Source: Proteiniphilum sp. X52 (GTDB lineage: Bacteria > Bacteroidota > Bacteroidia > Bacteroidales > Dysgonomonadaceae). Taken from it: a DNA stretch of 42,193 nt. How positions within the stretch are numbered: position 1 is the first letter of the stretch; each line of letters starts with the position of its first letter. Of this stretch, positions 1 to 42,193 are shown one piece after another. The notes beneath the pieces are model-generated. The model was not told the origin of the DNA. It made no database searches and worked only from the letters and a program-made list of their open reading frames with translations. Position numbers and translations under genes: made by a program. The stretch spans positions 1-42,193 of the forward strand of contig NZ_RDSD01000030.1 in the NCBI RefSeq assembly GCF_003712195.1. The letters run 5' to 3'.

Positions 1-158
1 AGGTTCAGCATGGACGGCAAGGGCCGCGCAATCGACAATATCTTCATCGAGAGGTTCTGGCGGAGCCTCAAATACGAAAAAATCTATCTGGAACCATCCG
101 ACAATGGATTGGAGTTATATCACAAAATAAAGGATTATATGGAATTTTATAACAGGAA
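1..158 (+). pseudogene. IS3-family transposase, left piece (integrase core, interrupted)
   Basis: The reading frame is open from the window edge and encodes the end of an rve/DDE integrase core, with IDNIFIERFWRSLKYEKIY (the catalytic-Glu region) and HKIKDYMEFYNR. The normal family ending (RPHQSLGYKTP) is missing. After codon 52 the frame runs into foreign sequence and stops at 178-180. The missing ending is found in frame at 9510-9575, so this is the left half of a gene split by the mobilizable element. The gene also continues upstream of the window, so its own start is not visible. Confidence 0.9.
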
Positions 159-180
159 CTATTCGAGTAAAGGGTATTAG

Positions 181-468
181 GGTGAGGATGAAAGGTAAGT
201 AAATGGAAATGAGAGAAATTTGCGCCATATTTCGGTGATTTGTACAGAGGGATTAAGTGCAGAAGATGTGGATTTGTGCAGAAGTTCCGTTACCAAATCG
301 TTAGTCTATTCCTCGAATGGTAACGAAGAGGTAAGAGAAGGTAACTGACGGAAGGCTATTCGGCAACTCATCTTTCTGTAATTATGGTGCTGATGCTCTG
401 TACCACAATGTTTTGCGTAGCTGAAAACGCTTCGGTAACGGGTAACTTTGCCCATAAAACAGAAGCGT
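181..468. repeat. Left-end region with repeated GGTAAC/GTTACC hexamers (possible integrase arm sites)
   Basis: This non-coding stretch lies between the element's left end and the first integrase. It holds GTTACC at 289-294 and GGTAAC at 319-324, 340-345, 434-439 and 441-446. Two copies are 21 bp apart and two are 7 bp apart. One GTTACC, preceded by AAATC, is also present near the right end at 9436-9441. Short repeats clustered beside an integrase gene are typical of arm-type integrase or excisionase binding sites; that function is inferred. Confidence 0.35.
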
Positions 469-1698
469 ATGCAAACAGACAAATTCAAGGTGTTGCTCTA
501 CCTGAAAAAGAGCGGATTGGACAAGTCGGGGCAAGCCCCGATAATGGGACGAATAACATACGGGCGAACGATGGCACAATTCAGTTGTAAGCTGTCGTGT
601 GACCCTAAGTTGTGGAACGCTCGTGAGAGCAGGCTGAACGGCAAAAGCCGTGAAGCAGTGGCTACGAATGGCAAGTTGGAACGCTTGCTTCTCTCAGTGC
701 AGTCGGCTTATAGAGTGCTTTGCGAGAGAGGTGTAGTCTTTACGGCAACAGACATCAAGGAGCAGTTCCAAGGAAGTATGCAAACTCAAATCACCTTTTT
801 GGAGCGATACGACCGAATGGTCGAAGAGATGGAACAAAAGGTGGGCATCGAAATAAAGGCTACAACTATGAGTAGTTACCACACTGTTCGCAAGCACTTA
901 CAAGCCTTTATCCGAGAGAAGTACCGCACGGCAGATATTCCTTTCGGACAGATAGAAGAAGATTTCTTGGAATGCCTGCAACACTACTCGGTCGGGAAGC
1001 TGGGACATTCGCAAGGTCATTATCGTAAGATGGCTTTGGCGGTGAAGAAAGTCTGTCGTTTGGCGTATCGTGAAGGCTTGACAGAGCGACAATTGTTCGC
1101 TCACGTACAGATAGAACGAGGAGAGAATAAACAACCTCGTGCGTTGGATAGAGCTTCGTTGGATAAGTTGCAGGGCTTGACCTTTGAGCCGTATGAAGTG
1201 GAGTTGGAGACCGTTCGCAATCTCTTTCTATTCTCTTGTTATACGGGTGTCGCTTATTGCGATATGGTTGCCCTGAATCGGAAACATCTCTTTACGGATG
1301 ATGAAGGGGCATTGTGGCTGAAGTTCCACAGACAAAAGACCGATACCCTTTGCCGTGTGAAACTCCTATCCGAAGCGGTGCGTTTGATAGAGCGGTATCA
1401 GTCTGATGAACGTAGTACGCTCTTTGCTCCCATAGCCTATTCGGCTTACCTCGTCCAACTCAAAGCCTTACAACTTCGGGCTGGTATCTCTATTCCCCTT
1501 TCGGCACACGTCGGTCGCCACACTTTTGCAACCTTGATAACCTTGGAACGTGGTGTTCCCATCGAAACGGTAAGCCGAATGCTGGGACATAGTAGCATCC
1601 AAACGACCGAGCGATACGCCCACGTCACCCCGAAGAAGCTCTTCGATGAGTTCGAGCGATTTCTCTCTTTCACCGAAGATTTACAACTCTCTTTGTGA
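469..1698 (+). CDS. Tyrosine recombinase/integrase 1
   Basis: A site-specific recombinase of the Bacteroidetes phage-integrase family, about 409 residues. The N-terminal arm-binding domain opens with FKVLLYLKKSG, followed by a SAM-like core-binding domain (about residues 110-210) and a C-terminal catalytic domain. Visible catalytic motifs are HVGRHTFATL (HxxR), LGHSSIQTTERYAHV (His and nucleophilic Tyr) and a Lys in RQKTDT. The usual first Arg is not at its normal place (YTGVAYCDM), as in IntDOT-like enzymes. I start at the ATG at 469 because the upstream in-frame start would be TTG at 448. A second integrase follows 123 bp downstream; the pair probably catalyses integration and excision of the element. 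Confidence 0.88.
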   Translation: MQTDKFKVLLYLKKSGLDKSGQAPIMGRITYGRTMAQFSCKLSCDPKLWNARESRLNGKSREAVATNGKLERLLLSVQSAYRVLCERGVVFTATDIKEQFQGSMQTQITFLERYDRMVEEMEQKVGIEIKATTMSSYHTVRKHLQAFIREKYRTADIPFGQIEEDFLECLQHYSVGKLGHSQGHYRKMALAVKKVCRLAYREGLTERQLFAHVQIERGENKQPRALDRASLDKLQGLTFEPYEVELETVRNLFLFSCYTGVAYCDMVALNRKHLFTDDEGALWLKFHRQKTDTLCRVKLLSEAVRLIERYQSDERSTLFAPIAYSAYLVQLKALQLRAGISIPLSAHVGRHTFATLITLERGVPIETVSRMLGHSSIQTTERYAHVTPKKLFDEFERFLSFTEDLQLSL

Positions 1699-1821
1699 CA
1701 TTCAAGAATATGCCCTCAAAAGCACCTAAGCTTTTCCGAGAAAGCATACAAGCTTTTATCCGAAAGCTTAGGAGCTTTGGGAGATAAAGTAATTACCATT
1801 CATACAGCAGACGAAAAGATT

Positions 1822-3000
1822 ATGCGCAGTACCTTCAAAATCCTATTCTATATCAATAAGAACAAGACTAAAACGGACGGCACAACGGCAATCCTTTGTC
1901 GTATCACCATAGACGGAGCGAACGTGGTGATAACCACAGGCGAAAGCATCACTCCCCACGATTGGTGTGTGAAGCGAGGGGAGACAACGAACAAGAAGAC
2001 CAATCGACGCCTGCAAACCTTTCGGGAGGAAATCGAACAGGGGTACAACACCTTGCTCTACAAATATGGAGCGGTGAGTGCCGAGCTTCTGAAGAACTAT
2101 TTGCAAGGCATCGGGAGAAATCCGACGACCCTTCTTGCCCTTAGTACGGAGGAATTGAAAGCCCAACGAGAAAGCAAGAGCGAGGGAACGTATAGCAACA
2201 ATCGAAGTTCCGACAGACAACTCAATTCCTTTGTGAGGAGTCGTGATGAGGAGGATATTCCTTTAACGGCTCTTACGATGGACTTTTTTGATGATTATCG
2301 TTTCTATTTGAAGAAGGAGGGCTATGCCCCTGCAACGATAAACGGGCATCTCTGTTGGTTAAGCCGATTGATGTACCGAGTCGTCAGTCAGAGAACGATT
2401 CGTTTCAATCCGTTTGAAGAAGCGAAGTACGAATCCGTGGAGCGTAAACCTCGTTTCCTAAGCAAAGGCGATGTGGCAAAGCTCTTGGCATTCCCATTGC
2501 AGGACGAAGGGGCAGAACTAAGCCGAAGAATGTTTCTTTTCTCTGTCTTCACGGGTTTGGCGTTTGCCGACTTGCAGAGCCTGCGAGCTTCGCAAATCGA
2601 AACGAACAACGAGGGGAAGCGATATATCCGCAAAGTAAGACGGAAAACGGAGGTGGAGAGTTTGATACCCTTGCATCCGATAGCGGAGCAGATACTTTCG
2701 CTTTACACAAAGGAGGAGAGCAAGGGGGATTATAAGATATTCCCCGATACGATGAGCAAGGGCAAACTACTAACCCATCTCAAAGCCGTGGGCTTGGCGT
2801 GTGGCATTCGCACTCCGCTGGGCTACCACGTCGGTCGCCACAGTTTCGGCACGCTGACTTTGGAGGCAGGTATTCCGATAGAAAGCATCGCCAAGATGAT
2901 GGGACACGCCTCCATCTCCAGCACGCAAATTTATGCCCAAATCACTGACCAAAAGATTGCAATGGATATAGAAAGATTAATACGGAAAGGAGGTCTGTAA
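1822..3000 (+). CDS. Tyrosine recombinase/integrase 2
   Basis: A second recombinase of the same family, 392 residues from the ATG at 1822. That start gives the family's typical opening MRSTFKILFYINKNK; an upstream TTG at 1777 adds 15 residues and is less likely. Domains are arm-binding (1-90), SAM-like (about 120-210) and catalytic. Motifs are HVGRHSFGTL and MGHASISSTQIYAQI with the nucleophilic Tyr. As in integrase 1, the first catalytic Arg position reads FTGLAFADL. The two proteins share only family-level similarity, so they are not a recent duplication. Tandem integrases are common on Bacteroidetes mobilizable elements and may act together. Confidence 0.88.
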   Translation: MRSTFKILFYINKNKTKTDGTTAILCRITIDGANVVITTGESITPHDWCVKRGETTNKKTNRRLQTFREEIEQGYNTLLYKYGAVSAELLKNYLQGIGRNPTTLLALSTEELKAQRESKSEGTYSNNRSSDRQLNSFVRSRDEEDIPLTALTMDFFDDYRFYLKKEGYAPATINGHLCWLSRLMYRVVSQRTIRFNPFEEAKYESVERKPRFLSKGDVAKLLAFPLQDEGAELSRRMFLFSVFTGLAFADLQSLRASQIETNNEGKRYIRKVRRKTEVESLIPLHPIAEQILSLYTKEESKGDYKIFPDTMSKGKLLTHLKAVGLACGIRTPLGYHVGRHSFGTLTLEAGIPIESIAKMMGHASISSTQIYAQITDQKIAMDIERLIRKGGL

Positions 3001-3285
3001 ATTTAGATCAATAAAGAAGTACTGCTTCTACTTACTTAAGCATGGAACAAGCCTCTTTCTCTTATTTTGCAGTCCTTGCTTAGTAGAGACTTGAATGATT
3101 CTAAAGAAATAATTTGTTAGCATTGAAATTCCTTTTTTGTGCTAAAATTCGTATCTTTATACCCGCAAACGTAGATTGGCGACGGTGTAACACTACACCT
3201 TTGTTTTTAGAGGAAAATTTATCATTTAAGTCTAACTAATATCGCCTGACCGCTAGTAGCAATTGTAGCAAACTATTCATAGATA

Positions 3286-4203
3286 ATGGAAAAGATGGAA
3301 ATCATAAAGACAAATACTTTAACGAAACGCTTCGGTTCAACCGTTGCAACAGATAACATTTCCATTCACGTTAATCAGGGCGAGATTTACGGTTTCTTGG
3401 GACTAAACGGTGCGGGTAAGACAACCCTAATTCGTATGCTGTTAGGAATGATAAAACCCGATAGCGGAACAATCACACTTTTTGGCAACGAACTTACACC
3501 GCAATTCAGACAATGGAATGACATCGGTTATTTGGTTGAAACGCCCTATTCATATCCCAATCTTTCGGTTTACGAAAACCTGAAAGTGATTTACAAGTTG
3601 CGACAGCAGAACAACCCCAAAGTGATTGACGAGATTATTGAGAAACTAAAACTCACAAAATACAGAAACACCAAAGCCAACGCCTTATCTCTTGGCAACC
3701 AACAACGGTTAGGACTTGCAAAAGCACTCATACACAAACCTAAACTTCTGATATTGGACGAACCAATAAACGGTTTAGACCCGGAAGGAATTGTCGAAGT
3801 TCGGGAGCTTTTAATCGACCTTGCTAAAAATGGTTCAACCATTTTTCTTTCAAGTCACATACTCGGCGAAATTTCCAAAGTTGCAAACCGTATTGCCATC
3901 ATTCACGAAGGAAGACTGATTAAGGAGTTGACGACAAAAGAATTATCAAGTCAAATCATCAAGAAAATTCTGGTGCAAACAACAGACAATCAAAAGGCAA
4001 TTCAACATTTACAAAATGCCAATTATTCAGTTAAACCAATAGAGACAAACGAAATAGAAATTACAAATAGCGAAGCATTGGAAAAACCGGAACTCATATC
4101 AAAACTATTGACAGAAAACGGACTTCCCCCCAAACAAATTTTCCTATTTACGGAAGATTTAGAAATGTATTTTCTACGGACCATAAAAGGGAACAAACTA
4201 TGA
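3286..4203 (+). CDS. ABC transporter ATP-binding protein (BcrA/CcmA type)
   Basis: An ATPase subunit of an ABC-2 type exporter, 305 residues. Walker A is GLNGAGKTT, the signature region reads LSLGNQQRLGLAKAL, and Walker B is LLILDEPINGLDP followed by an SSHIL switch-like segment. The C-terminal 90 residues form the extension typical of bacitracin/lantibiotic self-protection ATPases. The next gene starts inside this stop codon (ATGA overlap at 4200), so the two are translationally coupled. It is probably accessory cargo of the mobilizable element, giving export of a peptide antibiotic or similar compound; the substrate cannot be read from sequence. An alternative ATG lies at 3295. Confidence 0.85.
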   Translation: MEKMEIIKTNTLTKRFGSTVATDNISIHVNQGEIYGFLGLNGAGKTTLIRMLLGMIKPDSGTITLFGNELTPQFRQWNDIGYLVETPYSYPNLSVYENLKVIYKLRQQNNPKVIDEIIEKLKLTKYRNTKANALSLGNQQRLGLAKALIHKPKLLILDEPINGLDPEGIVEVRELLIDLAKNGSTIFLSSHILGEISKVANRIAIIHEGRLIKELTTKELSSQIIKKILVQTTDNQKAIQHLQNANYSVKPIETNEIEITNSEALEKPELISKLLTENGLPPKQIFLFTEDLEMYFLRTIKGNKL

Positions 4204-4988
4204 AACAGCAAATACGTGCATTACAAGCAGAACTGATAAAAATAAAATACTCGAAAATTATTTGGGCAACTTTTATCGCATTTGCATTAGCACCAATTAT
4301 GGGTGCTGTTTGCATTTTTATCATTCAAGGTGGCGAAGCATTGGGAAAAACAGGCGCACTTGTTGCCAAAGCAAAAGCAATGAACTTTGAGGCAAATTGG
4401 GAATCGTATTTTGATATACTAACACAAGCCGTTAGCGTTGGCGGTATTTTGGTTTTCGGGTTCGTGGCAAGTTGGATTTTTGGTCGTGAATATTCTGACG
4501 GAACAGCTAAAGATTTGCTTTCACTCCCTACATCACGAACACAAATTCTGAACGCAAAATTTAGTCTGTTCGTACTTTGGTGTTTCCTGCTTGTGCTGTC
4601 AAATTTGTTGCTGGCATTTGTTTTCGGAGCACTTTTGCAACTCCCACCACCAGGCAGTGGTTGGCTGCTCCAATCGTTAGGCGACTATTTCTTTACGACC
4701 GTTTTGACAATTATTATTGGTTTTCCGATTGCATTTTTCGCTCTTTGGAGCAAAGGCTATCTTGCTCCTTTGGGCTTTGTTGCATTGACATTGGTATTTG
4801 CACAAGTAATTGCAGCGACAGGTTACGGCTCATATTTTCCTTGGTCAGTCCCCGCACTTTATAGTGGTGTAGGCGGCGAATACAAAATCTTACTTGACAA
4901 TTACAGCTACGGAATTTTAGTACTGACGAGCATTGCAGGGTATATAGCGACAGTGATGTATTGGAACTATGCAGACCAAACGAAATAG
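4200..4988 (+). CDS. ABC-2 type transporter permease
   Basis: A membrane partner of the upstream ATPase, 262 residues with about six hydrophobic segments (for example IIWATFIAFALAPIMGAVCI and GGILVFGFVASWIFG). The sequence GREYSDGTAKDLLSLPTSR matches the conserved cytoplasmic loop of ABC-2 permeases that work with BcrA-type ATPases. The ATG overlaps the ATPase stop as ATGA. It would sit in the inner membrane and form the transport channel with the ATPase. The gene ends with TAG, followed directly by the decayed SMR gene. Confidence 0.85.
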   Translation: MKQQIRALQAELIKIKYSKIIWATFIAFALAPIMGAVCIFIIQGGEALGKTGALVAKAKAMNFEANWESYFDILTQAVSVGGILVFGFVASWIFGREYSDGTAKDLLSLPTSRTQILNAKFSLFVLWCFLLVLSNLLLAFVFGALLQLPPPGSGWLLQSLGDYFFTTVLTIIIGFPIAFFALWSKGYLAPLGFVALTLVFAQVIAATGYGSYFPWSVPALYSGVGGEYKILLDNYSYGILVLTSIAGYIATVMYWNYADQTK

Positions 4989-5009
4989 AGAGAAACAACT
5001 ATCGCCAAC

Positions 5010-5288
5010 ATGCGCTTTCCGTCAGGTGGAGTTACACGTAAACTTAAAGCTTTGTCTCCCATACCGTTGTGTATAGTGTGAATCTGCGTTACTTACATTG
5101 TCTGCTTCGATTTCGTGTCTCTGAAAATAATTCCGCGAGGTGTTGACTATACGATGTAGGCGGCATTGGATATTGTACTGGGTATAGTATTTAAGCAACA
5201 ATTTGATATTCCAGATGGAATCGGCATTGCGCTTATCGTGGCAGGTGTAATAGTCATAAATCTCTTTTCAAGTACATCAGCACATTGA
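5010..5288 (+). pseudogene. Decayed SMR-family (EmrE/QacE-like) efflux gene
   Basis: One frame keeps the second half of a small multidrug resistance protein. IIPRGVDYTM is followed by a TAG at 5157-5159 where these proteins have Trp. The frame continues with AALDIVLGIVFKQQFDIP and IGIALIVAGVIVINLFSS, ending at 5286-5288. A second in-frame stop (TGA, 5079-5081) lies upstream, and the first transmembrane helix is unrecognisable. Two internal stops and a missing start make it a dead gene. It follows the ABC permease directly, suggesting the element once carried a two-part efflux cargo. Confidence 0.7.
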
Positions 5289-5383
5289 CAGGGTGGCATT
5301 CCTATTTACAAAAGAAAAAGTCGTTTGTCAATCCTCTTGATTCTTTAAGGCACAACAAAATATCATAGCAAAAGAATAAACAG

Positions 5384-5677
5384 TTATCTCCGATAATTCT
5401 CTTGCAGTAATCGGTTGATGTCTGAGAGGCGGTAGAGGATTTTCCCTGCGATTTGGGTGTAGGGGATAATGCCTTTGTCCCGATAGTCCTGCAAAGTGCG
5501 AGGACTAACGAAAAGGTGTTCGCAGACCTCCCGCCCCGCAAGGTATATTTCTCCCCCGAAGAGCGGACGGTGCGTTTGGGCAATCTCCCGAATACGCTTG
5601 CTTACTTCTTGAATGCCTGAAATGACTTGTTTCATTTCGGGCGTTTCTTTGTTTACGATTTCGTGTTCCATAGTCAT
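5384..5677 (-). CDS. Helix-turn-helix (MerR/excisionase-like) protein 2
   Basis: A 97-residue protein. Its C-terminal half is an HTH_17/excisionase-type winged helix: YLAGREVCEHLFVSPRTLQDY followed by RDKGIIPYTQIAGKILYRLSD. The start overlaps the stop of the upstream HTH gene by four bases (ATGA at 5674-5677), so the two form an operon. A second ATG, two codons in, is an alternative start. On Bacteroidetes mobile elements such paired small HTH proteins act as recombination directionality factors or regulators of excision, which is the likely role here. Confidence 0.78.
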   Translation of the reverse strand: MTMEHEIVNKETPEMKQVISGIQEVSKRIREIAQTHRPLFGGEIYLAGREVCEHLFVSPRTLQDYRDKGIIPYTQIAGKILYRLSDINRLLQENYRR

Positions 5678-5952
5678 TGTATTTTTCGATTTGACTTGGC
5701 AAGGAGAGCTTCCACATCCTCACGCTTGTAATAGCACTTATGCCCGATTTGGATAAAGGGCAGCACGGACGTGTCCCGATAGTGTTGGAGCGTTCGCTTG
5801 CTGATGTTCAGTATTCGGCACACGTCCCCGTTGTGCAACAGGTCGGGGACTTCGGGCTTCGTCCCGAAGTGTTCTCTCATACAAAGAGCCAGTTCTTCGA
5901 TGCTCTTTTTCAGTTCCTCCCAAGCGGAGGTGTCGATGGCGGTAAATCTCAT
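5674..5952 (-). CDS. Helix-turn-helix (excisionase-like) protein 1
   Basis: A 92-residue protein starting at the ATG at 5952, chosen because a good promoter ends just upstream and the longer frame has no conserved sequence. The N-terminal half is a short coiled-coil-like segment (WEELKKSIEELALCMREHF). The C-terminal half is an HTH_17 domain, NGDVCRILNISKRTLQHYRD then FIQIGHKCYYKREDVEALL. It is a paralogue of the protein encoded downstream. It probably binds the element ends to control excision, which is inference from family and context. Confidence 0.8.
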   Translation of the reverse strand: MRFTAIDTSAWEELKKSIEELALCMREHFGTKPEVPDLLHNGDVCRILNISKRTLQHYRDTSVLPFIQIGHKCYYKREDVEALLAKSNRKIQ

Positions 5953-5992
5953 ATCAATATCGTTTTTAATTGTCGTTTTTCTCTTTTCGGTG

Positions 5993-6023
5993 CAAATGTA
6001 TGCGAGCGAAATCCTTGTCCCAA
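5993..6023 (-). promoter_or_regulatory. Bacteroidetes-type promoter for the HTH gene pair
   Basis: On the minus strand, TTG (plus 6021-6023), a 20-bp spacer and TACATTTG (plus 5993-6000) match the Bacteroidetes sigma consensus TTG-N19-21-TAnnTTTG. It lies about 40 bp upstream of the HTH start at 5952. A second TACATTTG lies at 6063-6070 without a clear partner and may be an alternative start site. Confidence 0.65.
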
Positions 6024-6160
6024 GAACCGATGAAATCAAGGGAAACAGCAGGAAATCGCAGGCAAATGTACAAGCACCAACCGCCTGTTTCACTCACCTT
6101 TCTCTAAGTGCGTACTTGTGGCTCTGATATGGTGTGAAATGTCCGCACGACACAACGGGA

Positions 6161-6200
6161 AAAAGATACCGAGCAATCTCACGGTCGCTCGGTATCTTTT
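6161..6200. terminator. Perfect 14-bp hairpin with A/T flanks (bidirectional terminator)
   Basis: AAAAGATACCGAGC at 6161-6174 and its exact complement GCTCGGTATCTTTT at 6187-6200 form a 14-bp stem around a 12-nt loop. A-run and T-run ends on both strands fit a bidirectional rho-independent terminator. It separates the HTH operon from the region in front of the primase-like gene. Confidence 0.65.
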
Positions 6201-6708
6201 CTTTGATTACTCGGCATCTTTTGGAGGTTCTCTCACCAATGATAATTCTCGCTTGCATATCCCTCGAAGAAAAAGGGTGCAGGTATTAGCAATCCGATGA
6301 AGTCGTTTACAGAGCCTTTCTCCTCTCTGTTCTTGCTTTTTGAGCCTTTTCGTTCTGTTTTCTCCCATTTTTACTACTCATTTTCGGAGCATTTCTCTGT
6401 ACCTCGAAGCAACAGACACACCAGCCTTGGGACTCTGTGTTCGCCTCTGTAACTTGGTTTCAGCATCCGTTTTCGGATGAAAGTTCAAAACCAAGCAATG
6501 AAAGGAAGAACGAACAATGAAAAGAAATAAGCGAACGAAAAATGCCATAGATACTTTCTTCTTTCACTGTGAAAGAAGATATACAGTGAAAGGGAAAAAG
6601 CAGGGAATGGCTTTTTGCTTTGCGTGCGACAAGGTGCGTCCTCCGTGAGCCGACAGCCTTTCCCTTTCACCGTTTATAACTCAAATCCCATTTATTCAAT
6701 GACCACTT
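6201..6708. other. Gene-free region with nested palindromes, possible replication or transfer origin
   Basis: No credible gene is seen in about 500 bases. Two structures stand out: a 23-bp palindrome (6557-6579, arms built on TTCTTTCAC/GTGAAAGAA), and a 12-bp perfect inverted repeat, GTGAAAGGGAAA at 6586-6597 with TTTCCCTTTCAC at 6659-6670. The repeated TTTCAC/GTGAAA words just before a primase-like gene suggest an origin or binding site for an element-encoded replication protein. This is inference. Confidence 0.35.
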
Positions 6709-7665
6709 ATGAAACCAAGATATTACGATTTAGAACATATCAAAGCGATACCGATAGCCGACTATCTGCACGCTTGTGGCATTGAGCCTGCGAAGCGTTA
6801 CAATGGCTACGCCCTCTATCACGCTCCCTACCGAGAAGACCCCAATGCCAGCCTGAAAGTGGACTTTCGGCAAAACCTGTGGCACGACTATGGGACAAGC
6901 CAAGGCGGAAGCATCATCGACCTTGTGATGCGGATGCAAGGATGCAGTGCCTACAAAGCAATGGCACATCTTGCCGAAAGAAAAGCGATAACCCTCGCTT
7001 CTTCTTCCTTTCATCGTGAAACTCACACAGAGCAGATAAGAGGTGAACAGCGACCAAGTAATGTAAGGTGTATTCTCTTCATCAGCGAAGAGTTGCCCCT
7101 GTATCTGCAAAACTATCTCCGAGAGGTGCGCAAGATAGACCTTGCCGTGGCAAGTCCTTATCTCCGTCATATTCGTTACGAAGTGGGAGGACGAGAGTAC
7201 TCTGCCATCGGCTTCCCAAATCGCGCAGGAGGGTATGAGCTTCGGGGCGACAAGACATTCAAGGGAACGATTGCCCCAAAGGATATATCCGTGATTGCAG
7301 GAAAAGCGAGCAACGCTCCTCTCTGTATCTTCGAGGGCTTTGTGGACTTCCTTTCCCTTCTCACGATGAAAGGGGAAGAAACCATTTCGCCTTCCATCGT
7401 TCTGAACTCCGTGAGCAATATCCATAGAGCCGTTGCCTATCTCCACGAGAACGGCATCGACTCCGTTCGGGCATTCCTCGACAACGATGAAGCAGGACGA
7501 AAAGCCCTCCAATCTCTTCGCTCAGCAGGCATCAAGGTAGAAGATATGAGCCGACACTATGCCCGATACAAAGACCTCAACGAGTACCACATTTCTCGCC
7601 AACAAGCTATGGAACAGAAACAGAAGAAACCTCAATTGGTCGTTAAGCGTGGATTTCGCAGATAA
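6709..7665 (+). CDS. TOPRIM/CHC2-like primase protein of a mobile element
   Basis: A 318-residue protein. The N-terminal part matches the zinc-finger fold of DNA primases: YALYHAPYREDPNASLKV, then LWHDYGTSQGGSIIDLVMR. The expected Cys/His zinc ligands are mostly absent, so it is degenerate as a zinc site. The C-terminal half is a TOPRIM domain with LCIFEGFVDFLS (Glu) and VRAFLDNDEAGRKAL (DxD). Such proteins accompany MobV relaxases on Bacteroidetes plasmids and mobilizable elements. They probably prime synthesis of the complementary strand after transfer or excision. The relaxase gene lies 330 bp downstream. Confidence 0.83.
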   Translation: MKPRYYDLEHIKAIPIADYLHACGIEPAKRYNGYALYHAPYREDPNASLKVDFRQNLWHDYGTSQGGSIIDLVMRMQGCSAYKAMAHLAERKAITLASSSFHRETHTEQIRGEQRPSNVRCILFISEELPLYLQNYLREVRKIDLAVASPYLRHIRYEVGGREYSAIGFPNRAGGYELRGDKTFKGTIAPKDISVIAGKASNAPLCIFEGFVDFLSLLTMKGEETISPSIVLNSVSNIHRAVAYLHENGIDSVRAFLDNDEAGRKALQSLRSAGIKVEDMSRHYARYKDLNEYHISRQQAMEQKQKKPQLVVKRGFRR

Positions 7666-7849
7666 GGCAAAAGAGTGCAATCAAAACCAAATATCAACTG
7701 GGCATCCTTAGGGACTAAAAGAGAACAAAAGCAGACAGATTGCTTTGTTTCGATAGCTACGGCAGTTCATTAAACTGCAAGTTTCCTTGATGAAAAACTT
7801 AGAAACAAAGCCTTCTGAGCATTCAGAGAATGCAGCTCTCAAAGGCAAA

Positions 7850-7975
7850 CTTCGGAAAGGGCGGAGCGGACATTTCAAGAAATGCCATAGCTCATTAGGG
7901 TATTTTCTTCACGCTGCACTCCGTTATCGCTAAAAATACCCTCCTGAGCCAAGGGAGTCCGCCCCTTTGGATACC
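7850..7975. other. Candidate oriT upstream of the relaxase gene
   Basis: The 330-base gap before the relaxase gene holds a perfect 10-bp inverted repeat, AGGGTATTTT at 7897-7906 and AAAATACCCT at 7933-7942. It is enclosed by a longer imperfect pair: AAAGGGCGGAGCGGAC just upstream, and GTCCGCCCCTTT downstream at about 7957-7968. Inverted repeats directly upstream of mobV are the usual place for the nick region. The nick position itself cannot be assigned. Confidence 0.4.
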
Positions 7976-7995
7976 CCTAAGTCTATTTTCAAACA

Positions 7996-9252
7996 ATGGG
8001 CTACGCCGTATTACATATAGACAAGGCGAGAAGCAACGACTCGGGAAATACCGCTCATATAGCACGGACATATACCCCGAGTAACGTCGATCCTTCTCGC
8101 ACACACCTGAACAGGGAATTGGTGCAATTCCCTGCAAATGTCACCAACCGTAGCGAAGCGATAGAGCATCGTATCGCCACGGCCGGTATCTACCGAAAGG
8201 TTGCAAAGAACCAAGTTAAAGCCTTACGCTTTATTCTGTCAAGCTCACCAAAGGATATGGCTCGTATAGAGCAGGAAGGACGCCTGTACGAGTGGTGTGA
8301 TGAATCGATGGATTGGCTTCGCTCCACTTTCGGGGCGGACAACGTGGTCGCTGCCACTCTGCACGCAGATGAGGAAACGCCCCATATTCACGCTACGGTC
8401 GTCCCGATTGTCACGGGCGAAAGACGGAAAGCCAAAGAGGAAGCCGAGAATGGGAAGCGGAAGTACAAGACGAAGAAGAACAAGGTACGGCTTTGTGCCG
8501 ATGATGTGCTTACGCCCAAGAAACTGGAGCAGTATCAGACGGACTATGCCAAGCGAGTGCAACGGTTCGGGTTGGAACGGGGCGTACACGGCTCGGAAGC
8601 CAAGCACCGTACCACTATGGAGTATTACAAGGAAATACTCAAATCCACGAAAGAGAAGGAAGCTCGAAAGGCGGAACTCACAGCCAAGATAAAGGAGCTG
8701 GAGAAGCAGGCAGGCAAGCTCCGAATGAAAGGCTCGCTGTACTCCCTCTTTGGGAACCCCGAACTCGACAAGGCAGAGAAGCGTATTGCAGACTTGGAGC
8801 AAGAGGCCGAACGACAACAGCATCTTTCGGAAAAGGAGAAGAATGAAATCCGAAAGGAGGTGGTACTCTTGCAGGACACGATCAAGGGAAGAGACAGAGC
8901 CATTGCCGAATTGAAAGAAACCGTGCAGGTTTATGAGGAAGAGCGGAATTGGATAAAACGTTTTTTCAATGGCTTCTATCAACTGCTGAATATTCGTCTG
9001 ATGCTCCGAAAGATGAATTTCTCTGATGACAGGATAGCAGAGATGTATCGCACGGAGACGCCCCAGCGAGGTACGGCTAAAGCCTATTCGGGATTATACA
9101 AGAGAGAGTTTACGGAAGAGGACAGCGAAATCCGTATTATCAAGGATGAGAAGAAGCGACCGCTCCTCACCATCAACGGGCTTCCCATTACCGATTGGTG
9201 CGAGCAGAAATGGAAACAGCTAATCAATCGCAACCGCTCGCATCGGTTGTAA
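7996..9252 (+). CDS. MobV-family relaxase (Mob/Pre)
   Basis: A plasmid mobilization/recombination relaxase, 418 residues. It opens with GYAVLHIDKARSNDSGNTAH, typical of the family. The catalytic metal-binding motif is HADEETPHIHATVVPI (residues about 120-135). Then come the NKVRLCADDVL segment and a long Lys/Glu-rich coiled coil (about 215-320). It would nick oriT and guide the single strand to a helper conjugation pore. It is the last gene of the element before the right end. Length and motifs look complete, so the element may still be mobilizable. Confidence 0.9.
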   Translation: MGYAVLHIDKARSNDSGNTAHIARTYTPSNVDPSRTHLNRELVQFPANVTNRSEAIEHRIATAGIYRKVAKNQVKALRFILSSSPKDMARIEQEGRLYEWCDESMDWLRSTFGADNVVAATLHADEETPHIHATVVPIVTGERRKAKEEAENGKRKYKTKKNKVRLCADDVLTPKKLEQYQTDYAKRVQRFGLERGVHGSEAKHRTTMEYYKEILKSTKEKEARKAELTAKIKELEKQAGKLRMKGSLYSLFGNPELDKAEKRIADLEQEAERQQHLSEKEKNEIRKEVVLLQDTIKGRDRAIAELKETVQVYEEERNWIKRFFNGFYQLLNIRLMLRKMNFSDDRIAEMYRTETPQRGTAKAYSGLYKREFTEEDSEIRIIKDEKKRPLLTINGLPITDWCEQKWKQLINRNRSHRL

Positions 9253-9330
9253 ATGAATACGCATACTTTTTCCTTTCATAGTTGTATTTCAGTCCCGATA
9301 AAACTTTTTAAGAAGAAAATCACGCAAAAA

Positions 9331-9381
9331 CGCTCACTTTCCCTCGCAAATATGTACCTTTGCAAGCAGTAAAAGTGAGCG
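9331..9381 (+). promoter_or_regulatory. Outward-facing promoter element inside an inverted repeat, element right end
   Basis: CGCTCACTTT (9331-9340) and AAAGTGAGCG (9372-9381) are perfect 10-bp inverted repeats. They flank TACCTTTG at 9355-9362, which fits the Bacteroidetes -7 consensus on the plus strand; no clear -33 TTG is visible. An inner GCAAA/TTTGC pair also brackets the -7 element. There is no gene between this site and the element end, so any transcript would leave the element toward the CRISPR array. Confidence 0.4.
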
Positions 9382-9509
9382 TTCTTTGGCTATTCAAACC
9401 AATGTGCCTCAATGCACTCCGCTCATTTCTAAATCGTTACCTGTGCATCTACTCCAAAATGTTAACACTCTATTATCCAACGAGATAGTTCAGAAGCGAA
9501 AAATCTATT

Positions 9510-9575
9510 AGGAAAAGACCCCATCAGTCATTGGGATATAAAACCCCGGAAGAGATGTTCCGGGTGGCCGCTTAG
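9510..9575 (+). pseudogene. IS3-family transposase, right piece (C-terminus)
   Basis: From the shared AGGAA the frame reads RKRPHQSLGYKTPEEMFRV and ends at TAG 9573-9575. This is the classical C-terminal signature of IS3-family transposases and is exactly what the left piece at 1-158 lacks. The codon phase matches across the join, so the gene was intact until the mobilizable element arrived. Confidence 0.92.
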
Positions 9576-9613
9576 TTTCCTGGTACCGCCCCGCGGGGCG
9601 GTACCAGGAAACT
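9574..9613. repeat. 40-bp perfect palindrome between IS3 end and CRISPR array
   Basis: The arm AGTTTCCTGGTACCGCCCCG is followed immediately by its exact reverse complement. The palindrome overlaps the transposase stop codon. It could be the IS terminal repeat abutted to another copy (as in an IS junction) or a terminator, although no T-run follows. Its exact symmetry without a loop is unusual for a terminator. Confidence 0.75.
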
Positions 9614-9663
9614 AACTTATCTGATAGTAATAACTGTCTAAGAAAGGGGAGAAGCTTACACCG

Positions 9664-10338
9664 CTAATAATTGCACCATTCTGGAATTGAAATCAGCAAA
9701 AGGCGCTTCATCCGTAGCCGACACACCATCTAATAATTGCACCATTCTGGAATTGAAATATGTAAACGGACTACCAGTGTCCGGGATGCGGTTCTAATAA
9801 TTGCACCATTCTGGAATTGAAATACCGTCCACCAGCCGTTCCCGGATATGACCAGGTTGACTAATAATTGCACCATTCTGGAATTGAAATGCATTACTAT
9901 GTCCTCTAAAAACGAACCTGACGGAACTAATAATTGCACCATTCTGGAATTGAAATTCGGGTATTCCCCCGTTTCAGGGTTCACGGGGGCCTAATAATTG
10001 CACCATTCTGGAATTGAAATTTGTTTGTTTTCACCGATGATGGTATTTGGGCATTACTAATAATTGCACCATTCTGGAATTGAAATTTTCCCTTGATTTT
10101 TGTGGCGACAATACTGTTGTCCTAATAATTGCACCATTCTGGAATTGAAATAAGTGCAAAAAGCACTCAATTTCAACTTGCGCAAACTAATAATTGCACC
10201 ATTCTGGAATTGAAATACTCGTCTTCGGTTAATTCAGATAACTGCTTTTCACTAATAATTGCACCATTCTGGAATTGAAATGTTGAACGCCCGCACTGGT
10301 GCCACTGTGCCGGGCATGCTAATAATTGCACCATACTG
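9664..10338 (+). CRISPR. CRISPR array: ten 30-nt repeats, ten spacers, one broken terminal repeat
   Basis: Ten identical 30-nt repeats begin CTAATAATTGCACCAT and end ATTGAAAT. They start at 9664, 9730, 9794, 9861, 9927, 9991, 10057, 10122, 10187 and 10252. The spacers are unique and 34-37 nt long. An eleventh repeat at 10319 keeps only its first 16 bases before degenerating (ACTGTA) where IS66 sequence begins at 10338. The ATTGAAA(T) end resembles the 5' handle of Cas6-processed crRNAs in type I-B and type III systems and sets the plus orientation. This puts the leader upstream, where only about 50 bases separate the array from the IS palindrome. No cas gene is present. Confidence 0.97.
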
Positions 10339-10536
10339 TAAGCATTCGGTGTACCCCGTATTGTTTGTACCTTTTATAGTTTATGAAAGTGGACTTTCAT
10401 AAACTTGCAAAACATTCGGAGTCGATTTGGAGTTTTTAGGAGTTTGCTTGTATCCTGTTGCGAGGTAGCAGTTCGGCCAGATCCTTCGAGTAGTCGTTAT
10501 CGTAATCGTGGATATGGGTAAGGACATGCACCCTCC
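10338..10536 (-). mobile_element. IS66-family remnant (end repeat and tnpC C-terminus)
   Basis: The terminal repeat GTAAGCATTCGGTGTA at 10338-10353 is repeated perfectly inverted at 13137-13152. A minus-strand frame ending at 10436 reads ...DYSKDLAELLPRNRIQANS, resembling IS66 TnpC C-termini (compare LLNLLPHKW of the neighbouring element). The frame is cut at 10536 by the end of a second IS66 element. A 13-bp hairpin (10378-10405, AGTTTATGAAAGT and complement) lies between them. The bulk of this older element is gone. Confidence 0.6.
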
Positions 10537-10577
10537 GTAAGCATTCGATAAACTACAGGTATTAAACCTTTATATAT

Positions 10578-10626
10578 AACAATAGCGACTGTCACTATGA
10601 ACCTAATAGTTGCAGTCGCTATTGTT
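10578..10626. terminator. Hairpin terminator at the end of IS66 tnpC
   Basis: AACAATAGCGACTG (10578-10591) pairs perfectly with CAGTCGCTATTGTT (10613-10626). It lies just past the tnpC stop at 10655 on the minus strand and would end transcription in either direction. Confidence 0.55.
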
Positions 10627-10654
10627 TTGTTGTACCTATATCTTGCAGCTTGGG

Positions 10655-12280
10655 TTAGTTACCGGATTCTGCAGTTTGTCTGGTCAGCAGACTTTCCGGA
10701 TGTTGCAACTTCCATTTGTGCGGAAGCAGATTCAGGAGTTCCTCATGCGTGGCCTTTTTATGATAAGGCATTCGGGCAATGATGTCATTCAGGTAATCCC
10801 TCGGATTCACATCGTGTGCCTTGCAGGTAGCCAGCAGGGAACAGATTACAGACATGTTGACAGCCGCCCCGTGGTTACCGCGGAAGAGGTAATTCTTTCG
10901 TCCCAGTGTGATGGGGCGGATGACATTTTCCGCCAGATTGTTGTCCCAAAGCAGGCGTCCGTCCTCCAGACATCTCATCATGTTGCCCCATCGGGTATAG
11001 GCATACGTGATGGCTTTGCCGGCCTGTGAGTTGGGGCTGTACCCGATGCCTTCCGTTTCCATCCATGCCTTCATGGCTTCCAGGATGGGACGGGCCAGTT
11101 CCTGACGCTTCATCTTGCGCTCATCGTACGACAAGCCCGCTTCATTGCAGCCATGCTCTATCTGATAGACGTGCTGTATCCGGGTCAGCCCATGTTCGGC
11201 CATCTCCCTGTTTTCATCAAGCGCCTGTTCAAAATGACGGCGGATATGCACCAGGCAGTTGACCGGCCGCACGTCGGGGTTGGTCTTGAAGGCTGTCTCA
11301 TAGCCTGCAAAACCGTCGCATTGAAGATATCCCTTGAAGTGGTGTTGATTTGCCAGGGATTCGATGACCGCTCCGGCCCTTGACCCCTTGTCGTAATGGA
11401 AGATGACCAGTTTCTCCATGACCGACCTGACCATCCAGAGGTATTCCTTGTCGGCCTTGTGCTTTTCCCTGTTGATGACCGGAACGGTGGTCTCGTCCGC
11501 CTGCACATGGTCACAGGAAAAGACTTCTTGCTTAAGCACCTCATACAGAGGCTGCGGCAGCTCCACCGTTTTCTTGAACCATCCGTCCAGCGTGCTTTCC
11601 GTAAGTCCCTTCATGCCAAGGTGGCGGTATTGCTGTATTTGACGGTGGAACGGGACGTGATATTCATACTTCTGGAGCAGTATCTCGGCAAGCAGGGTGG
11701 CATCGGCGATGCACTTGTCGACAGGCATCGACGGCATGGGGGCAATCTCCACACCTTTCCGCCCCCCGGGAGGAAGCTGCGTGTTGTCCTTGAGCGCATA
11801 TTTGGGGCGGATGATTTCCTTTACATAGAGCATCCCCGGCTTGTGTTTGACAACACGGGTTACCTCTTCACCCATTCCGCGGTATAAGGACAGGTCCACG
11901 CCATCCGGTTCAATCACCTCGGTTTCAAGCACAGGCAGGTCTTCTATCATTTTTCGGTTCTGCCGCTTCTGTTTCTTTTCCTCAGCGGATTCCTTTTCTA
12001 TCTTTTCCACAGCCTCGTCGCGCTTTTCTTCCGCCTGTCGTTGTAGACCGGCAAATTCATCCGCAAAGAGATCGGGCATATTGGGATCATATACTCGAAG
12101 CTTTTCCTATTTACGCCCAAAGAGTTGACGGTTCAGCCATGCGACCCGGGCCGTCAACTCCTTGACACGTTCCTGCAGTTTCTTGATCTGTTCCGATTGA
12201 TCTTTATTGGTGGCGGACAATGAGGCAATGGAGGCATTCAACCCTTCTGTCGTCTTGAGTAATATATCCTTTTCGTCCAT
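10655..12280 (-). pseudogene. tnpC: IS66 transposase TnpC, interrupted by an in-frame TAG
   Basis: Read from the ATG at 12280, the frame gives a coiled-coil N-terminus (MDEKDILLKTTEGL) and the zinc-ribbon approach ARVAWLNRQLFGRK. It then meets TAG at 12107-12109 where the family has Ser (GRKSEKL), and continues in frame with EKLRVYDPNMPDLF. The remainder is complete. The DDE residues lie in CDHVQADETTVPV, LQCDGFAGYET and DNNLAENVIRPITLGRKNY, and the C-terminus ends LLNLLPHKWKLQ. The 474-residue piece from the ATG at 12079 keeps all catalytic residues but lacks the N-terminal DNA-binding part, so the gene is probably inactive unless the stop is read through. Confidence 0.88.
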
Positions 12281-12369
12281 TGCCTGTCTCTTTTTTATTG
12301 ATGTAAAGATACTAAATATTAGTGGATTACACAAATATTATCCGTACTTTTGTTCAAGAAAAAAGCAGG

Positions 12370-12738
12370 TCACACATGGTACTCCTTACGCTCAGCCCTG
12401 AGTCGCCGGAGCCTCTGCCGCGGATTCTCCTGAATGCCCTCGACCATCATCACCAGGTCGCGCCATTCCATGGGATAGCTGTTTGATTCAGGGTCGTATT
12501 CCGGCAATTTGAAGCGCCCTGCCTCCAGCCGTTTGACGTACATCACCATGCCACCGTCTTCGGCATGAGGCAGTTTCATGAGTTTGCGCCCGGAGCCGAC
12601 AAAGATGAACACGTCGCCGTTCTTCACTTCGCTCCTCATCTTCTCATGCACCAGCCCGCACAGCGAACTGATGCCCTTGCGCATATCCGTCCTGCCGGGA
12701 CACAGAAAGTGGCGCATCGTGTCGTTCAGGCTAAACAT
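12370..12738 (-). CDS. tnpB: IS66 accessory protein TnpB
   Basis: A 122-residue protein of the IS66 Orf2 family. It has the hallmark start MFSLNDTMRHFLCPGRTDMR, the central FIFVGSGRKLMKLPHAEDGG segment and EAGRFKLPEYD. It is required with TnpA and TnpC for IS66 transposition, although its exact activity is not known. The start codon lies 8 bp inside the end of tnpA, indicating coupled translation. Confidence 0.93.
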   Translation of the reverse strand: MFSLNDTMRHFLCPGRTDMRKGISSLCGLVHEKMRSEVKNGDVFIFVGSGRKLMKLPHAEDGGMVMYVKRLEAGRFKLPEYDPESNSYPMEWRDLVMMVEGIQENPRQRLRRLRAERKEYHV

Positions 12739-13054
12739 GGCCGCCTTCGAGACTATGGGTTAACAGTTCCATCAACAGTTTCTCTGATCCGCTCCCGAAG
12801 TGGGCACGGAGTCCGTTGGGAAACAGTAAGGCCACACCCTGCGGCACCTGTTCACCCAAGGTCAATTCCGCGGTTGGTTGTTTGAAGCTGATGGGAGCCA
12901 ATTCCTGTTTGAGACTGTCTTTTTCGGCAGAACATTTTTTACGCCAGTAGTGATAGGTTGAATAACTTACACCTATCTGTTGCAGGTACGACTTCAATGG
13001 CAGGTCGCTTTGTTGAACCTGCAGTTCCAATTCTTCAAATTCGGATCTGTTCAT
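12731..13054 (-). CDS. tnpA: IS66 accessory protein TnpA
   Basis: A 107-residue protein with an N-terminal HTH (LKSYLQQIGVSYSTYHYWRKK), as in IS66 Orf1 proteins. The C-terminal segment ends GVALLFPNGLRAHFGSG, matching the IS66 pattern of a short beta-rich tail. It is the first gene of the element and starts about 85 bp inside the right inverted repeat. It overlaps tnpB by 8 bp. Confidence 0.9.
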   Translation of the reverse strand: MNRSEFEELELQVQQSDLPLKSYLQQIGVSYSTYHYWRKKCSAEKDSLKQELAPISFKQPTAELTLGEQVPQGVALLFPNGLRAHFGSGSEKLLMELLTHSLEGGHV

Positions 13055-13314
13055 TACAATTAGAGTTTGATTGTTATTGCGAGTGCAAAACTACAATCAA
13101 GCCCCAGGGTGTGCAATGTGTATTTCTTCGGATGCTTACACCGAATGCTTACTATGATTTACTTTACTTGTGGAAAACCCAAGTTTGATCACCCACACTA
13201 TTTCATACAGCACCATCCCAACTATTTGCCTGTGAAATAGCCGGGGCAATATTTTTATCGTATTCAGCGAAGGTGACTCACTAAAAAGTTCAGACCGGAA
13301 GTTGGTCAGAGTAA

Positions 13315-13887
13315 TTATTTTATCAATGCGATAAATTCTTCACGCGTTCTCTGTTCGCGGAAAACACCGGTGAAATCGGAAGTAGTGGTAATGGAATTCT
13401 GTTTCTCCACACCCCGCATCTGCATGCACATGTGCTGTGCTTCGATCACCACCATCACTCCCATCGGATTCAATGTTTTCTGAATACATTCTTTGATTTG
13501 GGTAGTGAGGCGTTCCTGCACCTGCAAACGTCGGGCGAACACATCAACCACCCGGGCAATTTTACTCAGGCCGGTGATATAACCATCAGGAATGTAAGCC
13601 ACATGGGCCTTACCGAAGAATGGCAGCATGTGATGTTCACACAAAGAAAAGAGATCGATATCCTTCACGATCACCATCTGCCGGTAATTTTCCCTGAATA
13701 AAGCAGAACGCAGAATCGCTTCCGGATCCTGCCAGTATCCTTTTGTGAGATATTGCATAGCCTTTGCTACCCGTTCCGGCGTTCTCATCAATCCTTCGCG
13801 GTTCCCATCCTCACCTAACAATGAGAGAATATCCCGCATATGATCAGCAATTACCAATCTGTTTTTTTCTAATTCTTCGGAAGACAT
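13315..13887 (-). CDS. folE: GTP cyclohydrolase I
   Basis: The first enzyme of tetrahydrofolate/pterin synthesis, converting GTP to 7,8-dihydroneopterin triphosphate. It has 190 residues, the normal family length. The zinc-binding and catalytic motifs are intact: [20 protein letters not shown] (Cys and His) and [15 protein letters not shown] (second Cys). TPERVAKAM and [20 protein letters not shown] are also typical. It is a cytosolic homodecamer in known cases. It is the last gene of the minus-strand block; the preceding SPOR gene ends 30 bp upstream. Confidence 0.97.
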
Positions 13888-13917
13888 TTGTTCTTTCTAT
13901 TGCAGGCTATTACCACC

Positions 13918-14448
13918 TTAATGTTCACCATTGTATTGTTGGTTAACGGGGATCTTCACCTCATCCACTACGATATACATCTCTTTGCCGAACGAGGGAA
14001 ACGATTTCACCATCTCCTTCAATGTCTCTTCGGCTTCGCTTCGGGTCTCAAAATTCCCCACTCTTAAGCGCCAGAAGGGCGATTCAAAAAGGACAACGGT
14101 TTCAAGTTGGGGATATATATTATTGATAAGCTGCTGCTTTTGGTGCGCCTCATTCTTGGAAGTACGCTGGTTATTCCCGGAAAAAGCCTGTATCTTGTAT
14201 CCTCGCACCCGGTAATACTGCGTCGACCCGTCGGCATTGGTATATACCGTCCTGGGCGGGGCCATAGGGCGTCCCAGCACATGCGCGATGCTTTCATCCT
14301 CATAAACAGAAACACGCCCCTTGCCGGGCACCACGGAATTCAATTCCCGCAGTATTTCTTTCTTTTGTGATGATGACTGGGCATAGGTTCCGCCTGCAAA
14401 CACAACTAATAACAGAACGAGGATTGTATAGTGAAAGAGATCATTCAT
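13918..14448 (-). CDS. SPOR-domain periplasmic protein
   Basis: A 176-residue protein. The N-terminal signal peptide is YTILVLLLVVFAGGTYAQ, and the SPOR domain spans about residues 75-165 (YRVRGYKIQAFSGNNQRTSK ... SPFWRLRVGNFETRSEAEETL). SPOR domains bind peptidoglycan stripped of stem peptides at division sites, so a cell-envelope role is likely. It sits between tpiA and folE as in other Bacteroidales. No partner enzyme domain is attached, so its role may be purely septal binding. Confidence 0.88.
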   Translation of the reverse strand: MNDLFHYTILVLLLVVFAGGTYAQSSSQKKEILRELNSVVPGKGRVSVYEDESIAHVLGRPMAPPRTVYTNADGSTQYYRVRGYKIQAFSGNNQRTSKNEAHQKQQLINNIYPQLETVVLFESPFWRLRVGNFETRSEAEETLKEMVKSFPSFGKEMYIVVDEVKIPVNQQYNGEH

Positions 14449-14677
14449 TATTCAAAATTACTAATTACAAATAATTAATTACTAATTACTAATTACCAAT
14501 GACTATTGACTGTTGAGTGTTGACTATTGACTATTGACTGATTAACAATTAACCCAATATTAAGCCATCAGTAAATCAGTCGCATTCTGTCAACTCGGGG
14601 ATCTTCACCATGTTCCCACGGCACTACTTCCCGATATGGCTTCATTAGTCAGATTGACTTTGCAAAGATAAAGAAAT
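14449..14677. repeat. AT-rich intergenic region with short degenerate tandem repeats
   Basis: No gene is seen. At 14455-14500 the words ACTAATTA/AATTACTAATTACTAATTACC repeat, and at 14500-14545 TGACTATTGACTGTTGAG-type units repeat about five times. These resemble other degenerate simple repeats between genes in this window (15530-15850, 17225-17260). Confidence 0.6.
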
Positions 14678-14704
14678 ACCACAGACCCGGAGCGGATCTG
14701 TGGT
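14678..14704 (-). terminator. Terminator after tpiA
   Basis: An 11-bp arm pair, ACCACAGACCC with GGATCTGTGGT, lies 18 bases past the tpiA stop. On the minus strand the stem is followed by a T-rich stretch (TATTTCTTTATC), as in a rho-independent terminator. Confidence 0.65.
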
Positions 14705-14722
14705 AAAATTCTGTTAATCGTT

Positions 14723-15478
14723 TCAGAATGCCTCGATAATGGGCATAAATTTATCTACTCCCAGTGAAGCACCGCCAATGAGGCCGCCATCCACATCGGG
14801 ATTGGAGAAAAGTTCTTTTGCATTGCCGGCGTTGGCACTTCCACCATAGAGAATGGAGGTATTCTCGGCAATCTCCCGACCATACTTTTCAGCCAATGTT
14901 TTGCGGATAAAAGCATGTATCTCCTGTGCCTGATCGGCGGTAGCTGTCTTACCGGTACCAATTGCCCATACGGGTTCATAAGCCAGTACTATGTTAGCAA
15001 AATCTTCAGGGGAAAGTTCGAACAATGAGTTTTCAATCTGCGATTTTACCACATCGAAATGTTTACCTGCTTCTCTTTCTTCCAGCACCTCTCCGATGCA
15101 GAAGATTGGGGTGAGCCCGTTGGCAAGGGCCAACTTCACTTTTTCTTTCAGGATTTCGGGAGTTTCGTGGTAATACGCACGACGTTCGCTATGTCCCAGA
15201 ATCACATACTTGGCCCCGGTAGAAGCCACCATCGCGGCGGACACTTCTCCGGTATAAGCACCCGATTCCTTATCAGCACAATTTTGCGCGGCAACGCCAA
15301 TCTTGTTTGTATCCACGGCATTGGCCACACTTGCCAGATGAATAAAAGGCGTACCGATCACCACATCACAGTTCACGGTCTTATTTTTCAACGCCTCGTT
15401 CAACTCTTTTGCCAGTTCAACTCCCTCTTGCAGGTTTTTGTTCATTTTCCAGTTACCTGCTACAATGTTTTTTCTCAT
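14723..15478 (-). CDS. tpiA: Triosephosphate isomerase
   Basis: Interconverts dihydroxyacetone phosphate and glyceraldehyde 3-phosphate in glycolysis and gluconeogenesis. It has 251 residues, the normal length. The catalytic set is intact: Lys in GNWKMN, His in VILGHSERR and Glu in [15 protein letters not shown]. The phosphate-binding [13 protein letters not shown] and GGLIGGASL loops are present. It is cytosolic. The gene lies between the SPOR gene and the BT_3928-like gene, separated from the latter by a repeat-rich gap. Confidence 0.98.
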
Positions 15479-15526
15479 ACAAAAAAATATATAATTAAAA
15501 TTTCAAATTTAGCCTCGCTATTTCGG

Positions 15527-15850
15527 AATTGGCCCTCACAATTGGGTCACCGAATTGGGCGCTCAGAATTGGGTCTCAGAATTGAGCGCCTCAGAATTGG
15601 CACTCGCAATTGGGTCACCGAATTGGGCGCCTCAGAATTGGACCTCAGAATTGGGTCTGGGAATTGGGTCTGGGAATTCAAAGCTCCTCGTCTCCCAGTC
15701 TCCCACTCATTCCAGCCACTCTTCCACCATTCCCCCCAGTCAATCCAGTCTCCCGGTTTCCTCGTCAATCCAGTCTCCCCAGTCTCCCGGTCAATCCAGC
15801 CACTCTTCCACCATTCCACCCCCTGTCAATTCAATCCTGTCTGCCAGTGA
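15527..15850. repeat. Degenerate intergenic tandem repeats (AATTGGG units and pyrimidine-rich units)
   Basis: The first half holds eleven imperfect copies of an AATTGG-centred unit (types such as CAGAATTGGGTCT and CCGAATTGGGCG), with a larger duplicated block CAATTGGGTCACCGAATTGG. The second half is strongly pyrimidine-rich, with repeated CAATCCAGTCTCCC and two copies of CCAGCCACTCTTCCACCATT. Open frames cross it on both strands but have low-complexity, family-free sequence, so I treat it as non-coding. Confidence 0.8.
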
Positions 15851-15858
15851 ATCCAGCT

Positions 15859-17025
15859 CTACTCTCCCATATTATCATCCAACCATCTCCTGCCAGGCAC
15901 TCTGCTATCGTCCCATTTATTGATAACCGTTCCCTGTTTCAGCAACATCAATCCGGGATTTGCGCGAATCATTGTTTTCAGCACCCGCTCATCGGCATGG
16001 CAAAATTGAAAACCGGTACGGTGATGTTGTTCCCATTCCCCCACCACATCGGTCGGCGATGAAGTGAGGAAGTAAAAGGGGTATCCCTTTTCCTCAGCAT
16101 AACGGCGCACTTGCCTGAATCGTTCAAGATGTCTCAGACTCATCTTATCCAACGAATAAGCAACCATCAGGAAAGTATAAGAAGGCTCGGAAAGGATGAT
16201 ATCGGTAATATCGCCCCCAATACCCCATGAACCGGCAGCCTCGTCACAATACAATGCTTCTACCGCAAAGTCTTCAATGGCAGGCTTCTCACCTTCTTTC
16301 ACCACTTTTGTCTTCATATCCACCAATGTCCAGGTGGAATCGTTCCAGGGATAGTTTTCTTCAGTAAACTCCTTCTCTATCCCCTCTTTCCTATAGATGA
16401 AAACGGTCTCCAGCACATCTGCCTTCTCCGGGTCGACAAACATCTGCCGTGGAATATTGCTCCCGATCTTGTAAGGACGAAAATCGATGACCGGCAGCCG
16501 GTATATATTATGAAGAGAAAAGAGCACACCCAGGAGCAATGTCAAAAGCCCTGCCACAGGCGCCATTTTCTTTGACAAGAGCGGCGTGATCTGCCTCCAT
16601 TTCAAGAGCAACAGCATGGCACCCGCCAGCAGTATTACGTTCTTATAGAAAGTTTGCCAATTAGTGATAGTAATTGCATCGCCAAAGCATCCACAATCTT
16701 CCACAGGGTTGGCGATGGCGATCCACAGGGTGAGTGGCGTAAAGAAAACCATGAACAGGGTGATCAGCCGGGCACTCCATTTCCTGTAAATTCCTAATAA
16801 CAGAAAAACGCCCAGGGCAAATTCAGCCGTCACCATGAACACAGCCGCGGGTAAGGCCAACGGAAAAATCCCTGTAAGACCCAATTCTATCAGGTAATCT
16901 TCTATCTTATAGGTGAACCCCAGTGGATCGACCGCTTTCACGAAACCGGAGAATACAAAGGTCGTCCCCACAATAATACGTGATAATTCGAGCAATAATT
17001 TCACTATTTTGGTTTTTGAACTCAT
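15859..17025 (-). CDS. BT_3928-type membrane protein (DoxX/MauE domain plus thioredoxin-like tail)
   Basis: A 388-residue inner-membrane protein. Four or five helices in residues 1-165 form a DoxX/MauE-like domain (LSRIIVGTTFVFSGFVKAVDP, with CGCFGD in a loop between helices). A further helix lies near residue 165. The C-terminal domain (about 180-388), predicted periplasmic, resembles a thioredoxin fold without a CxxC (FLMVAYSLDKMSLRHLERF ... YFLTSSPTDVV). The CGCFGD cysteines are typical of MauE proteins that handle disulfides. It precedes tpiA as in other Bacteroidales; a redox or envelope-maturation role is inferred. Confidence 0.83.
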   Translation of the reverse strand: MSSKTKIVKLLLELSRIIVGTTFVFSGFVKAVDPLGFTYKIEDYLIELGLTGIFPLALPAAVFMVTAEFALGVFLLLGIYRKWSARLITLFMVFFTPLTLWIAIANPVEDCGCFGDAITITNWQTFYKNVILLAGAMLLLLKWRQITPLLSKKMAPVAGLLTLLLGVLFSLHNIYRLPVIDFRPYKIGSNIPRQMFVDPEKADVLETVFIYRKEGIEKEFTEENYPWNDSTWTLVDMKTKVVKEGEKPAIEDFAVEALYCDEAAGSWGIGGDITDIILSEPSYTFLMVAYSLDKMSLRHLERFRQVRRYAEEKGYPFYFLTSSPTDVVGEWEQHHRTGFQFCHADERVLKTMIRANPGLMLLKQGTVINKWDDSRVPGRRWLDDNMGE

Positions 17026-17260
17026 CTTTCTTCAGAATTTAAAGATTGAGTCCTCTCCGATAACTCTTTTCTGCTAAAAAGTTCCCAAAAAGCCTATTGA
17101 TTTTCAACGAGTTGTAAACCGATGAAATCGGGTTTGTGGGTTTTCGGAGCAGACTCAAGATTCCAGATCGAAATTCAAGATTTCATTGTGAATTGAGTAA
17201 AATCAGCAAATCATCACATCAAATCGACTTTCTCACTTTCCCACTTTCCCACTTTCCCAC

Positions 17261-17806
17261 CTATTCCTCTCCGAAATGCAGTTTGATCAACCCAAAAACA
17301 GCATAATTGATCATATCTTTGTAATTAGCGTCAATCCCTTCGGAAATAAGAGTCTGCCCGTCGTTGGCTTCGATCTCTTTAGTACGCTGTATCTTCATCA
17401 GGATGAGATCGGTATAGGAACTTATCCGCATACTTCTCCAGGCTTCCCCGTAATCATGATTCTTTGCCTCCATCAACGCTTTCGATTCCGCCACGAAGTG
17501 GTCGTAAAGCTCCAAGGCTTTTTCCGCCGAAATATCCACCAGATCCACATAACCCAATTCGAGTTGTATCAGCCCTACGATACCATAATTCACGATACCG
17601 ACATATTCAGGGAAGACACCTTCATCCACCCTGTTATCTTTCATTGTTTCAAGCGTGCGGATCCGTTTCGCTTTGATAAAAATCTGGTCGGTCACTGAAG
17701 CGGGACGGAGTATTCGCCACGCGGCCCCGTAATCCTGTAGCTTCTTCTCGAATACTCCCCGGCAGATAGCGAGCACTTCGTCAAACTGATGATGGGTTAC
17801 TTTCAT
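17261..17806 (-). CDS. DUF1599 domain protein (internal duplication)
   Basis: A 181-residue cytosolic protein made of two similar halves. KKLQDYGAAWRILRPASVTDQ in the first matches AKNHDYGEAWRSMRISSYTD in the second, and GIVNYGIVGLIQLELG matches DMINYAVFGLIKLHFG. DUF1599 is linked by homology to nucleotide-modification proteins, but its reaction is not established. It is the first gene in a run leading to the BT_3928-type gene, tpiA, SPOR and folE. A CTTTCCCAC triplet repeat lies just downstream (about 17231-17257). Confidence 0.88.
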   Translation of the reverse strand: MKVTHHQFDEVLAICRGVFEKKLQDYGAAWRILRPASVTDQIFIKAKRIRTLETMKDNRVDEGVFPEYVGIVNYGIVGLIQLELGYVDLVDISAEKALELYDHFVAESKALMEAKNHDYGEAWRSMRISSYTDLILMKIQRTKEIEANDGQTLISEGIDANYKDMINYAVFGLIKLHFGEE

Positions 17807-17807
17807 T

Positions 17808-17902
17808 TAGTCTAATGTAATTGAACTATTTCGTTAAGCAAGAGCAGAAACAAAGCTTGCTTTGGTTATGCCGAGCGCAGAAATAGTCTAATGTAATTGA
17901 AC
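17808..17902. repeat. 19-bp direct repeat upstream of the DUF1599 gene
   Basis: TAGTCTAATGTAATTGAAC occurs at 17808-17826 and again at 17884-17902, 76 bp apart. The first copy overlaps the region just upstream of the DUF1599 start. It may be a duplicated spacer or a regulatory site. Confidence 0.6.
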
Positions 17903-17919
17903 CGAACAAAGGTAATAAA

Positions 17920-17951
17920 AAAAGGTACAAGTTCATTATCCTGTACCTTTT
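17920..17951. terminator. Terminator after the M23 peptidase gene
   Basis: AAAAGGTACA (17920-17929) and TGTACCTTTT (17942-17951) form a perfect 10-bp stem with A/T-rich flanks, just past the minus-strand stop at 17976. Confidence 0.7.
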
Positions 17952-17975
17952 CAATCTACCTGTCCGGTTTACAAT

Positions 17976-19025
17976 TTATGAAATGCGAATAGAATTACCT
18001 ACCCGCAACGTTGTTCTGGGGGTAATATTATTTAATGAACAAATCTTATTGACAGAGGTGCCGTAGCGTTTGGCGATAGCTCCCAACGTATCACCTTTCC
18101 GGATTCTGTGGTAATTCACTTCACCTGAGACATATTTATTGGTGTTGGCATTTTTAGCGGGTGTCCTGTTGGTTGAAGCGCTGGCTGTGGCAACTGTATT
18201 GTCCATATTGCTTTTCACAACCACCCTGCTGCTGTTGGATGTCTTCCTGTAACTTGAATTTGTCACCAAATACTCCTCCTTATGGGGTGCTTTTTTCTGG
18301 AAGTCGATAATAAAATTGGGATTAATCGGTTTACCCAGGAAGCGGGTTTCAAAATGCAAGTGCGATCCGAATGAACGTCCCGTATTACCGGCCAGCCCGA
18401 TCGGTTGTCCCGACTGTACAAAATCATTTTCATCCACGAGAAATTTGGAAAGATGTCCGTAAACGGTTTCCAGTCCGTTCAAATGGCGTATCACAAGATA
18501 ATACCCATATCCTCTCCGCTCATATTGCTTTACCCTTATTTTACCGTCGAACGCGGCATAAATGGTATCCCCGGTCTGGGCTTTCAGGTCAACACCGTAA
18601 TGGTAACGGCGACTGCCTCTCCGCCCGAAATTGGATGTCATATACCCATCCACCGGCATGGTGAAATTCTCCAGATCCACGATGAACGTATCCGGTGCAT
18701 TTTTCAGGTCACCATACGTGTTGACATACCTGTTTCCCCACATCCCGCCATAAATATCGTCGGCTGGAATGGCATCGGGATCAAACTCAAAGCGGTCCTC
18801 TTCCACTTCATCCAGGACAGACAAATCCAGCTTGAGCTTCAGTCCGTCGGCAAAAAGGCCCGGCTGTTCACTCAGGGTGGAACTGTGTAATTGCTTGTAT
18901 GTGAGGTCGGGTCTGGTATTTCCGTTCGATTCCGGAGACAGTTGTGAAAACGCGTTCAGTGTCACGAACATCAAGCTTGCAGATAATAGTGTGCCTGCCT
19001 TTGCTAAAAAATGATTTCTCTCCAT
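17976..19025 (-). CDS. M23 peptidase with LysM domain
   Basis: A cell-wall endopeptidase of about 349 residues. I start at the ATG at 19025 because it gives a clear signal peptide (LAKAGTLLSASLMFVTLNAFSQ); the longer upstream frame adds non-conserved residues. The M23 (LytM) domain shows the zinc-binding residues in RYHYGVDLKAQTGD, YGHLSKF and GSHLHFETR. The C-terminal LysM repeat is HRIRKGDTLGAIAKRYGTSV ... LRVGNSIRIS. It probably cleaves peptidoglycan cross-bridges in the periplasm during growth or division. ndk lies upstream on the same strand. Confidence 0.92.
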   Translation of the reverse strand: MERNHFLAKAGTLLSASLMFVTLNAFSQLSPESNGNTRPDLTYKQLHSSTLSEQPGLFADGLKLKLDLSVLDEVEEDRFEFDPDAIPADDIYGGMWGNRYVNTYGDLKNAPDTFIVDLENFTMPVDGYMTSNFGRRGSRRYHYGVDLKAQTGDTIYAAFDGKIRVKQYERRGYGYYLVIRHLNGLETVYGHLSKFLVDENDFVQSGQPIGLAGNTGRSFGSHLHFETRFLGKPINPNFIIDFQKKAPHKEEYLVTNSSYRKTSNSSRVVVKSNMDNTVATASASTNRTPAKNANTNKYVSGEVNYHRIRKGDTLGAIAKRYGTSVNKICSLNNITPRTTLRVGNSIRIS

Positions 19026-19074
19026 TGTTGCTTCACTGAATTTTTTGATAATCCATAAAAAAACACTTTTGTCA

Positions 19075-19536
19075 TTATATCTCATCATTCGCATAAAGAT
19101 ACGGGACGAGAAAATGGGAGTAATTAAAAATCTCGTTCTCAGAGAAGAAGCGCTTCAACTCGGCTTGCGCTGTCTCCTGAGAGTCGGATGCATGCACGAT
19201 ATTTTCCTGCACGCTCATACTGTAGTCACCCCTTATAGTGCCGGGTTGTGCCTCTCTACCGTTTGTAACACCAGCCATTTCGCGAACTACGTTTATCACA
19301 TTCAGCCCTTTAAGGGCCATCACTACCACCGGACTTACACGCATGGCATCTTTGACGCGGCCAAAAAAAGATTTTCCTGCCAAATGGGAATAGTGTTCAC
19401 TCAGAATTTCATCAGTCAATTCCACCATCTTCATACCGACAATCTGGATTCCTTTCCTTTCGAAACGGGAGATAACTTCCCCCATGATTCCGCGCTGTAC
19501 AGCAGATGGTTTTAGAATTACTAATGTAAGCTCCAT
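19075..19536 (-). CDS. ndk: Nucleoside diphosphate kinase
   Basis: Transfers the gamma phosphate of ATP to nucleoside diphosphates to balance NTP and dNTP pools. It has 153 residues, full length. It opens TLVILKPSAVQRGIMGEVI and has the active-site His in ENIVHASDSQETAQAEL, with GRVKDAMRVSPVV and RGDYSMS also conserved. It is a cytosolic, normally tetra- or hexameric enzyme. Its start faces the divergent DUF2723 gene across a 438-base intergenic region. Confidence 0.97.
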   Translation of the reverse strand: MELTLVILKPSAVQRGIMGEVISRFERKGIQIVGMKMVELTDEILSEHYSHLAGKSFFGRVKDAMRVSPVVVMALKGLNVINVVREMAGVTNGREAQPGTIRGDYSMSVQENIVHASDSQETAQAELKRFFSENEIFNYSHFLVPYLYANDEI

Positions 19537-19974
19537 GAATGATAAAAATGATAAACTATAATGAAAACGACCTTTTAATTACTGATTTTTTTCCTTAAAT
19601 CACCTTCAAAGTAAAGTTTTTATTATTTCCCATCCAAATAATCCATTCCTTTTTTTTAAGTGGAATTTACACATCGGAAGTAGAACAGGCTTCTATCATA
19701 CAGATTTACAGAAACTTACACGAAAACATGTTTTATAACATATTTCACTGATATTAAGCGCAATAGACAATTATTAACCATTATTTGAGCCTTGGTGAGT
19801 TCAAGATCAACTTGCCTCCACTTTCCTATTTTGCTTTTTTTAATACCCTTGTAATAAAATGGAGTTTGAATCCACAGCCGGAATAAAGAGATTTAAGTAT
19901 CTTTGCCCAAAATTCGCAATCAATCAGCGCGATTAGGGTTATAATTGAAACTATACATCATCAAAACAAGAATA
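19537..19974 (+). promoter_or_regulatory. Divergent intergenic region with a -7 element (19898-19905)
   Basis: TATCTTTG at 19898-19905 matches the TAnnTTTG -7 consensus and lies about 70 bp upstream of the chosen DUF2723 start. No convincing -33 box is visible at the right spacing. The rest of the region is AT-rich with no gene. Confidence 0.45.
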
Positions 19975-22900
19975 ATGATCAGGTACAAGCTTATCAATAA
20001 CATTACAGGTTGGATTGTATTTGCCGTCGCAGCAGTGGTTTACCTGCTTACCATTGAGCCCACGGCCAGTTTCTGGGACTGTGGCGAGTTCATCACCCAG
20101 GCCTATAAGCTGGAAGTGGGTCATCCCCCCGGCGCACCTATTTTCATGCTGGTGGGTAATCTCTTCACGCAATTCGCCCAGGATCCGTCGCAGGTGGCCA
20201 AAATGGTCAACAGCATGTCGGCCTTGATGAGCGCGCTTACCATCCTGTTCCTTTTCTGGACCATCACCCATCTGACCCGCAAGCTCATTATGGCAAAAGA
20301 GGGAGGAGAACTCAGCATGGGGCAGACTATCGCGGTGATCGGCAGCGGCCTTGTGGGTGCGCTGGTCTACACTTTTTCCGACACATTCTGGTTCTCGGCC
20401 GTGGAGGGTGAAGTGTACGCCTTCTCCTCCATGCTCACCGCCCTGGTGTTCTGGCTGATCCTTAAATGGGAGGATAATGCCGACAAGCCCCATTCCGACA
20501 AATGGATCGTACTGATCGCCTATGTCATGGGGTTATCCATCGGCGTGCACCTGCTCAACCTGTTGTGTATCCCGGCTATTGTCCTGGTCTACTACTTCAA
20601 GAAGAATGAAAATCCCGACTGGAAAGGGGGGATCAAGGCCCTTTTGTTGTCCTTCGGGCTTATCGTCATATTAATGTGGGGGATCATCCCCGGTTTCACC
20701 AAAGTGGGAGGTTGGTTCGAACTCTTCTTTGTGAATTCTTTGGGATTTTCTTACCATACAGGATTGTTCGTTTACCTTTTTCTTCTGGTAGGCGTGATCG
20801 GATGGTCACTCTATGAGACTTTGTCTCCCAAGGGAAAAGAAAACAGAGCACGCACCTCCTTCTTCTTGAGCATGGGCATGACGGGGATCCTCTTCATCGG
20901 CGGCAATGGCTGGCTATGGGCTTTGCTCATCGCCGCGGGCGCTTACTTTGCCTTCAGATATAAAAAATTAGAGGTCAAATTCATCAATCTTGCCGTTACA
21001 AGCCTGATGGTCATTCTGGTCGGTTTCTCGGCGTACGCTTTGATCCCTATCCGGTCAAACGCCAATCCGCCACTCGACCTGAATACACCGGAGGATATCT
21101 TCTCGCTGGGGAGTTTCCTGAACCGTGAGCAATACGGACAAACCCCTCTTATCCACGGCACCACTTATGCCTCCCAGTTGGCGCGCAATGCCGACGGGTC
21201 TTTGGTCAGGAGCGGGGAAAGAATTTCTTACCAACAGGTGGTGAAAACCTCACCCGACCAGAAAGACCGGTATGAAAAAGTGGTATTGCCCAACTATAAA
21301 TACACCAACACCATGCTGCTTCCCCGGATGCACTCCAACCCCAACAACCCGTCGTTCAGGAATCACAGCATGGGATACGAACAATGGGGAGGTGTGACCG
21401 ACCTGAACCAAAAGCCCACCTTCTGGCAGAACCTGAAGTTCCTTTTCAGCTACCAGATCAACCACATGTACTGGCGCTATTTCATGTGGAACTTCTCCGG
21501 CAGGCAGAACGACATACAAGGGCACGGTGAAATCACCGCCGGCAACTGGATCACCGGAATCGCTTTCATCGACGAGCATGTGCTGGGATTGGGACCTCAG
21601 GATAATATCGCGCCCGATATCGTCGACAACAAGGGCCACAATAAATACTATATGCTTCCGCTGTTGCTCGGCATTATCGGTATCCTTTACCAGCTACAAC
21701 TGAAAAAGAGGGGAAAACAGAGTTTCGCCATTGTCTTCATGCTCTTCTTCATGACCGGCTTGGCCATCATCCTCTACCTCAACCAGACGCCCTATGAGCC
21801 GAGGGAACGGGACTACGCCTACGCGGGCTCCTTCTATGCCTTCTCCATCTGGGTGGGGATGGGAGTGGCCGGCATCAGCTATTTCTTAAGGAAATACATA
21901 AAGAACACCACCGCCGCCACGGCGCTTGCCACAGTGGCAACCCTCTGCGTCCCTCTGCAGATGGCCTCGCAGACTTGGGACGATCACGACCGTTCGGGAA
22001 GGACCCTGGCAAGGGACACCGGCATGAATTATCTGAGCTGCGTGGGCGGGAACGCCATCCTTTTCACCAATGGAGATAACGACACCTATCCGCTCTGGTA
22101 CGTGCAGGAAACCGAAGGCTTCCGTACCGACGTGCGGGTCACCAACCTCAGCTTCCTCCAAACGGAATGGTATGTGGACCAGCTGTTGCGTCAGGCATAC
22201 GAGTCGGAACCGCTGCCCATCCGATGGAGTCGTCCGCAGTACTCAGGCAAGGCCGGAAGCGCGGCATACATCATCACTAAAAAGGAGATAGAAGATGTGC
22301 TCCGACATAACAACGTTCCTCCCGTTTCCTTCGGGTCGTACTACGATATGGGTGCTTTTAAAGACACGCTTTCCCTGACGCAGATTATGGAGAATTTGCG
22401 GACAGGACAGAACACCCGGCCGGCCAACCCGTTCAACACGGGAGATATGCCCGTCATTCCCGGCAATGTGCTTGCTCTCAATGTGGATACCGCGCGGGTA
22501 GACTGGAAAGGCCTGGCCGCAAAACCATCCGGCAAGATGTATTTTGACATGACCGGGAAGTCGGCCCTTTATTTTAACGAGCAAATAATCCTTGAAATGC
22601 TCGACAATATCAACGACGGACATTGGCAACGTCCCATTCATTTCGCGACCACTATCACCCCTTCCCTGTACATGAACCTGCAGAACCGTAACTTCTCGCT
22701 CAACGGACTCACCTATCAGGTAGTCCCGGGAACTCCTCTTTATGATGGAGTAAACATAGAAGCCGCGTACGACAACATGGTGAACAAATTCAGGTGGGGC
22801 GGACTCGAAAATAATCCCGATATCTATCTCGATGAAACCTGCCGAAGGATGCTTTCCACCTTCAGACTCTACTTCACCCATCTGGTCAACGCGCTGATCA

Positions 22901-23445
22901 ACGCGGGAGAAAACGAAAAAGCGCTCACAGCTCTGGATAAAGTCACTACCATGATACCCTCGTCGGCAGTGGCTTACGGCACCGACGGGCTACTCTTCGC
23001 GAGAGCCTATTACGGCCTGGGCGAGAAAGAGAAAGCCGAAGCCCTTATCGCTGACATCAGCGACAGGGTGAACAGGAACCTCGACTGGTACGCACGGCTA
23101 AATACCGTACAGCTGTCGAATTCACTCTCTGATGTGATCTGGAACAACATCAATCCCATGATGCTTATCACAAGTATTTACCAACAATATGACAAGGAGA
23201 AGTACGGGATACTGGTAGACGACCTGCTGCAACGGGCGCGGACCTTCTATACGCTGGGTGTTCCCTACCTCGGAGATACCCTTTTGAAGGAGATCACCGA
23301 CGGTTCGGTACGCGGATACTATTCCACTTCCGACGACGACACATTACACCGGGCTATGGAAGAAGAGACGATGCAGAAGGCGCTCAACATGATGCAGCAA
23401 TTCAACCCCCGTTTGCTGGAACAATACCGGCAGTCAGATCAGTAA
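19975..23445 (+). CDS. DUF2723 membrane protein (GT117 family) with TPR-like tail
   Basis: A large integral membrane protein, about 1156 residues from the ATG at 19975, which gives the conserved opening NNITGWIVFAVAAVVYLLT; the ATG at 19945 is less likely. The DUF2723 signature EPTASFWDCGEFITQAYKLE is followed by HPPGAPIFMLVGNLF. There are about 11 or more helices in the first 670 residues, then a long periplasmic region and helical repeats near residues 970-1150. The family is classed as glycosyltransferase GT117, using a lipid-linked sugar donor, with a proposed role in protein or surface glycosylation in Bacteroidetes. Substrate and acceptor are unknown here. Confidence 0.9.
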   Translation: MIRYKLINNITGWIVFAVAAVVYLLTIEPTASFWDCGEFITQAYKLEVGHPPGAPIFMLVGNLFTQFAQDPSQVAKMVNSMSALMSALTILFLFWTITHLTRKLIMAKEGGELSMGQTIAVIGSGLVGALVYTFSDTFWFSAVEGEVYAFSSMLTALVFWLILKWEDNADKPHSDKWIVLIAYVMGLSIGVHLLNLLCIPAIVLVYYFKKNENPDWKGGIKALLLSFGLIVILMWGIIPGFTKVGGWFELFFVNSLGFSYHTGLFVYLFLLVGVIGWSLYETLSPKGKENRARTSFFLSMGMTGILFIGGNGWLWALLIAAGAYFAFRYKKLEVKFINLAVTSLMVILVGFSAYALIPIRSNANPPLDLNTPEDIFSLGSFLNREQYGQTPLIHGTTYASQLARNADGSLVRSGERISYQQVVKTSPDQKDRYEKVVLPNYKYTNTMLLPRMHSNPNNPSFRNHSMGYEQWGGVTDLNQKPTFWQNLKFLFSYQINHMYWRYFMWNFSGRQNDIQGHGEITAGNWITGIAFIDEHVLGLGPQDNIAPDIVDNKGHNKYYMLPLLLGIIGILYQLQLKKRGKQSFAIVFMLFFMTGLAIILYLNQTPYEPRERDYAYAGSFYAFSIWVGMGVAGISYFLRKYIKNTTAATALATVATLCVPLQMASQTWDDHDRSGRTLARDTGMNYLSCVGGNAILFTNGDNDTYPLWYVQETEGFRTDVRVTNLSFLQTEWYVDQLLRQAYESEPLPIRWSRPQYSGKAGSAAYIITKKEIEDVLRHNNVPPVSFGSYYDMGAFKDTLSLTQIMENLRTGQNTRPANPFNTGDMPVIPGNVLALNVDTARVDWKGLAAKPSGKMYFDMTGKSALYFNEQIILEMLDNINDGHWQRPIHFATTITPSLYMNLQNRNFSLNGLTYQVVPGTPLYDGVNIEAAYDNMVNKFRWGGLENNPDIYLDETCRRMLSTFRLYFTHLVNALINAGENEKALTALDKVTTMIPSSAVAYGTDGLLFARAYYGLGEKEKAEALIADISDRVNRNLDWYARLNTVQLSNSLSDVIWNNINPMMLITSIYQQYDKEKYGILVDDLLQRARTFYTLGVPYLGDTLLKEITDGSVRGYYSTSDDDTLHRAMEEETMQKALNMMQQFNPRLLEQYRQSDQ

Positions 23446-23458
23446 CAGATAAGATAAC

Positions 23459-23488
23459 ATACGGTTGTGAGTCGCCTCACAGCCGTAT
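23459..23488 (+). terminator. Terminator after the DUF2723 gene
   Basis: ATACGGTTGTGAG (23459-23471) pairs with CTCACAGCCGTAT (23476-23488) around TCGC, with one G-T wobble, followed by CTCTTTT. It sits 13 bases after the stop. Confidence 0.8.
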
Positions 23489-23513
23489 CTCTTTTCAACA
23501 TGCATTCACATTC

Positions 23514-24170
23514 ATGCTAATTGAGCAACCACCCTACTTATACAGGCTCCTTTTTCCGGAAGCCCGCTGGCGGATCAGTATCCCCGGCCAAAAAACGGTA
23601 TACATCACTTTCGACGACGGTCCCATACCCGAGGTGACACCCTGGGTGCTGGATCTGTTGGATCATTACGATATAAAAGCCACTTTCTTCTGCGTGGGAG
23701 ACAACGTACGTAAACACCCTCACCTCTACCGCCAGCTCCTTGGAAGGGGGCACCTGGCGGGCAACCACACCTTTAATCACATACAGGGGTGGAAGAACAG
23801 GACATCCTTTCTGTTGGATAATACCAACAAAGCGGCTGAACTGATCGATTCATCCCTTTTCCGTCCCCCCCACGGCCATATGCGTATATCCCAGAATTTG
23901 GCGTTGCTACAGGCAGGATATAAAGTGGTAATGTGGGATGTGGTGACAAGGGATTACAGCCGCTTTATGAATCCACAACAGGTGCTCGAGAACGTGAAAA
24001 AGTATACGCGCGACGGTTCCATCATTGTGTTTCACGACTCCCTCAAAGCGGAGAAAAACCTGAGATACGCGCTTCCGCGTGCCATCGAATGGTTGCGGCA
24101 AGAGGGTTATACTTTCGAATTAATCCCGGCTGCGAATCCCATGCCCGCCAGCCATACCGCCTGCCTTTAA
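23514..24170 (+). CDS. Polysaccharide deacetylase family protein
   Basis: A NodB-domain (CE4) enzyme, 218 residues. The active-site motifs are YITFDDGPIPEVT (catalytic Asp and metal Asp), GNHTFNH (HxxxH metal ligands), FRPPHGHM (motif 3), MWDVVTRDY (motif 4) and SIIVFHDS (motif 5). No signal peptide is seen, so it would act in the cytoplasm or at the membrane. It removes acetyl groups from GlcNAc-type polysaccharides or peptidoglycan; the actual substrate is not shown. It is separated from the DUF2723 gene by a strong terminator and so is probably transcribed alone. Confidence 0.9.
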   Translation: MLIEQPPYLYRLLFPEARWRISIPGQKTVYITFDDGPIPEVTPWVLDLLDHYDIKATFFCVGDNVRKHPHLYRQLLGRGHLAGNHTFNHIQGWKNRTSFLLDNTNKAAELIDSSLFRPPHGHMRISQNLALLQAGYKVVMWDVVTRDYSRFMNPQQVLENVKKYTRDGSIIVFHDSLKAEKNLRYALPRAIEWLRQEGYTFELIPAANPMPASHTACL

Positions 24171-24615
24171 TCGAAAGCTTCTCCTATCCCTGTAAAAACT
24201 CCCGACAATAAAAGCCGCTTCCGGGCCTGTGCTGATCTCTGCCTTTATACTTGTACTGCTTGCTCCTTGTTGACCTTGCGGTCCCAGAATGGAACAACTG
24301 CGTTCAGCAAATATGCTTTGTACTGTTTGCTCCTTGTTGATCGTCATTCGGGACGAAGCGGGCCTTGTGATTTTACTTCTCGTAGTCATATACTTCCGCA
24401 GGGCGAAATTTACTCGAAAAACATAAACTAAGTTAAAATTAAAAACAACACAGTATTATGTATTGCATAGTACAATGTTTTGGCATACATTTGTGCCGTT
24501 CAATTGCGTTCGTCGTTTTGAGTCGCGTTGGCTCCTCGATTTTCAAATCCGCACTCGGCAAATCAATTGGCGACAAACCGACAAATAAAATAGAGGTCAC
24601 ACGAAATTTCATCAT
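24171..24615 (+). promoter_or_regulatory. 445-base intergenic region with promoter of the MacAB-like operon
   Basis: TTG at 24463-24465, a 20-bp spacer and TACATTTG at 24486-24493 match the Bacteroidetes promoter consensus. This implies a 5' UTR of about 115 bases before the ATG at 24616. Upstream, near-identical words TTGTACTGCTTGCTCCTTGT (about 24249) and TTGTACTGTTTGCTCCTTGT (about 24318) form a direct repeat of unknown meaning. No gene is seen. Confidence 0.6.
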
Positions 24616-25338
24616 ATGATTAAAATCCGTCAATTACATAAATCCTACCGAACGGAAGCGTTATCGCTTCATGTCCTGAAAGGAGTCGATCTGGAAATTG
24701 GGTCGGGAGAGTATGTCTCCATCATGGGAGCCTCGGGTTCGGGAAAATCGACCCTGCTCAATATCCTGGGTATTCTCGACACCTACGATTCGGGCGAATA
24801 CTTCCTGAACGGCACACTGATAAAGAATCTCAGTGAGACACAGGCTGCGCTTTACCGCAATGAGATGATCGGTTTTGTTTTCCAGTCGTTCAACCTCATC
24901 AACTTTAAAAATGCCCTGGAGAATGTGGCCCTCCCACTCTACTATAAGAAGGTGGGCCGAAAAAAACGGAATATTATCGCCTTGGAGCATCTCGACAGGA
25001 TGGGACTGAAAGACTGGGCGCACCACATGCCCAATGAACTTTCCGGGGGACAGAAGCAACGCGTGGCCATTGCCCGCGCGCTGATCTCAGATCCAAAAAT
25101 CATTCTGGCCGACGAACCTACCGGCGCCCTCGACAGCAAGACCACCGTGGAGGTGATGGAAGTGCTGACTGATCTCAATCGAGAAGGAATCACCACCATT
25201 ATCGTGACCCACGAACCGTCGGTCGCGGATGCCACCCACCGCATCATCCACCTGAAGGACGGTATGATTGAATATGAAACAAGGAAGGACAACGGCGTGC
25301 ATGTCGCCACTCATCCCCAAAAACCGCGAATGGCATGA
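24616..25338 (+). CDS. ABC transporter ATP-binding protein (MacB/LolD type)
   Basis: An ATPase of a MacB-like exporter, 240 residues. Walker A is GASGSGKST (residues 38-46), the Q-loop region FVFQSFNLI, the signature LSGGQKQRVAIARAL, Walker B ILADEPTGALD and the H-loop IIVTHEP. Its stop overlaps the start of the first permease gene (ATGA at 25335). In this family the ATPase drives conformational changes in periplasmic permease domains rather than transporting through the membrane. With the following genes it forms a tripartite efflux set; the substrate is unknown. Confidence 0.93.
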   Translation: MIKIRQLHKSYRTEALSLHVLKGVDLEIGSGEYVSIMGASGSGKSTLLNILGILDTYDSGEYFLNGTLIKNLSETQAALYRNEMIGFVFQSFNLINFKNALENVALPLYYKKVGRKKRNIIALEHLDRMGLKDWAHHMPNELSGGQKQRVAIARALISDPKIILADEPTGALDSKTTVEVMEVLTDLNREGITTIIVTHEPSVADATHRIIHLKDGMIEYETRKDNGVHVATHPQKPRMA

Positions 25339-26597
25339 CCGACCAGCTTCATGAAATACTGGGAACGCTGAAGAAAAACAAGATGCGCACAACCCTCACC
25401 GGGCTCTCCGTCTCGTGGGGCATCTTTATCCTGATCGTCCTGCTGGGAGCGGGCAACGGGCTCAGAAACGGAGTGATGCGGAATTTCAGTTCCAGGGCGG
25501 TCAACCGCATCAGCCTGTGGCCCGGCACCACCTCTATGCCCCACAAGGGGCTGAAATCGGAGCGGAACCTCCATTTCACGGAGAGCGAAGTGGAACTGAT
25601 CAGGAATGAGCTGGAGGAAAGCCGGCTCATCACCGCCCGCAGCAATACCTCACAGACCATTTCTTACGGGAGTGAATACGGTTCTTACCAGGTGAGGGGA
25701 GTGATGCCCAACTATTTTGATATCGAGAACCTGATCATCGCTCCGGAAGATGGACGTTTCATCAATCAACTCGACATGAAAGAGACCAACAAGGTGATCG
25801 TACTCGACAAGAAAGTCGCCGATCTCCTTTTCAAGGACGAATCACCGCTCGGCAAACAGGTGAAAGTGGGGCAAATCATGTTCAAGGTGGTAGGGGTCAA
25901 CACAAAAAAAGAACAATGGGGAGGATCGAATACCTACATTCCTTTTACCACCGCGCAGGCCATTTTCAATCCCAACCGGAAATTCTACCAGATCACCTTT
26001 ACCGTGGACGGATTGGTGACCAAAGAAGAAAATGACCGCTTCAATGAATCGCTCAGGACGTTGATGGGGCAAAGGTTGAACTTTAACCCGGAAGACAAGC
26101 AGGCCCTCTGGATATATAATGCACAGTCGGACTATGTGGAGACAATGAAGATTTTCAGCGTGATCACCTTCATTGTCGCTCTTATCGGTATCCTCACATT
26201 GATCGCGGGAATTGTGAGTGTAAGCAACATCATGCTGGTGTCGGTAAAGGAACGCACGCGGGAGATAGGGATCCGCAAAGCCATAGGCGCCACGCCGGCT
26301 TCCATCCTGAAAACCATCATCCTGGAGTCGATCATCATCACCACCATCTTCGGCTACATAGGGCTGATGATGGGCATCGGGCTGACCGAAACCATCAACT
26401 TCTTTATGGAACAGGCGGCCAACGCGCAAGCGGTGTCCGACGAACCGCAGATGTCGATATTCACCAACCCCACGGTGGAAGTGGGATACGCCCTCTTCGC
26501 GACGATCATACTGATCATCTCAGGGGTGATCGCCGGATACCTGCCCGCCCGCAAAGCGGTAAAGGTGAAACCCATTGAAGCGATGAGACAGGAATGA
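25335..26597 (+). CDS. MacB-like ABC transporter permease 1
   Basis: A 420-residue permease with MacB topology. There is one N-terminal helix (FILIVLLGAGNGLRNG), a large periplasmic domain (about 45-270, MacB_PCD) and three C-terminal FtsX helices. The conserved ISVSNIMLVSVKERTREIGIRKA-type segment reads here VSNIMLVSVKERTREIGIRK. The C-terminus ends LPARKAVKVKPIEAMRQE. The start is coupled to the ATPase. It is a paralogue of the next gene, so the working complex is probably a heterodimer of two permeases. Confidence 0.92.
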   Translation: MTDQLHEILGTLKKNKMRTTLTGLSVSWGIFILIVLLGAGNGLRNGVMRNFSSRAVNRISLWPGTTSMPHKGLKSERNLHFTESEVELIRNELEESRLITARSNTSQTISYGSEYGSYQVRGVMPNYFDIENLIIAPEDGRFINQLDMKETNKVIVLDKKVADLLFKDESPLGKQVKVGQIMFKVVGVNTKKEQWGGSNTYIPFTTAQAIFNPNRKFYQITFTVDGLVTKEENDRFNESLRTLMGQRLNFNPEDKQALWIYNAQSDYVETMKIFSVITFIVALIGILTLIAGIVSVSNIMLVSVKERTREIGIRKAIGATPASILKTIILESIIITTIFGYIGLMMGIGLTETINFFMEQAANAQAVSDEPQMSIFTNPTVEVGYALFATIILIISGVIAGYLPARKAVKVKPIEAMRQE

Positions 26598-26644
26598 CCG
26601 ACGTGATGATTTCAGCAAATCAGTAAATTAACAAATCAGTATAT

Positions 26645-27892
26645 ATGTTTGATTTAGACAGGTGGCATGAAATATGGATCACTATCACGCACAATAAATC
26701 ACGGAGTGTGCTGACCGCCTTCAGCGTTTTCTGGGGAATGCTGATGCTGGTGCTGATGGTGGGATCAGGCAACGCGCTCGAAAAAGGAATTTTTTCACAG
26801 ATCGAGGGATTTGCCACCAATTCCTGTTTCTTCGAATCACAACGCACCACGCTTCCCCACAAGGGCTTCCGAAAAGGAAGGCGATGGGATATGACCAACA
26901 GCGATATTCCCGTGATCAAAGAGAAGGTGCGCGAATTGCAGCACATCTCCCCCATGCTGTTCAGCGGCGGCAATGAGAAGAATGTGGTAAGAGGCGACAA
27001 AAACGGTTCCTACCGGATCAAAGGCTGTTTTCCGGAATACGACCTGATAGAAAAAAGCAAAATGCTCCACGGACGGTATATCAACGATATCGATATCGCC
27101 GATAAGAGGAAAGTATGCGTCATCGGAGAACGCATCTATGAGGTGCTCTTCCAGAAGGGTGAAGATCCCACCGGAAAACAGATCCGCGTGAACGGCATCT
27201 ATTTCCAAGTGGTGGGGGTAGCCAGAAGTTCATCGGGAGTGAATATAGGCGGCGAGACAGCCGAAACGGTAGTACTCCCTTTCTCTACCATGCAGCAGGC
27301 TTTCAACCAGGGAAATATCATCCACCTGCTGGCAGTCACCGCCAAAGAGGGTGTGCCGGTAAAAAGAGTGCAGGACCAGATCGGAGAGATACTAAGACAA
27401 CAACACCAGATCTCACCCGACGACAAGGATGCGGTATGGAGCATGAATATCGAGGAGCAGTTCAAAATGTTCAACTACCTGGGTATCGGCATAGCCGCCC
27501 TGATATGGATCGTGGGACTGGGCACCCTTTTCGCGGGTGCCATCGGCGTGAGCAATATCATGCTGGTCACCGTGCGCGAGCGCACCAAGGAGATCGGCAT
27601 CCGGCGAGCTTTGGGAGCCACCCCCCGGAATATCATCGGACAGATTCTCAGTGAGAGCGTGGTGCTCACCGTATTGGCAGGACTCCTCGGTATTGTGCTG
27701 GGAGTGGGGCTGCTCCGGGGAGCCGGGATCATACTCAGCCAGAGTGACCAGTTCTTCAAAGATCCCCAAGTCTCGTTCGGCATGGCTGTCGGTTCGTTCC
27801 TCATCCTCATTGTGATTGGCGCTATGGCGGGATACATACCTGCACAACGGGCTATCTTGATTAAACCTGTGGAAGCGATCAGTGAGGAGTAA
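26645..27892 (+). CDS. MacB-like ABC transporter permease 2
   Basis: A 415-residue paralogue of permease 1 with the same layout: an N-terminal helix after RSVLTAFSVFWGMLMLVLMV, a MacB_PCD periplasmic domain, and three C-terminal helices. The conserved GVSNIMLVTVRERTKEIGIR and the closing PAQRAILIKPVEAISEE are present. It starts 48 bp after permease 1. It probably pairs with permease 1 around the shared ATPase. No separate ATP-binding domain is fused, unlike E. coli MacB. Confidence 0.92.
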   Translation: MFDLDRWHEIWITITHNKSRSVLTAFSVFWGMLMLVLMVGSGNALEKGIFSQIEGFATNSCFFESQRTTLPHKGFRKGRRWDMTNSDIPVIKEKVRELQHISPMLFSGGNEKNVVRGDKNGSYRIKGCFPEYDLIEKSKMLHGRYINDIDIADKRKVCVIGERIYEVLFQKGEDPTGKQIRVNGIYFQVVGVARSSSGVNIGGETAETVVLPFSTMQQAFNQGNIIHLLAVTAKEGVPVKRVQDQIGEILRQQHQISPDDKDAVWSMNIEEQFKMFNYLGIGIAALIWIVGLGTLFAGAIGVSNIMLVTVRERTKEIGIRRALGATPRNIIGQILSESVVLTVLAGLLGIVLGVGLLRGAGIILSQSDQFFKDPQVSFGMAVGSFLILIVIGAMAGYIPAQRAILIKPVEAISEE

Positions 27893-28014
27893 TAATGTGG
27901 GAAAGAGGGAAGGTCGATTTGATAGGATGATTTGCCGATTTATGAAATTTGAATTGGAAATCTGCGTAGCTAAATCTTGAATTTTGAATATGAAATTTGA
28001 AATATGAAAACTGT

Positions 28015-29121
28015 ATGAAGAAAGTATTGCGAATTGTAGGATTGACCCTGTTAGGTCTTTTGGTAATATCCACCTTTGTGTTTCTCTGGCAGAAATCGCG
28101 CCCGAAAATTGTGACTTACAAAATAGAGGCGGCCACCAAAGGTGATATCGAAAAACGGACTGTGGCCACAGGCAAAGTGGAACCGCGCAATGAGATCCTC
28201 ATCAAACCGCAGATGTCGGGCATCATTGCCGAGGTTTACAAAGAGGCGGGCGAAACCGTAAAGGCCGGAGATATCATCGCCAGGATACAGGTAGTGCCCG
28301 ACATGGTGAACGAGAGCAGCGCCGAGTCGCGTGTCGAAAGGGCCCGGTTGGCTGCCAATCAAAGCCGGATCAATTATGAGCGGGATAAGAAACTCTTTGA
28401 CAATGAAGTGATCTCAAGGGAAGAGTTCGAGAAGGTGGAATTACAGTACAAAAACGATCAGGAAGAACTGCGCGCCGCCAACGACAACCTGAGCTTGGTG
28501 CGCACCGGGATCACCAAGAGTTCGGCACAGACCAGCAACACGCTGGTACGCTCCACGGTAAGCGGCACTATCCTCGATGTTCCTGTCAAGGCGGGGAACT
28601 CGGTGATCCAGTCCAATAACTTCAACGATGGCACCACCGTGGCATCGGTAGCCGACCTGGGGGACATGCTTTTTGTCGGCAAGATCGACGAGACGGAAGT
28701 AGGTAAGCTCTCGGTGGAAATGCCCATGGAGATCACCATCGGCGCCATCCAGGACCTGAAGATACCCGCCTCGCTGGAGTATGTCTCGCCTAAAGGGACA
28801 GAAGAGAGCGGAGCCATCCTCTTCGAAATGAAAGCCGCCCTGCAATTGCCGCGGGATTTGTTTATCCGGGCAGGCTACAGCGCTAACGCCGATATTATTC
28901 TGGATCAGCGTAAAGATGTGGTAACCATTCCTGAGAGTTCAGTGGAATTCAGTGGCGACTCGGCTTTCGTCTATATGGTCAAGAGCGAGAAACCGCAGGA
29001 ATTCGAACGGAAGCATGTGAAAATCGGCCTCTCGGACGGGATCCGTATCGAAGTGACCGAAGGACTGAAAGAGAATGACAAGATCCGTGGAACAGAGATC
29101 ATTGAGGACAAGAAAAAATAA
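28015..29121 (+). CDS. HlyD/MacA-type periplasmic adaptor
   Basis: A membrane-fusion protein, 368 residues from the ATG at 28015. This start is chosen because MKKVLRIVGLTLLGLLVIS forms a clean membrane anchor; ATG 27997 would add MKYENC. It has a lipoyl-like half (VEPRNEILIKPQMSGIIAEVY), a coiled-coil hairpin (about 105-165), the second lipoyl half and a beta-barrel domain (VGKIDETEVGKLSVEMPMEI). It links the inner-membrane permeases to the TolC-like channel encoded 6 bp downstream. Confidence 0.92.
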   Translation: MKKVLRIVGLTLLGLLVISTFVFLWQKSRPKIVTYKIEAATKGDIEKRTVATGKVEPRNEILIKPQMSGIIAEVYKEAGETVKAGDIIARIQVVPDMVNESSAESRVERARLAANQSRINYERDKKLFDNEVISREEFEKVELQYKNDQEELRAANDNLSLVRTGITKSSAQTSNTLVRSTVSGTILDVPVKAGNSVIQSNNFNDGTTVASVADLGDMLFVGKIDETEVGKLSVEMPMEITIGAIQDLKIPASLEYVSPKGTEESGAILFEMKAALQLPRDLFIRAGYSANADIILDQRKDVVTIPESSVEFSGDSAFVYMVKSEKPQEFERKHVKIGLSDGIRIEVTEGLKENDKIRGTEIIEDKKK

Positions 29122-29126
29122 CGGCT

Positions 29127-30437
29127 ATGCATATCAGGACTATTATCATCGGCCTGTTCTTCAGCGCTTCCCTATTGCCGGCAACGGCACAACAGAAATA
29201 TACGCTGGCGGAGTGCATCGATATTGCGTTGGAGAACAATCGTAACATCAAACAGCAGGAAATCGGCAGGCAACAGCGGGAGATCGCTTACAGCCAGGCA
29301 CGCGCGGATCTGCTGCCCAACCTGAACGCTTCGGCGGGACAGAACTTCATATTCGGACGCTCCATCGGCCTCGATAACGTCTATCAGAACACCAACTCTT
29401 CCCAGACCACCTTCGGTGTCGGAGCCGACATCACCCTTTTCGACGGTCTGCGCATGAAGCACAACATCGACGCGCGCAAGGCCGACATGCAGGCGTCGGA
29501 AGCCGATCTGGAGAAGATGCGCGACGATGTGGTAATGAGTGTTTCCACCGCCTTCCTCCAGGCATTGCTCAACCGGGAGTTGCTGCGGATCGCGGAGAAC
29601 CAGATCGAGACCACCCAGGCCAACCTGCAACGACGGGGTGAATTAGTGAAAAGCGGCAAGATGGCACCGGGAGAACTCTATGAATTAGAAGCCCAATTGG
29701 CCAAGGAAGAACTGAACCGCGTGCAGGCGGAGAGCAACCTCAAACTGGCATTGCTCGATCTGGCCCAAATCATGGAACTGGAGGAATTCAACAATTTCGA
29801 TATCACGGCGCCCCCCGCGGAAACACTCATCAACGAAGCCACCCTTTTGCGGTCGGAAGCGGTATACGAAAGCGCGTTGTTGAATCGTCCGGAGATACGA
29901 GGCATGCGCTATCGGCTGGAAAGCAGTGAGAAAGAACTGTTGATGGCAAAGGCTCAATATTACCCCTCCCTCTCGTTCGGGGTGAATATGGGAACCGGCT
30001 ACTACAGGATGAGCGGCAGGGACAACACCTCTTTCAGTTCGCAGTTGCGCAACAACATGAGCAATTCGCTGGGTTTCAGCCTCCGCATTCCCATCTTCAA
30101 CAGGTTTCAGGTCAGGAACAGTGTCCACAAAGCAGAACTCGCCATCGCCAACTCACGACTGGAAATGGACAAAACCAAAGTCGAATTGCGCAAACGCATC
30201 GAGCAGGCTTATTACAATGCCACAGGAGCTAAAAGCCGCTGGGATGCCGCCCGGAAATCGATCCAAGCCAGCCGGGAAGCCTACCGTTTTACGGAAGAGA
30301 AATACGAGAGCGGCCGCGCCAACTCTTATGAACTGTTCCTGGCAAAAAACAACCTCGCACAAGTGCTGGGAGAAGAGGCCCAGGCCAAATATGAATACGC
30401 GTTCCGTTTGAAGATACTGGAATTGTTAAAAGATTGA
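29127..30437 (+). CDS. TolC-family outer-membrane efflux channel
   Basis: A 436-residue protein with signal peptide IIIGLFFSASLLPATAQQ and two OEP repeats, each of long alpha-helical hairpins. These include YTLAECIDIALENNRNIKQQ, the usual TolC opening, and ALLNRPEIRGMRYRLESSEK at the start of the second half. It is an outer-membrane trimer in known relatives and forms the exit duct. It lies 6 bp after the adaptor gene, completing a tripartite export operon of ATPase, two permeases, adaptor and channel. Confidence 0.94.
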   Translation: MHIRTIIIGLFFSASLLPATAQQKYTLAECIDIALENNRNIKQQEIGRQQREIAYSQARADLLPNLNASAGQNFIFGRSIGLDNVYQNTNSSQTTFGVGADITLFDGLRMKHNIDARKADMQASEADLEKMRDDVVMSVSTAFLQALLNRELLRIAENQIETTQANLQRRGELVKSGKMAPGELYELEAQLAKEELNRVQAESNLKLALLDLAQIMELEEFNNFDITAPPAETLINEATLLRSEAVYESALLNRPEIRGMRYRLESSEKELLMAKAQYYPSLSFGVNMGTGYYRMSGRDNTSFSSQLRNNMSNSLGFSLRIPIFNRFQVRNSVHKAELAIANSRLEMDKTKVELRKRIEQAYYNATGAKSRWDAARKSIQASREAYRFTEEKYESGRANSYELFLAKNNLAQVLGEEAQAKYEYAFRLKILELLKD

Positions 30438-30548
30438 ACATCCGTAACCATTTCATTGATTTGATGCTCCAATGAATAAATGACACGCTCATTTGCTCAA
30501 CTTATAACTTATAACTTATAACAACCCATCATTCAACATTCAACAGAC

Positions 30549-31265
30549 ATGAAAATCCCAGCAACATTAACTCTGATCGCAGTGCTATTCACAGCCTGCA
30601 TTTCCGTGGGAGCGCAATCGCGCCAGGCGGCGGATGAATTTGAAGTAAGTGAATTTACGGCTATCGAATCATCGGTAATAGCCAACATTCATATCAAGCA
30701 ATCCCCTATTGTCAGTGTGACCGCGGAGGGTAGTGAAGAGCTGCTCAACCTTCTCGAGGTCCGGATGGACAACGACAAACTGATCCTTACAATGGAAGAC
30801 CGTCATCTGAAAAGAAATAAACGACGTTCTGAGAAGTTGCTTATTTCCATCTCCACTCCTGCCCTGACCAGGCTCGATTTCAATGGTGTGGGGAATATTG
30901 AGATCGATGGCACCTTCTCCACTCCCGAACTGACTATCGAGTCGGAAGGAGTGGGCAATCTCAGGGCGGACAGGCTCGAAGCCGGTGCCATTCACATCTC
31001 TTCCCGGGGAGTGGGTAACACCACATTAGGTGGCAAGACCGACCAATTGGAGATTCAATCCGAGGGTGTGGGAAACGTCAATACCACGAAGCTCACCTCG
31101 CGAAGCGCCGCGGTCACATCGCAGGGAGTCGGCAACATACACTGCCACGCATCGGAATATCTCAAAGTACGTTCCGAAGGCATCGGCAACGTCACCTATT
31201 ATGGCAACCCGGCTAAGAAAGAACTCAACAAAGAGGGATTAGGAAAAATAAAAGCAGGGAATTGA
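30549..31265 (+). CDS. GIN-domain (DUF2807) secreted beta-helix protein
   Basis: A 238-residue protein with signal peptide ATLTLIAVLFTACISVGAQ. The body is a right-handed beta-helix with a repeat of about 20 residues. Six GVGN/GIGN turns (GVGNIEIDG, GVGNLRADR, GVGNTTLGG, GVGNVNTTK, GVGNIHCHA, GIGNVTYYG) are followed by GLGKIKAG. Such putative auto-transporter adhesin-head GIN proteins are common in Bacteroidetes and their function is unclear. The gap of 111 bases to the TolC gene holds no terminator I can see, so it could be co-transcribed with the export operon. A possible Cys in FTACIS suggests it might be lipid-modified, though the lipobox is not good. Confidence 0.88.
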   Translation: MKIPATLTLIAVLFTACISVGAQSRQAADEFEVSEFTAIESSVIANIHIKQSPIVSVTAEGSEELLNLLEVRMDNDKLILTMEDRHLKRNKRRSEKLLISISTPALTRLDFNGVGNIEIDGTFSTPELTIESEGVGNLRADRLEAGAIHISSRGVGNTTLGGKTDQLEIQSEGVGNVNTTKLTSRSAAVTSQGVGNIHCHASEYLKVRSEGIGNVTYYGNPAKKELNKEGLGKIKAGN

Positions 31266-31322
31266 CCCCTGCTCACTCAATTAATACTCTACTTCTACTT
31301 TTAATTACAAAAAATTTCGAGG

Positions 31323-31350
31323 ACGGAGGCTTGCGAAAGTCTCCGTTTTT
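31323..31350. terminator. Terminator between convergent genes
   Basis: ACGGAGGCTT (31323-31332) and AAGTCTCCGT (31337-31346) form a 10-bp stem with one wobble, around GCGA and followed by TTTT. It ends transcription of the GIN gene and sits at the stop of the convergent regulator gene. Confidence 0.75.
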
Positions 31351-32401
31351 ATTTCACGTCTGCCTCATTTGCCTCTGCATTCTTTTCCATATATTTCAAA
31401 ATATAACAACCATCTCCTTTTTTTGTATGAATGTTATATGTACAGCCCGCTTCTTTGAGACAATTTCTCAATTTACTCATTGTACTCATCAAGATTCGAT
31501 TAGCTGTATAATACTTGTCAGACCAAAATTTCTCTTTAATTTCTTCTTTGAGGAGTGTATAATCATCACTTTCAAGAAACATCAAAAGTATATTTGCCGG
31601 TTGATTAGGAATTTTTGTGATCTTCTTTTGTCCGATCAATTCATTTTTACGGGTATCCAACATTGTCTTCCCGATATAATAATATCTTCCCTTTTTAACG
31701 ATCTTATCCGGCCTGATCTTTCTTTTCCCGAGGTACAAATAATAAACTACCCCCAGTATCAATACTTCAAGAATAAACAGCGCGATGATCGCATTTTTAG
31801 GTATCAACCGGAATACGGTGAGCGGTGAATAGTTGACCAGCCCCTGGTAAGATATCTCACCAAATACTCCACCCTTTATGATCGGTGTCCGAGAGTTGAT
31901 GCGGTATCCCATAGTGTCTTCGCTCAATTCGGTATTATTTCCATGACACACCAGTATGAGAGAGCGTGCTTTGATACCCTTTTCATCCAGCTTCTTATCG
32001 AAAAGTTGCTGTAGCGTATCCGGTTTCAACCGGTTTACATGTAAAAGATACGATTGAAAGCCTTTCAACAACTCCTTTTCCGTATTCCCGCTCACTTCAG
32101 CCACTTTTGTTATAGTGGTATCTTCTGTCACAATTTTCTGATCTCTGACTCTCTCTTTTGTTGTAAACGGATCTACGATATGTATAGATACATACTCACC
32201 CTCCATCTTTAATAGCACTTCCTCATTAATGGCATGTTCAAACAGGGGTGGAATGTCCCGTTCCATCTTCGTCTTAGCTGCGTTGTATCCATTAATCAAG
32301 ACTATCGACAGCACAATTATGACCAAACCGACGATGATTAAGAGCAATGCAATTATCCTGTTGTATGTAGATCTACTGTAAATCATTGTGCTACGTTTCA
32401 T
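31349..32401 (-). CDS. Membrane-anchored winged-helix regulator (ToxR-like layout)
   Basis: A 350-residue protein with two membrane helices: residues about 13-34 (IIALLLIIVGLVIIVLSIVL) and about 215-235 (NAIIALFILEVLILGVVYYL). The 180-residue segment between them is probably periplasmic. The C-terminal domain after KRKIRPDKIVKKGRYYYIGK reads as an OmpR-type winged helix (ILLMFLESDDYTLLKEEI ... ANRILMSTMSKLRNCLKEAG, then a beta-wing GDGCYILKY). The order is the reverse of ToxR/CadC (DNA-binding domain at the C-terminus) but the logic is similar: a periplasmic sensor coupled to DNA binding at the membrane. It is divergent from the peptide/propeller cluster and close to a two-copy repeat that may be its operator. 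Confidence 0.82.
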   Translation of the reverse strand: MKRSTMIYSRSTYNRIIALLLIIVGLVIIVLSIVLINGYNAAKTKMERDIPPLFEHAINEEVLLKMEGEYVSIHIVDPFTTKERVRDQKIVTEDTTITKVAEVSGNTEKELLKGFQSYLLHVNRLKPDTLQQLFDKKLDEKGIKARSLILVCHGNNTELSEDTMGYRINSRTPIIKGGVFGEISYQGLVNYSPLTVFRLIPKNAIIALFILEVLILGVVYYLYLGKRKIRPDKIVKKGRYYYIGKTMLDTRKNELIGQKKITKIPNQPANILLMFLESDDYTLLKEEIKEKFWSDKYYTANRILMSTMSKLRNCLKEAGCTYNIHTKKGDGCYILKYMEKNAEANEADVK

Positions 32402-32500
32402 CTGCAAATATAAAATAAATCGGCCAATATGCGCAATGAATTTAATTTTTATTAAGCAAACCTCATATCGTTAACACATTGAAAACATAGGAATTATAAA

Positions 32501-32521
32501 AAGTGAGTTATAAGTGAGTTA
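32501..32521. promoter_or_regulatory. Two-copy direct repeat AAGTGAGTTA, 11-bp period (candidate operator A)
   Basis: AAGTGAGTTA at 32501-32510 is repeated exactly at 32512-32521. An 11-bp period puts both copies on one face of the helix, as for OmpR-family winged-helix dimers. The site lies 100 bp upstream of the regulator gene and about 75-105 bp upstream of the first peptide gene. The same arrangement recurs at 41378-41398. Binding is inferred. Confidence 0.55.
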
Positions 32522-32625
32522 AAATCTTCGTATAATAACGCTCCAAATTCTATTTTTATCGGTAATATTTGAATCACTCTAAAATATAAGTCTATGAATG
32601 CAAAAAAAATTTCACAATCTGTCTT

Positions 32626-32814
32626 ATGACGTTGTCTTTATTATTTTTTATTTGGTTAAAATCAAAAAACAGGCTCATAGAAACCGATCTGACGCTCTCA
32701 AATATCGAAGCGCTGGCATCGACCGAGGATGGGGGAAATGTTATATGCATAGGGAGCGGTTCACTCGATTGTCCGACACCGCATAGAAAAGTAGCTTTTA
32801 TACGCGAATTTTGA
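32626..32814 (+). CDS. NVEALA-type peptide 1 (leader out of frame at an A8 tract)
   Basis: A small secreted-peptide gene. The 62-residue frame reads LSLLFFIWLKSKNRLIETDL, then the signature TLSNIEALAS and a cargo with two Cys (VICIGSGSLDCPTPHRK). The frame lacks the basic start of its relatives. ATG 32594 upstream (MNAKK) is in another frame and meets a stop. One extra A in the A8 run at 32602-32609 would fuse it into a normal leader, MNAKKNFTICLMTLSLLFFI. Its TGA overlaps the ATG of the next propeller gene (TGATG at 32812-32816), so the two are translationally coupled. Confidence 0.65.
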   Translation: MTLSLLFFIWLKSKNRLIETDLTLSNIEALASTEDGGNVICIGSGSLDCPTPHRKVAFIREF

Positions 32815-33869
32815 TGGAAAAGGATAAAATTATTAGCAGGTATTATATATTATATTGTCTGCTTATTATATCCATAGGATGTAATAATGCAAATAACAGC
32901 CTTTATTACGATTCCTTTACGACCGGTATTTCCCTTTCAGGAAAAAGGCTGGAAACAGATTCGGTAATGCTTCGCTATCCTTTCAGGATCAAGCATAAAG
33001 ATAGTTTAGCTATTATTATGGATCTGCATCATCCCGACTATTTCTATCATGCATTTACCTATCCGCGATTTGAGTATCTCTTTTCTTTCGGGAAACGCGG
33101 GCAGGCCCCTGAAGAAATTCTATCGGCGGAAAATTTCAGGCTTACGGATAACGGGATGTGGGGGCTGGACGCCAATAAACATCTGCTTACCAAGATGTCG
33201 GTCGGAAATATTACCCAGGCGACAAACGAAAAAGAGACACCATTGGACAAAGAGATCATCCGTGCGCTGGATTTTGCCTTGTATGACGATTCTTGTTTTG
33301 TGATTCCGGATTATTCTGGTAAACACCGCTTCCATATTATGGACAAGAATGGGAATATAAAGTCCAGCCACGGAAAAATTCCCTCCCGGAAACATAAAAA
33401 GGGCGACATAGCATTGGCCCAGGCCTGGAGGAGTTTTATCGATTATAATCCCGAAAATCACACGCTCGCCATGGTAACTCAATTGGGAGAAGTATTGGAG
33501 ATCTATAATTTGAGGGACAGCACCCATGTCGTAAAAATAGGATCCCACGGAGAACCGGAATATAATGAGTCGGGGGGTATGGCTATTCCTTCTGGAATCA
33601 TGGGATTCAGCGACATACAAGTAACAAATGAATATATTTACACCGTTTTTCACGGAAGGAGTTTTAAAGAGATTATGCAACAGCCACAACCTACGACAAT
33701 CGACGGCGGGCAATATATCTACGTTTTCTCGTTGGAAGGAGATCCGCTTTACAGATACACGCTGGATCATTTTATTTACGGCATAGATGTCAACGAAAGA
33801 ACGAGGGAAATATATGCCGTAGATGTCAATTCGAATCAACCTGTTGTCAAATATCAATTAAAGCGTTGA
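32814..33869 (+). CDS. TolB-like (BF3164-type) beta-propeller lipoprotein 1
   Basis: About 351 residues. The lipoprotein signal LLIISIGC places an acylated Cys near residue 24. The rest is a predicted six-bladed propeller. Repeated blade-like strands include YLFSFGKRGQAPEEIL, ALDFALYDDSCFVIPDY, HTLAMVTQLGEVLEIYNL and YIYVFSLEGDPLYRYTLD. The family ending is GIDVNERTREIYAVDVNSNQ. BF3164-type proteins have no known enzymatic role. The ATG overlaps the stop of peptide 1, linking the two products one to one. A surface or periplasmic partner of the peptide is inferred. Confidence 0.82.
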   Translation: MEKDKIISRYYILYCLLIISIGCNNANNSLYYDSFTTGISLSGKRLETDSVMLRYPFRIKHKDSLAIIMDLHHPDYFYHAFTYPRFEYLFSFGKRGQAPEEILSAENFRLTDNGMWGLDANKHLLTKMSVGNITQATNEKETPLDKEIIRALDFALYDDSCFVIPDYSGKHRFHIMDKNGNIKSSHGKIPSRKHKKGDIALAQAWRSFIDYNPENHTLAMVTQLGEVLEIYNLRDSTHVVKIGSHGEPEYNESGGMAIPSGIMGFSDIQVTNEYIYTVFHGRSFKEIMQQPQPTTIDGGQYIYVFSLEGDPLYRYTLDHFIYGIDVNERTREIYAVDVNSNQPVVKYQLKR

Positions 33870-33873
33870 TGAG

Positions 33874-34752
33874 ATGAAATTACATTCCTTTACACTATTG
33901 ATAGGATCGTGTATCCTTTTGTTTTCCTGCAATGAGAGCAAGGAGAAAAAAGAGATCACAAAACTTGTCACAGAATGGCAGGACAAAGAGATCATTTTTC
34001 CGGAGGATTTGATTTTTACACGGTATGGGCAAGATGCCATACAGTATGAAATGCCGGAATCGGACTATAAGATTCTGTTGTATGTAGACTCCATAGGCTG
34101 TACCAGTTGCAAATTACAGCTCCACAAATGGAACGAGTTTATTGCGCAAGTGGATTCCCTGACGTCGGGAAGCGTGCCTGTATTACTCTTTTTCCACCCG
34201 AAAGACAAACGGGAATTGAGCTACCTGCTTAAACGGGATGGCATCACGATTCCGGTTTGCCTGGATGAGAACGACCGACTGAATTCCATCAACCGGTTTC
34301 CCTCCCGTGATGATTTTCAATGCTTCCTCCTGGACAAAGACAATAAAGTGGTCTATATCGGGAATCCCATCCATAATATCCGTATCAGGGAGATGTATTT
34401 ATCCCGGATCGCTCCGGAAGCCCATACCCCAACAACCCCATCAAGAAGCACTATCGTCCAGGCTGATCAGACGGAATTCAACCTCGGAACGCTGAAAAGG
34501 GGCAATTCCACAACAGTAACCGCTTTGATCCGAAATATAGGAGAAGTTCCGCTCGTCGTATACGATACCAAGGTGTCCTGTGGTTGCACAAGTATAAATT
34601 ACAAAAAAGAACCCGCTCTGCCCGGCTCGTCAATGGAAATAGAAATAACCTATAATGCGGAAGATCCGGGTTATTTCCATAGAACTGTTTCCATTTATGG
34701 AAACATGGATAATTCCCCCTTGATGATAAGGCTAAAAGGAAATACAAATTAA
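33874..34752 (+). CDS. Lipoprotein with thioredoxin-like and DUF1573 domains
   Basis: A 292-residue protein with lipobox LLFSC and acylated Cys near residue 19. The N-terminal domain (about 40-185) is thioredoxin-like with a CxxC in DSIGCTSCKLQLHKW and a following VPVLLFFHPKDKRELSYLL strand. The C-terminal DUF1573 domain (about 195-292) reads FNLGTLKRGNSTTVTALIRN ... VSCGCTSINYKKEPALPG. It starts 4 bases after propeller 1. A thiol-redox protein inside a cluster of Cys-containing secreted peptides suggests it forms or reduces their disulfides. This link is inference. Confidence 0.85.
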   Translation: MKLHSFTLLIGSCILLFSCNESKEKKEITKLVTEWQDKEIIFPEDLIFTRYGQDAIQYEMPESDYKILLYVDSIGCTSCKLQLHKWNEFIAQVDSLTSGSVPVLLFFHPKDKRELSYLLKRDGITIPVCLDENDRLNSINRFPSRDDFQCFLLDKDNKVVYIGNPIHNIRIREMYLSRIAPEAHTPTTPSRSTIVQADQTEFNLGTLKRGNSTTVTALIRNIGEVPLVVYDTKVSCGCTSINYKKEPALPGSSMEIEITYNAEDPGYFHRTVSIYGNMDNSPLMIRLKGNTN

Positions 34753-34810
34753 ACCCTCTGCAAAGAGGTTGTTTTCTATCAATTTATTTATTAATTTTAA
34801 TTTTCAAAGT

Positions 34811-35074
34811 ATGAAGAAAAAATTATTATAGGGCATATTCGCCCCCTCGCTTCTGGCAGCCGCAGGCTACGGAGTGAGTCAAACAATGAAAAGTGAGGCA
34901 AATCTGGGTGATTTGGGATTGGCCAATGTGGAGGCATTGGCACAGGGAGAAAGTGGAGGACGCGAAGATTGTGAACCGGCCTATGACATTTGTTGTGAGT
35001 TGGTTATTTACCCTGATGGAAGTTACGGTGAAGATTGCTTATTGGATCATAAAAAAAAGCCTGGATGGCTATAA
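34811..35074 (+). pseudogene. NVEALA peptide 2, leader broken by TAG at codon 7
   Basis: The frame reads MKKKLL, then TAG (34829-34831), then GIFAPSLLAAAGYGVSQTMK, the signature LGDLGLANVEALAQGE, and a cargo with five Cys (DCEPAYDICCELVIYP ... EDCLLDHKKKPGWL). The intact relative at 36293 has TCG (Ser) at codon 7, so a single C-to-A change killed the signal peptide. Internal starts (GTG 34874, ATG 34886) would give a product without an export signal. It lies 59 bases after the thioredoxin-DUF1573 gene. Confidence 0.85.
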
Positions 35075-35201
35075 GTCAAAAATCTGATTAAATCATGGGG
35101 GTACATAAATTATTGCATATATTAATTGAGAAGTAAATTAGCATATTTACGGAGGCAAGTATATTTTATGTACCTCTGTTACTTTTATTATTCAATTGAT
35201 T

Positions 35202-36278
35202 ATGAGTATTGTATATAAAACAGTTGTCGGACTGACAATATCGATATTAGTAAGTTGTAATTCGAGCCACAAGCAGGATATGACTATAAGATTCCAGGAA
35301 GAACACTTTCTGAAACATACAGCATACGATACGGAATTATTTATTAAACAAGGACAAATCACCGTGATTGACTCTTTCTTAATTCTTGTGTCAATTCAAC
35401 AAGATCCCCTATGCAAGATATATTCCATTCCCCAAAACATGAAAGAACTTTACGGTTATGGTAGTATTGGGAATGGGCCGGGGGAATTTTTACAACCCTT
35501 ACTCACCTATTCACATAACAATACTTTTGGGTTAAATGAAATAAATAAAAAAGAATTGGCTGTCTTGCAATTAGTCAATGAGAATAAAAATGTATCCATT
35601 ATTGAATCCCGTCGTCTAAAGGCCGTCACCAAAAATGAGAAAGAAAAAGTTTTTCGAACCGATTACTACTTCGCAAGATTAGATAATGAACATTATGTTT
35701 CTCTTTTATACGAAGGGGAGAATAAATTCTTTTCTTTATTTGACAGTACCTTAACATTAATATGCCGATTTGGAGAATCTCCTATTCCAGAAGAAGTGTC
35801 ACCAATGGTAGCGGTCAATCGCCTTCAAGGACGAGTTGCCGCATCCGATGGGACAATGGTTTTTGCTACTACTTACTTACCATATCTGGCTTGTTACCAA
35901 TTAAATAATGAGGCCATGGAAAAAAAGTGGAATATTTTTTACAATCAACCATATTATGCTGTAAGAAATGAAGACTTGCTTTATGATAAAGATAAATCAT
36001 TTGGACAAATGATGAATCTTAAGAAGGACGACCACTTCATCTATTTGTTATACTTAGACCAATTGTTAAGTGACTATGATTTCAATGAAATCAACAAATC
36101 CATGGCCAATGTTATTTTGGTTTTTGATTATGACGGAAATGCAATCGCAAAACTGCATTTAAGTTGCAGAATAAATAGGATGGCATTGTCTAACGATGGA
36201 AAAAAACTATATGGAATAGCTCATTTACCAGAGCCTACAATTGTTGAATTCAATCTACCCCTCACCATGAAACAATAA
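35202..36278 (+). CDS. TolB-like beta-propeller lipoprotein 2
   Basis: About 358 residues from the ATG at 35202. The signal ends ISILVSC with an acylated Cys near residue 20. The body is propeller-like: LYGYGSIGNGPGEFLQPLL is the conserved first-blade G-x-GPGEF motif, and the end reads INRMALSNDGKKLYGIAHLP then EPTIVEFNLP, typical of the BF3164 group. It follows the broken peptide 2 gene by about 130 bases and precedes intact peptide 3 by 14 bases. The gene is more AT-rich than the first propeller gene, as are the next propeller genes, suggesting separate acquisition. Confidence 0.82.
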   Translation: MSIVYKTVVGLTISILVSCNSSHKQDMTIRFQEEHFLKHTAYDTELFIKQGQITVIDSFLILVSIQQDPLCKIYSIPQNMKELYGYGSIGNGPGEFLQPLLTYSHNNTFGLNEINKKELAVLQLVNENKNVSIIESRRLKAVTKNEKEKVFRTDYYFARLDNEHYVSLLYEGENKFFSLFDSTLTLICRFGESPIPEEVSPMVAVNRLQGRVAASDGTMVFATTYLPYLACYQLNNEAMEKKWNIFYNQPYYAVRNEDLLYDKDKSFGQMMNLKKDDHFIYLLYLDQLLSDYDFNEINKSMANVILVFDYDGNAIAKLHLSCRINRMALSNDGKKLYGIAHLPEPTIVEFNLPLTMKQ

Positions 36279-36292
36279 TAACACTGCAAAGT

Positions 36293-36547
36293 ATGAAGAA
36301 AAAATTATTATCGGGCATATTCGCCCTCGCGCTTCTGGCAGCCGCAGCCTACGGAATGAGGAGTCAAACAATGAAAAGTGATTCCATCCTTTCGGATTGG
36401 GCATTGATGAATGTGGAAGCTCTTGCCAATGGAGAAGTTATTATCGGCGTACCCTGTATGCAAACATGTTCCAGGTGTTGGTGTTACTATCCGCCAATAG
36501 ACGTTGATCCAAACGACTATTGGATACAAGGAGAACCTTATTATTAA
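36293..36547 (+). CDS. NVEALA peptide 3 (intact)
   Basis: An 84-residue secreted peptide. The signal KKKLLSGIFALALLAAAAYG is followed by a pro-segment with the signature LSDWALMNVEALANGE. The cargo contains five Cys and many aromatics (CMQTCSRCWCYYPPIDVDPN, ending YWIQGEPYY). It is the intact version of the leader seen broken in peptide 2; the first 20 codons differ by a few bases only. Family knowledge: NVEALA proteins are found in Bacteroidales, function unknown. A perfect hairpin follows 12 bases after the stop, so its mRNA probably ends here. Confidence 0.88.
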   Translation: MKKKLLSGIFALALLAAAAYGMRSQTMKSDSILSDWALMNVEALANGEVIIGVPCMQTCSRCWCYYPPIDVDPNDYWIQGEPYY

Positions 36548-36558
36548 TTGGTTTATGA

Positions 36559-36600
36559 GAGGATGTATAAAATTTATCAGCAACCGTTTTATACATCCTC
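36559..36600. terminator. Perfect 14-bp hairpin after peptide 3
   Basis: GAGGATGTATAAAA (36559-36572) pairs exactly with TTTTATACATCCTC (36587-36600) around a 14-nt loop. It would separate peptide 3 from the next propeller gene, or act as an attenuator between them. Confidence 0.65.
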
Positions 36601-36642
36601 CCTGATAAAAATCAGAAATAATCTTTAAATAAATATAGTAAA

Positions 36643-37701
36643 ATGATTAGTCAGATTTCTAACCAAAGGAAGTATTTATCACTTCTATTAAATCTTTTAT
36701 TCCTTTTATCTTGTAATAAAACAATTAATAACCCGATGCAACATTTCGATAAAATCCCCAAAAAGGAATTAAATCATTCACACATTATTAATCTGGAGAA
36801 ATTTGATATATTAAAACCGATAGATGCAATCCGGATTAATAATTCATATATGATTTGGGATAATAAAAATGAAAATATATTTAATCTTATTGATCCAATC
36901 TCAAACAAAGTGATCAAAGGAGTCAATATAGGGAATGGTCCTAATGAAATTATATCTCCTAGTAGTTTTCAAAATCAAGATGGTAAATTTTTGATTTATG
37001 ATATTTCACAAAGAAGAATAAACCAAATCGACATATCATCAGATACCACTTTAATCATAAAAAAAAATCAGGAAATTAATACCAATAAAAGATTATTCGT
37101 GATAAACCGCATTGGCTCAAATATTATAGCTACCGGTATATTAGAAGATTATTGGTTGGCTAATATGACAACAGATGGGGAGATAACGTCAGGCATTGAG
37201 TTCCCTGCTTTTGAAGAAACGAATAACACCCCCAAGGTGCAATTATCCATGTTATATATAAGCACGCTAATGGCAAATACGTCAGATAATAAGAAAGTTG
37301 TTGCCGTGACTCAAAAACATGGGGTGGTATCTTTTCTCAATTATATCAACAATTCGATATTAAATGAATATAAGCAAATAAAATACTATGCGCCAAATTT
37401 CACTATAGAAGAAAGGGGAAATATCGCTTTCTCTAAAAATAATCAAGTTGGATTCTGTGGAGTGGACTGTGATAATGATTATGTTTACGCATTATACTCG
37501 GGAAAAACTTTTGCGAAAGAGGGAATGCTCAATCATCATTGTGAAAATTTATTAATCTATGATTGGAATGGCAACCCTATCAAACATTATGTGTTAGATA
37601 TTCCATTGTACTCTATGAGATATAATGAAAAAAACAATTTAATATATGGAATAGCATATTATCCCGAAGGGATTTTAGTAGAATATCAATTAGATGATTG
37701 A
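36643..37701 (+). CDS. TolB-like beta-propeller lipoprotein 3
   Basis: A 352-residue protein with lipobox LLFLLSC and an acylated Cys near residue 25. Propeller strands include IDAIRINNSYMIWDNKNENI, the conserved GVNIGNGPNEIISPSSF, and a closing LYSMRYNEKNNLIYGIAYYP. The gene is notably AT-rich compared with the chromosomal genes to the left. It lies behind the hairpin after peptide 3 and in front of the peptide 4 leader. The function of the family is unknown; pairing with a neighbouring peptide is inferred from gene order. Confidence 0.82.
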   Translation: MISQISNQRKYLSLLLNLLFLLSCNKTINNPMQHFDKIPKKELNHSHIINLEKFDILKPIDAIRINNSYMIWDNKNENIFNLIDPISNKVIKGVNIGNGPNEIISPSSFQNQDGKFLIYDISQRRINQIDISSDTTLIIKKNQEINTNKRLFVINRIGSNIIATGILEDYWLANMTTDGEITSGIEFPAFEETNNTPKVQLSMLYISTLMANTSDNKKVVAVTQKHGVVSFLNYINNSILNEYKQIKYYAPNFTIEERGNIAFSKNNQVGFCGVDCDNDYVYALYSGKTFAKEGMLNHHCENLLIYDWNGNPIKHYVLDIPLYSMRYNEKNNLIYGIAYYPEGILVEYQLDD

Positions 37702-37816
37702 AAGGGAAAAGGTAATACAATGTAATTAACAGTGACTAAGAAATTATTTACAGACAAGAGTGAATCACAATGAACGAAGAAATCATCGGTATATCATTCA
37801 TTTAAATTTCTGTTCT

Positions 37817-37972
37817 ATGAAGAAAAGTGTTTTATCGGGGCTGTTCGCCCTCACGCTTCTGGCAACCGCGGGTTTCGGAGTGCGCAAAAGTATGAAAAGT
37901 GATGTTAATCTGAGTGATTTGACATTGACCAATTTTATATTTCTACTAAATAAACAATTATTAAGATCATGA
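37817..37972 (+). pseudogene. NVEALA peptide 4, leader only (truncated before the NVEALA motif)
   Basis: The frame begins KKSVLSGLFALTLLATAGFG, then MKSDVNLSDLTLTN. Where relatives read VEALANGE it runs into FIFLLNKQLLRS and stops at 37972. The 143 bases from 37791 to 37933 match 41516-41658 with only five differences, including the 5' UTR. The loss of motif and cargo is therefore abrupt at 37934. The stop overlaps the ATG of the next propeller gene (ATGA at 37969). A plausible missing cargo lies beyond that gene at 39015-39158. Confidence 0.85.
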
Positions 37973-39015
37973 AAATTAATATACTATTCGTGTCACTTGT
38001 TATTCTTCTTTTTGCGTGCAGTTCTAATCAAAACCGCTATTTGGATGCCCACTTGTTTTCAGTCAAGGATTTTAAAACCGCCGAAGAATTGACGGGGAAA
38101 ATACTGGAATTGAGCGATTTGACAATGCGACCGACCGATATATTGGTCTGCGACTCACTTCTAATAACCATTGAATATGGAGGGGATAAACTTTTCCATA
38201 TCTATGACCTGAAAGAACAAAGACAAGTGAACCAATGCATTGTGACGGGACAGGGGCCTAATGATATGCTTCAGCCGGAATTTATGCACAGTGACGGATA
38301 TTTTCTGAAGATTATTGATTTAGGTACCTCAACGGTATATGAATATGAAATTAAGGACTTCATCACTAACACTGAGCCAAAACCTATTCATCGAATTAAG
38401 CTGGAGAAACAGATATTCCTGACTGCGCAGCAAGCAGGTGACAATATAATAGGATATTCGTACGGCACTGAGAACCGGGTGTACAAATTTGACCTGACAG
38501 GTAAAAAAACAGAGGCACTCATCAACTACCCTGTTTCTTCAATCGAATACTCCGATATGGAAAAAATGGATGCTTTTTACATGAAATTTATCACTAACGG
38601 AAGTGACAAGATCGCACTGTGCCATTATATGACAGACTTAATTGAGATATATGATACAAATGGTATTTTACAAAAAAGGATGCATGGACCGGAACAATTT
38701 CTAGCTCATTTCAAACAAATACAAGACGGGCCTATGGGAGCTTCTCCTGTAAAAGGAATGAACCGGGATGCTTTTATGTGCCCACGGAATGCGGGAAATG
38801 ATTTTTTTGTCTTATATAACGGCGGATATATTGACGATCCTGATCATACGACATCCTGCAGCAGGCTTTTTTCTTTCTCATGGGATGGTACTCCTCAAAA
38901 AATTTACAATCTGGATGATCCTATTTTTTCATTTACAGTCGATACACAAAACAAAAAAATATACGGTATCAGCGAAACTCCGGAATTCCATATTGTGGAA
39001 TACTCATACAATTAG
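37969..39015 (+). CDS. TolB-like beta-propeller lipoprotein 4
   Basis: A 348-residue protein with lipobox LLFAC and an acylated Cys near residue 17. It has the conserved CIVTGQGPNDMLQPEFM first blade, later strands such as LIEIYDTNGILQKRM, and the family ending IFSFTVDTQNKKIYGISETP. The ATG lies within the stop region of the truncated peptide 4. It appears inserted between that leader and a peptide-like cargo remnant, so its present position may be recent. It ends with TAG at 39013-39015. Confidence 0.83.
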   Translation: MKINILFVSLVILLFACSSNQNRYLDAHLFSVKDFKTAEELTGKILELSDLTMRPTDILVCDSLLITIEYGGDKLFHIYDLKEQRQVNQCIVTGQGPNDMLQPEFMHSDGYFLKIIDLGTSTVYEYEIKDFITNTEPKPIHRIKLEKQIFLTAQQAGDNIIGYSYGTENRVYKFDLTGKKTEALINYPVSSIEYSDMEKMDAFYMKFITNGSDKIALCHYMTDLIEIYDTNGILQKRMHGPEQFLAHFKQIQDGPMGASPVKGMNRDAFMCPRNAGNDFFVLYNGGYIDDPDHTTSCSRLFSFSWDGTPQKIYNLDDPIFSFTVDTQNKKIYGISETPEFHIVEYSYN

Positions 39016-39158
39016 GAACAATAGGGTCTACCGGAACAGATTGTAATGGAAATCCTTTTGACTCTAGAGAGACAATCACTAGAAAATGCCAAATACTATT
39101 TGAGGAAGGTTGGCTGGATTCTAACCCCTTATTGCTTTATTATGAACTTAGAGAATAA
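39015..39158 (+). pseudogene. Detached peptide cargo remnant
   Basis: A start-less open stretch right after propeller 4 reads GTIGSTGTDCNGNPFDSRET then ITRKCQILFEEGWLDSNPLL and ends YYELRE with TAA at 39156-39158. It has two Cys, short polar segments and the size of an NVEALA cargo, but no leader. The neighbouring truncated leader at 37817 lacks exactly such a cargo. I infer they were once one gene; a chance open frame remains possible. Confidence 0.5.
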
Positions 39159-39183
39159 TTTTCTCGAAAAAACTCAATTTTCA

Positions 39184-41163
39184 ATGAAACATATTATCCG
39201 CTTTTCACTCTTTTCTCTTATTCTGTTTTGTAGTTGCATTGGCAAAAGACAAAGTGGGTTGGAGCAAGCCTTACTATTGGCGGGAGATAACAGGCCGGAA
39301 TTGGAAAAAGTACTGAAGCGTTATTCCTCTGTTCCGGCCGATAGTCTGAAATATAAAGCCGCATGCTTCCTTATAGAAAATATGCCGGGTTACCATTATT
39401 ATGAAGGAGAAGCGCTGGAAAAATATACAGACTATTTCAAATTACTGGGAGAAGATAAAAAAACGCCCGATCAAATCCTCGATTCTTTACACAATGTATA
39501 TGGTCCGTTTAATAGATCAACCCTTACATTAAAGTTTGACATCAAAGAGATCGACTCTGCCTATTTATGCGAAAATATTGATCTGGCTTTCAAAGTATGG
39601 ACTGAAAAACCATGGGGGAAAAATGTGACCTTCGGCGACTTTTGCGAATATATCTTACCCTATCGTACAGGCAACGAAAAATTGACAAACTGGAGAGAAA
39701 ACTATCTGGAAGAATATCGATCTTTCGTGGAAAGCATCACCGCAGAGGATCCGGTTGAGGCTGCTATCGCACTACGACGTAACATCATAAAAGAAATGCG
39801 GCCGGAAAGATCCACCATGACAAGTCCCCCCGGTTATCCCAGTCTTGACGCCTTTACAGCAAAATATTTAACCGGATCCTGTGATAACATCAACCAATTT
39901 GTGCTGTTCCTGTTAAGGGCAAATGGAATTCCTTGCGCCACGGATTATATGCCCCTCAAGAGTCGTGTCAACGTGGGACATTCATGGGTATCATTGAGGA
40001 ACAACAAAAACGAATATTATGCAATCGATTATTTTGGAGACGTTACCTATATCTCCGGTACTGAACTCAACCGGAGAACACCCAAACCAAAAGTTTACCG
40101 CAAAACCTTTTCCATGAATACCTCCCGGTTTAATCTACTTAGGAGAAAATCAAAATCAGTCCCCAGGGAATTCTCCAAATACAATTATAGATTTTATGAT
40201 GTAACGGGGTTATATTCAAACCACTTGACAGACTTACCCATACCCAAAGACCTTATATACAAGGATAAGCCGAAGCACACAAAGGTTTTCTACCTGTGCA
40301 TGCTGTCAAAAATGAATTGGACTCCGGTAGACTGGACAGATATATATAAGAAAGGTGTTATTACTTTCAAAAATATCGAAGCTGGGGATATTTTCAGGGT
40401 TGCCGTCCATGAAAACGATCAATTTGTATTTATTACGGATCCGTTCAAATTGCATAACCAGACTTATAAAATTAATCTGCTCGAAAATTATGAAAGTGGC
40501 AGTGATAAGCCTTTTATTTTATATTCAAAGTATTCGTTGGAAGGAGAGACCCGTTTCAGGGAGCGGATGGTTGGCGGTGTATTTGAAGGTTCGGACAATC
40601 CAGATTTCAAAAATCCGGACACACTCCATATCATCAAGGACAGGCCGTTTCGTTTGTTCCATCACGTCACGCTATCTCCCGAAAACAGATACAGATATGT
40701 ACGGTATAAAGGACCGAAAGAAAGCCATTGTAATGTCGCAGAAGTGCAGTTCCTCTCGGATTCCATCGTTTTACAGGGAAAAATCATCGGCACACCCGGA
40801 AGTTGGCAAGATAGGGGCACGCATGAGTTTACCAACGTGTTTGACGGTTCAACCGAAACATCTTTTGACCATAATACCCCAAGTGACGGATGGGCAGGAC
40901 TTGATCTGGGACAACCTGAAAAAATAACGGAGATCATTTATTCACCTCGGAATTACGATAATTACATCAAAAAAGGAGACCGGTACGAATTGTTCATAAG
41001 CGACAGGGAGGGCTGGAGATCATTAGGCGTACAGGTTGCCTCTTCAGATTCGTTACTGTATGAGAATATTCCTTCGGGACGCTTGTACTATCTGAAAAAT
41101 CATTCAGGGGGAATCCAGGAACGTCCGTTTACAATGGAAAAAGGTAAAGCCGTTTTTCTTTAG
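39184..41163 (+). CDS. Transglutaminase-like lipoprotein with discoidin-like C-terminus
   Basis: About 659 residues from the ATG at 39184, chosen because it gives a lipoprotein signal (FSLFSLILFCSC); the longer frame from 39046 runs through the cargo remnant. The transglutaminase-like core (about 170-300) shows the Cys in YLTGSCDNINQFVLFLL, the His in VNVGHSWVSL and the Asp in YYAIDYFGD, a complete Cys-His-Asp triad. The C-terminal region (about 540-635) resembles an F5/8 type C sugar-binding fold (VFDGSTETSFDHNTPSDG ... WAGLDLGQPEKITEIIYSPR). It may act as a surface thiol protease or cross-linker on the peptides; this is inference. Confidence 0.8.
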   Translation: MKHIIRFSLFSLILFCSCIGKRQSGLEQALLLAGDNRPELEKVLKRYSSVPADSLKYKAACFLIENMPGYHYYEGEALEKYTDYFKLLGEDKKTPDQILDSLHNVYGPFNRSTLTLKFDIKEIDSAYLCENIDLAFKVWTEKPWGKNVTFGDFCEYILPYRTGNEKLTNWRENYLEEYRSFVESITAEDPVEAAIALRRNIIKEMRPERSTMTSPPGYPSLDAFTAKYLTGSCDNINQFVLFLLRANGIPCATDYMPLKSRVNVGHSWVSLRNNKNEYYAIDYFGDVTYISGTELNRRTPKPKVYRKTFSMNTSRFNLLRRKSKSVPREFSKYNYRFYDVTGLYSNHLTDLPIPKDLIYKDKPKHTKVFYLCMLSKMNWTPVDWTDIYKKGVITFKNIEAGDIFRVAVHENDQFVFITDPFKLHNQTYKINLLENYESGSDKPFILYSKYSLEGETRFRERMVGGVFEGSDNPDFKNPDTLHIIKDRPFRLFHHVTLSPENRYRYVRYKGPKESHCNVAEVQFLSDSIVLQGKIIGTPGSWQDRGTHEFTNVFDGSTETSFDHNTPSDGWAGLDLGQPEKITEIIYSPRNYDNYIKKGDRYELFISDREGWRSLGVQVASSDSLLYENIPSGRLYYLKNHSGGIQERPFTMEKGKAVFL

Positions 41164-41541
41164 GCCATCGGAAAAGAATGGTCGGTCTGGAATCGGTGAA
41201 CCCTCATTCAGGAACATGCTATTGAAACAAAAACCTAAGAAGATCGAATAAATAGCCGACAGAATTTGAACAGAATCTTAACAATTTATTCTTTTGTCAA
41301 TTCTCATTTATTCTGTTCCTTTACAAGAAAAACAGTAATGAATATAAATAGAACACTAATATTCAACATATTAGAAAAAATGAGTTATAAGTGAGTCAAA
41401 AAAATGGTTTAAATAATGAACTTTGCCACCTTTGCGAAATGGACAAAAATGAACTTATTGAAAACGAAGAAGCAAAAACTCCTTCTCCTTCGGAGGAAGG
41501 AAGTATAAATTAATCATATCATTCATTTAAATTTCTGTTCT
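41164..41541 (+). promoter_or_regulatory. Promoter region of peptide 5 with candidate operator B (41378-41398)
   Basis: AAATGAGTTA (41378-41387) and AAGTGAGTCA (41389-41398) reproduce operator A with two changes and the same 11-bp spacing. About 20 bases further down, GAACTTTG (41418-41425) resembles a -7 element, so the repeat would overlap the -33 zone as an activator site does. The last 26 bases before the ATG are shared with the peptide 4 leader. No gene is seen in the gap. Confidence 0.5.
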
Positions 41542-41871
41542 ATGAAGAAAAGAGTTTTATCGGGGCTGTTCGCCCTCGCGCTTCTGGCAACCGCAGGTTT
41601 CGGAGTGCACAAAAGTATGAAAAGTGATGTTAATCTGAGTGATTTGGCATTGACCAATGTGGAGGCGTTGGCTAACGGGGAATATCCCGGAATTGGAGAG
41701 CCTGGAAAGGATTATAAGTATGTAATGTTATTTGAAGTATCTACAGAAAGAAGATGCATAGATGGCTACTTTTATGTCATTACATATTATGGCTCTGATT
41801 GCTATTTTGAAGGTAACGTGCCTTGTCCGGGACCTCATTATACGGTAACCCTAACAGGATACTGTGTATAA
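41542..41871 (+). CDS. NVEALA peptide 5 (intact)
   Basis: A 109-residue secreted peptide. The signal is KKRVLSGLFALALLATAGFG, the pro-segment ends LSDLALTNVEALANGE, and the cargo of about 60 residues has four Cys and is rich in Tyr (YPGIGEPGKDYKYVMLFEVS ... RRCIDGYFYVITYYGSDCYF, ending LTGYCV). The leader is almost identical to that of truncated peptide 4, whereas the cargo is unrelated to that of peptides 1-3. Candidate operator B lies 150 bases upstream, and a strong hairpin follows the stop. Confidence 0.9.
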   Translation: MKKRVLSGLFALALLATAGFGVHKSMKSDVNLSDLALTNVEALANGEYPGIGEPGKDYKYVMLFEVSTERRCIDGYFYVITYYGSDCYFEGNVPCPGPHYTVTLTGYCV

Positions 41872-41879
41872 GATCAAAG

Positions 41880-41921
41880 ATAGGGAGAGGATAAGATCCC
41901 TTAATCTTATTCTCTCTCTAT
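41880..41921. terminator. Long hairpin after peptide 5
   Basis: ATAGGGAGAGGATAAGAT (41880-41897) and ATCTTATTCTCTCTCTAT (41904-41921) form an 18-bp stem with two G-T or mismatch positions and a 6-nt loop. It would end the peptide 5 message before the next gene. Confidence 0.7.
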
Positions 41922-41975
41922 AATGATTGAAATAGGAAAGGACAAAATTATACAATCATACAATCTACAGAACTT

Positions 41976-42193
41976 ATGAATACAAAGTATTTTTATATTG
42001 CGGGGTTGGTTACGTTATTTTCTCTTACGTCTCCCACATGTGCAACCAGTATTCAGGAAAATACGAGTAATATTATTATCAACCTTCCCTCTGGTCATAA
42101 TAACGATTTAATATCTGACCATCTTCAATTATCTGATATTATATACTTGGAAACAATAGACTTGTCTTTGATCAAAAGTATTAGACGGTTAAT
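41976..42193 (+). CDS. Six-bladed beta-propeller protein (partial, runs off the window)
   Basis: The ATG at 41976 opens a frame that is still open at the window end. It begins with a signal peptide (FYIAGLVTLFSLTSPTCA), then NIIINLPSGHNNDLISDHLQ and LSDIIYLETIDLSLIKSIRR. The LSDIIYLET...LIxSIxR pattern is the usual opening of the 6-bladed beta-propeller (DUF4934-like) family, distinct from the four BF3164-type propellers upstream. It follows peptide 5, keeping the alternating peptide/propeller order. Confidence 0.7.
   Translation, partial: MNTKYFYIAGLVTLFSLTSPTCATSIQENTSNIIINLPSGHNNDLISDHLQLSDIIYLETIDLSLIKSIRRL

Follow-up and report, generated by a model that had tools for sequence, protein, structure and literature searches.

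NVEALA peptide genes interleaved with propeller lipoprotein genes beside a membrane regulator in Proteiniphilum: a candidate system of polymorphic peptides and cognate partners

Towards one end of contig NZ_RDSD01000030.1 of Proteiniphilum sp. X52, small peptide genes alternate with genes for much larger surface lipoproteins, which raises the question of what the peptides and their neighbors do for one another. The window, by which we mean the whole stretch of 42,193 nucleotides analyzed here, had been given a preliminary description as a set of NVEALA peptide and beta-propeller lipoprotein cassettes with a dedicated membrane regulator, each peptide being exported, cleaved near the NVEALA motif, disulfide-handled, and recognized by the adjacent propeller. 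The observation made in that description is confirmed and holds well outside the window, and its interpretation is partly supported; we infer export, cleavage near NVEALA and binding, as well as any choice among signaling, adhesion and antagonism.

Layout of the locus

Between positions 32626 and 41871, five NVEALA-type peptide genes, two of them damaged, are interleaved with four open PF15869 propeller lipoprotein genes (Table 1). PF14055 and PF15869 are family labels, and the window proteins are members above cut-off: PF14055 (cut-off 27) was matched by all three window peptide proteins run through Pfam, and PF15869 (TolB_like) by all four propellers. These matches bear out the alternating cassettes of the preliminary description, and the overlapping codons (TGATG at 32812-32816 and ATGA at 37969-37972) and the embedded thioredoxin-DUF1573 and transglutaminase-like lipoproteins are present as it had stated. 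Its claim that a peptide gene precedes each surface protein holds as far as the alternation goes, but only three of the five peptide genes are undamaged and the gene following the last one is cut by the contig end.

Table 1. Features of the NVEALA/propeller locus in the window
Feature	Position	Strand	Basis
Divergent membrane regulator: TM, periplasmic sensor, TM, PhoB-type DNA-binding domain (predicted)	31349..32407	-	PF00486 28.6 bits (Pfam)
Operator candidate GTGAGTTATAAGTGAGT, 11-bp direct repeat	32503..32519	+	genome pattern search, predicted site
Core peptide gene, NIEALA, GSLDC-type cargo, short leader	32626..32814	+	PF14055 37 bits (cut-off 27)
Core propeller lipoprotein	32811..33869	+	PF15869 2.8e-81; AF2 pLDDT 90.2
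Thioredoxin-like (CTSC) DUF1573 lipoprotein	33874..34752	+	PF07610 3.9e-25
NVEALA peptide gene broken by TAG at codon 7	34811..35074	+	PF14055 54.2 bits with 1 TAG
Propeller lipoprotein	35202..36278	+	PF15869 37.9 bits, 1.7e-9
Open NVEALA peptide gene	36293..36547	+	PF14055 35.9 bits
Propeller lipoprotein	36643..37701	+	PF15869 95.8 bits, 3.8e-27
Remnant of an NVEALA leader, lacking motif core and cargo	37817..37972	+	112/117 bases as in leader of 41542 gene
Propeller lipoprotein	37969..39015	+	PF15869 64.8 bits, 1.1e-17
Cargo-tail remnant of NVEALA gene	39018..39089	+	70/72 bases as in end of open gene, contig C44
Transglutaminase-like / F5-8C lipoprotein	39184..41163	+	PF01841 (Transglut_core) and PF00754 above cut-off
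Second box ACAGAATTTGAACAGAAT	41259..41276	+	121 bp upstream of box ATGAGTTATAAGTGAGT
Operator candidate ATGAGTTATAAGTGAGT	41380..41396	+	genome pattern search, predicted site
Open NVEALA peptide gene	41542..41871	+	PF14055 47.7 bits
Start of next gene, cut by contig end	41976..42193	+	open ORF

The peptides consist of a leader ending in the NVEALA motif, about 45 residues in the window genus, followed by a variable cargo with a median length of 37 residues across the genome sets. The Sec-type and hydrophobic character of the leaders was judged by eye; in the core peptide (32626) the leader is short and does not begin with the usual lysine-rich stretch. All 191 cargoes used here have at least two cysteines, and the number is even in 171 of them; together with the thioredoxin-like DUF1573 lipoprotein in the cluster, these counts lend support to the suggestion that the peptides are disulfide-handled. 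Decay is visible in several places. An in-frame TAG (34829-34831) interrupts the second peptide gene, whose remaining frame matches PF14055 at 34874-35071 (38.7 bits, Pfam on window proteins), while the leader remnant falls below the cut-off (17.2 bits at 37829-37933), and the scar behind the fourth propeller encodes a 24-residue cargo end whose intact counterpart lies on another contig of the same genome. The last peptide gene probably starts a second transcription unit.

The model of the core propeller (AF2) matches NHL-type propeller folds in the PDB by Foldseek, and 3s9j, a solved DUF4221 (PF13970) protein, is among its fold matches. Across 191 propellers only three columns are conserved at 90% or more, namely a Cys (99%, interpreted as that of the lipobox), a Gly and a Pro; the next are a Glu at 84% and an Asp at 79%. 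A related plasmid protein is annotated as "BF3164 family lipoprotein". Spread of the system by plasmid was considered and rejected, the three Phocaeicola plasmids carrying distant propellers only (24-41% identical).

Pairing of peptides with propellers

The enrichment of propellers beside NVEALA genes is huge. Ten NVEALA genes of the X52 genome exceed the cut-off, and by our own profile a propeller comes next in all nine that could be tested, the tenth lying at a contig end. For a given gene in this genome, the chance that a propeller begins on the same strand no more than 500 bp downstream is by our own arithmetic about 0.0008 (from 14 PF15869 matches with E<=0.01 in 4,429,412 bases). Among other genomes, 95/118 NVEALA-type ORFs in a first set and 144/170 in a named set have the start of a propeller gene in the 500 bp downstream. 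Thirteen first-set peptide genes had no propeller within 1100 bp; in five of these cases the next gene encodes a PF17170 or PF13970 lipoprotein above cut-off, and in one more it gives a sub-threshold PF17170 match. As judged by these profile matches, PF17170 or PF13970 lipoproteins replace PF15869 in some pairs.

Cargo and propeller also co-vary across genomes and families. Pairs with a cargo under 18 residues, a propeller under 250 residues, or a propeller more than 500 bp away were left out. Each propeller was used with a single peptide, repeated cargoes in one genome were dropped, and so were five named loci whose genomes the first set already contained. For the 73 cargo-propeller pairs of the first set, r=0.709 (null maximum 0.342, 0/1000 shuffles as high), with r=0.628 for cargo and next propeller between families, and for the 118 pairs of the named set, r=0.881 (null maximum 0.458, 0/1000 shuffles). 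With core-type pairs removed, the remaining 126 pairs of both sets, from 59 genomes, still gave r=0.656 (null maximum 0.354, 0/2000 shuffles), and best hits agreed in 45/53 cases against 16.2 by chance. In contrast, leader and propeller do not co-vary in the same non-core pairs (r=0.074; 899/2000 shuffles as high), which argues against linkage of the whole gene. A control using the preceding propeller, for which only 14 cassettes were available, gave r=-0.056 across genomes versus 0.407 for the next propeller, and across families both values in this small subset were near zero (r=0.007 for the next propeller). We would like to note that the cargo lies nearer to the propeller than the leader does, and that co-variation could arise from physical linkage alone.

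Across genera, the propeller and the variable, cysteine-paired peptide end stay together as matched types, and the leader does not. Enrichment and co-variation, the absence of which the preliminary description had named as grounds for refutation, were both found. That peptide and propeller are cognate partners is very likely.

The divergent regulator and its candidate sites

The divergent gene encodes a 351-residue protein with two predicted TM segments, in which PF00486 (Trans_reg_C) is the only Pfam match; neither a kinase domain nor the receiver domain of a two-component response regulator was found by Pfam. Its AF2 model has long helices at 11-67 and 204-228 and a C-terminus that matches the SaeR, PhoB and NsrR effector domains, and its N-terminal sensor, which like that of its counterparts has a domain between the two predicted TM segments, is homologous to a histidine kinase sensor (hhalign 98.6%, E 1.3e-15). 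As read from these profiles and the model, the divergent gene is a histidine-kinase sensor module fused to a PhoB-type DNA-binding domain. ToxR/CadC-type regulators are likewise membrane-bound one-component proteins with a winged-helix output and a periplasmic sensor; in the window regulator, by contrast, the DNA-binding domain is C-terminal, and a homologous sensor belongs to a histidine kinase that occupies the corresponding position in other genomes. A second copy of the regulator gene has a stop just ahead of its start, with a frame open for 344 codons.

A 17-bp direct repeat with an 11-bp phase, RTGAGTTATAARTGAGT, occurs in eight copies in the X52 genome, and the reversed control pattern gave no matches. 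Seven of the eight TGAGT boxes start 96-162 bp ahead of an NVEALA leader, in some cases a remnant of one, and this repeat is the likely operator of the regulator, as a candidate site predicted from pattern and position. TGAGT boxes were found in 3/31 genomes searched. A second box, ACAGAATTTGAACAGAAT, is present four times in the genome, always 121-122 bp upstream of a TGAGT box, and the genome itself seems to be without a kinase matching it. Other lineages carry repeats of their own. In G165, which represents a different family, an 11-bp repeat has seven copies in 4.1 Mb. Four of them directly precede a PF14055 match, at a distance of up to 350 bp, and three do not but lie within 8 kb of such a match. 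One of four boxes in G012 and both boxes in G007 do not directly precede an NVEALA gene. Upstream of the core peptide, 11-bp repeats are present at 10/10 kinase loci and 15/21 divergent one-component loci, whereas of the 29 core loci that lack a divergent regulator only five have them and 16 have 10-bp repeats.

In 57/61 named loci the GS[VIL]DC-type core peptide has a regulator of this kind, or the corresponding kinase, as its neighbor; three others have no neighboring regulator, and one lies at a contig start. The core pair thus adjoins either the fused regulator or a complete kinase/regulator pair. Core cargo of the window type recurs in 12 places of the first set, and the core peptide type is found from Bacteroides to Sphingobacterium. 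A dedicated regulator, as proposed in the preliminary description, is supported by these results and extended by the candidate operator sites, and the peptide/propeller units are likely to form the regulon of the divergent sensor.

An NVEALA-type peptide lies directly upstream of the core propeller in 61/78 named loci, and downstream there is a DUF1573 relative in 56/78 (with CxxC in 53 of the 56); relatives of the transglutaminase-like lipoprotein occur in 53/78. Core loci often carry thioredoxin-DUF1573, transglutaminase, S26 peptidase and Wzy_C genes. Named Sphingobacterium loci carry NVEALA by our own profile, and none was detected outside Bacteroidales in the 396 genomes of a class-wide draw. 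Two candidate exporters were rejected. Relatives of the MacB-MFP-TolC genes upstream in the window are near only 2/78 named loci, both in Proteiniphilum, and so belong to the local neighborhood and not to the core, and RND pumps like those of the window genus are near 7/78. Iron regulation was also set aside, since in a B. thetaiotaomicron iron table (PMC10434189) BT0662 (O-antigen ligase) and BT0664 (propeller) have P values of 0.13 and 0.35.

Possible function of the system

Plantaricin-type class II regulons share features with the window system, as does the pneumococcal blp regulon. The latter encodes leader peptides and, in a variable region, their cognate immunity proteins; it also has a pheromone, a kinase/regulator pair, and promoters with 9-bp tandem direct repeats (PMC4739728). 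Similarly, the window system has several short peptides that share a leader but differ at the end, and their partners are encoded in the same units. One member is conserved and pheromone-like, a sensor system is present, promoters carry direct repeats, and the cassette region is variable. A specific partner gene usually follows the peptide gene, as seen from adjacency and co-variation, and a sensor system with candidate direct-repeat operators stands at the units, the sites being computed and having exceptions. The parts differ from those of blp and plantaricin systems: in place of a double-glycine leader there is a hydrophobic leader (by eye) with the NVEALA motif, the C39 peptidase-exporter has no counterpart in a pattern scan (0 ORFs over 450 aa with a C39-type motif in both sets), the partner, at about 350 residues, is a propeller lipoprotein, the regulator is a one-component membrane protein, and transglutaminase, S26 and Wzy_C genes are neighbors. 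By analogy, the layout is best read as that of Gram-positive bacteriocin-immunity regulons, but built from unrelated parts. Bacteroidetocins (class IIf, from Bacteroidales) are small Cys-bearing peptides with a thiol oxidoreductase gene in the region, a 15-residue GG leader and a double-glycine peptidase transporter, and with no obvious immunity protein (PMC6671954, a paper in which the word "propeller" is absent). The window peptides resemble them in size, cysteines, bacterial order, and a thiol oxidoreductase-type gene nearby; their leader of about 45 residues and the lack of a C39 motif in the scan set them apart from peptides with a 15-16 residue GG leader and double-glycine transporter. 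No paper on pairing, regulon or cluster of PF14055, PF15869, PF17170 or PF13970 was found in the literature searched.

Several explanations compete for this layout. The peptides could be messages alone, with the propellers acting as receptors, decoys or carriers that tune the sensor and with no killing. The recurrence of the core peptide in distant genera beside a regulator or kinase, and the domain between the TM segments of the sensors, agree with this, but the reading is rather unlikely: variable cassettes showed no sensor of their own in an unsystematic look, their diversity would be left unexplained, and the transglutaminase, S26 and Wzy_C neighbors are not obviously needed for a signal alone. 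Those same neighbors could cross-link, process or glycosylate a surface structure, and matched types, a near-invariant, presumed lipobox Cys, and cassette decay and reshuffling in the window would also suit a displayed complex or inhibitor (for adhesion, protease inhibition or nutrient capture) whose variety is antigenic or substrate-related. We regard this as unlikely, given that the peptides are short and the three window peptides in Pfam match only NVEALA above cut-off.

Alternatively, neighboring genes might travel together without contact, the co-variation reflecting shared descent; linkage can yield such a signal, and the preceding-propeller control is small. We find this improbable, as no co-variation is seen for the leader, which is part of the same gene, the matching persists from genus to genus despite differing leaders, and best hits agree far above chance. 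Least credible to us is that the propeller is an enzyme modifying its own peptide, as the six-bladed lyase PAL does with peptide hormones: PAL (3fvz) ranks seventh among the best Foldseek matches, but binding propellers (NHL domains) rank above it, and a shared catalytic set is not evident among the conserved columns.

We favor, with a probability of roughly 0.5, the reading that the window holds one copy of a polymorphic system of peptides and cognate propellers under its own transmembrane sensor, working like a pheromone-controlled bacteriocin-immunity regulon. The peptide would be exported and oxidized, the latter by the thioredoxin-DUF1573 protein; a linked S26 peptidase, perhaps, would cut it behind the NVEALA motif, and it would be released. 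The cognate propeller on the outer membrane would bind it and shield the producer in the manner of an immunity protein. The core peptide, propeller-bound or free, may be read by the sensor, switching on the whole set, and the variable slot would take up new peptide-propeller cassettes. In outline, such a system resembles a weapon or signal made of peptides, placed under regulation and supplied with its own partner. Competition and self-protection as its purpose can be put forward only tentatively, at somewhat less than even odds. Several cargo types are common to distant genera, which would be unusual in an arms race and counts against weapons. Damaged peptides beside full propellers were not clearly commoner than the reverse in the genome sets, giving no strong sign of orphan immunity; that idea was dropped for want of a clear asymmetry, the "broken" label being noisy and covering many full peptides with unusual motifs.

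There is about an even chance that these loci represent an undescribed class of sensor-governed polymorphic system in Bacteroidales and Sphingobacteriales, in which the kinase has been lost and the sensor joined to a response-regulator DNA-binding domain, reading a conserved disulfide peptide and acting through lineage-specific direct-repeat operators on exchangeable cassettes matured by thioredoxin-DUF1573, transglutaminase, S26 peptidase and Wzy_C ligase. Two families without assigned function in the literature searched gain a shared context of matched pairs, a regulator and candidate DNA sites, and the fusion of sensor to DNA-binding domain where relatives keep the kinase appears, from sequence and model, to be a clear example of a two-component system reduced to a single protein. 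Should the pairs serve in competition, Bacteroidales would hold a large reservoir of narrow-range peptides and resistance genes. If they act as signals, they would provide an extracellular peptide signaling route in this group, for which, to our knowledge, few are known.

Pairing of NVEALA peptide and propeller genes

Profile searches pair genes for NVEALA peptides (PF14055; a leader, the motif and a variable Cys-bearing region, here called the cargo) with genes for TolB-like propeller lipoproteins (PF15869). In the genome of Proteiniphilum sp. X52 (G000), NVEALA scores over cut-off at 10 sites and PF15869 reaches E<=0.01 at 14, on several contigs; a propeller comes next in 9/9 testable NVEALA genes, and the tenth lies at a contig end. 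In a first set of 61 stretches, the window included, searched with our own NVEALA and propeller profiles, a propeller starts no more than 500 bp downstream in 95 of 118 NVEALA-type ORFs, a total that counts remnants as well as the four nearly identical genes for the core peptide (the conserved GS[VIL]DC-type peptide) in genome G012. The rest comprise 7 with a propeller within 1100 bp, 3 at ends and 13 with none. Among these 13, the next gene codes for a lipoprotein scoring over cut-off for PF17170 or PF13970 in 5 cases and has a sub-threshold PF17170 match in one more, while the gene downstream of a seventh retrieved no Pfam match. An extra gene of ~200 residues separates peptide from propeller in several of the 7 more distant cases. 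One cargo group has such genes (L111 7569-8189, L115 9197-9862, L115 12490-13083 and L121 7617-8204), and the three searched retrieved no Pfam match. In the named set (73 loci), the propeller lies within 500 bp for 144 of 170 NVEALA-type ORFs, with 6 further ORFs having one within 1100 bp, 6 at ends and 14 with none. The chance of a propeller beside one given gene is ~0.0008. Within the order, NVEALA is present in 21/392 genomes and PF15869 in 55/392, both occurring in 18; a class-wide draw yielded NVEALA in 6/396 genomes, all 6 from the same order.

The array of the window ends incomplete, as the contig stops at 42193. The leader remnant shares 112/117 bases with the leader of the last peptide gene, and the cargo-tail remnant shares 70/72 bases with an open gene on another contig of the same genome (C44). 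Because these two remnants flank one propeller gene, the cassettes of the window have been cut and reshuffled. Left of the array (448-12079), two tyrosine-recombinase-like genes, primase-like and relaxase-like genes and an IS66-like transposase, all named by eye, suggest a mobile element.

Features of the window in and around the peptide-propeller array
Feature	Position	Strand	Remark
MacB-type ABC set, MFP, TolC	24616-30437		named by eye
DUF2807-like protein	between TolC and divergent regulator		named by eye
Divergent regulator	31349-32407	minus	
Candidate operator (TGAGT box)	32503-32519		direct repeat
Core peptide	32626	plus	
Core propeller	32811	plus	
Trx-like DUF1573	33874	plus	
NVEALA peptide	34811	plus	TAG at codon 7
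Propeller	35202	plus	
NVEALA peptide	36293	plus	
Propeller	36643	plus	
NVEALA leader remnant	37817	plus	
Propeller	37969	plus	
Cargo-tail remnant	39018	plus	
Transglutaminase/F5-8C	39184	plus	
Second box, ACAGAATTNNNACAGAAT	41259-41276		others on contigs C19, C44
NVEALA peptide	41542	plus	
Gene after last peptide	cut by contig end 42193	plus	

Co-variation of cargo and propeller

Cargo similarity was compared with propeller similarity using pairs from different genomes only; to preserve phylogeny in the null, partners were shuffled inside each genome. The two co-vary in all three samples: r is 0.709 for the 73 pairs of the first set (null maximum 0.342, 0/1000 shuffles as high; 0.628 in the between-family comparison), 0.881 for the 118 pairs of the named set (null maximum 0.458, 0/1000) and 0.656 for 126 non-core pairs from 59 genomes (null maximum 0.354, 0/2000). 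In that last null, only genomes with at least two pairs are informative (26 genomes, 93 pairs). For the leaders of non-core pairs, no such relation to the propeller was found (r=0.074, with 899/2000 shuffles as high). Where a cargo's best match scored at least 60 and lay in a genome with several pairs, the propeller's best match there was the partner in 45/53 cases, with 16.2 expected. Physical linkage of the two genes is a possible cause of this co-variation. By a gap-penalised identity score, leader similarity is 0.46 within a genome versus 0.31 between genomes; cargoes show next to none in either comparison (0.05 and 0.00). One cargo, CGGPKTYG...NCKD.SGCQ, is common to Proteiniphilum and Sphingobacterium loci and has a looser relative in Parabacteroides.

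Every one of 191 cargoes has at least two cysteines: two in 90, four in 62, six in 18, eight in one and odd counts in 20. Over 191 propellers, one Cys column is 99% conserved and is taken as the lipobox. The predicted model of the core propeller (pLDDT 90.2, pTM 0.87) retrieved NHL propellers, PAL, a DUF4221 protein and BF0058 as structure matches, and its closest named relative among the matches listed is from Proteiniphilum acetatigenes DSM 18083 (89% identical).

The conserved cluster and its membrane regulator

A cluster of genes recurs around the core propeller among 78 named loci retrieved with the core propeller profile (best 80 of 100 matches kept), a sample thus selected for that gene. 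One strain, Bacteroides cellulosilyticus DSM 14838, carries three core loci. An NVEALA-type peptide lies directly upstream of the core propeller in 61/78, and of these core cargoes 52/61 fit the pattern C.{1,9}[GA][SDTN][VIL][DEV]C and 29/61 the pattern C.G.GS[VIL]DC. Trx-DUF1573 is found downstream of the core propeller in 56/78 loci, immediately after it in 22, and variable peptide-propeller cassettes stand between the two in 21. A transglutaminase is present in 53 loci, an S26 peptidase in 42 and Wzy_C in 38, with very few exceptions on the same strand; the full order core propeller, Trx, transglutaminase, S26, Wzy_C was seen in 16/78, with loci cut at 10 kb. In B. oleiciplenus (L170), DUF1573, S26 and Wzy_C score over the Pfam cut-off and transglutaminase, F5/8C and Trans_reg_C below it. 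Several Bacteroides loci have an ORF of ~150 residues after Wzy_C (L161, L173 and L170 19173-19616, the last with no Pfam match). In five loci of the window's genus (L074, L059, L065, L068 and L071), NVEALA-propeller pairs lie within an operon of MFP, TolC and two different RND subunits (named by eye) or next to it; the L074 pair sits between RND1 and TolC.

In the divergent regulator, two long helices enclose a domain, and a PhoB-type domain forms the C-terminal part. By a permissive profile, a one-component-type regulator adjoins 47 of the 61 core loci (22 divergent and 25 same-strand, the latter mostly Bacteroides), the others having a kinase (10), no regulator (3) or a contig start (1). 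Exactly two TM segments are predicted before residue 260 in 27/30 same-strand regulators. Among 11 regulators checked in Pfam, PF00486 scores over cut-off in the window, L109, L137, L161 and L169, below it in L112, L120, L157, L180 and L170, and is absent from L111. In Proteiniphilum sp. UBA5283 and Sphingobacterium, a histidine kinase and response regulator occupy the regulator's place, and the kinase sensor is homologous to the one-component sensor (194 columns, 98.6%, E 1.3e-15); the one-component form therefore looks like a sensor joined to an output domain after loss of kinase and receiver. A second regulator copy in the X52 genome (L148, contig C3, 422-1456; 43% identical, open for 344 codons) adjoins a direct repeat and a lipoprotein-like gene that the contig end truncates.

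Candidate operators and a reading of the system

That repeat is the eighth copy in the X52 genome of RTGAGTTATAARTGAGT, the TGAGT box. An NVEALA leader, in some cases a remnant, follows the start of each of the other 7 by 96-162 bp, and the eighth lies 82 bp before the lipoprotein-like gene, which is divergent from the second regulator copy. Duplication gives several copies common flanks; the contexts on C30a, C19 and C3 differ around an intact repeat. The repeat was found in 3 of 31 genomes: G000 (8), G012 (4; three before NVEALA genes and a fourth with no assigned target) and G007 (2; an MFP-RND operon follows one and a lipoprotein-like gene the other). In G165, from another family, AAATGTGACGCAAATGTGAC occurs 7 times in 4.1 Mb at no more than 1 mismatch; 4 copies precede a PF14055 match by no more than 350 bp, and the nearest such match is at 1.6 kb for one other and at 5.5 and 7.6 kb for two.

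Perfect 7-mer direct repeats at spacing 11 occur in 23/114 distinct upstream regions versus 2.1 in shuffles; the remaining spacings between 7 and 33 give 1-7 regions each. The core peptide is preceded by AGAATT-N5-AGAATT in 7/10 kinase loci, 0/21 divergent one-component loci and 0/29 others, so box type and regulator type go together. In the 29 core loci with no divergent regulator, upstream repeats are in 10-bp phase in 16 and 11-bp phase in 5. In the X52 genome, four TGAGT boxes also have a second 11-bp repeat, of the AGAATT type, 121-122 bp upstream; the genome showed no dedicated kinase to match it (best match 28%), and this second box may be a relic or a second input.

A search of open-access papers found none naming NVEALA, a single occurrence of BF3164 (in a 2007 phylogeny paper), and nothing on this system under propeller, leader, pheromone or one-component in Bacteroidales. 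The main text of a 2023 survey of Bacteroidales RiPPs (PMC10352776) does not contain the words propeller, TolB, transglutaminase or thioredoxin. By composition, the peptide-propeller system fits none of the bacteriocin-immunity regulons tested, although the best reading, a peptide/propeller regulon, would take its logic from them by analogy. The computations support the pairing, the co-variation, the architecture of the regulator, the distribution of the repeats and the cluster. Under that reading, the peptides would be exported, cleaved, oxidised and bound, and the system may serve self-protection and sensing.
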